From Mesodorylaimus sp. YZB2_4 (lineage: Eukaryota; Nematoda; Enoplea; Dorylaimida; Dorylaimidae): a stretch of 64,000 nucleotides of DNA. The DNA is taken from the NCBI GenBank assembly GCA_030248295.1, contig JASANH010000220.1, positions 248,001-312,000 of the forward strand, read 5' to 3'. The translations under genes were made by a program, and so were the position numbers. Positions 1 to 64,000 of this stretch are shown one piece after another. The stretch's first letter is position 1; each line of letters begins with the position of its first letter. The notes under the pieces were generated by a model, which did no database searches, was not told where the DNA came from, and saw only the letters and a program-made list of their open reading frames with translations.

Positions 1-3000
1 ATTCCCTTCGGTGCACTTTTCAAAGCGTCCACAGCTTTCTCCAAAGAGGCATTCGAAGTTAGGTCCACATCGTTAACGTATAACAGTCGATCGCCAGGCA
101 CTACGCGGCCATCAACGGCTGCCACGCCTCCGGGTACCAAAGAGCGAACAACGATTACAGTGTCAGACGGATGCAGGGGATCCTTAAAAAAGGAAGCCTC
201 ACTTTGGATCCTTCACTGGCAGATATGGAAAGGACTCACCTGATAATCTAGCACCGAAAATCCCAAGCCACGGTCACCTTTCGTCAATTCGATGTGTGTA
301 GGATGAGTCGACCACACGGCTAAGTTATTTAATGGCTCTAAAGACCTCGATCGCAGCACGTTCGCTACCTCGTTCAACAGTCGGTCAGTCGTCAGCGAAT
401 CACAAGACAGTGACGCACCTGCAGCTCCGCTTGGCAGCAAAGACACTTCGGACTTGGCCTGAAAAAAGGCAAATGGTAACAGTAACAATGATCATGTCCG
501 GCAAACCGCTAGGCCCTACCTTTACGAGCCGATCAGCAATTAGTGACGATGGTGGGTGCACGGTTCTCGTTTGACGAGCACCCTCTTGTTCGAACGTGGA
601 TGTTGTTGGCTCATAGAGACCAGCAGTAGTGACTACTTCTTTTGGTCTAGAGCACACCAATATGACATCTGTTGTAGAGAGCTGTCTCAGCACATCCACC
701 ACTTCCAAGTAACTTCGCCCATAGAGTTCATGCCCATTAGCTTCCAACAGTTCGTCCCCTGCTCGAAGGCGTCCACTAGCCGCAGCCGCACTATCCGGAC
801 TAACGGCACGGATGTAATGATGAGGCCGAAGTTCGGTACCGTTTACTACGTCCACAGTGCCTTCCAATGCGATGCCGAAATGCTGCTGAACAAGTGCACC
901 ATCCGTCAGACCCGCTGGTCTTTGAATCTTAGCAACCACAATATCCTGATCGTACCCAACCACTGGCTGCCACTGCTTCCTCGCAATTTCCTCTTCGTCA
1001 CTGGCCTGGCTCGTTGGAACTTCTTGCTCTGGTTCTTTCTTCGACGACGAGCATGCTGAAGAGCTTGCGTGTAAATCGACCACTTGACGATCCGAGTCTT
1101 GGGCGGCTGTAAGAGCGAGTCATTACTCACACGTTCATCTGCTCCTCTGGTTACCGCCCAACATCTTACCCAACATCTCCAAAAACTGATATTTTATCGA
1201 CGACTGATGATAACGGATCAAAGTTAATTTCACAAGATCGCCAGAATCTGCCAAAAACCGTATGGCTTCTTTGTGAGACTGCACTTGATCGACGTCGTTA
1301 TTATTCACCTAAACATAAAACACCTCATTAAATCGTACAGACAACAAGTCCTACTGGAGCAGATGGAATGATCACGGCCGAAACCCCCCCACAGTGGCTG
1401 TGGCGGATAGCTAGCTTTGTTCTAAGAACAAGGCCAGGTCGACCCTCATCTCCCAGACCTTTGCACCCTAAACCAACGAACTCCCATCACCGCTAAATCA
1501 TCCCACACTTTCTTGGTGACATTCCACAAAGAACATCCTCATAAATCCTCCGTTACATAACTCCCACCCACCTCGCGACCCAATCTATCATCCTAATTGC
1601 AAAAACTTATGGCAAATAAATCAAGAGTAAAAAACGCCTACCTTAACAATCTGGTCGTGCCTTCGCACTCGTCCGTCCACGTCCGATACGCTACCAGGCA
1701 ATAAATTACGAACGAATAAGCCCGCAATTTCTTCTGCAAAAAAGACAAAAATCTCATAAATAATACATCAGAAAAAAAGTCCTTTCTACTATGTACTCCA
1801 CCGCTATTTCTGGAAAGAAGCGGTAAAAGCGCCCGAATAGACCGCGGACAAACACGACCCACTCTCGGACCGTAGATGGAACAAGCCCCACCATCCCAGC
1901 GCCGGAAATAGCGTCCTTCGGTTCTCTCTACCGCCAGAAAACGAGGCTGAGCACGAAAAGCTAAAAAGCAGTTTTGGATGTGAACGCGCAAAACACGCGT
2001 CAAGGCGACTAGACTCCTTTTACGAGTTTTTGCTTTTTATAAAGCAGATCTGATTGACAGCTTAGGAAAAAGCGAAAAAAACGGACGAGCTTGTTAGATT
2101 GCCTCGTCACACCCTTCTTTTCCACCAGCACCGATTGCATTACAGATAGCTACGTTTCTGCTTTGGAATGATCGATTGATAGAACGGTATCCGAATCAAA
2201 GCAAACCAGCTCTGCATATCTTCTTGACCAATACCCAAATGTGCCCCACGAGCCGGTTCAGTGACTCGGTCGGGTGGCCATCTTTCGTCACTTATCCAAC
2301 TTGTCCAGTCATCGAGTCCAGTCTGACCCCGATGACCACCACATTCATGCCAGCTCTATTTCGGTAGTTCCTTGCTCAGCAGTTGAAGGTCGTCTGACGT
2401 CGTGGCCAGACGGCACAGCCAATGACCATGTTGTTATTAGGCCAAGGCCGTACAGACAAACCATACGCATCCTATTAGGCTCTAAAGGCCTAGAAGTTTC
2501 TAATTACTTGTTTTTGCCAAACAGGGGCACAGTTTAAATGAAACTGGGCATATCTCAAAATTCCGGAGTGAGATCTACCGACTGGCACACGATCATTCTC
2601 GATGGCTGTTATGCGAACGCGATAAGCGTATCTAGGCCCCCGAAGTCCATAGAAATGCTCATTTTACTAAAACGGTCCATTTTCATGATCAAGGCTAAGC
2701 GAAATCAGCGTCTGATACACCCCGTTCACTCGAATGCTAGCGCAAACACCGAGTCGACGATAAAGCAAACACGCGAATTGAATTGGAAACTGATCGTTGG
2801 CTCTTGTTTACACAACGTAATGCTCCTTGTTCTTCTTCCGTTCACTCGTCTCCAGCAACCACAAGCCGCAAGCCTCGATACAGCCTAACGAGTGCCGCCT
2901 AGACAAAAAAGGCCAGCACGTCTTCCTATCTCGACTTAGACTCAAGGCACAAGTTGGAAGCCTAATAGCGGCGCATTAAATCGGAAAACGGTCCTTGATA

Positions 3001-6000
3001 AATGAAGACTGCTTGTAAAAACCTAACGACTAAGCTGGTTCAAGAAAGAGCCTCATCCTATTTGCCCATGGATTCGTTCAGGTGTTGCTGGCTCAGAATC
3101 GATCAAACTTCTTTTAAACCTGACACGGCCTACCTCAAATTTCATCCCATGAGAGCCAAACTTGCGCTGCTTGAAGGGCCGTGATGAGAATGGTCTCACT
3201 ACTTGAACTGTCACCCGGGTAGGCCTAGCGAGCGCGTCGCAGAGGACTCGTTTAAAATGCAATCAGTGGCCTAATCTCGCTTAATGAAGCAATAATAATC
3301 AACGTGATCTCTCCACTCTTTGACATTCATGAGTCCAGGCCGTTCAAGTTAATTTCGTGTTCATCAAATGGGCGAGGAGGGGCTGCTGCCCGAGGAACCT
3401 TCCTGGTTGCGAATCGCATTGAGACTATGACTCGGGAGTCACTAGCTAGAGACAGTGGCTGGGTGGGAACGGAATAGGAGACCGACGTCTCGAAACTTTC
3501 CTCAGTGTCAGGTTCCCAGTAAATAGAACCAACTGCCGACGGGAGACTTTTTGAAAGAATCGAAGAATCTCGCATCGCATTGAAATCGGCTCGACTCCCT
3601 TGCTGGCCTATTCGCTTCGCCTTTCTTCTAAGTACTAAACTCGGTGGCGTTCTTAAAAGGAAAAGCGGGACGGACGAACAAATTTATGCGTTCAACTAGG
3701 TTTTACGCTCCTCGAATCGCCGACCGTCGTCCATGGGTGTAGGGTTGCTTGAATCAATAAGGTGTACGCGTTTCGGGGCCCAGTATATAATATAAAGGAG
3801 AACGAACCAGTCATCAAGAGAAAGACGACAGCCTCCAGCCTCCCACTCCTCATTCCCCCACACGTATTATTCTCCTCTAACGTCTCACAGCTTTTTCCTT
3901 TTCTAAACTCGACATCCAATCTGGCTCCTCCGTTCCCAAATGCCGCAGCTGCTGGTCCTCGAGTTCCGATAAGAACAGCGCTCGCCTGGCTCCTCGTTGC
4001 GTCCCTGATTACGACCACTAGACCTCACCCAAACACAGTCCCACTCAATCCTACCCGTCCCGCTAATAGACCGAATCTGCTCCAACGACCATGCACTCCA
4101 TCAAAAGACATAAACTTTTGCTTCAGAGAGCACATGATACACCACTGTCCTCTTCGATGTCACTGCGCATGAACGCATTCGAAAGCTCACCGCATGCGCG
4201 AGTAAGCTCCGATTTAAGCTCCCATTTAGAATAGCTATGATTCTGGCCCCGCTATCCAAACAAGGTGAGTACTCCCAGCGAGCACCCATGCCAGATGCAA
4301 GTGCGTACGTACCTTTTCGGTGGACGTAACATGCCACGGCGATACCCAATCCCGTCTTCGGATCTCGTTTCAGCGTCACCTCGATCTCCTCGTATTCGTC
4401 GGGTCGTCTGTTCTCTTTCGAGAATGTATTCGGAGACTGAAATAACAAAAAAACCATCGTTCGCTCACTGTAACCCTCACACCTGTCCCCTAGGCACATA
4501 ATGTATGGCGTACCAAAAATGTCGTCCCTGCTTTTATCATGCTCGAGCGAATTTCACAAACTGTCATTCTCACCTCAGCTTAAGCAGCACCAAAATTCAG
4601 TCCCTTACAAGTATACTAATAAATGATCATTGTTTAATGGAAAAACTTCAAAAATTTATTCTCGATGTTGGAAAACCTTATGCATAAAAAATGAGACGCC
4701 ACAAGTCTTTTAAAACGTGTATAGTTATTTCGGAATTTCTCAAAGCCATAATGACAAATGACTCAATCAGTCTAATCCTAAAAAACCCCTTGCACAGGCT
4801 GCAGAAAATCTGGAATGCAAAAATGCACTTTATCACCAGCACAAACCAGATTGCTGGGGGAAGGGACACTGATTAGCAGCCACCGACTAGTCGCCCAACA
4901 TCAAAGAAATAAGAAATTTTTGCCTCTTCTAGATGCTTGTCCAAAAATAGCCAAAAGCACATCCCCCGTGCATGAGGCGTCTGCGGACCAATTCCAGTGC
5001 ACATTTATGGATGAATGGGTAATCAAGTATTTCTCACCGACAGCAAGTGTGACACAGATTGCACTCCTCCCATCCAGGAGCAAGCGGCATCTAGCTAATG
5101 CATAATTCAAAGGCCAACACGCCACTCGTGTCCTACACGGCCACCCTCCGACCACCCGACCCAGGCTAGCCATGTACGCACTTAAAAACCCATTCAAGAT
5201 TCTAGTAGGGGCCCGGAAATGCCCTTTACCAAGGCCGAGCGATCTTTATGAATAAGTTGGCATCTGGCAGCTTCAACACAGTCCGCATTAGCCACGATTG
5301 AGGTTCGACAAAACCGGCAATACACGCACTTCGTGTCCATCATTACGTCAACCAATCGTCTTCTAACAAATAAGCCGCACGGCCAGACAGTCTCAGAATT
5401 TGCAGCTCTATTAACCAAATCACAATTAATGACGCTCATTCAACTGCCTCACTCGTGCCCCCTTCCGAAGAATACTTGCCTATCGAAAGACCAGAGAGCG
5501 GCACTCGAACGCCTACCGCAGCCGCCAGAGAGTTCTTATCTGTGGCTGCAAAGTTAGCGGCTTTAGCTTCCGATAGTATTCATTATTGAAAGTCGAGTCG
5601 AGCCAACTCCGATGCGGCAGGCATCACGCCAGAAACCTGTTCGTCGTATTGACAAATCATTTTCCTCCAAGCCCTCCTCCCGGGCTACCAATCCAATGCT
5701 TAGGGCCTATCCTCCAACATTCACACGCTGAACCAATAATGCTAAGACGAATAGCCTGGGCACTTGACACGTTGGCCTAGTGGATATGTTTCGGTCCTTC
5801 ATCGACTCCAATAAAGCTCGCCCCACTCAACACTTCTCGCATTGGAAATTCCAGTATCGCCTATCCTCTTCAAGATTCGATCAATGGCGCGGAACGGCCC
5901 TCTTCCATTCTCTCAATGCCCTTATGTCAATGGCCTTCTTTCCGCCGCCGTCTAATGAAAGAATACTGAAAAAGCCTGGACTACCTTCCGTCGCAACCAT

Positions 6001-9000
6001 TTCTAATTTGCTAGCGATGAGAAAAACCGTAAACTCATCGCTTAGCTCAGCGTCGGTTCGACGATTATCATGAGGTGCTTGCCCGGTTCCCCCTGGTCCC
6101 TCGGACCGCGAAAAAGTTGTCAATATACGGATGGAATGGTCTGACTATCATAAAAACACTATACTTGGGATTTGTTTTATGTGCCAGTAAACCTACCAGA
6201 GAAAAACTTGATGACTCAGAAATGGTATCCAACTGATATACAGACGAGAAAGCCTTGCACAAGTACCGCCGGCTGGAAAGATACGAGTACAGTATATAAT
6301 CAAAGTACGACACTGCCCACCTTGCTCCAATACTGAAGCCACAAGACATTCAGATCAGTTGGCCTAGTTATAACACAACCCGCTTCGTTCCAATACCTCC
6401 TCACTCTGTCGAGGTCCATCCCTAGGCTAATCCCAAGTGAGCCCATTAGAGTAGGCAGCTCACACGCGAGTACCATTTTGCTTACCAGTGAGGCTAAATC
6501 TTCCTTCGTCAGCGCCCTTGTTGTTGCCTGAGATTGCATTGAAGAACTGGCGCCAGTCGTGTCCGCCTTCCACACACTGGCATTCGCATCGAGACCTTTT
6601 ACTTGTCCCTGCTCCTTTTGCGCCGCATAAGCATCAGCCATTTGCTGAAGATGTTGTTCAAGAAGCAAAGGATCGCTGGCAACTTTTGTAGGCACAGTAA
6701 AGGAGCCTCGATTGTCCAATTGTTTGCCTAAAATTAAGTGGCATCTCACAGGACTTCTTTGCTTGGAGACAAATAAGACATTTCGACTCGGAAAGCGAGT
6801 AAGCAGTCATTCATCATAGTCGCTCACTTTCGGCTTCCGGATCCTGATATGACGAATGCGATGGGTGTGGAGAAGTCGCGTCAGCTGGTCTGCCAACCAC
6901 GATTTTAACCAACGATTGGTCCTGTTGCCTGAGAATCATAGCCACCTGTTCCGACGACATTCCGTGTAAATGTACGTCGTTGATTTGCAATAAATGATCG
7001 CCCGGCCTCAGTCTGCCGTCCTAAAATCATACCTGCCAATTATAACCTCCACAAAATGACAATGCTTGTGTCACTCACTCTGTCCGCTGCACCACCAGCT
7101 AATATAGTTTTGACTACGACGCCTGTGCTACGTCCACCGACGATTCCGAAACCCAAACCGGAACCGTCGTTCTCGAGTTCGACGAGTTGAATTTGTGTCC
7201 AATCTCCATGGAGCTAAAAATGGGAAAATATAGTGACATACGGTGCGATTGGCTTCCCACACCCTCGCCCGCATCACTCCCAACAAAATGAGCCCATCCT
7301 GACCATGCCTACCACAATCTTAGCTCCGTTCTCGGCGCCCTCTGGACTTCGCTGGGGCGCTTGTCCAACCGCAGCCGACTGCTGCATTCGTTTCAAATAT
7401 TTGTACAACGAAAGACAATATCCGAGTACAATAACGTCCTTATTAAACAGTACCGAGTCATGACCGTTCATGGGTCGGCATTCAATGCGCTACTGTAACT
7501 AGGTCCAGCATACTCGCTTTGAACAGCAGAGAATAGTCACCACAACTAATTCAACCCACTCAGGAGGCTGATTGGAAATACGGAAAACTAAAATATTTTC
7601 CGAAGAATAATCACTTTTTATCAAGAATCAAGAGAGCGCAAAACGAGAAACGTCTGTGGAACAAATCTTACGTCAGTCGAGTAGACACTAGTTAGGACAA
7701 GTATCAATAGGACTGCTCGACGAAGAAACTCATCCACCGACCATAATTCGGTTTTCAAAGCACATGAAGCCAAACAGATACTTGTGAGAGCAACAAGCCA
7801 ACCTAGAGTCACAAGATGTCCACGTTTGGCTTCGAAGACGAAACGAACAGGCTCAATACTAAGCTCAAGAAGAAAGTAGAAGACCTCGAGTGTGGCCAAC
7901 GAGACCCGCATTCATTTGGTTGCATATAGAAACGGCTAAAATCGCCATTAGGTCGCAACGACAGAAATCGAAAGAGACGATGCGAAAATTCAATTTAGCC
8001 AATGTTACTGCACTGTGGCCACCATATCCCGACTCCACAGGGCCAGCCTTGTCCACAAGTCCCGCTGCTACATACACCCAAAATAGGACGAGGCGAACAA
8101 CATAAACGGCAGCCACCACTGCCTCGCCCATAAGTGCAGTATCGATCAACCATCGATTACTCCACCCACTCCGCCATAAGCGACAATCATCAGCCGAAAA
8201 ACGCTTTTTGATCCAGTTCGAAAACTCTGTTCCCTGGCCTGTGTAGTTATTTTCCGAGAAACTTCTTAGAGTGAACATTTCGTTTGAACACGATCATCAG
8301 GGACAGCTGCTCTTAAGCAATTCAAGCAATTGGTCCATATTAGCTCGTCAAATGCCATTGTTGCGAGAGCATGACAGCAGCACGCATGACTGAAACCCTG
8401 CCGGTTGCAGCTTGCATCACGGTTTCCTGACTATGATAACTGCACTGGTCAGTTTCTTGCCCATGCAAACGTTAAGCCTTCTTGCTCCGTTTTTCCCCTC
8501 TCCATATTACGGTTGCTGGGCACAAAGTATCGATAAAACAACAAACCAAAACCTAAAGGACTAGGCCATTATTCATAAACAGCTCAGTTTTAAAAGTGCT
8601 TACATTGAAGAACCAACAAAATGCTTTCTGGAACCATTTTAAAACTTTTAGCACCGCTATAAGAGTGGATGCTTACACGCTAAAGACGACCCGCTATGAA
8701 CCCTACGACTCGAAAAACATTCATTTTCGAGGTTACTAGCGATAACCTAAGATTGGAGCAGTTGTCAAAAAAGCTGGAAAAACCATCGAATCGCCTTTAA
8801 AACAAGCAAAGAGAATGAAACCTCAGGGAACTACATATTCTGGATCAGGAAGCTTTAAATTCAGTAAGCCTTCATTGAACTTCCGCTGTATTTTATAGCC
8901 GCCGACGAAGAGAAAATTCAGAAGGGCGAAAATGAGAATCGACGTGCACGAGCAGTCAACAATCGAGCTGTGAAAATGAGCGAATATATATAGCGAATAC

Positions 9001-12000
9001 AATAAACGAATGTACCGACAAGGAATAATATGCGATTTCGCACAACGTGATTTGAAGCTTACTCAGAAGCTATGACTCAGGCTACACAAAGAACATCGCT
9101 CGGCTTGGCTTTTTGCGAGTAAATGACTTTCACCTTTCCCAACCAGCCCATTGTCTCAAAGAGCGCATGGGACAGAGAAAATAGCAGTCCCTCAGCAGTC
9201 CGATACTTACCACCATATTATTGTCGCCGACTCCAATATCAGGGCGCAAAGACGTCGACGTAGACGCCGTATCACTCGCCAACGCGTAATCGGATAAGAA
9301 TCGAGGGGCCTTGGCGAATTGTCCTTTTGCCACGACCAAGTCCAATCGATGTCCTTTCTCGCCTTCAATCTTTTCTTGCTGCGAAAAGGTATCCGACTTC
9401 GAATGCACAATATTCTCGTAATCTCCTCGAGCTAATCCTCCCTCACTCTCGTCCACCGAATGGCCACTACTGACCAAGTGCAAGGACGAACACAGCCTCG
9501 GCGAACTGCCAAGTCCAATTTTCGAGGACAATAATTGGTTCAAGCTAACAGAAGATAATCCACCACCGGCCACCGGTCGACCGTCGACCACCAACAATTC
9601 ATCGCCCGCTTCTATTCGACCATCTCTAAAATGGAAGAGTATGCAAATTACATACTCAGAATGCACTACTTGAAAAACAATGCATAGTTATTCTTCCGCG
9701 ACCAAAACCCTTTTAGCCCGTTTTAACGCACTCATTTCCACTCTTCTCCCTTTTCCAAATTGCTCAACGCGCTCGAGGGCCAGACACAAACTCACACACG
9801 ACCATAATGCTTCAAAACACCCTCGGCGCCTCTGCGTTCTCGCGAATGCCAATGAGTGGCTTGAACCATTTTGTGCCGACTGATCTAAGAGAAAAACCCG
9901 CTGACAAAACCTTTTCGCATGGCCTTTAGCGCAACAGGTGTGACAAATGTCCTACTTAAAAACCGTCCATCGTTTTGGCAATGATTCCATTTCAATAAGA
10001 TAATTCTTTCGGCTGTTTCAATAAGCTCCTCTTCCAAACATCCCGCTCCTCATCAACATGACATTCTTAAACCAGCATTTTGCTTTCGCGCATTTCAAAA
10101 ATTATTGATCTCTAAAAAATCTTTTCCATTATCAAAAGAAAAAACAAATGAGGTCTTCCATTTTAGGCATCTACTGTACCGTAGCTACTACGTAGAGCCG
10201 CGTACTCCGAGGAAGAGTGATTTGTGCATGGCTCCCCAAGGATGTCACTCAACCGCCGAAGGGCTGGCTACGAAAAAAGCAACTGTTTTCATTTCTAAAC
10301 GACGAAAAAAATGACATATACGACCCTAGCGGGTCTAGCTAAAGGAAAGATATTCTCAACGGACTCGTGTCGGTCCTAGAAACGGTGCATGTTCCAACTC
10401 AAACGCCGCCAATCCCATCTTCTCTAGACTACTTTTTTTGCACAACCAGGGAATACTTTTTTAACGTCGACCTCTCGTTATCAGCTGAAGTTGGTATTTG
10501 CTTGATGGAAGTTGAATTCGTCAGGAACGGAGGCTCGGTGGCCATCGCCCATCCCCCCCACCTTTTCTGCACTACTCTACTTATCACCCCGCTCTGCTCG
10601 TACAAGCTGAAGGTGAAAAATGATTCTTCACAATGTCCAGTTTCTTATATGATGCTGGCCTTTTTTCATTTCCACCATGGTCTACATAATATGTTAGGCC
10701 CGAGTCCAGGCAGTCAAGTCGAGGCGACGAGGGAGTAACGAAAAACAAAATGAGCAGCGAATAAACGGAAGCGAGACTAGAAGAAAAAAGCATGCAATAG
10801 TGCTCGCAGCACATCGATTGAAGGGCGCTCGGACGGTCCATGCCGCTGCCACCTATTTCCGACTCAACCAAGCTTCAACGGCACCTGGCTCGGTCAACAC
10901 AAGTGTTCACACATTGTCCACGCAGGACAAGCTTCTTCTCATTATCGGCTGCACAATTCCCATCTAATTGCTGACACAAAGTGATAATTCTGATAAGGCC
11001 CAGCTAGTGTACCGGGCAGACGATCAATGACTCGAATGAGCACCCTCGTCTACGTAGAACTACTCCAATACGAGTAAGCTTTGCAATAATTTTCCAAAAA
11101 AGCTAGGCGGAAATACAATCTTTCATTGAGGTCCATCGATTGGGGGTGAGTTGAGGGAAGAGGGCATTCTACGGTAATTGCATCTTGCATGCACACAGCC
11201 AGTCGTTTCCGTTGGGAAATTTAGAATTAAACGACACAAATGAACAGTTGGATGGGACCTGTGCGAGGACTACTTGCGTCCAACGAAAGTAGCTTTTTGT
11301 TCCAAGCGCCCATAGCTTGGTACGAATAGGGAGAGAACTATGTACACACGAAAAGGCGCATGAACACGATGAAGCGGTTAATGAAGTTGGGAGCCACGTT
11401 CCGTCGGGCGGTCTGGCCTGCCCTGGTGGCGGTAAGGGATATACGTAAAACCAGCGGAAAATGTCAACCCCCGCTCGGATCCGGCTGAGGAGGTTTTCTT
11501 CCATCGACCTCTTCTGCTCCTGCCGCTGCTGGCTCATCTTCGCCTGGTCTTACTTTTAGCCAAAGCCTCGAGCCTCTTGGCACTACTCGATAGAACCTAC
11601 GGCTTTCTTTGCCGTCGCCGCTTTAGTCGATCGACGTCGAGCCGTTCGCGTTTTGCGAGGAGGCTTGGCCCACGGAGCAGCCGTCTCTCAATTAAGGCTC
11701 GTTACGCCAATCTCGTCTCCGCCAATTGGCCGACTGACGCTAAGAACGGAAACGGCAAAGAGGCAGCCGAAAATGCCACAAAAGCTACATTTACCAAAAA
11801 TGTCTACTTATTCGAGTCCTCAGGGCACTTCTGGATCGAAGTGACGAAATCCCACTTTTTTTCGTCTTCTCGTCGAACCGAATCGATTCAGTGGGACTAG
11901 TAGCCGAAAGCTCGAGCCCTCCGCAGCACTTTTCGTGCCCTCGGAAGTGGACATCAATCGCAGCTAATGATCGAGGAATGTCGAGCCGCAACGTAATCGG

Positions 12001-14410
12001 CCATAATCAACAAAGCGTAAACAGTAGAAAACACCCGCGCCCCTTTCTTCCGGCGCCGGCTCCCATCGGGGCTAGCTACCGCTCAGTGACGCAGAAGGTG
12101 GCTAGTGTTCGACGACAGCTCGCAGCTATATAAGCTCGAAGGCAGGCCAGTTTGCCCTATTATGTCCGCTTTGACAACGTTGGCCGACCGAACGCCAAGC
12201 AACTACACCGGAACGCGTTTACCTTACTGCCCAATCAATAATTCGCCAAGGCTCAAAAAGGTCCCGGCTAACGCGCCCCTACTGCCTGGTTATTGTGCAC
12301 CAGAGATGGAGCCAGAGTGTCATCAACGCCTCTACATAATACATACCAGCTCGAGCATAGCTGCCTCCAAATTAGCACTAAGACTGCAGCCCCCCCCCCC
12401 CCCAAATGGCCAGCCAACAGAAAAGGCAAAAGGCAACATGAGCGTCCGCTAATCCGTAAGCAGCTTCGATCTTTGCTCCCCTCCTCAATTATGCCCTCAC
12501 GCCCGCAGGCAGACATCGGAGAATGCAAACTATGCTCAACAAACAACACGTCCCTCGTTCGATTAGAAAATGACAGTAGTAGGAGACTCGCGCTTGGATC
12601 GGCTTCTTTGCTCTTTTTTATGTCCAATAGTGAAAGTGTTCTTCAACCAGTCGACCGTCCATTTCATCCAAGAAGCCGAAGCCTCGCTTCGACCTTCCTT
12701 TCATTTCTCTTAGCTCCCACGCGAACCAAGCTCCCAACGAGCAAGTATAGCTACGGCTGAAAGGTCTTACGTTAGCGTTGGCAACAAGGCAGGTAGTCCA
12801 CGTAACCAGTCCTCCAAACCTTGCTCATCAATAATAGACGCATCAAGGCGCATGCACCTCCCCTATTTCCTCCTACTAACTGCTAGCTGCCTTACACACC
12901 GCGCCCTCCCTCCATCCGCTCGAAACATTGCTCAAACATTCTGTAGGTGGCACATGAACCAGGAGTGGCTCCTCCGACCGACCACTTGGCCCAATCGTCC
13001 CGAGCCGATCGCAGTACCCGGCCGAATCGTATCGCTATCCAGCAAGCAGCCTCATCAGAACTGGTGGCAGCCGAATCATCCTCTGTAATGTTGCGCCACC
13101 CTCAGTGACACCTTCTCTCCAAGCTATTCAGTGTTGGCCTAATTATCTGTCCTTCCTGGTCCGCCTTCAGTTATGAGGTTATGGACGCGTGTCACAAACA
13201 CCCAGTCAACGTCAAATCATGCCCGTCATGTCAGAGGAAAGGGAAGAGGTGAATGGACGTTGCCCATGAAACGGCTTCAGCTGCGTCGGTCAGGTGGAAG
13301 GGGATTAAGACGAGGAGCTTGCTGTCAAAGGCATGTCGAGGGGATAGCAGTATTACCTTGCAATAAACCCATACGGAGAAACGTCAGCAACGAAAAGCGA
13401 TTTCTCTTTATCGATCAGCGTCCAACCAGGGTCCGCCCCTTCCGTTGGTATCATTAACGTAACTCGCCGCATCTAAGAATAGAAAAAATTGGTACATCAA
13501 CGCGCTACACTGCGTTGATTGCACGCCCTGCTACTAGACTCATTCATCTTCTGGGTCAGACCACGACGAGTCACATAAGTACATGGGGTGTGTAAGCATG
13601 CGGGCGGCAAGTGGCGCCGGAAGTGCAACTCTTACTCCAGACACGACCTTGAGTGCGCGCACTGTGCTAGACCTAATATGACCAACGCGTGACCATATAT
13701 TGCAATCAGTCGCTCAGTAATGCTGATTATTATTCAACTATGTATATCTCATGTCGGTGTATCTCCCACGAGACACGATATGCCCACCGCTCACGCATAT
13801 GTTAGCTTTCCAAGAAGACCTGAGAGACCACTCCCGATGCAAGTGCCAGTCTAATGTGACATCGTCAGTCACTCCCCATGGTTCCCTTTCTATTCGCATC
13901 ATGCCATTCATTCATCACTGTATTTTTAATTCTGTCATATCATTCCGAACTTGAGCAAAAAGAGCTTACCTCTCGACCTGGTCTCTCTGAGAGCTTCGTA
14001 CTTGCGCCGTTTCGATGACCATTCGCGTCATGACTCATATTGCCTCTCAAACTTGCATTCGGACTCGTTTGCTCGGAAAAACTTATTTGCTCTTTCAAAG
14101 TTCGAATCGACTCCTAAAAAGCATATTAAACTAAACCACAAAATCCCCTAAAAACATCAGTTTTTTTACCTGAACTGTAAGATTATGTTTGAAAATAGGA
14201 TTCTCCAACAATTGTATGAGCTTTCTGAGATCCCTTCTCAAATCCTGATTTCGATTTCTGTAATCATGATCGATGCCAGAAACGTCCAGCTGGCGTTCTA
14301 ATGTCCTTAATAAATCCACGGCGGCCTCGGCTTCTATAAAAGAATGCGTAAAATTAGCACATTTCAGGCTTGGACCAACTCGATTAAGCACAGTGCATAC
14401 TCGTCCACAT
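1..14410 (-). CDS. PATJ: PATJ/MPDZ-like multi-PDZ polarity scaffold (3' end beyond window)
   Basis: Multi-PDZ scaffold of the Crumbs/tight-junction type, expected at the cell cortex linking membrane proteins. Exons read on the minus strand: 14401-14410 (possible start), 14170-14333, 9211-9625, 7079-7213, 6828-7020, 6486-6727, 4313-4436, 1642-1733, 1170-1308, 520-1106, 240-458 and 1-182. All assigned junctions from 9625 leftwards keep phase. The 14170-14333 exon encodes an L27 domain ([12 protein letters not shown] to [14 protein letters not shown]). PDZ domains follow: a partial one ([15 protein letters not shown]), then [10 protein letters not shown] with [15 protein letters not shown], then TGLGIAV with [15 protein letters not shown], then FGIALEG with [12 protein letters not shown], then RGLGFSV with [15 protein letters not shown]. 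The first half of PDZ1 was not found between 9626 and 14169, so at least one exon is missing from this model. The 10-base first exon is a guess from phase. L27 plus the order of PDZ domains favours PATJ/MPDZ over other PDZ proteins. Confidence 0.85.
1734..4312 (-). other. PATJ intron, no exon seen
   Basis: Phase and PDZ continuity run directly from the exon ending at 4313 to the exon starting at 1733. The interior holds only short open frames with no family resemblance, and I see no repeat structure. Confidence 0.5.
4437..6485 (-). other. PATJ intron, no exon seen
   Basis: The flanking exons join in phase 0 and link a linker region to the third PDZ domain. Nothing between them is recognisable. 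Confidence 0.5.
7546..7911 (-). CDS. TMEM216/TMEM17-family-like small membrane protein, model incomplete
   Basis: Two exons, 7672-7911 and 7546-7587, join in phase 0 through a GTAAGA...TTTTAG intron and end at TAG. The 93-residue reading holds [19 protein letters not shown], which resembles the IEVIRLFFGTKGNL region of TMEM216, a ciliary transition-zone membrane protein, followed by two hydrophobic helices. Known family members have four helices and about 145 residues, so the N-terminal part is missing here. A hydrophobic segment ([19 protein letters not shown]) lies just upstream near 8070-8130 in another frame, but a TGA precedes the 7911 ATG and I could not join the two cleanly. Either an exon was missed or the gene is damaged. 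It sits inside a PATJ intron on the same strand. The family assignment rests on one short motif and hydrophobicity. Confidence 0.4.
9626..14169 (-). other. Long PATJ 5' intron region with unassigned exon(s)
   Basis: The L27 exon ends in phase 0, but the next assigned exon begins with the last base of a codon in mid-PDZ1. At least one exon carrying the start of PDZ1 must therefore lie here. No candidate was convincing: open stretches at 11169-11537, 12268-12627 and around 13000-13090 have splice-like borders but no PDZ sequence. A 14-base C tract is at 12390-12403. Confidence 0.5.
12390..12403. repeat. Poly-C tract (14)
   Basis: An uninterrupted run of 14 C inside the PATJ 5' intron region. 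It is one of six similar C/G tracts in the window. Confidence 0.95.
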
Positions 14411-15253
14411 GGCTCCACCAACCCAAGTGTCGTCACTATCCAAAGCACGTACGTCACAGAGAAAGCCAGTCTGTCTCAAGAATAGGACGTCATCCGGCTT
14501 GAGAATTCGCCGACCGATTACCACCCGAAATGGGTCACATGACAAAAAGAGCGAGGACCACGTCCGGCCAGTATCGAAATGAGTTTTCGCAAAAACTCTC
14601 CAAAGAGATGGCGAAAGTGTCTTGAGAATGGAAGGCGCCTGCTTTAGTTTATCACGTCGCTTTACGTCAGTGCCGAAGCATATGAGTGCCAGCGGAGCTC
14701 ACTTCTTCTCTATTCTCTTATGGGCCAGATCGGCACCATTTGTCACTTCTTCCATTATATTCGAGCTGAGCAACCAGCACCTCCTTACAAGCCCGTCTAG
14801 GAGCCGAGCCAAACGGGCTGCTAACCCAAGCTAACCACTTGCACACGGGCCAAAACTTAGCTACGTACAAAGGGCCGAAAGGCAGGCGCACTCATCTCAA
14901 TGGCTACTCGGTCTGACGCCATGCCCGTGCCAACCAACACCGACACTCGAACAACCCAAGCAAACCCACCAACGAAAACGACGGCAAACACACTCGTGGT
15001 AACATTTTACATAACTTCGTACTACCCACCGGCCAACACCAAACCCTGCCAGTCATCCCACCCATCAAAACCAAATGTGCAAAACATTCAAACTGTTTTA
15101 TTTTCCATCAAAATCGGGAAAAAAGATGGAATTCTCTGGCTGCCCACTAAAATCCATTTACTTTTCACAAGTTCTAGAATCTACTTGATCACCCTAAAGC
15201 TCATCCAGATTCACCCAATCATAACGTATCAGCTCCTCTTTTCTCATTGCCAA
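14411..15253. other. Intergenic spacer between tandem minus-strand genes
   Basis: Lies between the PATJ start and the stop codon of the JmjC fusion gene. No exon, RNA gene or repeat recognised. It should hold the 3' UTR of the fusion gene and the PATJ promoter. Confidence 0.5.
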
Positions 15254-18200
15254 CTAGTCGCACGACTCGCCAGCATTGTTGACCCTCCGAGCCGCTTGCC
15301 ACTCGCCATCACCACCCGTGGGATTCAAGACCAAATCCCCGATCCAAGCGTGCAGATAATCGGAAGACATTTGTTTCTTTGACAGGCTTTGATCGCTCCT
15401 CTGCGTCTGAGCCTAAAAGCGGAAGAAAAGTGTGATAGTGACTTCCCAATAGGTCATTATTGTACGATGACTTATACCCCAGCATCGACCGAACACCGTT
15501 TTTGCACCGAACCGAACCTTACCAAACTTTTTCTCAAATTTCACCGAGCCCGAACCGAACCGAACCGAATTTCCAATGTTCACCCATATATTACATCCTC
15601 CATAGAGTTATCATCACCTATATCGGGTGTGCCTTAAAGATTGACCCTCTCATGTTTCGTCTTCTTCCACCCTAATATGAAAGTTATCGCCGTAGTCAGC
15701 TGTAAGCGGTAAGCGGTACTGGCAATACTACTTCCATATAAACGGAGTGATTGGTTGTACCTTTACCCAAAACGACCAAATTTCTGAGGTCTTGGCTTTT
15801 CATTTCTTGGCATGCAAGCAACTGTATAATATGATATCCACTAATGGACCGCCTGATGCAGAATTGAATGATCTATGTGTTTGTGCTAGTTAGTGTAGGT
15901 TTTAAAAACGCGACTGCCTCTGAAGAAAACTAACCATTTCTGTGAGGGTCATTCTTTATGGCGCACCCAATATTTTCAAAATATCTAGAAGTCAGTCCTT
16001 TCTAACCACATTTTAAATTAACATTTTGGAGATAATTAAGAAAGAACCAGATAATTAAGAAAAAAGGACAGCGAAATTCATAGCTGAAACGAAATCTCAA
16101 ACAAAATTACCGTATTTCCACCAACAAAACAGGAAATTCAAAATCGTTTGTTCGGTTCGGTGGTTCGGTTCGGTTCGGTAAAAATCGCCAGTCCGGTGGT
16201 TCAGTCGATGTTGGCTCATACCTACTCCCAATAAACTTACCTGCTGTTCAGCTTTCTCATTTCCAACCGGAAATCGATCAGCGCCCGAGCTCTTCCTGTT
16301 TGCACGCCTAGCCACAGACATCATCGCAGGAGGAGGCTTGCGACCACGGCCCTTCTGTCGCTCATTAGAAGTGCCAGCAGACTGCGTAGATGACGCTAAC
16401 TTTTGCAAATTCTTGCGTCCTCCGCCCTAAAACAAAAATATGTTGCTAACTGGAATAATACACCGCTGAAAATATGTTGTTTTGACACAATACTGTGTCA
16501 ACACCGACAGCATTCTGGGCTGGATAGATTGAATTCTGGATGGGCTAAAATTCTCAAATCGACCTAATTACAGTGCCCTAGTGTTTCATCTGCCTGTCGC
16601 CACTAGGGTCTTCTCCCCGCTCTCTCCCGGCGGCCACTGGCGATTAAGTGATGCAGGACACTTACAAGACCAGAGCTAGTCTTTTTGGTGTCTTCAGTCG
16701 AGTCACGCCTAATAAGGTATGATTAGCACAATCCGACCACACCAGCACCTACTACTGTACAGCAAAGGGCGCAAAGGACAAATAACTGATCAGAAGTATG
16801 TGCACAGCAATTAATAAATCGGAAAAAACTGCGAGGACCATGTTCCCAAACCAATGATATGCAGTACCTCCCAACTCCCTCCTGCTAGAGCGTACCTTAG
16901 ACTTAGCAAGCTTCTTGGACAAATCGAATACGTCTTCCACACATTCTAACGACCAATTCTTCGTCATGAAGTTTGGTCGTATCTTCGACTTTGGCAATTG
17001 AGAAATTTCCTCCATCTTTTCCCGCGTGTAGGTTTTGATAACGACTTTTTGATCATTTTCTTTCCCATCCGATTTCCCCACGCACTCAACACCTTGCTTA
17101 GTTTCAGCACCGGCAGCAGATGCGCGTAGTCCGTCCTCGGTCACCGTAAGATCGAAAGTGACCATCTTAGTCGCCATATAATCATAATCGCCTTGGCTGC
17201 CGCTTTGATAGGTTTCTTTCTGCGCATTTATCGACACGCTTCCTTCGAACTGATCCACAGACTGACCCGTGCATGGATCGACAACTTGCAGAACCTTTTT
17301 CTCACGTCGAGGCAGCATTTGAGAACACTGCGACGAGTCCTGAAGCGCAACAGCAGTTTTCATTTCCAGAGCCCAATTGTCGCCACTGTCGCACAAGCCA
17401 AACGCGGAAACCCGAAGCGGATTATGTTGACGCACTTGTCTTGGCCGCGCATCCGATAACTCCGCAGATGACGACAGGGACTGGTCATGCGTGGAATGAG
17501 TAATCAGCGTATTATCAGCACCACTCGTATAGGCGGACAGACTGTACTGCGCGGTGCCGAATCGCGTATACTGAGGTGCTGATGACTGCAGACCAGATGA
17601 CATTGAAACGTACGAGTTCGGAGAATAAACGCCATGAATTAGACCTAAGAAATAATAGATCAGAAATCTAGAATAATCTTGTAAAACAAACAAAAGGGTA
17701 CCCTGAGGCGAATACGTTCCAGATGAAGAATTCATGAGTGGATTCGAAGCCGAATAACTGAACGGAATCGACGACAGTAGACTCGATACTGGAGTTGCTT
17801 GGTTGGACGGCTGGTTGTGGCCAATCAATGATAAGCCAGCATCGAACGGATGACTCGATGAAGAAGACATAATACCGAGAATGGAATTCGCATCTGGTCT
17901 GGACGTCGCATCGCTATGATAGACACCCAATCCAATATCAGGACTCTCCACAGTCCCGCGGAAGTGAATTGGCGAATGTTGATGCAACAAAGGACTATCC
18001 ACACTACCGGCGACCACACCGCGGGGCAACTGGAATTTCTTACGAATCATTTCAATGCAACGAAACGCATAAAATCGGCTGTACTGTTCGGGCAAATCTT
18101 CCAATTGCTTCATGGCTTTTTCTATGCCTTGGAAAGCACGTTGAGCAGGCACTAGATCCGAATTTCCATATACATCTTTGGCATCATAATAAACGTCCCG

Positions 18201-20852
18201 TATGGCAGTAGATCGCCAGAAAACATTGACAGCCAACGAAAAATCGTCAGCAACCACATTGTGAAACCATAAAGCTGTAAAAAGACGGACTGCACTCAGC
18301 ACATATTCACTTGACGAGTTGCAACTCACCTGGGATAAACAGAATATCACCCGGCACCATTCGAGCTCGATAACGCTTTGCATTAACAAATAGAGGATAT
18401 TGCGATAAATCAGGGTTGTCCACATCAATAACAGCCGATTTGTCCCCTAAAAACGTGGCATACAAGTATGGGCAAGGTCGGCTGGGTTAGAGGGGGGGGG
18501 GGGGGGTTGGGAGACGCGGGGGAGGGGAAGGGGGTAGGGATCAGATCGCCTATAAGCCTGATCTAATCGCGAGTGAGATAGGTCAGGCCAGGTCGGTCAG
18601 GTCTGGGTCGAGTGAGTGAGTTGAAAGGCTGTTTACATATAGTACTGTAGGCTGGCTGGACAAATTGGCCCGTGCTTGGACGCCAGGGCTTGGCCCAGCC
18701 CCGATACAATTTAATCGCTTTTGCTTGCTTCCTTTTCTTTTTTCCTGCTGACCTGAGGTAGGGGGCAGAAGGGTTCAGTGTCCTGGCCGGCCCAACGGGG
18801 GGGGGGGGGGGTTACCCCCTGCCTCCCCCGTTGCCCATACTTGGTGGCATACACAATCAGACCAACGTTGAGCATAAAGTTGGCGCGCTTACCGCTCATA
18901 TAAAGATAGGGAGCATCAGCAGGATCGAACAATACAACCGATTTACGTCCAACGATTTGCAACAGGATATTGTCCATGATCTGAAAAGAAACTAAGAGAA
19001 GTTACGGCCGCAAGAAGGCCTAAGAACTGAATCTTACATCGTAATGTGTCCACAATCGGACACCAGCCGATCCGCCTCGCAATACGGTGGAGAACAAACG
19101 TTCCTTGAAGAAAATATTCGGGATGTGAACATCCGGAGCCAGTTCTGGAAAATGTTTGCCGAATAAGGCAGCCTCTTTTCGCGGATCGTCGCCAAGGGCA
19201 CGCAAGTAATATTTTTCCTTCTACAATGACAAGTCATTTTAACAAAAAGTCAGCCAAGTGCTGATTGTCTTTCAAAAACTTACTTCACAAATGAAGTACT
19301 CGGCCAATTTTTCCTGGGAAACGCATCTGTCCAGAAATTTGTGGAATGTCAGAGTCCTGAAAAAGTAGGGTGCTGATTCATCAGAAAATGAAACCTCATG
19401 AACTCAATCACTTGTATTGAAAATTCTTATTCAAGAAATCCATATCGTTCGTTGGACATACGTGAACCGTGACCCGTTTATCTTCAGGGATACGGCTTTT
19501 GAGATATTCGGGGTCTTTCCACAGCCAAAGGCATGGTCCGACAGGCAGTCCACGAATGACGACTGGACGAGTTCCCTGCAGAGACGAAGCATGATAACTA
19601 GCATAAACACGAAGCCATGATGAAGGCGGCACACGAGCACGTATACTCTTTTCCCTAGCACTGGGAGACATCTACCTGTAGGTAGGTGGAGACACCGTGT
19701 ACCTAAACATGAAGCGCACAGAACGCTGTTGAGCTAAAGGAATAACCATACCAATGGAAAGGAGGTGCTAGTATCTTTAGTCACTACGCTGACGATAGAA
19801 TTAGACACAAGAGATTTTGTTCACTCGGTTTAAGGATGCTCTACTCTCCTTTTGGACGTCCAGGTGAAACTGTCCAGATCGATAAGAATGTTATTGGGGT
19901 CACTACGCAGAAATATTTCGTTCCGTTGCATACAAGACAAGGAGCAACATAAACACTTTCATAAAATCACTTAGCTGAGGCTTAGTTGTTCATGCTTCCA
20001 CGCCATTTCTCTGTGCTTGTCGCGATAGTCGCTGAGTATCCAGCGTGATAGCCCGTAACAAGCATTACATCCAGTTGGTCTGTCTTTGTTTTTATGGTTT
20101 CTTTCTAATATTGAGCAATATTGTTGACGTAAAAACATCATGTTTCGCTACATGAGGGTCTTCTACGCGGGTAACCCCCCCCCCCCCCGGTAGTATGCTA
20201 TACGGGGTGTCTCTGTCATTGATGTTTTTAAGGTGTCTGTTAGTGAGAGGAATACGGCTCGAACCTAACTCAGCTACTGGGGAAGAATCGGACACGATCC
20301 ATGCAAAGTTATTTGAAAATGGTGATCAGCATGAATCGCTTATCGTAAAGTACCATATGGGTCTCAACTGCGCATCATACAGTAGGTCACCATGATGCTG
20401 TATTTCAGAGTTTGAGTTAGATACTGCAGTAATTCTTTTCGTACGTACGTGGAAAAGACGTGGGCCTGCAGTAACGCCGACTTAGGACCCACTGATGACA
20501 TGACCCAACCAACCAAGCATCTCTCCTCTCTCGCTTCGAAATTCAAGGCACAATCTAAGGCGCTTTTGCAGTTTGTCCCCCCAATCTCTTAAATCCAGTC
20601 CATCCTAGCCTAAGCCTAAGGCTAAGATCAAGCCTAAATCCAGCCTATCCAGCCTAAGCCTAAGCCTATTAGGAGAAAAAGTGCCCAATCTAACAATACT
20701 GTAAGACCCTCAGTACATATTTCGACCTACAGTGCCTCCCCAGATGCAGGTAGGCCGCAGCAGAACAAAGCGATATATGTTAATTGACTTACCAAAGTGA
20801 CTTTGCTTGCGTCCGCCGTATGAATAACTTCCACTTCAATATCCGACTCCAT
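15254..20852 (-). CDS. TYW5-like JmjC dioxygenase fused in frame to an eIF4E-binding-like tail
   Basis: Exons on the minus strand: 20793-20852, 19412-19575, 19284-19356, 19038-19220, 18893-18980, 18330-18446, 17702-18274, 16896-17644, 16241-16426 and 15254-15412. They sum to 2352 bases, giving about 783 residues. The first half matches TYW5, the Fe(II)/2-oxoglutarate hydroxylase of tRNA wybutosine. It has [11 protein letters not shown], then WTHYD (HxD metal ligands), [19 protein letters not shown] and ALWFHNVV (second histidine). TYW5 normally ends near residue 315, but here no stop follows. The frame runs on through a Ser-rich disordered region to [13 protein letters not shown] and [20 protein letters not shown]. 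The latter aligns with the YTKEELL...LP.SK.RP region of eIF4E-transporter and eIF4G-type proteins. The tail then becomes Lys/Arg-rich and ends near [17 protein letters not shown] 43-base candidate mini-exon near 16640-16690 was left out because it breaks the frame. The JmjC part is firm. The tail identity is inference. Confidence 0.8.
15485..16215. mobile_element. CCGAA-rich foldback element in the last intron of the JmjC fusion gene
   Basis: The left end reads AGCATCGACCGAAC and then runs of CCGAA. The right end, read in reverse, gives AACATCGACTGAAC, then the same spacer, then ACCGAACCGAAC. The arms are imperfect inverted repeats of roughly 60-100 bases. The middle has no coding frame. ATACC occurs just outside both ends and could be a short target duplication. 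It accounts for most of the 828-base final intron (15413-16240), whose neighbours are mostly 51-65 bases. Superfamily unknown. Confidence 0.6.
18463..18843. mobile_element. hAT-type MITE, 381 bases, intact ends
   Basis: Perfect 13-base terminal inverted repeats, CAAGTATGGGCAA at 18463-18475 and its complement at 18831-18843. They are flanked by a perfect 8-base duplication GTGGCATA at 18455-18462 and 18844-18851. An 8-base duplication with a CA...AA terminus fits the hAT superfamily. There is no transposase frame. Each end carries a 15-base poly-G tract (18492-18506 and 18797-18811). The insertion is inside the intron between exons 18893-18980 and 18330-18446. Removing the element and one duplication leaves a 57-base intron, the size of its neighbours. 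Confidence 0.92.
20175..20188. repeat. Poly-C tract (14), MITE-like flank
   Basis: Fourteen C preceded by GGGTAA. The reverse complement of the right-hand tract in the 18463-18843 MITE reads the same way, so this may be a fragment of a related copy. Confidence 0.85.
20603..20673. repeat. Interstitial telomere-like array, GCCTAA units
   Basis: About eight exact or decayed GCCTAA units in about 70 bases, including two tandem pairs and the terminal form GCCTATTAGG. The reverse complement TTAGGC is the canonical nematode telomere unit. It lies in the first intron of the JmjC fusion gene. Confidence 0.65.
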
Positions 20853-22778
20853 TGCTTCGCATTCGTTTTATGTCCGAGAATGTTTCACAGGACTGCAGTT
20901 CACAACCAACCAGCCATCAGATCAGAATCCGAGATCGAATGTCGATCGTAGGGTAACTTAAAAACCAAACTAGCGCCTTCTAGCAGACAACTATCAGGTT
21001 CAATTAAATGTAGCGGTAGATTTAAAATAAATTTTTAATTCACACGGATTCAGACCGCGAGTAGGGTGCGTAGCAACACGGGCGTAGCAGTTCGCTTACT
21101 GCTTTACATGTTTCTATTCGGCAATTCTCATCGCCAGCTTGCCGCAATTTCGTAAACTACAAGTCTACATTACGTAAATTCCGTTCGCTCCTTTGGCAGC
21201 GTGCAGACCGTATATGGTATGAAACCAGGGTGCATATGAGCTAATCGATATTATGGCGTGTTGTGGCTAGTCAGTAGCTGCACTTGGTGCCGAGACAGGA
21301 AGTCCTACGCGACCAGTTGGCATGTACCACTCTGGATGAGCCCATATTTGGCATTCGGCTGGCTGCCGACACTGTCAGGCCCTGGTGATAAAGTGGTCAA
21401 TACTGGTTGCCCCCGAATAGATCATGTATATGCCGATCCCACCATATACGGTAGGCTTGACGTATTAGCAGGGCCAGCGGCCCTTCGTCTGGCGGGCGTT
21501 TGATGATCGAGCGGCCAGCATTGTGCCATGCTCAATGGGGGATGGCTTGTACACGCACACCAGCTTACGCCCTTGCAAGGGAAGTGGTAGGAAGGACGGA
21601 TGTGTGGATAGGCTGTCCTATCGCTCTTATTGTCGTGCCACGTACACGTTTGAGAATGAAAAAGCTAACCATTTATATCCAAAGCAAACTGTTGTCACGT
21701 CAGCTGTTTGCTTGCTATTCTCAAATGAGTTTGCTCTTTGCTGGCTCGGCTCAAACCCGCATTGCGCCCTGTCCCATTCTCAAAGGTGGGACCAGGCACT
21801 GACGTGAGTCAGGGCTTGTCGTAAGTACTGCCCACGTGTCTTCCTAGAAACGACGTGCAGGGCCGAGACGATCATCGAGCCCGTTCGCAGACTGGAGGGG
21901 CAGTCCGTGGGGACTGCGACAACCACGAGGACACATTTGACAAGTCCCATCATTTTTTCCTCGGCCAATAGGCCTTTTTCGTCTTCCGCATCGAAAGCAC
22001 TCGTCAGTTCTTTGATGACGAATGCCATTTGCGCGCGGAGCCTCTGCTCTTGATGACCATGGAGCAGGGAGGGATGGCGATTGAGGCCGCGGGCGGCATG
22101 GCAGGTGGTGGTTTCCGTATTTGTTGTAGGTAGGGTGTTCGAAGGTGGTTTTTTACGGTTATATTCGCCCTTTTTTATTGAACCTTATCCGACCTACGAA
22201 GGCCAAAGAAACCAGTTGTCTTCTTCGAATCCTATTCCAGCAAAGAAAACGCGCTTATTCCAGATGGGAGGAGCGGGGGTTTGTATGTAAATGTAAGAAA
22301 ATATTTTCCACCTATTTCTATGGCTCGGTTTCGTTTCCCTTCGACTGGTTGGCTGGGAGGGGAAGGGAGGGGAGGGGGAGAGAAGAGGCGATTCGAGAGG
22401 CGTCGGTCGTTTGGTTAGGGATTTAGCAGAGGGATCATGTTCGCCTTGACTAAAGTCGAAGTCTGTTTTGAGAGATTTTCAAAATCGAGGCGTTTTCTCT
22501 TTTCAACAAATTCGTGTCATTGTATTCCTTTTCTTTGCTCCTATGTTAGGTGCCAATGCCATATGGTGGCTTTGTAAACACTTTTCTCGGTAGCCGTCGA
22601 AAACGTTGTCTCGTGTCTGTCTGTCAAAGGTGTCATTTCTGAGGCTCAACTCCATTAGTGCTGGTATTATGATCGAGGTCAACAAAGTCCAATTTCGCTT
22701 TTCAATTTAGCGTAGCGCGTTTTTCGAAAAAAGCTAAGCATTTCTAGAATGCTATGAGCGGAAATTACATTTCGACCT
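20853..22778. other. Divergent intergenic region between the JmjC fusion gene and KCC
   Basis: About 1.9 kb between two genes transcribed away from each other, so it should hold both promoters. Short open frames at 21258-21807 and 22081-22426 show no family resemblance. G-rich purine tracts occur around 22355-22390. Confidence 0.5.
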
Positions 22779-22794
22779 CATTTTTCCATTTCAG
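22779..22794 (+). promoter_or_regulatory. Splice acceptor upstream of the KCC start (trans-splice or 5' UTR intron)
   Basis: A pyrimidine-rich tract ending TTTCAG stops 20 bases before the KCC ATG. No upstream exon is evident. In nematodes this arrangement commonly marks spliced-leader addition. A 5' UTR intron would look the same. Confidence 0.5.
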
Positions 22795-22814
22795 GCGTTC
22801 ATTCGATTGGCGAT

Positions 22815-25800
22815 ATGGCCGATGCGAAAAATAAAGCTTCAAGTAAGGATGGAGGCGCTGGTCCGTTCTCGCCAATCGCCACCCCACCTGCCGTTGTTCG
22901 TCAACCGTCGACGACGGAATCATCGACGTCGACGGCATCGAAGAAAGTGCGGATGTCAGATGTGGCCAAACAACCCGCTCGACGTCAAAATACGACTGGG
23001 TCCGATGCATCGGTCACAGTGGACATGAATCCTCGTCCAATGCGTCAATCGTCAGTTATTGGTCAATCGGACGATGCATCAATTCCTAAAGTGGCTTTTG
23101 TATCGCAAAAAAGCTACGCTTCTCAATGCGGTTTATCATTGTACGATGAAGATACGTCCAGCATGCCCACATTAGCCGCCTATCTACGTTCGTTCACAAT
23201 TCCTGGACCCACCGAACACGAAGCCCAGGAACGAGAAGAATCTTCTATAAAAACGAAAGGAAAGGTAATTCTAGTCGTTCTTGTCAGGGAGGGGCACTAA
23301 AATCATTTGGTCCCTAGCGGGAGTCGAACTCCACCTCAAACCAGCAGCAGGAGTAGAGGAAGCTAACTTTCTGTCCCTGATAGTTTCTCTTTCAGAAAAC
23401 GAAACTAGGTACTTTATTGGGCGTTTATTTGCCGACTATTCAACATATTCTCGGCGTCCAGATGTTCCTGCGTCTGGTGTGGATTGTGGGCGTCGGTGGT
23501 GTGCTCGAATCGTTCGCTATGGTTTTTCTGTGTTGCTTATGCGTAAGTTTGATGTTTTGCTTGGATGGTCCCTGGGCAATATGTGCTTAGGGTTCGGATC
23601 CGAGGACAACTTGGAGTGAGACTGGACTTGGATCCAAAGTGAATTCCTTTCCGTTTTAGACATTTCTAACTAGCATTTCAATTTCGGCTATCGCAACTAA
23701 TGGCGTTATTGACAGTGAGTTATTGCGTTGTATGTTTGCTCTACAGATTTAAGCAATTTTTTTCAGGTGGTGGAGCGTATTTTATGATCTCACGCAATTT
23801 AGGCGCAGAATTCGGTGGAGCTGTCGGCGTCTTGTACTACCTGGCCAATGCTGTCGCTACAGCGATGTACCTTGTCGGTGGTGTGGAAATCTTACTGGTA
23901 AGTCCTTGTTCGGTGGGGGGAGGGATGTTGCACGTCAAACCCTTCCTTCGCTCAATGAGGTGGCCATTTGAAAGTCACGTTGACACCCCTTCAATTCTCT
24001 CTTAGATGTATATCGCGCCCGATTTGCCTCAATTCGGTGACCCTGCGAATCACAACGAAGCGGACTTATTCAATAACTTTCGCGTCTACGCCAGCGGTCT
24101 GCTGCTCATAGAATTCATTATCGTTGCTATGGGTGTCAAATTTGTGCAATTCTTCGCCCCTATTTCCTTAGCTTGCGTGGTCGTATCAATTTTATCCGTC
24201 TATGCTGGAGCGTTCGCCGCTAATCCAGACAACAGTCCCATGTAAGTAGTGAATGGTTCCTTGCATTCTGATGACAAGAGGACCTATTGCCTCAGGGAAT
24301 TATTTAAAAGAAAGACGATGGTCTGGTCTTTTTTTCGGGAGCTCTCAACCTGTCCGTTAGCTTGATGAGAAGAAAACTGTCGGTTTTTCATTAAAATCGA
24401 GTTCCATTTTGTCCTCTGAATTCTCTTGCGTCAGATCAGACACGAGAATGGATTAAACCCTCTCGTTATCCTTGTCAAGTGGCAGCACTTTGAGATTGGG
24501 ACTGAATGGTTTTTCTGTGTTATATCCTGCTTTCGATGAATCTGAAAAAGAAATCAATACGCTACCCTCTTTTTTGGGTGTTCTTGTCGCTGTTGAGCTC
24601 TTCTCTCAGAGCAGGTTTATAGATTTTCTCTTGGCTGGCCATTCTAAATTGACAGCTTCTGCGTCCAGTGTCTGGTTGAGGGGCTCTGGTGGACTGATCT
24701 TGTCTTATACTCCGCTGTATGTAATTACTAGGAAGCACACGTGAGGGCGGCGGATGGGCTTTGATGACTAGCTGGGTGGGGCAAGTTCATAGCTTCGTAT
24801 AAACTAATGATAGTCATGAGTCATAGACTGAGGGGTGGGCTAATGAAGTGGGTTTTTTTATTTCAGGGTATGCATGCTCGGTGAGAAATTGTTAAAGCCG
24901 TCCACATATTCTTGGCCCAATGGCACAGCGGTATGCGATAAAAGCATTGTGGATGGCCCGTTATGGAATAATTATTGCGGAAATTCGAGTGCCGAATCGG
25001 GTGAACCCGTATGCGATGCATATTTCATGTCGGCCAATGTGTCTTATGTTCCTGGAATACCAGGCTTCTTTGATGGCACCATCAAAAGTAAGGCTGTGGG
25101 ATATTTCGTAATTAGTAGAATTTTCGAAATTGAATGGCTTTTAGATAATTTATGGCCGACATATCTTGAATATGGTCATGCTGCACCTGGAACAGAAGGC
25201 GATACTCATTTCGAAGTGACGCAAGATATCAAGACAACGTTTTTTATAATTTTGGCCATCTTTTTCCCATCCGTCACTGGCATATTTACTGGAGCTAATA
25301 TGTCTGGTAAGTAGCGGTGTGGGTTCGAGTGTTGGTGGTATTTCAGATTTTTTGGTAATTTTAGGTGATCTGAAAGATGCACAAAAATCTTTGCCGATTG
25401 GAACGATCGCTGCTCAGCTGACCACATCATTCGTCTACTTGTCCTTCGTGCTTGTGTTCGGTGGCACGATTCATGGGGCGTTGCTGAGAGACAAGTAAGC
25501 GCTCTTATTGCAGCAATGGCTGGGATAAAGAGTGTAAAGTGGGTGTGGTTTTTAAGGTATGGTGATAGTTTAAATCGGAGCATGGTGGTGGCGAAATTAG
25601 CTTGGCCAAATGAATGGGTACTCCTCGTTGGCTCGTTCACGTCCACGTTCGGAGCTGCCTTGCAATGTCTTTGCAGTAAGTGGTGGAGTGGTGCGACAGA
25701 TCAGTCATAAGGTGAAAATGGTTTTATTGCAGGTGCCCCTCGATTATTGCAATCGATCGCCAAGGATGACGTTATTCCATTTTTACGGCCGTTTAGTGTT

Positions 25801-28230
25801 GTGACGAAACGGAACGAGCCGCTGAGGGCTTTATTCCTTTCAACATTCATTGCCGAAATTGCAGTGTTGATCGGTGGGATTGATTACGTAAGTAGATGGC
25901 GAGTCTGGGCTTGTTTCTTCTAAACATGGTATTTCTTTAACAGATCGCACCTGTGGTAGATTTCTTCTTTCTTATGTGCTACTGTTTCGTCAATTTGGTC
26001 TGCGCCTTACAAACGTTGCTCAACGCTCCAAATTGGCGTCCTCGATTTCGTTTTTATCACTGGAGCCTCTCTTTATTGGGAGCGATTCTATGCTTGTTCA
26101 TCATGTTCTCCACGTTTTGGTATTTCGCTATCGTCGTACTGGCTTTGTGCGCTTCAATTTACAAGTACATCGAATACAAGGGGTAAGCATTGATGGACTG
26201 GTGGAGCTTCTGTTCTGACAAATGTTATTGTACTTTGCAGGGCCAAGAAAGAGTGGGGCGATGGTATTCGCGGGCTGGCCTTATCGACTGCGCAGTACAG
26301 TCTGTTACGAGTCGAAGAAAGTCATATGCATCCGAAGAATTGGAGGCCTCAATTGTTGGTCTTGGTCAAATTGAACGACTCGGAGAAGGAAGCCAATTCG
26401 AAGCTGCTGCAATTGGCTGGTCAGTTGAAAGCTGGACAAGGCCTGACCATCGTCGCAACTATGATCGAAGGTGATACGCGCGTGCAACAAGATCGGGAGC
26501 GAGCGGAATTGGATCGAGAGAAATTGAAATATATGATGAGGGAGCAGAAGGTCAAAGGATTCGTTCACGTGGTCTTATGCCAGCACGCTTCGGAGAACGT
26601 TGGTACTTTGATTCAGTGCATTGGAATCGGTGGATTACGTCCGAATACGGTCATGGTCAATTGGCCCACTCATTGGAGAGATAATCTGGCCAAACATAAC
26701 GATGAACATTTGAATTTTGTTGGTGAGTTTTCGACGAATTTTGTTAAATGTTTGGAAGCGTTTAAACGACCTTTTTTAGATGCCATACATCGAGCGGTGG
26801 CCATGGACATTTGCCTGCTTGTTCCAAAAGGCATTGTGGATTTCCCCGAGTATTCGGATCGATTGGTGGGCACGATCGATGTGTGGTGGATTATGCACGA
26901 TGGTGGTTTGCTGATCCTGCTGCCATTCTTGCTCAAACAACACAAGATATGGCGCCAGTGCAAATTGCGCGTCTTCGCCGTGGCTCAACTTCAAGACAAT
27001 AGTGTGAAGATGAAACAGGATCTTCAAAGATGGGTTTATCAATTGCGTATCGACGCCGTTGTGGACGTGGTCGAATTTTCTGATAACGCTATTTCAGCCT
27101 ACACTTATGAACGCACGCTGATGATGGAAGAACGTACAAAGTTGGTTCACGATTACAAGCTGTCAAGGGTGGACATGGAACACGAGGTATGTGTTTTTAT
27201 GATTTTCGTCTGATCTTTTCTGCAATTTTTTATGTTTTAGCCGCAATTTGTTGTTGATCGTGTTCGAAGTCACGTGAATTTGCGTAGTTTGGATCTAAGT
27301 AGCCCTCGTCATAGCGGCGCCGATGGTCGTTTGGTGCACGGTGACGGGCATTCATTATCGGTGCCTCATACAACAGCTCTGGCCTCGAATCCGACGAAGC
27401 GAGTCGGTTTTAAGCTTTCATTTGCGAAAAGCCCGAAAGCTTCGCGCACTTACGAAGTTCAACCAGTCGTCGATTCGCGCAAGTCGGACAGCGCCTGCGA
27501 GAAGTCGCCATTGGCGCCTGGCTCACCGTCGGGCCATGACACGACGGGAGAACGGAAACGACCATCGTTCCATATTGCCCCTCGAAAGAACCGTGGCAAG
27601 GGATCGCACGAAGGTAACATTTCCGAACCGTCTAGCCCAGCTGATAAGTCGCCAAAGGAAGGCGCTGGCACTGATAGATCCGTGTTCACGTTCAGTCCAC
27701 GCGATTGGGCAAACGAATTTGAGAAACACGAATTCGATGAGAATGATGACGAACCTGAAAAAAATGACGACCCTTTCTCAGCTGATCTTCAGCTAAAAGC
27801 TACACAAGAAGTGCCAACTTTCGTTATCGGCTCCACAGCGTTTCCAACTTCGGGTGACGTTCCGAGAACTCCTACTCAACCAAACGGACCTGCGTCATTG
27901 GCTCCGGATTCAAGCGTCAAAAGTATCGATTCAAAATTTGCTAACTTGGATAAAAAGAAAGTGAGAAAAATGCATTCTGCAGTCAAGCTGAATCGGGTAA
28001 GCCGTCCAAATCATTTTAGTCGTGCACGGTGTACGAGCACGTTCTATTTTTAGGCTATTCAAGAAAAGTCTGCCGACAGTCAACTGGTCGTAATCAATCT
28101 GCCAAGGCCGCCTCGAGTTCGCGAAGGATTAGGAAATTATATGGATTATTTAGAAGCAATGACGGACGGTCTGTCTCGAGTTTTGCTGGTACGTGGCACG
28201 GGTAGGGAAGTGATTACAATTTATTCGTGA
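22815..28230 (+). CDS. kcc: K-Cl cotransporter (SLC12A4-7/KCC type)
   Basis: Electroneutral K+/Cl- exporter of the plasma membrane. Fifteen exons: 22815-23264, 23396-23542, 23660-23714, 23767-23897, 24006-24241, 24867-25087, 25145-25306, 25365-25494, 25557-25675, 25733-25887, 25944-26182, 26241-26722, 26780-27186, 27241-27996 and 28054-28230. They sum to 3867 bases, 1288 residues. After a Ser/Thr-rich N-terminus come [19 protein letters not shown] (TM1), SISAIATNG (CCC signature), [20 protein letters not shown], and a large cysteine-containing loop with NGT, NSS and NVS glycosylation sites, typical of KCC rather than NKCC. Then follow [31 protein letters not shown] and the cytosolic [10 protein letters not shown] domain. 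The end REVITIYS is the KCC C-terminus. Odd point: a long low-complexity insertion (about residues 990-1210) precedes the conserved [12 protein letters not shown]. An AATAAA lies at 28473-28478. Confidence 0.96.
23273..23390 (-). repeat. tRNA-like SINE fragment in KCC intron 1
   Basis: Read on the minus strand, GAGTTCGACTCCC matches a Pol III B box. It is followed by AAATGATTTTAGTG, loosely similar to the AAATCATTTCGTGTAAAATG body of the SINE copies at 33 and 44 kb. The upstream A box is weak. Confidence 0.4.
24242..24866 (+). other. Longest KCC intron (625 bases)
   Basis: Donor GTAAGT at 24242 and acceptor TTTCAG before 24867 join exons in phase. Open frame 24472-24744 inside it has no similarity to the family and is probably incidental. 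Confidence 0.7.
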
Positions 28231-28639
28231 ATGTTCCGTTGCCGAGAAAGAGCTTAAGGATTGTACAATGGAAGAAGCAATGAGTTTTACTACTATCTAA
28301 TTCGTGTTTTGTGCTCGAGTTTTGATTTTGACACTGAATTTGCTGGGGTAGGTCCATAACCGTAGTGAATACCGTGTGCTCGTTCTTCAGGATTTATCGG
28401 TGGCCTGGGTGGCTACATCGCTTTTCGTGACTACATTATTTAATGTGTCGTGTATGCGTTCGATATTCGCGGAATAAAGCAGAGTGACAGCAGCCTGTGT
28501 GAGATACTTGGCATTTGCCATTGTCTAGAATATAGCTTATTGTAAGTCAGTAGTGTCTCATCATTGTCTCTTCTTTGGCCTTCCGACCAGCTGGCCGCAG
28601 GCCACACCTATCCAAAGTTCCCCTAAAACGATGAGTGTA
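28231..28639. other. Convergent 3' region between KCC and a minus-strand fragment
   Basis: KCC 3' UTR with AATAAA at 28473-28478. Nothing else seen. Confidence 0.6.
28473..28478 (+). terminator. Polyadenylation signal AATAAA, KCC
   Basis: The canonical hexamer lies about 245 bases after the KCC stop. Confidence 0.5.
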
Positions 28640-28902
28640 TTATCCTGATTCGGGTTTGATCAGTCCGAAACGAGATCTCACCGCGCCCAACTGCTTCTCC
28701 AGTTTCACGCGCTTCGGATCGATAAACTCGAACTCGACCGTGACTGGATTCAGGAACTTGCACTGACGGCCATCGAATTAAAAAACCAGCATTCAAATCA
28801 GGACCTGCTGTTGGGGTGGCCCTCTGAAGCCCGGCATCAGTACGAGTCACTTACCCGCTGTCGCTCGAACTCGAAGTGCAGGCTTCTTGATTGTGGTTCA
28901 CG
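28640..28902 (-). CDS. Unidentified gene fragment, two possible exons
   Basis: The last exon, 28640-28762, follows a CAG acceptor and reads VTVEFEFIDPKRVKLEKQLG to a TAA. It can be joined in phase to 28855-28902 (SLHFEFERQR) across a GTAAGT donor. Further upstream a frame with KIFYRDLQ hits stops and could not be connected, so the gene may be damaged or incompletely modelled. No family recognised. It is convergent with KCC and divergent from the broken HMG-box gene. Confidence 0.35.
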
Positions 28903-29145
28903 CTGAGCAAAGTTCCCCCCCGTCGACACAGCAGGAGTCTCCTCCTTTCTTCAGCAGATCGACCACGACTTGTCACTGCAAGTCTCGATAGAAGATCTTG
29001 TCGACGCCGAGCTAAAAGCGCGAGCATAGCACACAAAGTTGTCCAAGCTATTGGGCGTTCACTGTCGTGTCCGACTTTTCGCTCCTATTCGTGTGCGACG
29101 CCCACGCTATCGACTGTGCCGTGACGTACCGTGTGAACCAATAAA

Positions 29146-29206
29146 CGTGATTCGGTCTCACCTTGTCAGTGATTGCCGATCATTGACAACGTGAGACTGA
29201 ATCACG
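29146..29206. other. Strong hairpin, 23-base stem with 15-base loop
   Basis: Arms CGTGATTCGGTCTCACCTTG... and its near-complement (21 of 23 paired) enclose a 15-base loop. Weaker pairing continues outside, where CCAAT on the left faces ATTG on the right. Size and pairing suit a microRNA precursor. A palindromic repeat or a structured UTR between divergent genes is equally possible. Confidence 0.6.
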
Positions 29207-29579
29207 TCCATTGTTTACGACCCGTCACCACCAAATATCTTTGCGCAGCATCGCAAAGCCATACCGCAATTTTAGGCCTAGGCTTGCCAGAGGTCTTGTC
29301 TTGAGTCAAGAGATGCGACACTTCCGAAATTCATATGGAGGACAAATGACATAACAAACACTAAGATAGGGTGGCACAGAGGCACATAAACTCGCCGTCA
29401 AACTCAGGCGCCGCCATACTTGCTTTCAAGGCGTTCTTTACACTTTCGCCACGACCACTTTGGAAAAAGCCTCTCGAAGTCATTTCACTTCCTGCGTCTG
29501 TCTGGTGCGGTCAGTTGGTCATAGTCGTCTCGAATCGTGTCGTCATGGCGGGCAACGACTGGTGGTTGAGCGAAGAAAA

Positions 29580-30367
29580 ATGGACCAGGCGCCCCCGAAG
29601 AAGCTCCGCAGCGCCTACGCCTACTTCGTGCAAGCGAATTTCCGTCGGGTCGGACGAATTCTGGGCACCAGGTACCATCTTGTTCTTATTAGGCCGATAG
29701 TTTTATTTTGAGGGGACTCGTCCCATTCAGGATGCCGCAAGTGATCATCCGCGGTCTCGGCCAAGCGGAATATGACGGAAGAGGAGCGGAAGCCGTTCAG
29801 GCAACTGAGCATCAAGGACTGGGAACGCCATCGAACCGCCAAGGAAAAATGGGCCGCGGAGGCCTGGGGCCGTCCGCCGCGAATGCGCCGGAAACGGAAG
29901 CCCGTGGATGCCCCAGTAAGTTATCTGGTGCTTGGGTAGTGAGGGACATGGACATTGCCCTTGGACATTGATGCTGATTTGGGAACCATTGATCGTTTTA
30001 GAAACGCAGCCGCAATCCGTACATGATCTACACCCAGGACGCGTTCCGAGAAGTGCGGCGAGAGTTCCCGAACTGGCCTAATCAAGACATCGTGATGGAG
30101 ATCGCCGCTCGATGGCGCAAAATGTCCGACGAGGAGAAGTAGCCATTCGTGTAAGTCATATGCAGAGGGCACTCGGGGACTCTGTCACCGCTTCTGATTT
30201 TTAGGAAAAAAAGCGCCGACGACAAGCAACGCTTCGCCAACGAAATGCGCGAGTACCGTCGAATGCGGTTTCGTCAAGAAGCTCTGGATCGAGTGCGCAA
30301 CTACGAAATGCGTCTGTCCGCCACCCGCCAACAAGCTGCCAAGAATGCGCCCCCGATCGAGGCCTGA
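29580..30367 (+). pseudogene. Broken gene with two HMG boxes
   Basis: Exons 29580-29671, 29731-29919, about 30002-30150 and 30205-30367 keep consensus introns. Box 1 begins KKLRSAYAYFVQANFRRVG and continues MPQVIIR. It then needs a frame change to reach NMTEEERKPF...WERHRTAKEKW, consistent with about two bases lost near 29752. Box 2 reads NPYMIYTQDAFREVRREFP and IAARWRKMSDEEK and then hits TAG where box 1 has a coding residue. The last exon (DDKQRFANEMREYRRMRF to PPIEA) is open. A donor-like GTAGCC at the TAG could splice around it, but the box 1 break remains. Two boxes and no acidic tail leave HMGB-like and TFAM-like origins open. Introns are retained, so this is not a retrocopy. Confidence 0.65.
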
Positions 30368-31568
30368 ACACTCTTCGAAGAAGTCAGGGTGATTTGCCAA
30401 GATGATTTGCATGCTCGCTGCTAACATGCTGGTGTAGTGATCTTTTTGTAATCGACTCGGTACTCGACTAACTCGATGTGAGCGTTTGAACGAAACTGTG
30501 ATCGTGTTGAGTCAAGCTCGATCGCCAAGATGGCCATTGAAGCCCCCGTAGCAGAGCATGCTGCGAACTGGGGTAAAACATGCGACAAAAGGCCAGGCAA
30601 GAGGTCAGGAAAGGACCTGGTGCGCCAATACTGCTCACTGTTCAGGCAGATACGACAGATTTTCGGACGGTCTGACAAATTCCGGAGTGACCTGGGTATT
30701 GGATGACGCAAATGACACCAGGAGGATTTGGCGTTTGACAGATGTATTCGAACGTGTTTTTTAATGCCATTCTACTTGCAGCACAAATCAGCTCAATAAG
30801 GCAGACCAATAATATTTGTCGTTAATTCTCCATCAGCTCCGAACATCGATTGATCAAAGCCACCTCGGAAGCTGCATGATGCTGCCTTAAGCTGATGATT
30901 GAGCACTAAATAGCAAACATGGCACAGGGTCCATGCACGCGCGGGGAAGCGTTTATTCTATTGATTATTGAGATTCTTTTTTGCTTTGTCGCTAATTATC
31001 TGAGCGCTGGATGTCCCTTCGTGGTTCATATGGTACCCTTCTGTGCGGGGCGCTCCTCAGCTGTGCGCATATGGATGACTTGTTCCGAGCCCGCCCCCAT
31101 CCCAGCTCCGATTGTTCGATCTCGGGTTCTGCCTGATTTTCAAGGTATGTACATCAACCCGTATTGCATAGGTGCAAGCGGCTGGGCTGGTCCTGGGCTT
31201 AATCCCAGGGATGGAGGTTCGTTTGGCGAACCACCACACACAGTAACACCCCGCTTTGCTTTGACTGCTGGCCGCTATTGGCTGAACTACTGTACTGTAG
31301 CGAGACCAGGCGAGGCTGAACTGGCCTGGCCTGGGGGCTAATTCTAGGGTTGAAAGCCCCAAAATATTAGCCAGGCGTAGTATCAAATTAAAATCGTCAG
31401 CCACTGCAGTGCTGTATGAATATGAGTCCATAGGAAAGGATAAGCCACTCGTCAGCGCAAAGATTGCATTGCTGCTAGTCGCACCTCGCGTCAGTGTAAA
31501 CAGGAAGGTGGGCATTGATGGAGTGCGTGCGGGCTGGTCGGTCTGGTGCTGAGTCACTTGATTTGACG
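30368..31568. other. Intergenic, nothing recognised
   Basis: No exon with family similarity on either strand. The minus-strand frame 31057-31728 is partly the mirror of the next gene. Confidence 0.5.
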
Positions 31569-32279
31569 ATGGCGCCTGCACTGATTCGAACTGGCGATTC
31601 GAGCAGGATTGCACTGGCCGAGTTGGACCCCGCGGCGTGGTGGCCGTCCGTGTGGCTGTGGGTATTGGCGGGGCTGGCATCGCTGATTGCCGTGGTCTCG
31701 CTGGTGGCGGTGGTTCTAGCCTGCGCATGCTGCGACGAGCCGGACGAAGACGAACGACGATTCCGCAAGCTCCAATGGCACCAAATGCACCAGCAACGAG
31801 TCGGGTGCAGCGTCAGCAGCATCGGGACTGAACGACATCGTCGAGAGACCGTGCAGCGAGATCAGCATAGAAGACCAGTCGAGAAACCAGGGGGCACAGT
31901 CGAGAGAAAGGAGCCGAGGACGGCGAGCAAGGACTGGGATAAACACAACAAACGGGAAAAGGACAAGCACCACGGACGGGACAAGGACCGCCACAAGAGA
32001 GGAAGCGCCGGCAGCGATGGTGGCAAGAAGAAAGCACACGAGTCAGGGAAGAAGAATGTTGGGCGGAAGGAAGCTCCTCGTATTGTCTGGCAGAAACCGC
32101 AGCTGTTCAAACTCCAAGGAAAGATACGAGCCGAATTCGGAATACCCAAAAAAGCCATTGGAAAGAAGGCCCCCGTGCCAGCATTCGCTCCCGTGCCAGC
32201 ATTTGCACCCGCGCCTCGTACCCCGTGCCCCGTGCCGAAAGAAGCGCCTGTGAAAAAAGGGGTGAGCTGCCTGATATGA
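31569..32279 (+). CDS. Unknown single-pass membrane protein with lysine-rich tail
   Basis: An open frame from the ATG at 31569. About 25 residues precede one strong hydrophobic helix (WWPSVWLWVLAGLASLIAVV, continuing to VVLACACC). A CC pair after it could be palmitoylated. An acidic patch (DEPDEDE) is followed by a long, highly basic tail rich in K, R, H and D (KHHGRDKDRHKRG). Near the end is a duplicated PVPAFA repeat. There is no signal peptide, so the tail is probably cytosolic. Near 32262 GGGTGAGC could act as a donor, with an acceptor TTGCAG before 32317 extending the frame to about 32515, so the C-terminus is uncertain. Not recognised as any family. Confidence 0.5.
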   Translation: MAPALIRTGDSSRIALAELDPAAWWPSVWLWVLAGLASLIAVVSLVAVVLACACCDEPDEDERRFRKLQWHQMHQQRVGCSVSSIGTERHRRETVQRDQHRRPVEKPGGTVERKEPRTASKDWDKHNKREKDKHHGRDKDRHKRGSAGSDGGKKKAHESGKKNVGRKEAPRIVWQKPQLFKLQGKIRAEFGIPKKAIGKKAPVPAFAPVPAFAPAPRTPCPVPKEAPVKKGVSCLI

Positions 32280-32515
32280 GGCCTTTGTGAAGCTCGAAGC
32301 TGCACTGTTCGTTGCAGGTAGCATCTCGTAGCGGACTCGATCCACCGCCTGACTTGCACGTTCCGTCTTCGATAGATGCAGAACTTCCTCGACAGGCAAG
32401 CACGATCTTCTGTTTCTGTGACACGGCGTTGAGATGTGCCTCGTTTCAGATGCTATTTCTTCTATCAAAGGCAGCACCCGTAACGAAATATCCGCGAAAA
32501 GTCGTCAGGCCATAA

Positions 32516-33264
32516 GCCGTTGGCACGTTTCATGTAAGCACATTTCACCAAGTTCTCCACCCCTCATTCATCGCCTTGTAGACCCTTCTTTCGCCCCCCT
32601 TGTTTTATGTTCTAATCGTACGAGGCCATCTTTTAACAGAATTTTGCGATTTTAGTGATTCGAGTTTCAAGAAGCGATAATGCCAGAAGCAGATTCGCAG
32701 AAATCTAGTGGTGTCTCTTTAATACGCTGATTTTCAATGTGGCACGTATTTGCTTCTCGATGTTTTTCTGTCTTGCTTGCTGGGGGAAATTATGGTACGT
32801 AACTGAAACGAATTCATGGCGACCCTATCTCCTTTGCAAAAGCAAGGCCACGTTACTTCTTTCGTGCCCTATTCCCCTTTCTGAACCCCTGACTCCCCTC
32901 TGAAAGCATTAGCCACAATATTCCTTGTGTCCTAGGCCGCAGCAGCTCTGAATAAAGTCAGGGAAGGTGTAAATAGCTTCGATCTTTTCTTCTGTGCAGT
33001 AGTTATGTTGCGCGTAGAACAAATACTTTGTCAGAGCCACAGTGGCCAAGAATCATGAGCGAAGGGACCATTGTTTGCACCTGCACTAAATCGAGTTTGA
33101 TGGGAACTCCTGCATTGTATGAAACAAAGATTGGCCAACCTGCACAATGGTTTATTCTGCCTCTTCCCCTGCCTTTGCCTTTGCTATGCACCAATATCCG
33201 TACTTCCGACTACGCACCTACTACTGCATGGCGGCTCGTTCGGTCTTACGATCGCACCAATTAT
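32516..33264. other. Intergenic, nothing recognised
   Basis: Pyrimidine-rich stretches but no exon or repeat recognised before the SINE copy. Confidence 0.5.
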
Positions 33265-33434
33265 TCATCATGTTCATGTTCATGTTTTACCACTTCACCA
33301 AACGCTTATGCGCACTCGAGGGTGAAGGGACACATTTTACACGAAATGATTTACCAGCCCGCGAGTCGAACACCAGCCCGCAACAGCGCTCCTGGCGTGA
33401 GAGGCAGACGCCTAACCCACCAGGCCAGAGAGCC
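33265..33434 (-). repeat. tRNA-derived SINE, copy A
   Basis: On the minus strand it has a tRNA-like head with A box GGCCTGGTGGGTTAGGCG and B box GGTGTTCGACTCGC. A unique body (AAATCATTTCGTGTAAAATG...) follows, ending in short ATGTTC/GAACAT repeats. A second copy with the same head and body lies at 43861-44013, so this is a dispersed element, not a tRNA gene. Confidence 0.8.
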
Positions 33435-33625
33435 AGAGAACTCACGCCAGAGAGCTGGTCACCTCACGGCCTCGCTTATCATATCATGACTGCTGGCTGG
33501 CTATAGGCAAAATGGGTTGAAAGTCCCCTGTGGAATTGGGGCGGCACGGGGCGGCCCAACCCACAAACATTAAAAAAGCAATGATGGAATGAAAACCATT
33601 TTATCAGTGTAATATCTTAAAGAGA

Positions 33626-35054
33626 TCACGCAGGTTTGTGCAAGACACTGTAGACTAAAATCGAAGCAAGAGGATAGTGCATCATTGTCAAAGACGAACT
33701 ACCACTTTTCCTGTAAGTGGATATCGTCTCAGAAGCTACAGAATGGCTAACATTATCAGCATCAGGCGCATTTGTCAGATTGGTCTGATGATATTGTTCT
33801 TGGCATATGATTTGGACGCCATTCGGTATCGGCTCGTCATAAGGCACGTCTATCCAATACGACCCGATTTCTCCTCGACTGGAAATCAGCAAAGTGTAGT
33901 GAGTGCCATTACGAGTTCTCTTTCGCCAGTCTGGATTTGAGTAACTGAGTTGAGTGCCATCGTCCCATGAGTAATTACCATCGGTCTCCTAAAATTGTGC
34001 ATTCAAACGCCAGTGTACCTTAGCCTGGTCCTAAACCACGTCCCACTCACGCGTACGCCCAAAGCCACATAATTGAAATTCTGCTCATTAAATTCCAACA
34101 GCCAGCTTTCGTCTTTTTGATTCCTCAAAATTGGCAACCTTGCACCATAATCGCTGCATATCTGTCTAGCTCGCTCTATGTCAAAAGTGAAATAAGTGAT
34201 GCCATGCTCTTTAGTGTCCGTTGGCCTGTTCACTTCTTCATCAGCACCATCCACTTCGAAATAGCACGCCTTTCCTTCGTAATTTCGAACTCGTCGAAAT
34301 TTGTACTCGTTCATCGGATCACATTTGTCATTTGTATTCCAAGGCGGTTTCATTGCTTTGCTCGGGATTATTTTTCGGCCATATGACTCCTCGCACAGGA
34401 CAAGAACGTGGCCATGACGAGACGCATTGCAGGGCGTGTCTTCCCAATAGATCAGCGAGTCGTGTTGAATTAAAAGAGTATAGTGACAGGTGGCTATGGC
34501 TGGCCGTTTCCAGTCAAAGTTGGTGTACGTCATATTCATACCGTTATCCCAAATAGGATCAGGGTTTGACTGAAATACTATATTTGTGAGAAAAAATGAA
34601 ACTTTTTCTGTGATGTGTGCATGAACTGAATTTATTTGACAAGCTCCTATCATAACCTGATCTCGCTGACACAGGGACCGCCCACCTAGACTCGCTATCT
34701 CATTCCTACCTTCAATCCCAACACATAAGCTCCGTCTTCATTCAATGCAGTCAGCAGGAAATGCTCCTTCTCTTCGCTGTCGATCACAGGTAAGGTGGCA
34801 TTATGGAATTGACAAATCTCCCTCGCCAAATTCACATCAAAAACGAACTCATCCGTATGTCCTCGCCGCACATTCGCTTTCTTCCTTGCACCCCAAACTT
34901 CAAATAAGCAAGACTGATTTTCGTAGCGCATTGCCAAAGCGTAGTCAGGCTCCCTTTCTGGATCACATTTATCTTCCGCCTCCCCTTTGACCGATACCGA
35001 ATTTGTACAAAATACGAAAAAAAGTAGTTGCAAGGGGAGCAAGCAGGTAAGCAT
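33626..35054 (-). CDS. Secreted or surface protein with two C-type lectin-like domains
   Basis: Three exons, 34710-35054, 34051-34569 and 33626-33988, sum to 1227 bases (408 residues). A signal peptide (MLTCLLPLQLLFFVFC) is followed by two similar halves. Each begins CDP...Y and CxFEV, has AR.IC, LP or LPI, a WDxG-type turn (WDNGMNMTYTNF and WDDGTQLSYSNP), and ends in VLCEE or IICQE. The intron positions repeat: each domain is split by an intron before its WD turn, which argues for internal duplication. I see no EPN or QPD sugar-binding motif, so calcium-dependent carbohydrate binding is doubtful. The C-terminus (SSLTMMHYPLASILVYSVL) is hydrophobic after a Ser-rich stretch, compatible with a GPI anchor or a membrane tail. 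An ATTTTAG acceptor lies about 50 bases before the ATG. Confidence 0.85.
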
Positions 35055-37406
35055 GGTGAGCGGAGCAGGGCAAATAAGCAAAGGTGAACTAGTCCAAGAA
35101 TATGGCGCTCTAAAATTTCGGCAGTTGCCGATGGTGTCGGCAGCTGCTAGGCCTAGCTGACCGAGTGTTGTGTCAGGATGCGGTTTCACCTCATAGCAAG
35201 CAGATGCGCTATTCGTTATTACAAAAACAAATAACCCGACCTCGAGTGTTTTGAAGTTTTGCTCTCTTGGCAAGAAGATTTGTATGTGGAAACAACGGAG
35301 GCATCAATGATGAGCTAAAGAGTAGATGAGACAAGGAAATACGAAGTGGTTTGCTGGGCTCATAGCTTATTGTTAGCCGAGGACATCAGCTCAATAATAT
35401 TTGTCTAACGTTATTTTGCACGTGCTCTTGATATTCAGAGGATGGCTACCGTATGTGACAAAAAGCTTATGCGAGTTTGAGATTGGTAATCAATTTTCTC
35501 CCTTGCTGTGATCTGTTACCTGGTTTCTACTTCGCCTCGACCATGCATGCACTAAAAAGGCATAAATTCTCACTCCACCTTTTTCATTTCGACAGTGCAC
35601 CTTTCTGGGTGCATTCGGTTATGTGTACGTAATACTTAAATTTAAAATTTCGCACCAATGTGTTGATGACAGCTGGTTTCTTTTAGGGTCTGTGTATTTT
35701 TGAATGAAACAAGGCGTCCCCGTGCGCACATTGCAATTGTGTCAAGGTCTGTGAGTTTTCATAATTGCGAATATTCTATTGGCGCACGAAACGTTCCACC
35801 AGGATGAAATTGGTTTTCTTGTCAAGGTCTTTCTTGCTGACGACAAGGTTTCTTTTAAAAAGGGCACTCTCGACGATCTCGTCACTACTTTCCTGAATCG
35901 GCCAAGCGCAAAATGCAGTTCTGATGTTGTGACAAAGATGTATCGACCAGTTTTCGTGTTCACCATCACACGCATTTGCAGTTACGTATATTTATGTAGC
36001 GCGGACGGGTGCCCCTTTTCGAAATTTTTATTTACGTCAAGGTCTCCTTATTCGGAAGAGGAGTGCCGACGTCGTTACGCCATCTTCCTTTCCAAAAATG
36101 CACACCATCCGAGAAGACATCGCTGTTACGTTTTGTTTGCCAATGGAAGATCGGATAAGGAAAATGCGAGGCCGTGCTCCAATGGACGTCGACCATTCGA
36201 TCCGCTCTGCATCGATCGACTTACTCAGTTCTTCATTACCAAATAGTGGCACTGAATCGGTAACATTGAGAAAATGCATTCGACTGGCATTGCATGACTA
36301 TCCGCCTCCGGCCACCTTCCCAAAAATAACGCGCACCTCGGCATCACACCAATCAGGCTGTCATCATGTCGGATGGACGAGTCGCTTAACGCATCCACAA
36401 TCACCATGCGAAACCATGTGACGTAAACAGTATGTGCACCGGATGGTCTTCAATCTCTTGCTCTCCCAACCCCATAATGCGAAAATCAATCGGCCCCAAA
36501 CGGAATATGTGCTGTTTTGCAATTTATCATCAGCAAAGAATGCACATCAGTTTGGCAATGGCGTCTAGTGCATCTACTAATCAGCAAGATCACAATCACT
36601 GCAATGCAAAATAGGCTCATAAAAGGGTTCTTTACACAGAGCAAGCATAATAGGCGACAGGACCCCTCGTGGTTGACACCCGCTTCGTCACGCGCCTGCA
36701 TTCTCATTCAATACAAACTACTGATCTCAAGAATTCTCTTTTCAAAATTTATAAAATCATAACCTTTTCAGTCTCCGTCTCCAATACACGTATACGAGAC
36801 TAATGCAAGCCCGCGTCAACCTGCCTCCTCCACCCGACGTACAAGAATTCGGCCTATGTACTCTAAAAACGCAAAAAAAGTAAAGCAGTCTGCAAAAAAA
36901 ATAAGAAAAAGAACTAAAAAAAGTCTACGTTGCCTAAAAAGGAAATACGCAAACCCGACAAAAAATTGGCTACATCTTCACACGCACACGCACGATCTCA
37001 TTACACGTAATATCTCGTGCCAGAAGCGACTTCGGCAACAGCGAGTCAAGCTGAAATCATTCCCCAAACCACATCTATGCACTTCCTAGCCGTCCTCAAA
37101 TTACACATTCCGCAAAACTGCACATGTAGCAAACTGCAATAAAATATGCGAGAAAGAAAAAGCAGCGCCAAAAATGCCCTGCAGAGAGAAAATTTTCGAT
37201 CAACAGACTGCCACATTATTTACAGACAGACTTCGTGCGCATGATCAAAATAATTTCAAAAATAGTCTTAATGGCCATCGGCAACTTGTGAAACCTATAC
37301 GAGATAGGCTTGCAGCCAAAAATGGGTTTTCAAGAAAGAAGTGAGACAAAATGGTGGAAAGGTTCAGGGCGATGAATGTGTTACTTCCTCACCTTTTCCT
37401 TCCCTC
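35055..37406. other. Intergenic, nothing firm
   Basis: The 35779-36246 open frame shows no similarity and its mirror is also open. TCAAGGTCT occurs three times (about 35744, 35822 and 36038). An A-rich lysine-coding stretch lies near 36856-36960. No gene supported. Confidence 0.4.
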
Positions 37407-40292
37407 TTAGGTGTTGAGCAACATTTGCCTGAGCTTGTCGGTTTCGGCTTTCAAGGCAGCCACTTCGATGCGCAAACGCATATTTTCTTGTTCCAGAAGG
37501 GCGGCACGTATGGCGATTTCGTCTTCTTTGGCCCGACGAGCATCACGAGACCGTTTAGCTGCTTCGTTGTTTTTACGTCGGCGCTCCCAATAAGCCTCGT
37601 CTTTGAGCGACTCTGGTAAGCTTCGACCCTTGCGACGAGACGTACCATTGGAGCCGTTTTCAGTTTTTACCGAGGCGCCGTTCGAGCCGTTTTGGCCATT
37701 GCCGACGCTGATCGCAGTTCCGTCTCCGTTGCCCATTCGTCTGTGAGCAATGGAGCTGGCGCAGCTGGGAGTGGGACTCGTGCGATTGGTCGAGACGCCA
37801 TCATCATCTTCGTGCAGTAGTTCATCCTCGTCCTCATCCCCGCCATTGAAACTGCTTCCACCGCTGGCGCTGCCACTGCTGATTCGACGGTCCGATCCAT
37901 TAGCTGGTTTGGTTTGCTGATTGGCGTTGCGAATTCGGGTCATACTCGAGGCTACAATCACGCCTGAAGCAGCCGACGCGTTCGTGTTAGGATTGGCGAG
38001 GTGATTCGGAGACGGCGGGCTGGCAGTGGAGGAGGCCGAGGAGGAAGATTCGGCCGTGTGCGGATGAGACGTCGAGGTGACTTGAGGGGGCGATTGGCTG
38101 CTGGCATTGGAACCAATTAAGGTGGCCATTGCATCGAGAGATTGCAGTTGCTGCTGACGCTGCGGTGCTGGACGTTGCAGTGGTTGTTGCAGTTGCTGTT
38201 GCACATGTTGATTGCTTTTGGCTCTGAGCGCGGCCACAGCGGCGGCAGCTTGGGCATTAATGAGATACTGGCGATATTGAGATAACAGTTGAGCGTTCAA
38301 AAACGGAGGAAAGGCGTTGGACGGCGAAGCTGACGTTGGCGAAGTCAAAGGATTGGGCAGTAGGAGGTGAGGTGACGCTGCTGATGCGCCCACTGACGAT
38401 TGCGTAAGGGTGGCATTGAGAAACGGAATTGCTGATGGCCCCAACGCGGCGCCCACCTGCAATACAAGAGTCGTTATTTCATGTACAGTATGTATGAAGT
38501 AGCTAGTACGTACTAACACGATATATTGCATTTTTGGTGAAACCAGTTGCGTCAACGTTGCGCCTTTGCGCGCAAGCCCCAACCTCAATCTCCGGATTCT
38601 TCGAGCAAAAAACATCCTACACTATCTCTCACACAATCCTATTCTTGTCCGCTTACAAGTCCCGCAAAATTCCAGACAAGCCCAAAACTAAGGTTGGTCA
38701 GAAACTTTCGCAGAATTCAGAATTCGAATTTCCGTTTCAATGACCTTGAAAGCGCGTGACACCTGTCTGACTCAACAAGGTGCCGCTGGGACTGTAAGGT
38801 TGACCAACTGTCCTCTTTATCTAGGCACGACGCGCCAAGGACATCGGGCATTGAATGATAAAGTGTTATTGCCAGTCGTCCATATTTGGCCCAAATCGTG
38901 TGAGGGTAAGTTCACAGCACTAACGGAAAAACCATTTCCTTTACAGCCTCACGCCCATAAATTTGGAAAAGAACTTAGATGAACGCGCTGAGCGTCAACA
39001 TTTTTTGAAAAGGTGCTATAAGAAACCACGATACTGTACCGCGTTTGGGAGCCAAAAAACATTACAGTAGGTGGGGACCTAACTGACCATCTGTGCCCTT
39101 ACTGTGCACGGCATTGTTTCATGCCATAGCCTGGCGCACTGTAGCGATTTCCCTGTCCGATGGCCCGTATCAGTACTAGGACAAGTTAGCATGTTAGATT
39201 CACGGTTTTCTATGTTGGATCGCAAAAACTCATCGATGTTCATCGATGGGGCTTAAGCAAGCCCAGCGACGGCCCCAAGTGCAGGCAAGTCCTGATGCTA
39301 TGCAGGATGCAAAAAGCAAACTCCCTAACCAGCAAACCCGATGTGACTCCCATCAATGCATCCTCAAACACCCAGTCGTGCGAGCATCCTGCAGCGAAAC
39401 TCCTTACCTGCAGAGCAGACATTGGGTCCATGGGATTGTAAGCCTTGAAGGGACGTTGTATTTTCTGCTGTTGTTGCGTATTTCGAGTCGACGTTGGTTG
39501 ATTGCCATTTTGAGGCGAGTGTATTCCCGTCGGGTAGAATGCGGGTGGCGTGGCCGGGGTACTTGATCCCAAAGCAGGTATTTGACGTTCAGTGATGCTG
39601 GGATTGTCGGATTGTGTCTCGCCATTGTTTCCGTTGTTGGTGCCAAAATCATCGAGACTTTGACTTTGATGATCGTGCCCTCGCAGCAGCTGTTGAGTTA
39701 AGTAATGTCGACGATTGCTCGCTACCGACGCTCCCAAATTTTGTGCTTGCGAGTTGGAGTTGACGGCAGCTGCCGCCGCCGCCGCAGCCAGCGACAAAGG
39801 AAAAGCTCCATTAGGACCATATAATAAATTTGATGATGCCCGTCGATTGGACAAGCAATCCGTGGGAACCGATTCCGTGTCTGCGTCCAGGCGGCGAGTC
39901 GGGGACGATGCTCGTCTTTCCAGGAAGGCTTTCATCAGTCCGAAAGTCGGCGATGCATCAGCTTGAGACAGCATGTCTTCGTCACGTTGGGGGGACGGGA
40001 CAATGCGGGTCTCGACACCACTGATCGATTTGCGCTTCTTCATTGAGAAATCCAAGGGGGTCTCGTCCTGATGATGACTCGCAACCGATTCGGCTCGGCC
40101 CTCGGTCACAGCCACTTCGTCGTCCTCGCTCGGCATTGAAGTCGGAGAAGTTCGTTTGATCGGTTCGACTAAATAGCGCTCTTTCCAGGTTGAGGCGTTT
40201 AGCCAGTTCTTAGTCTCGGACGAAGGCGGCGATGAAGCCGTACGAATTCGGTCATCGGACGGAACAGGTGCTAGGACTCGCTCGTCGGACAT
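37407..40292 (-). CDS. PAR-type bZIP transcription factor (HLF/TEF/CES-2 group)
   Basis: Two exons, 39408-40292 and 37407-38456, join in phase 0 (644 residues). The last 75 residues hold the DNA-binding and dimerisation unit: [17 protein letters not shown], basic region [14 protein letters not shown], then [20 protein letters not shown] and a leucine zipper ending a few residues before the stop. The [12 protein letters not shown] lead-in is typical of PAR bZIP proteins such as HLF, TEF, Pdp1 and CES-2. Near residue 80, [11 protein letters not shown] resembles a CtBP-type PxDLS motif, which suggests a repressor-capable protein. The rest is disordered with poly-Ala, poly-Gln and Ser/Asn runs. 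The start ATG at 40292 opens the frame. The exact subfamily is not settled. Confidence 0.9.
38457..39407 (-). other. bZIP intron (951 bases)
   Basis: Donor GTAAGG at 39407 and acceptor TTGCAG before 38456. No internal exon recognised. Confidence 0.7.
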
Positions 40293-43200
40293 CCTTCATT
40301 CGTGCCCTTGACCGATGCCGAGAAGAAAAGAAGAATATGGTCACTTTTTGTAACTTTCCTGAAATCGGGGCCGATGGGGAGCGCGAAAAAGGGAACTTGG
40401 TCAGCGAAGGCGCGCTACATAAGAGAAGACAGGAGTGCCGTTCTAAGACATGGCTGCACCGGTCGCAATTCCGGTTCGATTCGAAATGTTTTTTATACCA
40501 TTCCGATAAATCCGAACTTGCGCCTTGTCCGATGTGCACAAGACGAGTGTGACGAGTCAAGGAAGAGCGTGTGACAACGAGTTCGAACGTGGTCGCCCAT
40601 TAACCAATGGTGAGATGGGAAAGGGAGTGGAGGCGGGGCGAACCTTGAACATCATCACCGAAACTCGTTACTCGAGCCTCGCGATTAGGAAAGGCCGGTT
40701 TTCCTTAGATCGCTCTTACTGCCTTCCACGCGGAAAAGTCTCGTCATTTTCTATAAAGCTCGTCTTCGGCCTAAACGAAGTAATCGTCAAAGAGTTTCGA
40801 AAATATAGGTGACCCATTTTTGGCAATGAAAATCTATCAGGCTACCCGTGGACAACCCGAGTTGGCGCGTGCGTATCGAAAGGGAAAATGGTGTCATGCA
40901 CTAAATTCCACATCAACCGCAAAGGACCGGACCTCGAAGGTGAAAACTCGAAGAAACTCTGCCACTTGATCTTCGCTGCCACATTTCGCAGCCATCATCA
41001 ACGCCAACCCTGACCCACTGTCGCCCATAATCGCCAGCTGGTTCGCAACTGGTCTCCCCTTTTGCCAAGGTGAAATAGTGCAAAAATCCAGCACCGGCTC
41101 GCGATTCCATTGTCACAAGTCTTACCTAGAATCTATTCAATCAGTATAATTCCTAAAATTTTCTCTCATTCGCACCCAAAGCCGTGGAGGCAACCGGAAT
41201 GGGAAACTACCCTTTCCCGATTGCTCGCTGACCAATGGCCGTCTCAAACAGCTACAATAAAAGAAACAGAGGAAAACCGGATCGTCGAATGGAAAAGATC
41301 CAGCGTGATCGCACTAAGAATTAGCCTCGGGCAAGGAAGAGTGGACTGTCGAAAACAAGAAACCGGACATGCTATTGGATGGCAAGGCTCGAAGCGAGCA
41401 CTGGCGGCTTTGACAATGGTGGATGGGACGAGTTACATGCAGACAACATCAACAACACGCGCTTGAAACCGACACGCTCTAGATAGTCACAAACTGGACG
41501 TCACTTCGTTCGAATGACCAAAACACTCGCCCATCACGAAATTACCTGCTTTCGCTACACATCGTCCGCATCCAATTCCTTTTTGTCACCAACTCCACTT
41601 TCACTTTTTGCCCCATACTCCCATTACATTTTCACTCAAAATCAGGTCACTGCTTTTGTATGCCGACAAAACGAACGAGCCAGTGAAAGCCAATATGTTT
41701 AAGAGAAAAGCTCAAAAAATGAGATTAGGAGAAATCTGATGCATACCTGCTGATTTCGAAAGATAAGTTACGATTGCAAAACTCGCTGCTGAAATTTGAA
41801 CCGCAATAGTAATAAGTACGATCGGCCAACGAAGCAAAGGTCTTGAGAAAATAGAAGCGTCGAAGAGACAGCGTTGGGTCTGGTCACTTAAATGACCAAC
41901 GAGTGACCAGTGGTCGAAAAGCAATGGAGAAGCAGCGAGGCTCAAACAAAATGGACGCAACAGATGCTGACGAAATTGACCAGTGGCCACTGGTCAACGC
42001 ATAGACCTTAGCTTTGGGGCTAGCCAAAAAATCGCCAACGTCGGCGCCTCGTCCAACAGGACGGGGTAAATGAAGCCGACGAAACAACTGCGATTTGACG
42101 CGGGGCAACAGGCGACCGTTCTGCTGACCGGTCACTCAAATCGCTCGTGACCAATGGCCTGTCCGCATAGAATTAAAAATAACCTCATCCGTCCGCTGTG
42201 CTGACTTGACGCGCATCTGCCTGGCCGCGGCCAGCAAACGAGAAGGGACCCTTCGTAATTCACCCCTGTTGAACTCTTGACCCGTGCACGCTCGGACAAC
42301 AGCGAATGGGGCGTCAAAAACGAGCGCCTCCCATTACTCACATGTGTACACTGGCCAGTGGACAGTGGACGAGGAGAACAGAAGGGCTAAATTTAGCAAC
42401 GGCGCCCAACCGGCCGACACCATCTCGTTTCTCATCCGCACCCCGCGACCCCAGTCCAAAGATAAACCCGCTCCTTTGATTTCTTTCGAAAAACGAAAAT
42501 TGTGTGCATACCTGCCTCGGCTAACGAGCGCTGCTCTCGGCCTACCTCCGCCCGCCAGGCGCCGCTCGGACAGGCGACCAGTACGAATGCCCTCAATCGC
42601 CCTATGCACTCCTTTTCTGTCCTCCGCAGCTCGTTGCGTAATTGACCTCAAACGGCCGCCTTGCACGTTCCCACGAGTCCAAGGTCGTCCAAGGCCAGTT
42701 TTATGGCCTTCCTCATTACCCTCGTAAGCACATTACCCAACCGCACGGCTCCGTGACCGTGACGTAAATAAGCACTATAGGAACACGCGTTTCTTACGTT
42801 GTCAGCACAAAGGTACGTGTGGGTGGTCCACCCTTTCTCGCCCTCTCTGCTCAAGCAGGCTCGTCGATGTGAGGTGCCACATTTTCGAAAGCAATGAGCA
42901 GACAGACTCGTTCCGAAGAAAATTGTGATTTGGGCGAGGATGGTTAACAGGTATTCCTGGGATATGTGCACACGGGGTGGGGATGGGTCACACGAGGAAG
43001 TCGGTGTCCAATAGGATGCCCTTGCGTGGAGGTGCTCCTGGTGGAGACGCACACAGGGACACTGCCCTGTGTGCCAGTTCCCTTAAAGCTTTGCTTAGAA
43101 GGTTTGACTGCAGGACAAGTAAAAGCAAAACGGGCAACAAAAGCTTAAAAAAATCCCAAATATCCAAGAGCCCACCACGCGTCTGCCATGTTTGCGACCT

Positions 43201-43860
43201 CTTTTACCTCCGACGTGCCTTGAAGCAATCGCCCATGATTTTATCCCTGCCAGAAACAAGATTAGACACTCATCGTCAGCACTGGCAATGTATCCTAGGA
43301 ATACCTGGTCAACATTCCAGGAAGCTGTTGATCGAACCCTGACTTGTTTTCCGAGGGTTTAGGCTCAGTCACTCAAGGCACCCCAGGGACCGTCTCCGTG
43401 CATCACACGGGCAGGTGTGGTAGTCAGGCTCGACCTTAGACCTGCTCAGGGCGGCCGTGGAAGGCGATTTGTGCCCACAAGCCCTTGGTGACGGTCGCCC
43501 CCACCATTGAGATGAAGCTGGTGATAAGGTGGAAGCCAAATGCGGAGTCCCTAGTCTTATGAATTGGTGGCCAAGGATGCAAGTCCGAAAAGTCTGACTG
43601 CGAGGTGCTCACCGAGGGTAACCAATATGGGCACCCCTGCAGTCTCGTGATCGACGGTGCTCCGCGTCTCCTTGGAAAGAGGGTCAGTCATACAGTTATT
43701 TTACTACAAGGGCAACGGTTCTGCAAAGCGTTGAAGATACGCCAAGTTGCAATCGAAGCTGGAATATCAATTTCGATAACACAGGGGGAAAGGTCCCCAT
43801 TGACGATCTTATCATCAGACTTTTCCGAGATCCCTAATGGACGCCTAACCCACCAGGCCA
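40293..43860. other. Intergenic, with GACCA-rich palindromic cluster
   Basis: No coding region recognised. Between about 41880 and 42360, motifs such as GACCAGTGG, GACCGGTC and CACTGGCC recur around a perfect 22-base palindrome at 41976-41997. Confidence 0.5.
41976..41997. repeat. Perfect 22-base palindrome
   Basis: TTGACCAGTGG followed directly by its complement, with no spacer. Related half-sites (TGACCAGTGG, TGACCAATGG) lie within 300 bases on both sides. Confidence 0.85.
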
Positions 43861-44013
43861 CGAGGCCGGTGGGGTTAGGCGTCTTCCTCTCACGCCAGGT
43901 GCGCAGTTACGGGCGAGTGTTCGACTCGCGGGCCGGTAAATCATTTCGTGTAAAATGTGTCCCTTCACACTCCAGTGCGCATAAGCGTTTGGTGATGTGG
44001 TAAAACATGAACA
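43841..44013 (+). repeat. tRNA-derived SINE, copy B, with inverted head
   Basis: From 43861 the plus strand matches copy A: GGGGTTAGGCGTC, then GTGTTCGACTCGCGGG, then AAATCATTTCGTGTAAAATG, ending near AAAACATGAAC. Just upstream, 43841-43859 is an inverted copy of the first 19 bases of the head, so the start of the element can fold into a hairpin. Confidence 0.8.
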
Positions 44014-44139
44014 TTAATGGATGCGCCTGACTTTCCTCGACTGAGCTGATAGTTAACGTGAGCCAAAAGGCTAACCCGTCCCACTCACGATCAGTCAGCC
44101 ATGATAGACAGGGCCAGCCAAGATGCACACACGCTTGTG

Positions 44140-44226
44140 CCGTGATCGGGATTCGAACCCCGACCTCTGGTTTCGATTCGCCCAATACAGTACATCCAAA
44201 CGAATGAGCGGCGCATAGAAAGAAAG
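44140..44226 (-). repeat. tRNA-like sequence (SINE head or tRNA pseudogene)
   Basis: On the minus strand GGTCGGGGTTCGAATCCCGA forms a perfect T arm and B box, and GCTCATTCGTTTGGA could be an A box. The 3' acceptor-like ACGGCA has no matching 5' strand, so a functional tRNA is unlikely. It lies between SINE copy B and MRPS12. Confidence 0.5.
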
Positions 44227-44327
44227 ATTTGTACAGCAACTTTAAATGCTGGGTTTTATAAACCTATAATAGCCCACAAATTCGATAAACCAGCTATTTT
44301 TAGAAACGGTTACAACAAAATTTTACA

Positions 44328-44816
44328 CTACTTTCCAGTTGCTGTCGTTTTCTTTGTTACAGGAGCGCAATCGAGCTTTCCTCGAACGACTTTGCATTTG
44401 ACGCCGATCAAGTCTGGTTTCCGTCCGCCTTTAATAAATACTTGGCTGTGTTCTTGAAGATTGTGCCCCTCGCCGGGAATCCACGCTGTTGTTTCTCGAC
44501 CATTGCTCAATCGTACGACCACGCATTTTCGATTCGCTGAATTAGGTTTTCTTGGTTTTCTAATGATCACCTTCAAAACGATGGCGCGCATTCTAGATTG
44601 ACCCGCGATCGGTATATTGCCTCGTGATCGACGTTTCGGAGGGCCGCCTCGTAGATGCATAGCATAGAAATCAACACTGAGCGGAGATGAAGTTCGAAAT
44701 TGTCGAACTGAATTCAACAACGAAGGTACCGTCGGAAAGGTGTTGATTTGATGTGAGACAAGAGGTCGGACAAAAGAAGAAAGAAATGATCGGGCTAGAG
44801 CTAACATTTTGCACAA
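44328..44816 (-). CDS. MRPS12: Mitochondrial small ribosomal subunit protein uS12m
   Basis: Decoding-centre protein of the mitochondrial ribosome. A single exon of 162 residues. An Arg/Ser-containing N-terminal presequence ([13 protein letters not shown]) suits mitochondrial import. The core has [40 protein letters not shown] and [12 protein letters not shown], all hallmarks of S12. The stretch KPNSANRK corresponds to the conserved decoding-site loop. Translation may start at 44816 or at the next Met three residues in. Transcribed head to head with the purple acid phosphatase (328 bases between start codons), so a shared promoter is likely. Confidence 0.95.
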
Positions 44817-45143
44817 TCTTTTCGAACATTTAAAAGATTGATCGATTCATGGAAGACGGAAATTCTACTTCTTCTCGTATTACAGTAATCCTAGCCCGCA
44901 CAGCCCAGTTTGTAATAAGTGGCAGCAGACAGCAATTAAAGGGCGGGAACGTAGAGTCTGCCATTTTCTGACCGGTCTTTTCTTGGCTTGTAAAACTTGC
45001 TGAACCAGTCAGCTGCTTGTCTCATCGTAGGCGGTTGGCTGACTTCTATTCTTGCCGCAAAACTTGTCAGGTACCGTCCGGGTATCACTGCACGGCGAGT
45101 TCAGCATCTGACCGAGAGTTTTCGTTGGGAAAGGTTTTTCGAG

Positions 45144-47308
45144 ATGAGAACGACGATTCTGCTGATTCTTGCTGCCCTGCTTGCACATAAACTTGCTGTC
45201 CAAGGGCAAGTTTATGTGCAGCCAGAGCAAGTTCATTTGTCTTATGGAGGTAAGGCATCCAGAGTTTCGTTGATTCGTAAGTGTACAACGCCCGGGAGCT
45301 TCCCTATCCCTGAAGTTTTGTTGTGGCTCACTTTCTGGTTCTTTCACGATGTCGCGAGGATCTATCTTTCAGGAGATCCAAATCGCATGTGGGTAACATG
45401 GGTAACATTCGACGATATTTCAACTGCTCCAATAGTCGAATATGGCAACGGTGCCCTGACGGACAGTGTCAAAGGAACTACTTCGAAGTTCATCGATGGC
45501 GGGACTGAAAAGCGGACGATATACGTGCACAGGGTTCTGTTGGACAAATTAAAGGCCGCCCAGACTTACAGTAAGCCGAGTTTTTGTGACTCTCTTGAAT
45601 GTATTGTTAGAAATGTTGGCACTACTTGTTCGTAGTCTATCATGTTGGGAGTGAGAAAGGCTGGAGCAATATTTATTATTTCACGGCACTGAAAGGCATC
45701 GAGGACGACTGGAGCCCCAGGTTCGCTGTGTACGGAGATATGGGCAACAAGAATGCACGCTCATTGGCCAGGTTGCAGCAGGAAACTCAGCGCGGACACT
45801 TTGATGCAATTCTTCACGTTGGTTAGTAGCCATCGATGAAACATCGACTTATGTTTCTTACTCCCGTTTCTTTCTAGGCGATATGGCGTACAACATGGAC
45901 ACAGTAAGCTAAATCGGCTGCTTTTTTTGTGCAGATCCTCTCACGAACGGTACCTGTTTTCAGAATAATGCACAAATCGGTGACCAGTTTATGCGTCAGA
46001 TCGAACCAATTGCCGCTTATCTTCCTTATATGACAGTGGTTGGAAATCACGAAAATGCTTAGTAAGCACTAGATTTTGTGTAGAACTTTAGTCTGTTGTG
46101 ATTCATTCACTTCCGCAGCAGAATCTCTCTCCAGTTTGCGCATAGCTATCTGATCTTGTGACGACCACGATTCACGTTCCTTTTTTCAGCAACTTTAGCA
46201 ACTACGTGAATCGGTTCACGATGCCTGGTGGAGAAGCCAACTTGATGTACAGGTAAGCATGCGCTCGTTGCTCTGTTGTGTGTAGGCTTATGACAGAATC
46301 CGCATTTTCTTGCAGCTTCGACATTGGACGAGCGCATTTTATCGCCTTCAGCACCGAGTTTTATTTCTTCGTCGAATACGGATGGCAGCAAATCGCCAAC
46401 CAGTATGCGTGGCTTGAACAAGATTTGAAGGTACGTCCTCCCTGGCTTGTCTTTGTGGCCTGGTTATTTTTGCTTCCTTTTTAGAAAGCCAATGCAAATC
46501 GAGACAAGGTTCCATGGATAATAACGATGGGTCATAGACCAATGTATTGTTCGAATTGGGACTCAGACGACTGCACCAAGTTCGAGAGCATTGTAAGCAG
46601 CTTGTCGACGTCGACGAGCTTATATGAATTTTCGTCCTTTGTAGATTCGAGGTGGCCTCCCATTCATTCACGCTTATGCCTTGGAGCCTCTGTTCTACAA
46701 GTATGGTGTCGATTTGGAATTGTGGGCTCACGAACATTCGTACGAGCGTATGTACCCATTGTACAATCGTACGGTAAGTACACAGCTTCTGTCGTACCAG
46801 GCATTGTCTGAGAAAACGATGCTTGCAGGTCTACAATACCACGGAAGATCCGTACAACAATCCACCAGCCCCGGTTCACATTGTTACTGGATCTGCGGTA
46901 AGTGACTATCCTCTTACAAAACGAGCTTATCTTATAGACAAAACTTTTAGGGTTGCCAAGAGAACACTGATCCGTTCATTCCAAATCCACCACCGTGGAG
47001 CGCCTTCAGATCTTCGGATTATGGCTACTCGCGAATGACGGTCTTCAACAAGACTCATTTGTACTTTGAGCAAGTGTCGGATGATCAGGTATGATTTCGT
47101 CGTTTCTATCCGTCAGTGGGTTGATATCATTTGTTCTTAGGGAGGGACTGTTATTGACAGCATTTGGATTCGCAAGGACAAACATGTGCCCTTCTCCCGC
47201 CTGTACGAAGACACGAATAATCCGCCTCCCGAAGGTCATTACGTGCCTTTGGACATGCCAACTCCGCATTGGTTCAAAGGAAAGTGCAAGAAGTGCAGCC
47301 AGCTGTGA
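45144..47308 (+). CDS. Purple acid phosphatase (ACP7-like metallophosphoesterase)
   Basis: Secreted or lysosomal metallophosphatase with a dinuclear metal site. Twelve exons: 45144-45249, 45373-45570, 45636-45821, 45878-45903, 45964-46061, 46190-46252, 46316-46430, 46485-46592, 46645-46773, 46829-46897, 46951-47088 and 47141-47308. They sum to 1404 bases (467 residues). A signal peptide (ILLILAALLAHKLAVQG) is followed by the fibronectin-like PAP N-domain (DPNRMWVTWVTFDD). All five metal motifs are present: YGDMGNKN, GDMAYNMD, VGNHENA, MGHRPMYCS and WAHEHSYERM. The C-terminal segment DYGYSRMTVFN with LYFEQVSDDQ is the usual PAP end. The closest relatives are the high-molecular-weight animal PAPs. 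The start was chosen for its signal peptide. Confidence 0.95.
45182..45220 (+). other. Perfect 15-base hairpin in the phosphatase signal-peptide exon
   Basis: TGCACATAAACTTGC, a 9-base loop, then its exact complement, all inside exon 1 about 40 bases after the ATG. It would form a stable stem in the mRNA. Confidence 0.8.
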
Positions 47309-48020
47309 TAAACGATAGGACCCGAGACGATGATTACCATATTTATGCAAAGTTTTTTAGTGTTCATTTTGCAAACCATTTTATCTCGCGAAGCGTTCAT
47401 TGTGAACTATTCCTAGCCATTCCATGCCTTGCTTGCCTGTTCGCAATACAAGCACTTTGGTACCAGTGTGCGTTATCAGTAGCGGCTTCGGTCACTGTGT
47501 CAGTGCCAGATGTTTGAGAAGGTCTTCTGTCGCACCGAAAAGTGCAGGGGCCTTCTGTGGCTTTGCGCGTATCATATTTGTTTATGCAAAGATTAGAAGC
47601 AGCGATAAGTGTGTTTTTGTGGCGGGGAAGGAGAGTGGTGCCACTGTCGGGCCCAGACACGTGATATTGAACGCTCTGATTGTGAGTGACAGCTCGTCAG
47701 GAATGCAGCCAAACATTAGATCAATCGTCAGTGACATGCCTGAACAGTTTGCCTATGCTTGCAAAGGAAGGGAAGCATTGACTGATATGAGATGTCATAC
47801 GTGCAAGGTCGAATGCGTGCTTGGTGGGTAGGAAACAGCTAAAAGTCACGGTGGTGGTTTTGGAAGCTTTTTATGCACTGAAAATAAGGCATTTTTTTCA
47901 TCACAAAAAGCACGAGTTCACTTCGACGAATAAGCAAGCATAGACAAGCCCGACACATCAACCAATCCAATCAGCACGGGGTCAAAAAAACAGGTTGGCC
48001 CTTTCGCAACTGCCTCAGCT
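47309..48020. other. Convergent 3' spacer
   Basis: Lies between the ends of the phosphatase gene and the Thr-rich gene. No further feature recognised. Confidence 0.5.
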
Positions 48021-48896
48021 TCAGGCATCTTCAGTCCTTGATGCCGCTTCCGTTTGTGCACTTGTAGTAGCCCCCTTGACCGCCGTTTTCGAGGTACTAG
48101 ATTTTGTGGTCTTCGTCGTCCTCGTCTGTTTGGATGTCGTAGTCTTGATTGCAGTCGTTGTCGCAGCTGCAGTCGTGGCGGTTGTACTCGGCGATATGGT
48201 GGTGGTCGTCGTCGTGGTCGTGGCCGTAGTAGACGTGGTAGACGTGGTGGCCGTGGTTCCCTTGGTGGTTGTTGTGGCCGTTGTTGTGGGCTTTTGCGTT
48301 TCCGTTTTGGCCGTGGTCTTGGCTGTTGCACTCCAGGTGGCATTTTTGCTGGTATGCGTGACTGGAAGGGCGGGTGTTGGTGAGGCAGTCGCAGTAGCTG
48401 GTGGTGACCGCTTGGCTAAGAGGATGGCAGTTGGAACGACGATTATCAGAGCTGTGATCACGGCAGCCACTGCGCCCCCGATTATGCAGTATTTCCGACG
48501 GCGACGACGTTCAGCTTCTTCTTGAATCACGAGGTGCATGATGGGCGAACTGCCGATTCCCCCGTGGGTTTTGAAATACTTTCGCCATGGTTCTTGCTTG
48601 CTACTTTTAGTTCGGTCTCGGTTCTCCTTTCTCGGCGACCGGACGTGCTTAGGCAGAAGCACCGTAGTCTCGTTTCCTGTGTACAGGCTGGCCGGTAGAG
48701 CCGCCACGTCGACTTGGAGTTTGGGAACCTTGTACGAACGTGGCAAGGCCATGCTCGATTCCGATTCCGCTGACGATTCCACCGCCGAGTGGTGAGACGC
48801 TGTCGGACGAACCGATTTGCTTGTTGCCGCCGGTGCCATCGAGCGAGTACCAGTAGCTGATGGCGACATGACGAGGCGCGATGCTTTAGACGTCAT
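48021..48896 (-). CDS. Threonine-rich, mucin-like type II membrane protein
   Basis: The open frame runs on from 49037, but the likely start is the ATG at 48896, giving 291 residues. A Ser/Lys-rich cytosolic part of about 140 residues ends in a strongly basic stop (ERRRRRKYC). One helix follows (IIGGAVAAVITALIIVVPTA), then an extracellular domain almost wholly of Thr with Ala, Lys and Ser, suited to dense O-glycosylation. It ends SRTEDA. The Thr repeats are coded by mixed ACx codons rather than one microsatellite unit. The family is unknown. The composition suggests a cell-surface mucin or glycocalyx component. Confidence 0.6.
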   Translation of the reverse strand: MTSKASRLVMSPSATGTRSMAPAATSKSVRPTASHHSAVESSAESESSMALPRSYKVPKLQVDVAALPASLYTGNETTVLLPKHVRSPRKENRDRTKSSKQEPWRKYFKTHGGIGSSPIMHLVIQEEAERRRRRKYCIIGGAVAAVITALIIVVPTAILLAKRSPPATATASPTPALPVTHTSKNATWSATAKTTAKTETQKPTTTATTTTKGTTATTSTTSTTATTTTTTTTISPSTTATTAAATTTAIKTTTSKQTRTTKTTKSSTSKTAVKGATTSAQTEAASRTEDA

Positions 48897-49037
48897 TTTG
48901 CCCGATTTCCGATTTCGCTTCTCACGACACCGACACCTAACCTGTCGCCGAGAACGTCGACCATGCACTGAACGAGCACACAGTGCGGGTGTACAGAACA
49001 GTGGCAGGCAAAAAATGTAAAGTGTATGGGTGTACAT

Positions 49038-49559
49038 AAAATCCTTGGCTCACCCTAGGACAGACTAGGGCTGACCAGAGGATGGCTCAAGCCACAGGAA
49101 CACCCATGCAGTCCACGGACGTTGTTCGTGCCGGCCCTGACTTAGGAGAGGCAGACCGGTATCTAACCAGTGCGCCGATAGGCTGGAGAGCATAGTTCAT
49201 GCCTATTACATACAGTATAGCAACAGTATTCAGTGATCTTTCGGCGATTATTGACATAGTTGCACATGCATGCAGTTTGCTGTCATACTTTGCTGTGAGT
49301 GTAAAGGGTCTTTTGGCAATCGATCCTGTTAGCTACCCCAAAGGGCTTCATGACGACCTTCCAACCACTGAGCAGGTCGGAAAACTTGGTCGTTTTATAT
49401 CTCTGTGGAACATCTTTTCTGATCACTGCCTCAAACAATTTTAAAATACAGTGGGTTAGGGCCCTGTCCCAGTTCGCCACGTGACTTCCAGCCCGTCTTG
49501 CCCCATAGCGGCAAGAAGTCATATGATGAACGAGCCCGTGGTGGTAACTAATATGATAA
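49038..49559. other. Intergenic, nothing firm
   Basis: Short repeat-like CCTAGG-containing sequence near 49056. No gene. Confidence 0.4.
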
Positions 49560-49905
49560 CTCTAATAGCAGGTTCCACTAACGAGAAGAGCACATCCTAG
49601 GAGATCCTGCTATAGCATCAGCGTCCAGGGATGATAGCAGGCGAGAAGGGGGGACCTTCCCGACTGATGTTAGAGGACCAGTTTCCTGATTTTCTTCTCG
49701 TTTGGCACCCGTCACTTTTGAGGGTACGGTGTGAGTCGCCCAGAGCCATGTGTGCAAGACTAGAGACGGACTTATTTAAATTGCCCGACCCTGCGAAGTC
49801 TCACTAAACTTCAGTCCTCAGCAGGAATAGAACTGCGACCTTAAGTCGGGGTTGCTGGCCTAAGCAATGCGGGGCCAACGCCGAAACCAGCTGAACCACC
49901 TTTAA
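49560..49905 (-). repeat. Second tRNA-derived SINE family, copy 1
   Basis: The minus-strand 5' end reads GGTTCAGCTGGTTTCGGCG (A box-like). After a longer insert comes GGTCGCAGTTCTATTCC (B box-like). Body segments AGGACCAGTTTCCTGATTTT and GTGAGTCGCCCAGAGCCA (plus strand) recur at 61540-61855 in the same order. Confidence 0.65.
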
Positions 49906-51036
49906 TTATATGGGACTCAGGCAATCGCCTCACCAAAGAGTTCGCTTCCATGTTCTCATATTGCGGGGCTCAAATGATTGAGAGTATCCGCTTGTTGAAA
50001 CCGTCGCTCTTGCTTGTCTGTCAGTGATCGTGATAAACAATCCATCTCCATGTTTGGTCTGTGTGATTGTAGGTGTGGGCTCCTTCGATGAACTAATGTC
50101 TACTGTAGGGCTGAATTTTTAAAATTCACAGTACTTTTTGCCCACGTTGCGTCTAGTTTTTGGGGCCGTCGGTTTTTACTCGACTCAGTCTGACCTGTTC
50201 AAAACTCACTCATATCACGAAATGATCATTTTATTACTGGAACGGAAATGATATGATATTATATATTAGCATATTAGCATATTCAAACAGTATTTACATC
50301 GATACCCTGTTTCAGTGCCGGTGCAAACGCGTAATATCAAATCCACACTCAATGTACAACATAATCTCGAGTCGGCCAATAGGAATCGCACCAAATAAGA
50401 ACTGGTCTCCTTCGATGCAATCCCAACTTTACACTTATTATGCAAGGCTAATATCAGAAACTGGCATGGGACCATCCGCACTGCAACGTAGTCACACTCA
50501 AATAATGCCCAGAATCCCAAAACTTAAAAACCCTATGAAAAAGTTTTGGAACAGATTGCAACAGCCTAGGCCCCGCTTACACTAAAATGGTGTAAATAAG
50601 CACACTTGTTGTGGATACTAACATTGTCACCTAGACACGAGATTCAACAATTCCTCACTTGGCTTTGCACAAAAATGTTTATAAACAAAAATTTCAAAAT
50701 GTACTCGAAAAGGTTCTTGCGCCTATAAAAGCTGCACTGTACACCAAAAGCTCAAGGACTGGCTGTCGCGACGACGATTGACAAAAGAACCAACTGAAGC
50801 GTTAGCCTAACACGCCACTGCAAACACAAACTTACAGTCACGGGATGGGGTCACATATGGTCAGAGGATGGTTTGAGACAACATATTTAGTCTGTATAAA
50901 ATTGATCTGTACAATGTTGATTGTCAACGCATTAGCTGCCCACGAATTAGTCGCCTGTCGTAATGAGGCGTTCGCAGAAGAGGCGATGATATCTGATACG
51001 ACAACCTATGTACAATAGGGGGCTCACCAAGGCGGG
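49906..51036. other. Intergenic, AT-rich in part
   Basis: An AT-rich stretch with duplicated ATTAGCATATTAGCATATT near 50264-50283. No exon recognised. Confidence 0.5.
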
Positions 51037-53142
51037 CTAATGTGATAGCTTGACGTATAAAGTGGCATTGACTCGCTTCGATGGTGATCTCACATCGTTT
51101 TTGAAATGCACGACTGTTCTACCTGGAAAAAAGCAAGTAGGTCAATGGATTGGAGAGTGAAGAGCGATAAGGACCCACCCGTCCACGTTTTCTCGTTCAT
51201 CCAAACGAAAGCTCGACACGTTGCCTGAGCGGCACACAACTGGCGGGCTTCTGTCAAACTGGCGACGCTCAACGAACAACCAACTTGAGTCAAGCTGCTC
51301 TCGCACGAATAATCGAACTGGCCCGGCAAATCACTCTCAGGCCAAGCCACGAAATCTGAAAGTAATATGATGTAGGAGTACATAAATGATGCGGGGCGCT
51401 GATTTTACTTTGAAAAGTCGTCTCGTTGTCTACTTTCAAGTAGGATCCCGAAGCGTACTGTTCAACCAGAGATTCCGTCCGCTCTCTCAACTGGTGAGCC
51501 GACAGTGACTGTTCTCGAAAAGCAGTCACCAGCTGATCGACTTGAGATTGCAGTTGATGAGGAACACCATATGGGAGGAGAAAAGTGGTGAAGTGGCGAG
51601 CGGCGTTGTAAATATTTCGAAGCTCGTTTGCGCCTGCAAGAAAACTGTGCTTAGCCATGGCCATAAAATGGGAAAGGAAGCAGCCATTACCAGAACAAAC
51701 TTTCTTCTCACTGCACGCCAAGCTGGCGTTGGTCTCGTCGCCGAGTATCTGTGCCAGATACTTTCTACAGTCATGATCACTTGTGCAGGACGGCTCTTCT
51801 AATCCCACATCATCTACATCGACCAATTTCAAGTCACCGTCTGCCGAAATGACGAACTGCTGCCTGCGCATATCGTTCATAACCAGACTGCCTGATGGAT
51901 GTTGGCTGAGGTAGTCGGTCAGTCTCACGATGGCTAATATGATCTGAAAAAGGATTTTATGACATCAAATAGATATCGCAGGACTTGGTAGGCTTACTCT
52001 GAGTCGCTCTTCCCAACTCATTTGCAATAGACGGATCAGATTGACCGGCTCTCCCAATTCGGTCACGATCGATACGCGACGATCAGGCGAATGTGAATTG
52101 ATCTTTTTGGGAACGCAGTAACCAAGCACCTGGAAGGCCGTGAGCTGTTGAAAGTGTGATTTGTACAGCACGAGATAGGGAGGCACACTGGAAGTAACAA
52201 ATACTGTCCAGTTATCCTGGGGAAATTTGGACCCCACTCCACTCGAGCGGTGCTTGTATTTGCCTATAGCTGGCCCAGTAGTCAAACTTCATAAGCAAAG
52301 TCGTATAGGGGTCGTTAATCCTGGACTTGATACCGGTTCCTCGTTCAATAACGGGTGGGCTGTGGGTTGAGCACTGCCAGTTCGATAGTGGAGACTGTCC
52401 CTCCACTTGGAGCAACCGCGTGATGTCAGGAGAGACGGGCTAAGCGCGGTCACCCGCGCAGCTACTGATGTTACAAAAATATTCGTTATCCACTCACCTT
52501 TACAACATTTGGATGTTCTATCAACAACTTCAACACGGCAATCTCCTTGATAAGCTTCCTCGCGGCTCTTTGGTAGCACCAGTCGACATCGTCACCACTG
52601 CTCATCTCTTTCCGTCTCTCCTCCAAGCACCGACTCATATCCTGGCCAGTCAGATCGACCGTTTTGACGGCCACTGTCCTGTTATCATGCGTCTTGGCTT
52701 TGTAGACGGCTTTAGTCCATCCGGCAGCCAGGAAGTTCATGGACGGCACCAACTTGGATATCTGCTCGCAGTCGAGATCCTCATTATCACTCTGGTCACC
52801 CAACGAACGCCTCTTCCGTTTCCATGTCCCGCCTGATATCCTCCATTCTTTGTCATTAACCAAAGTGAATAAGCTCTCCTTTCTCTCCAGCACGTCCGTA
52901 TTGAGGGTGGCGAGTAGATGCGAAGACAATTTCCATTCATCGTTGTCGAGCGAGAAAAATTTCGAGGGAGACAGTAATAAATTATCCGGCGAGGGACCAC
53001 GTTTACCCCTGTCACTTAATAATGCCCCGAGTAGCAACAAGTAAGAAACTATACCGGCCAACACGGCTGCTCCCATGGTCAAACGCCACGCGGTCGGAAA
53101 GGTCATCATTCCAGTAAAGTTATGCACACGACCCGCCCCCAT
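51037..53142 (-). CDS. PKDCC: Secreted tyrosine kinase of the PKDCC/VLK family
   Basis: VLK phosphorylates secretory-pathway and extracellular proteins on tyrosine. Six exons: 52498-53142, 51998-52129, 51691-51943, 51409-51633, 51179-51355 and 51037-51122. They sum to 1518 bases (505 residues). An N-terminal signal-anchor (MGAAVLAGIVSYLLLLGALL) places the kinase in the Golgi lumen or outside the cell. Kinase features: GWTKAVYKAK, VAVKTVDLTGQDMSRC (candidate lysine), LIKEIAVLKLLIEHPNVV, VTELGEPVNLIRLLQMSWEE, QFVISADGDLKLVDVDDV (DVDD replaces DFG). The cysteine-rich C-terminus (CSLSVASLTEARQLC, CRAFVWMNEKTWTG, then VVHFKND) follows the vertebrate VLK order to the last exon. A long insert precedes the glycine-rich part. 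The model looks complete and intact. Confidence 0.93.
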
Positions 53143-56100
53143 CGGCTGTCACGCCAAATTCACGCTATCAGCCAATCGAGACACCTTCGTACCACATTGC
53201 CAAAGTAGTTGCCTACAAAGATAGGATTAAATTAGCTGAAACACTTCTGCTCCTCTCCAGAATGCGACAAGAGTTCCGAGAGCCATTACTCGCGCCCAAG
53301 CGATCTCAGCGGTTACAGTAAGCCTCGTCAGTACAACACGCAATGGACGACAGCAAATCAAAGACCAGTCCACAAGCAAAAAGTCTGGCTGACTTTTATA
53401 GACCACACAAAGCACTCGAACTTGCACCAGCATTGCGACATGACATGGAGTGACGGCTGCGATTCTTCACTTCAGTCGACACCAAATCAATCATTGAGTC
53501 CGAAGGTCTCTGGACCAGCAGCAGGCTACTGCGCATTTCGTCTTGCCTGTTTCGTTTAGAGAAAATAAAATGACTGCATGGCACTCCGACCAGCGGGTTG
53601 TAGTGAAAGAACGTGCATTTTTCCAAAACAATATTCAACGGGCGACAAAGTTTGGAAACGGGTCAGTACACGCCATGGGACACAAATCTATCAAAGATTC
53701 GGGAGTCAAAATAAGAGGGAGTTGTGGAAAGGAGGACAGATACAAAGTGAAAAAAATGAGGCGATCATTCAGTGCTGGCATGTAAGCCGCCACCAGCAGC
53801 ACACGCTAGCGGAAGTGGGTTGGTGGAGGCTCGCCAGCTTACACCGCGTTCGGTCATAAATATCGCGGCCAAATTATCGGACCATTTAGGCGGGTACATG
53901 CGAATGATAGCAGAAAGCACTAACCTTATTTTTAAGGCTTAGACCGGACGTGAGGGGAGAGATCTCGAATGCTTTTCGTCCCATCGAGACTTGAAGGGAG
54001 ACGAGAAAAACGAGCTAGCCCCCGACCGTTCTCCCCTTTCTTATGCATTATACACGCGTCCCTACGTCCATCCAATATAGTCATTATTGATTGTGCCCGC
54101 CTCGCTCGATACGCGTCCCCCTACACTCCCTATAAGGAGGGCCAGCTACGCGCCCCGCGACACGACACGCAGCCCAACATTAGCGGAAACGAGCTGCAGT
54201 GTTTTCGGCGCAAGAAACAGAAAGATAAACATCGAATAGTGAACATTATATCCAAAGTACAAATTTGATAGAAAGCTATTTTAGGAAAATCCTATCACAT
54301 GAGTATAGGGCCCTTCATTCCGGAGTGGAAAAAAGGCCATGTTGCAAATTTGAAATGCGACATTGGAATGAGGTGATACTTATCAGCGATCGGGTATCGA
54401 GCGGTTACAGTACGTCAAAGTGGCCTGGACTGATCGACTCACAGCGGAGTGGACAAGATCTGTTCCTGCAATAGGAGACCACATCTGATGAGAGATAAGT
54501 TATTTTTCATGGGTTTTCGTCTGAGAATTTGTCGGAGATGGATTTTCTTTGAAAATTGATGAAGGAATGGCAACAGCGACGAATAAACGAGGGTCACGTG
54601 CACCTGATGACAGGTCGTGATTGGGGGGGATGAAAAGTGGGGTGTCGGAAAATAAATGGTTGCTAAAAAGAATGGTTTAAAATTGGTTAAAGTAAGAAAT
54701 AATGATTATGAAGAGCGAAAAGGGTATTTAAATGATGATGGCCTGGCCATGTATACTAAACGATCGTCAATAGCCATCGTAAATTTCCGCGCCGTTGTTC
54801 GCTAGATCCTTGGAAAATTTATGGCCGTCCTACGACGTCAACCTACGACATATAATAATTCACGACTGCCGTTTGGTTCGAGAACCAGTCTCGCCTATAA
54901 AGACGAGCCTCGTCTCCATCGCCACACTCGCTCTATACGAAACAGAAAACGGGAGCACACATAAACCAGACCAGCATATCCCTCCTCTTCTCTCCTCGTC
55001 GTCCTCGTAAAACAGGAGCCAGCGAGATGTGCACGTCTACGAATAGCCTGTGACACGACGCGAGCAGTTGTCGTCGAAGGAGGAGGGCCCCGTTGTGCAA
55101 ACTACACTCCATAATGAGAGATCGGTTAATTCGCTGGGACGTCCCGAGGTCGGTGCCCAAGCCCGAACCATGCGAGAGATCCCGGAGATCGTGTTTACAG
55201 TATGACTGAGAGACGGGTGTGGGCCCGATCGGAAATGGGAGACTGCTGTTCTCCACATTCATGCACTGCACCCGACTTTATGTCAACATTCGTGTACCTT
55301 GGCCGTGGATGTTTATTCATCGAGCAATGGCCAGCTGTTGGATCGATTGTCCAGGCATCCCCGCCCGACTGACACCGTTTGCTGGCAAATATGACGGGCT
55401 GACAGGCAAGACTGTGGAATGACGAAGATGAACAAGCGTATCCCTTTCAATTGTAACGTTTATAAAATGGAAAATATGCTTTTTCGACTGACTCATAAAT
55501 AACCCTCGTCCGTGCCCCTAGTGACAAGAGGAAATGAGCGAGGCGAGGAGCCAGGAGAAGCGCAATCAATTCAATTGGCAAATTTGATCGGCGACACGGC
55601 CCTCTCTGACAGTGATCGATGCGCGATCGTGTTGGCTTGCCTACGCCTGCACCCGGCATAAATCAAGCTTCCGTCTACGCTCATGCCAGCATGGACACAC
55701 CATGGTTGCATTTTTTATATTCGTCCTTGCAAATGTTATTTATGTGCGCATAGACCCTCATATTTCTTTGTGCCAGAGGCCTTTGTGAAGAGTGAATTTA
55801 TGAAGTTGACAATGACCAACAGTGTCTACAGGTTTTTTATGCACGTTGAATAGACTTGGTTTAGAGATCATGAAAAGCCCTCGTTTCAAGCACAACGTTC
55901 GTTATTCGAACGGAATCACACTTTTTCTCTGCTTGTCTGTCTCGACGAAAGTTCAAGCGGTGGATTCTTTATCACTGGCACTAAAGCTTATCAGCACAGG
56001 TTCAATGTTGACATGCTCTTGCATTACGTACACGCAAACTCAAACAACATCCAAGAGCGTGTAAAAGTGATAAGGCACTTGGATGGTGTGCCAGTGCAAA

Positions 56101-56245
56101 TGTAAGAAATGATCGCAGCGTTTGATCACGGCCGAAACCCTAAAACGAACAGAGGCGCTCTGGCACGTCTCGTCAGTCTCGTCTTGGAGCACGACAAGTC
56201 GAGGCGTGTAATTATTATCATACGATTACGAGCGGAGTTGGGACC
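53143..56245. other. Divergent intergenic region between VLK and SLC46
   Basis: About 3.1 kb holding both promoters. No coding exon recognised: frames at 53543-53859 and 54933-55271 show no family similarity. The 54100-54740 part is AT-richer. Confidence 0.5.
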
Positions 56246-58558
56246 ATGGTAAAACTTTTTAATTGCCTGCGTCTGATCAACGTCGAGCCCTTACTACTTC
56301 TACACGGCATTAGTTCGCAGTTATACCACACCGTGTACCAAGCATTCTTTACGTACAAGGAATGCATTGGACAACTCAGAATGAGTTGGCCTTGGCTAGG
56401 GGCGACTCAGATACACGATTATTGTTTAGCCTTAGGATCAGACAAGGGTAATTTGGACAGCCAGAGATGCAGTCATGGGAACTTGTCTTTTGTGGATACA
56501 ACTTTGGACCAATCCACGTTTTTAAATCAAGTACAGGCATCGACGGCATTGTTTTTGATCATCTATCAAATAGCAGCCACATTGCCGGCCATATTCGCAG
56601 CCTTTTTCATGGGCGCTTGGTGTGATTCGCACGGACGCAAGCCGATCATGTTGATCACGACCGCTGGTAGCACTCTGTCATTGGCGTTGGCCGTCCTAGT
56701 GGCGTGCTCGGACTCAATGCCCCTCCCATTAATGCTCTTGGCCGCGTTGATCAAGAGCGTGACAGGAAGTGGAGTTATCATAAACTTGGCCGCATTCGCC
56801 ATGATCTCGGACGTGGCCACGACACGGACCGTGTTCACGATGCGAATAGGCATCGCGTCGGGCATGCTTTCATTTGGAGGCCTACTGGGCAGTTTGATAT
56901 CGGGTGCTGTGTTGGCACGTTGGGATAATTTTTCTTACATATTCTTGATGTCTTGCTCCTTCTCCGCTTTGGCCTTCTTCTACGCTTTATTGTGCGTTGT
57001 GGAGACTTATCATTGGGCCATCAGAAGGAGGGCGAGTCTCATACAAGACCCAGAAGCGGCCGCGGCTTGCGATGACGAACCAATGGATGCTTATTACGAT
57101 TGCCAACCATCACTCGATTACGACTACGACCCAACCAATCTGTTCTGTAGTATTTTCGTTAGCATGCGTGAATCGGTCATTGTATTGATAAGGAGAAGGC
57201 AGGGCAGCCGAAGGACGTACTTATTACTTTCACTGGTCGCTTTCATGGTAGTCTACATGTGCGAGCCCTCGGGTGAGTACGTAAGCAGTGCCCTTGTCCT
57301 TGCACCTAGACCGTCAATGATTCATGTATGCCGATCCATCTTTGCATCAGCCAGGTTGCCCTCGACATAGGCCTCGCTATGCACTCCCGCCTTATCACCA
57401 ATCGACACGGCGATCTGGCAAGCAAGTTTTTTCACATCAGGCCCTCTTCACATCAGCTGTCCTATCTCTCACATTCACTCATTGTCAGCGTCATAGGTAC
57501 TTATCGGCAGCGGGTAGATAAGACTCACATCTGTGGATTACATCTTTACGTCACGTTTATGGCACTAACAAGTGATCAGCATTTTACAACTTCCTTGAGT
57601 CAAAATGAAAAAGAGAGAAAGGCATAGCGAACTGACCATAGCACGGAGTGTCCTTCCACATTACGTCATGATGGAAGATGTCTAGAAAGGACTGGTGCAG
57701 GGAGGCGAGCGCGAGGAACTGGAGGGCGGAAAGCGTTGCCTGTAGTCAGCATGCCTAAAATTTCAGGCGTCATGAATCTCTATCTGAAGCGTCCTCCCTT
57801 GTCCTTCACTGACAGCCAATTCAGTTATTATATGGCCTCAATGACGGCGGCAAATGTTGTGGGTGGCATGATCGTGCCTGTCTTACTCAAACGACTGGTC
57901 AAAATTAGCGACCTTTCTTTGATCCTTGCCGGAATCGTGATCGGAGTGACGCGAAAATGTATATTGGCTTATAGCACCCAAGCTTGGATGGTGTTTTTTG
58001 GTGAGTTCAACGATCATATCAGACTATGTCCCCAACATCTTACTGTTTCAGCAAGTGGGGCAGGTGGCTTATCGGCAATGTACATGACAGGGTTCCGGTC
58101 GTACATTCCCAGCCTGGTTCAGCGCACAGAAACGGGTAGGTAATGAGAAGGTCTGATTGAACTACTCTTACGCTGACAATGAGTTCTTTGTGACCAGGCC
58201 GTCTGTTCGCTGCGATTTCGTCTGTCGAATACTGTGGTCCAATGCTCTCGGCGGTCATCGTGAATAATATTTATGCTGCCACGCTGGACTGGTTCCCTGG
58301 TGCTGTATTCCTAATCACAGCTTTCATAGCATCATCCATATTCATCCTAATGAGGTAAGTCTACCGAGAACTGAAGACAGAATTGATTGCACCACGGCAC
58401 ATCTTATTTCTTTCAGCTGCATCCAGATCGATAGCCAGATCACTGAAGGTGGAGAACTGAAATGGTGCGATGAAGAAGACGACTTCGGTAAAAGGAGACT
58501 GTCACTGTATGAAAATGTTGATCATTACCACGACTTTTCCGATCTGTACAGTTCATGA
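56246..58558 (+). CDS. SLC46-like major facilitator transporter
   Basis: Solute carrier related to the proton-coupled folate transporter/SLC46 group. The substrate cannot be told from sequence. Five exons: 56246-57272, 57767-58000, 58052-58135, 58198-58354 and 58417-58558. They sum to 1644 bases (547 residues). Features: N-terminal helix; glycosylated first loop (HGNLSFVD); ALFLIIYQIAATLPAIFAAF; the MFS loop GAWCDSHGRKPIML; MISDVATTRTVFTMRIG; FGGLLGSLISGAVLARW. An acidic cytosolic loop between helices 6 and 7 (DDEPMDAYYD) is followed by the C-terminal half (SFTDSQFSYYMAS, RSYIPSLVQRTE, then GRLFAAISSVEYCGP). The tail is acidic and ends DLYSS. First intron 494 bases, others 51-62. Confidence 0.88.
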
Positions 58559-59694
58559 TTACGTGATAGAACAGAGATACTGTACCATGGCATGAGTGGT
58601 GCATGCGTGGCATAAGCAAATGCAAAATGAAAGAGATGAACTAAGAAGACTGTCATTCGGGTAAACATTGCGTGGCACATTTAGCGGTTTGGCAGACCTG
58701 GCTCATCCGCGGTACCAAAAACTGATAGTAAAATTTGGCTGCGATACTGTAAAGGTGGGCATAAGACCTTGGCTGATAGGCGGAGTGAGGCAGGAGAATA
58801 AGAGGTCACAGGTGCATTCTCCTAATTACAGTAATAGGCGGGCTATGTTTTGCCTGGTTAGAAGAGATCTTTCAGGCAAAATTATCAATTCTTGTGCCCC
58901 GTACAATACATAGGGATTCGGAAACGGGACAGCTTCATGATATAGCTAAAAAGAATAAGATATGCTTCACGCTACTTCACACTGAGTGTCATCGAGGCGA
59001 TCAATCAATTTATCCGCCAGGAATCTGAGAGCCCCGATCCAGATCATCACCGCAACAGAAGAAAAAATTGAAATACACCAACTGCATGATCGACACTTTG
59101 ATTTGTTCAGCCATCCTTGCAGGCAGAACCGAATCGACAGGAAATGCATAATGGATGGGGCAGAGGATCCAGATGGTAATATGTCTTGCACGCTTGGTTC
59201 ATTGTTTACTTTTGGTTATCAGATTGTAAGGTTTTAGTTAAGGCGAGTGAAAATGATGCATCGGGAGTCAATGCTGCCCCAAGTGCAACGCTATTTGAGT
59301 CTGGATGTCGTCGTAATCCCGAGCCGATGTCGTCGTAATCCCGCAGGTTGCCACTGCCCACTTCCTGCCGCTGGTTCTGGTCAAACTCTGGCAAGAAGTG
59401 GCCAGTCAGCTGGCTAGTTATCGGACGAGAAGAGTGACGACAAATGTAGTGTAAGTTTTGAGGCTGCGTGCGTGCGGAGCTGCTCGAAGCTTCAGTTCCG
59501 TTTGCCTGTGGGGTGTGCCTTTTCGGAAACTCATCGTCAGTGCTACGACTGGTGGTACATCTGCTGCACACAGGATGGGGCGACGTGGATGCAGCGTAAA
59601 GTCCTCTGTGCCCCGCCCCCTCTTCTTCCCTGCCATTGCTGATTTTGCGTGGGGCGAGTGTGGTTAGTTTCGAAACGCGCGGAGTGCTAGTGCG
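58559..59694. other. Intergenic spacer
   Basis: Nothing coding. A direct duplication of GATGTCGTCGTAATCCCG lies at about 59305-59344. Confidence 0.5.
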
Positions 59695-60775
59695 ATGGAC
59701 GATGAGCTGAATGGCACGTTACAGTCAGAGTCGATGATCGTATGGTGCGAGCGCCTGCGGAGGAAAGGGATCCAAGGCATCATGGAGGATTACAATACGA
59801 TCAAGGCGGAACCATTGGTTGGAACGACGACGGCGTACGAACAGAACCCGACGCTGAACCGATACAACAACATCCCGCTGCTAGACGGCACCCGGGTCAT
59901 CCTCAAGGACGGTCTCCCTCAACAGTACATCCACGCAAGCTACGTCGACGGCTACAATCGAACCAACGCGTACATCATCTCGCAGGTAAGAGGACGTGGG
60001 CTCAGAGATGGGGTCCCTCTTGGCTATGGCAATGTATAGGTGGGGGCCCTCCTGGTCTTGGGATGACTACAGAGTACGTTGCAGGCACCTGTTCAAGCTG
60101 CTATCGTCGACTACTGGCGGATGGTGTGGCAAGAGCGGATCACGTTGATCGTGTGCCTGACGTCTTTGAAGGAACGCGGCACCCCGAAAGCCGACATCTT
60201 CTTCCCTCCCGAGACAGCAAGGCCGTTCCGAGCGGGGCCGTTTCGTGTGGTTGCTGAGTCGATCACCCCGGTGCCTGGATATCGCCGAGTCTCGTTGATC
60301 CATCTTCGACTGAGCTGCTGGTTCGCAAAGAGAGGAGAGCCTAAGCGTCTGGTCATCATGATCTACTTCGGAGAGTGGCCCGATACTGCTGTAAGTGTCT
60401 TCCCAGCGGGTACTGGCCCATATTACGGCTGTTCGGTTGCAGGTGCCAAAGGACGCGGTTCAATTCCTTAAGTTCGTACAGCTGGTCAAAGTGTTCGAGA
60501 CCTGGACCGCGGAACGTGCTCCACCAGGTGATCGTCCTCCAGCCTTGGTTCACTGCAGTGCGGGCGTTGGTCGTTCAGCGACGTTGCTAGCTTGCCGAAT
60601 CGCCTTGGACGAACTCGAGGCCACTTCACGGATCGACGTGCCAGGTGTGGTGCGAAGGTTGCGTCGTCAGCGAGCCCTCGCCGTCCAGAACGCTCTCCAA
60701 TTCATCTTCATCAGCCAGTTGATCGGCGAATTTATTCGTCAGCAATACGCTAAGGCTTGGCGATCGATAATGTGA
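59695..60775 (+). CDS. Single-domain protein tyrosine phosphatase
   Basis: Classical PTP domain with little else. Exons 59695-59985, 60085-60390 and 60443-60775 give 930 bases (309 residues). Motifs in order: TLNRYNNIPLLDGTRV (pTyr-loop region), YIHASYVDGYNRTNAYIISQ (substrate-site region), DYWRMVWQERITLIVCLTSL, the WPD loop as EWPDTAVP (usual form WPDHGVP; the general-acid Asp is kept), the P-loop HCSAGVGRSAT with catalytic Cys and Arg, and the Q-loop QRALAVQNALQFIF. No transmembrane or targeting segment is seen, so it is cytosolic. At about 300 residues with catalytic residues intact it is probably active. Small single-domain PTPs of this type are greatly expanded in nematodes. Confidence 0.93.
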
Positions 60776-61539
60776 TCCGTGATCCTGTTGTGTTCGTTCG
60801 ATCAGAGTGAACGTGAGATGGTGACTCGCTGTCGTGCTGGTTGGATTGTGGCTTGGGCTGACGTATGCAGAGGAAAAGAGACTTCGGCTCATGACTTGCA
60901 GTTATTAGGTTAGACATCTGCCTCTTATTTACCATGCGAGTGTTCCAATCCAGGCCAGGTGAATCATTTGCTCATGTGTCCATTCGCTGATCAGAGCGAA
61001 CGCAGGGGCGTTAAGCAAGCACAAATCGAGCCAAAGGCTGAAGAAAGAAACTGTAGTCAGGAATGTCGCGGTCGAAAATCTGACTTTGACCGACAGGATG
61101 ATTCCCGTGTTTTACTGCTAGATGACTCGGAAGTACGCCGAATTCCTGTAGAGCTCTACTGGCAATCTATACTCTGCATGGAGCCAGCAGCAAGGAGCCT
61201 CTCAACTCAGGACGATGTTTCAGCCATGGACTATGTCGGAAGACTTGCTTGGTTGGCTGCCTTGGGTTTTTGGCCTGGTGCGAAAGCTCCACAAGTCACT
61301 CCGTCCAGTGATACGGACCCAGTCGTATTATCTACATTCCTACCCTGCACTGTACATTTGCAGCACACAGTACCCCCGGTTCATGGATAGAGCATACGTT
61401 TGGTACAAGTCCACAAATATCGTTTGTTATGCTGCTAACAGCACGCTTGAAAAAACTTTTGTGGGTTGCGCGCGTACCGCCCCAGGTTCCAACCCCCCCC
61501 CCCCCCCGCTTTGCCTATAGCCATTTATCAAAGCAGGCT
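60776..61539. other. Intergenic, nothing firm
   Basis: Open frame 60959-61390 is unrecognised. Poly-C tract at 61493-61507. Confidence 0.45.
61493..61507. repeat. Poly-C tract (15)
   Basis: Uninterrupted C run, directly left of a SINE copy. Confidence 0.95.
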
Positions 61540-61855
61540 CCCTCTGACGACCCCACTAGGAGCACGCCTACGCCGAGGGCATCCTGTGCCAGATACTGCG
61601 GGAGAAGGAAGGGTCCTTCCCGAATGGTGTTCCAAGACCAGTTTCCTGATTTTCTAATCGTTCGGCGTCCGCCACTTAACGGTACCGGGTGAGTCGCCCA
61701 GAGCCAGGTGTGCGGACTTGCTGAATCACCTTTGGAAGACCTGTGCCATCTCTGTCAATGAGATCGGGCTTTATAAACTGCCATCCTCGGCCGCCATGCA
61801 ACTGCGGCCTCCCAGTCAGGGTTGCTGGACCAAGCAATGCGGGAAGCATTCTTGC
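61540..61855 (-). repeat. Second tRNA-derived SINE family, copy 2
   Basis: Shares with 49560-49905, in order, AGACCAGTTTCCTGATTTTC, then GTGAGTCGCCCAGAGCCA, then GGGTTGCTGG.C.AAGCAATG. The tRNA-like head at the right end is more decayed than in copy 1. Confidence 0.6.
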
Positions 61856-64000
61856 GTACTTGCGTCGTGTCACAGTGCTCCATTAGGAGCTGACAAGTGT
61901 AGCTGCCCAGCAATCAGTCAGCGACTAGCATACTGCAGGCAATGGTATTCAATCGATTGCTCAAAACTGAACACCGAAACCTATCTGAGAAATTGAACAC
62001 GACGAGTGTAACCTGGGGTGGGAACTGCGAGGTCACACTTCTTTTAAAGAAGGGTAGTGGTGTTATAGGCGTGGACATAAATACTTGTCTGCACCTACGG
62101 GTTCACTGGTTCAGGGAACCGGGCTGCCTCTCCTCAGTGGCAAACAGTAGAGGAAGTGAGGAGGGCTGTCCCTGATGATATCACGTCCTGAGTAAGGACA
62201 GAGAGTAGAGCGAGATCAATGACTTCGTGTGACTGATTTGGTTTGCAGGCATCAGTCGAGGACTGGCCTTGAGTTCCTGGTCTGGACTGCTCTCTGAAAA
62301 AGAGTACTTTGGCCGGGTCCGTCAGAACCTCGCTTATGGCCGACGCGTGCCTCCGCTCCCCTAATGGAAAATCTAAACGGGCCTTGTAGTGGGCTGGAAA
62401 AAAACTCAATACGAGGAGCCGTGGACTATGTATGCTCGTTCCTGTTAGCTTGAACCTTCCTCTGGCAAGTCTTGGTTTACCCTAGGATGAGCCAAGGGTT
62501 TCTCCAGACCCGATCCTCAGACAGGCGGGCCTGGATGAGCTGGTGACCACACGCATGCAATCTCCATATTTAGCAAAACCGAGCTGGATTTTCTACTGTA
62601 TTCATCATAGCCATGCCAGCTTTGCTATTCGACTACCCCGTCCTCCGAACTTTAGGGCAGCTGCATCTGGCACTGCTGCTCTCTTCGTCTGTCGCCACTC
62701 GCACACAACCGTCACCGTGCTTTGGCGGCGCAGTTGACGGACCACCAAGGAACTGCGGAGATAGCCGCTGTCGTCTGAACTGAAACCTATCATTTTTGGT
62801 CACGAGGAGAGCGAGCAAACATCGAAGGGTTGGGGACACGAAGCAGAGAGGAAGCACAGGATTATAATTGAGATAATGGGCAAAGGCGACAAACATGCGA
62901 CGTAGATTTGAAAATGATCGCGTGTTCGGATGCAGTACATATTTAGATATCCTCTGACTGGAACATGACCGGATGACTCGATGTTGGCTCGAAAGGAGCG
63001 ACAACTCGGCCAAGCCAACTTTGACCATCAGTCCAATTACGAGTTCACACTGGCAACACGATTCTAGCCGCTGCTGCTGCTTTGAAGGTGTTGGTCCTTC
63101 GGGAAGGGTGACTGCCAAACATAGCTACCAGCCAAATAACATTCGTGTCTATACGTGAGTACCGGGGGGGGGGGGGCCAAGTCACTGGCGAGCAGCCGCT
63201 GTTTCACCATTATTTTAGCAGCTGCTGTTTTGCTGAATAACAAATTTCAAATATGCTATTTTCAGCTGTGTTGATGAGTGTACGCCTGTTCGAAAAGAAA
63301 GCTGACTAACTGGCTCTCCGACGTCGCTGCTTTTATGTTGGCTAATCTACAATGCAAACATATACAGACAGGGGAAGTTGGGGTCATTTGAAAATTGACT
63401 TACTCCTAAAATCAGCTAAGCCTCAATTTGAGTTTGTTTTGTTTTTTTTTCTGTTTTTGCCATTAAAAGTAAGATCACAAGTCAAAATTTTGAATTTGGC
63501 GCGAGTTTTAGGTGCCTATGCCAATGTAATCGTGATTTTGTAGCGTGATGTGCGCGAGAGGACGGGGCGAGGGCGAGGAGGAGTGGAGCGGCGCCAGCTG
63601 CAGTCGTGGCGACGTCTGTTGATTGCATTGCGGTTGGTTTGCAGCAGTATGGCGTGACGGAGTGTACGTGGGTGGCGGGGCCGTTCTGTTTTCTATCGAA
63701 TTTGAGAACTTCGAGGCCAGTTTGAGTGGGCGTGCCGTTTTCGTATGTTGATGCGGTGCGGGTTTTCTAAATCGTGTTCGACTTGCTCACGGAAAGTTGG
63801 TGTCCTGTTGGCCGCCTTCAACCATCCAGTGGGTGGTTGAAGCGGATTTTCCTTGTTTTCGACGAGGTCTACATGGCTCATATGGCAGACTGACGTGAGC
63901 ATAAATTACCCGGTATACACCTCTGTAGCTTTGGCGTTCCGTCTTGAAGGGTTTGCCTTGTACCGCTGCTCATTTTGCCATTCCCTGCCCAGGGCTTCTG
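61856..64000. other. Right end of window, no gene recognised
   Basis: The minus-strand frame 62633-63118 (161 codons) has no family resemblance. A poly-G tract lies at 63164-63176. GC-rich sequence with GGCGAGG repeats from 63550 could be the edge of a promoter. Confidence 0.45.
63164..63176. repeat. Poly-G tract (13)
   Basis: Uninterrupted G run in apparently non-coding DNA. Confidence 0.95.

Follow-up and report, generated by a model that had tools for sequence, protein, structure and literature searches.

We report that a minus-strand gene of the window, i.e., the whole 64,000-nucleotide stretch of DNA that was analyzed, encodes a TYW5-type JmjC hydroxylase core that continues in frame into a 469-residue C-terminal tail. 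Judged by gene structure and coding signal, the fusion of core and tail is real, and we hold this with high confidence. We tentatively propose that the tail may act as a docking tail for translation-initiation proteins, the candidate partners being suggested by short peptide resemblances; a docking tail and an ordinary lineage-specific extension of the enzyme appear about equally likely.

The gene model consists of 783 amino acids from ten exons between 20852 and 15254, whose borders are GT-AG and whose phases agree. Six codons 5' of the first ATG there is an in-frame stop, the gene's own stop codon ends at 15254, and a candidate poly(A) signal (AATAAA, 15097-15102, minus strand) is located ~150 nt past the stop codon. 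The 783 residues, the end at 15254, and the exon phases, frame, and coordinates all agree with those described in the earlier note. The core, residues 1-314 (18018-20852, minus strand), is encoded by the first six exons and the beginning of exon 7 (20852-20793, 19575-19412, 19356-19284, 19220-19038, 18980-18893, 18446-18330, and 18274-18018). The tail (15254-18017, minus strand) is encoded by the rest of exon 7, which extends to 17702, and by exons 8-10 (17644-16896, 16426-16241, and 15412-15254, the last including the stop codon).

Residues 23-308 matched human TYW5 (3al5_A) at an E value of 6.7e-92 in a PDB sequence search, and Cupin_8 was detected in the core at an E value of 1.9e-41 in Pfam; Cupin_8, JmjC_2, and JmjC were the only Pfam matches across the 783 residues. 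Pairwise alignment of the core with human TYW5 showed 49% identity over 288 columns. The HxD...H metal site is kept, with H158, D160, and H233 aligned to the human Fe(II) ligands, which we take to be His160, Asp162, and His235 in the human numbering. The identity of the core as TYW5, proposed from the letters in the earlier note, is therefore upheld by the nearly full-length Cupin_8 and 3al5 matches and by the kept metal ligands. These results support a TYW5-type Fe(II)/2-oxoglutarate hydroxylase, predicted to hydroxylate a wybutosine precursor on tRNA-Phe.

The tail is long and mostly disordered. Residues 315-520 are rich in Ser (43 of 206), residues 675-731 are basic (12 Lys or Arg vs 4 Asp or Glu), and single-sequence AlphaFold prediction of exon 8 alone gave a pLDDT of 32; a helix was drawn at residues 627-634 in this prediction, where its confidence is meaningless. 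This composition would suit an ordinary TYW5 that was extended in one lineage by a disordered C-terminal region. On this view, the peptide likenesses described below arose by chance or have decayed, and the tail does something else or nothing specific; its basic last third might, for instance, touch RNA or tRNA weakly. The database searches point the same way. The tail, searched whole and as two pieces, had no Pfam match at E<=10 with HMMER filters on, filters that discard most matches above 0.1; no 4E-T family was found elsewhere in the protein with the same settings, and the MIF4G domain was absent from the 783 residues in Pfam. Pfam presumably contains a 4E-T family. Accordingly, the similarity to eIF4E-binding proteins that had been expected to appear in a profile search did not appear among the curated families of Pfam at E<=10. 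A PDB sequence search with the eIF4E-like segment and with the whole tail returned unrelated chains only, and the PABP-like segment returned nothing at E<=10; i.e., no eIF4E- or PABP-binding chain was matched, in a search that is weak for short peptides, as the human 4E-T peptide itself reaches the fly 4E-T chain at an E value of 0.65 only. Using the protein and a two-sequence TYW5 alignment as queries, we found no tail-bearing orthologue in prokaryote and viral contig collections, a scope that says little about animals.

Two short peptides stand on the other side. The first lies in a 20-residue segment (17033-16974) that the earlier note had aligned with the eIF4E-binding segment of 4E-T/eIF4G-type proteins, and corresponds to a candidate 4E-T-like eIF4E-binding helix and linker at residues 625-643 (16974-17030, minus strand). 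We compared ungapped BLOSUM62 scores of five reference peptides with those obtained on shuffles of the tail. We take the letters used here for human 4E-T to be those of the reference sequence; the positions at which they agree with print are Tyr30 and the Leu pair (PMC3950672) and Cys26 and Cys50. Human 4E-T scored 60 at residue 625, and none of 20,000 tail shuffles scored as high (Gumbel p of 1.7e-6, a value that a blind search of a whole proteome, with an estimated ten million 26-mers and an expectation above 10, would not find significant). When the other binders were scored singly, 300 of 20,000 shuffles reached the score of 4E-BP1, 3,021 of 20,000 that of fly 4E-T, and 3,967 of 20,000 that of Thor; neither fly 4E-T alone nor Thor alone was significant against the tail shuffles. 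A matrix of all four sequences was reached by none of 50,000 shuffles (Gumbel 3.3e-5), and a three-binder matrix without human 4E-T was reached by 13 of 50,000.

The four peptides (22-26 residues each) all matched best at residue 625 when compared with the whole 783-residue protein, and did so in the same register. We do not count this agreement among binders as independent evidence, since peptides simulated with an equal human 4E-T score matched the other three almost as well (P of 0.35, 0.085, and 0.054). Averages that include human 4E-T were reached by 249 of 20,000 shuffles for the helix positions alone and by 989 of 20,000 for the linker alone. Among the nine-residue helices taken singly, those of human 4E-T and Thor chose residue 625, and those of fly 4E-T, 4E-BP1, and eIF4G preferred other places. 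In a six-frame comparison of all open-frame segments of at least 30 amino acids in the window, residue 625 was the top of 56,888 sites, at 31.5 vs 19.5 for the next.

The canonical YxxxxL-hydrophobic motif is absent at residue 625, where YTREKME has Met for Leu and Glu for the hydrophobic residue, exactly as had been pointed out. Regular matches to this motif occur only at residues 264 (YGNSDLV) and 416 (YSPQGLI); both were rejected as sites, as they show no further resemblance and we estimate that about one chance match is expected. For three eIF4E-binding peptides of eIF4G starting at Tyr, residue 625 ranked 3 to 5, and for a fourth, KKRYDREFLLGF, it was outside the top three sites. We therefore rejected eIF4G as a source of the eIF4E-like site, its eIF4E-binding peptide preferring other places, and the eIF4G half of the likeness claimed for this segment was not sustained. 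The 4E-T half stood as a sequence statistic (0 of 20,000 and 0 of 50,000 shuffles) but not as a Pfam match nor at the two motif positions, and it weakened to the 13 of 50,000 given above once human 4E-T was left out. The noncanonical helix positions, and support that leans heavily on one sequence, the human 4E-T letters taken as above, favor the ordinary extension.

The sequence of Thor bears on these two positions. Thor binds eIF4E, and its chain 4ue8_B carries Met-Lys in place of the Leu and the hydrophobic residue; therefore, the candidate site at residue 625 could bind as well. In the published measurements concerned, Thor has an affinity of 2.26 uM with the canonical motif alone and of 1.4 nM with the non-canonical segment added, and the canonical motif of 4E-T alone reaches 16 nM (PMC4164784). 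In human 4E-T, eIF4E is lost upon Ala substitution at Tyr30 alone or at Tyr and both Leu, according to the section on these mutants (PMC3950672). From this comparison, the candidate site would probably need a second contact to bind eIF4E. Residues 644-660 (16923-16973, minus strand) are a candidate non-canonical segment for the lateral surface of eIF4E, chosen by position only, because 4E-T and Thor have non-canonical eIF4E-binding segments C-terminal to the motif, as described in the same work (PMC4164784).

The second peptide, residues 531-546 (17265-17312, minus strand), resembles the PABP-binding peptide of eIF4G. The earlier note had seen an eIF4G reminiscence in a 10-residue stretch, residues 540-549, which overlaps this peptide; VVDPCTG is part of a 16-residue match, so the hint proved stronger than thought, pointing to the PABP-binding peptide and not to the eIF4E site. 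Residues 531-546 align ungapped with PKRERKTIRIRDPNQG of human eIF4G, letters that are confirmed by chain 1lj2_C and, from the sixth letter on, by chain 4f02_C. We take 4f02 to be a PABP complex and 1lj2 a rotavirus NSP3 complex. The eIF4G peptide of 1lj2 found its best match at residue 531 with a local score of 44, a value that 1 shuffle of the tail in 5,000 also attained; the reversed tail scored 22 and the core 24. The ungapped comparison over 27 amino acids was weaker, with 116 of 20,000 shuffles as high. When only the 16 matching residues of the peptide were used, this site was the top of 62,560 six-frame sites in the window (44 vs 29 for the next).

Taken as a docking tail, the protein might work as follows. 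As in 4E-T, residues 625-643 would lay a helix and linker against the back of eIF4E, and neighboring contacts would make up for the weakened helix positions, as they do in Thor of the fly. An eIF4G-like contact with PABP may be added by residues 531-546. Through the tail, the enzyme would then stay close to mRNAs that are capped and polyadenylated, or the tail would be a competitor of eIF4G, and tRNA hydroxylation might in this way be coupled to translation. That a single tail carries both eIF4E- and PABP-binding sites, much as an eIF4G N-terminus would if it lacked the domains that recruit the ribosome, is a bolder reading of the two peptides, which we consider rather unlikely. If both sites are true, an oxygen-dependent tRNA-anticodon hydroxylase would be docked on the mRNA closed loop, or would act as an oxygen-linked competitor of eIF4G.

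The order of a PABP-like and then an eIF4E-like peptide is presumably the order in eIF4G. The p-values above overstate the case because both peptides were picked in hindsight, out of all that is known. The case is raised again because the two matches point to neighboring parts of one machine, in eIF4G order. Against an ordinary extension, therefore, stand two separate translation-factor-like peptides in the tail of one translation-related enzyme, each the top of the window by a wide margin; for it stand the composition, the empty family searches, and the altered helix positions. We weigh the two accounts about evenly.

The end of the JmjC domain (~18020) and the first 105 tail codons lie within one open exon, 18274-17702, and 352 stop-free codons run from 18010 through exon 8, for which the chance at the tail's own base composition is ~2e-8. 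The codon model was trained on 2,505 codons, i.e., this core and nine open stretches of the window picked by eye. With this model, the in-frame log-likelihoods of tail exons 7, 8, 9, and 10 were +18.9, +48.9, +12.3, and +11.4, respectively, the value for exon 7 covering its 105 tail codons in the enzyme's frame. The other two frames were negative for every tail exon, and the four introns longer than 200 nt were negative in all frames. The core's own score of +86.9 is circular, as the core belongs to the training set. A smaller model, for which the 314 codons of the core were the sole training set, did not favor the gene frame at the start of the tail, i.e., in two blocks of 60 codons each that make up its first 120 residues. 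The in-frame run-on past the TYW5 end that had been read from the sequence thus holds, with no stop, a shared exon, and codon statistics that favor the frame in four tail exons.

An account in which there are two products or genes, TYW5 mostly ending early and the tail being separate or joined in only some splice forms, draws on the splice sites. These were scored with a matrix built from this gene's nine introns, and the modelled donor at 17701 scored 4.7 when part of its own training set and 0.0 when left out. A donor-like site at 18043 (TTC/GTAAGA), at the end of the core, scored 3.4 and thus exceeds the left-out donor, which tempers our confidence in the fusion; some transcripts may use it. 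An acceptor-like site at 18127 (4.3), within the core and upstream of the ATG near 17870, would also suit a separate tail; among the ten best listed, it is the sole one above 0 upstream of this ATG. However, the core's end and the tail's start share one open exon, the tail codons of exon 7 score in the enzyme's frame, and none of exon 7's ten best donors within 18018-17702 is above 1.6. The intron 17701-17645 is 57 nt long and open in frame; its retention would add 19 residues and leave the fusion unbroken, and thus the fusion does not depend on donor 17701. We therefore regard separate products as improbable.

A possible 43-nt micro-exon (16666-16708, minus strand; acceptor 10.2, donor 16665 at 8.1) gives the same account a further point, offering an alternative protein end past the eIF4E-like segment. 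Two upstream donors are available to it, a strong one at 16895 (7.6) and a very weak one at 16902 (-3.7). Joined to 16895, the micro-exon leads to a protein that stops after residue 670; joined to 16902, it gives an in-frame protein of 795 amino acids with 14 residues encoded by the micro-exon. The eIF4E-like segment is retained with either splicing, and the micro-exon is a possible switch between tail forms.

An artefact of sequencing or assembly that fused TYW5 with an unrelated gene is very improbable: 14-15 nt runs of C or G, typical assembly-slip sites, occur in introns at 18492, 18797, and 20175, but the junction exon has none of these runs, the reading frame continues, and no N occurs in the window. 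As a side observation, C or G runs of 13-15 nt were located at 18492-18506, 18797-18811, 20175-20188, 12390-12403, 61493-61507, and 63164-63176. The first two lie in the same intron of the TYW5 gene (18892-18447), which is 446 nt long and has a G+C content of 0.58; the gene's five short introns have G+C contents of 0.26-0.46.

The surroundings of the gene were also inspected. A cation-chloride cotransporter gene (22758-28050, plus strand, extent guessed) is divergent from the TYW5 gene; its open stretch 26194-27210 matched the SLC12 family at an E value of 1.3e-34 in Pfam, and Pfam matched neither of two more open stretches that we assigned to it as exons. A PDZ domain was found at 403-1119 (E value of 1.4e-8 in Pfam). 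By eye, the stretches 4104-4553, 9133-9687, and 14134-14475 resemble PDZ or L27 domains, with no Pfam match, and 403-14475 on the minus strand (extent guessed) is possibly one long multi-PDZ gene. A bZIP factor at 37410-38621 (minus strand; bZIP_2 E value of 4.6e-16) has a long low-complexity stretch before its basic zipper. An open frame of 342 amino acids at 48024-49049 (minus strand) encodes a single hydrophobic stretch and, after it, a long region rich in Thr, and its product looks like a membrane-anchored mucin-like protein. A C-type lectin match in the window fell just below the Pfam cut-off. Taken with the SLC12, PDZ, and bZIP genes, it gives the surroundings an animal-like character. 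Rfam scans at gathering thresholds and tRNA scans of the window were empty.

TYW5 makes hydroxywybutosine on tRNA-Phe; in the part of a review that deals with it, its function is called unclear, and its knock-down in HeLa cells gave no gross phenotype (PMC4682802). Because of this lack of a gross phenotype, a docking role would be a new lead. Of 5.39 million open papers, none was retrieved for TYW5 and eIF4E combined with fusion, and among the titles returned for TYW5 with nematode none was about a fusion. If the docking reading is true, the fusion to initiation-factor docking sites hints at where and when hydroxywybutosine matters, and an oxygen- and iron-dependent enzyme would be tied to cap-dependent translation. 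If the peptides prove unconserved, the protein is merely an extended TYW5.

A fusion with a TYW5-like domain is already known, and the version with an initiation-factor-like tail appears to be new. In Trypanosoma brucei, TYW4 has a JmjC (TYW5-like) extension, so that a TYW5-like domain is likewise chained to another protein; in the account of it given there, the partner is the wybutosine enzyme TYW4 and not an initiation-factor-like tail (PMC4417183). Human TYW5 (PDB 3al5/3al6) shares the JmjC core, with identical metal-site residues and the 49% identity over 288 columns noted above; its solved chain stops approximately where the present tail starts, the match extending to residue 331 of 338.

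Among the eIF4E binders, 4E-T/EIF4ENIF1 (fly chain 4ue9_B; human sequence taken as above) shares an ungapped register of 19 residues, Tyr...Ser-Lys/Arg-x-Arg-Pro, with the candidate segment. However, it has Leu-Leu where Met-Glu occurs here, and here the host is an enzyme and the tail is without a Pfam family. Thor, the Drosophila 4E-BP (4ue8_B), likewise has Met and then a charged residue, yet it binds eIF4E; it is a dedicated inhibitor, and its overall score to the window is not significant. With the eIF4G peptide (1lj2_C, 4f02_C), the tail has the pattern P-[KR]-R-E-[RK]-K-x(5)-DP-x-x-G in common, whereas the likeness to eIF4G ends after 16 residues, the MIF4G domain is missing here, and the eIF4E-binding peptide of eIF4G is not best at residue 625.
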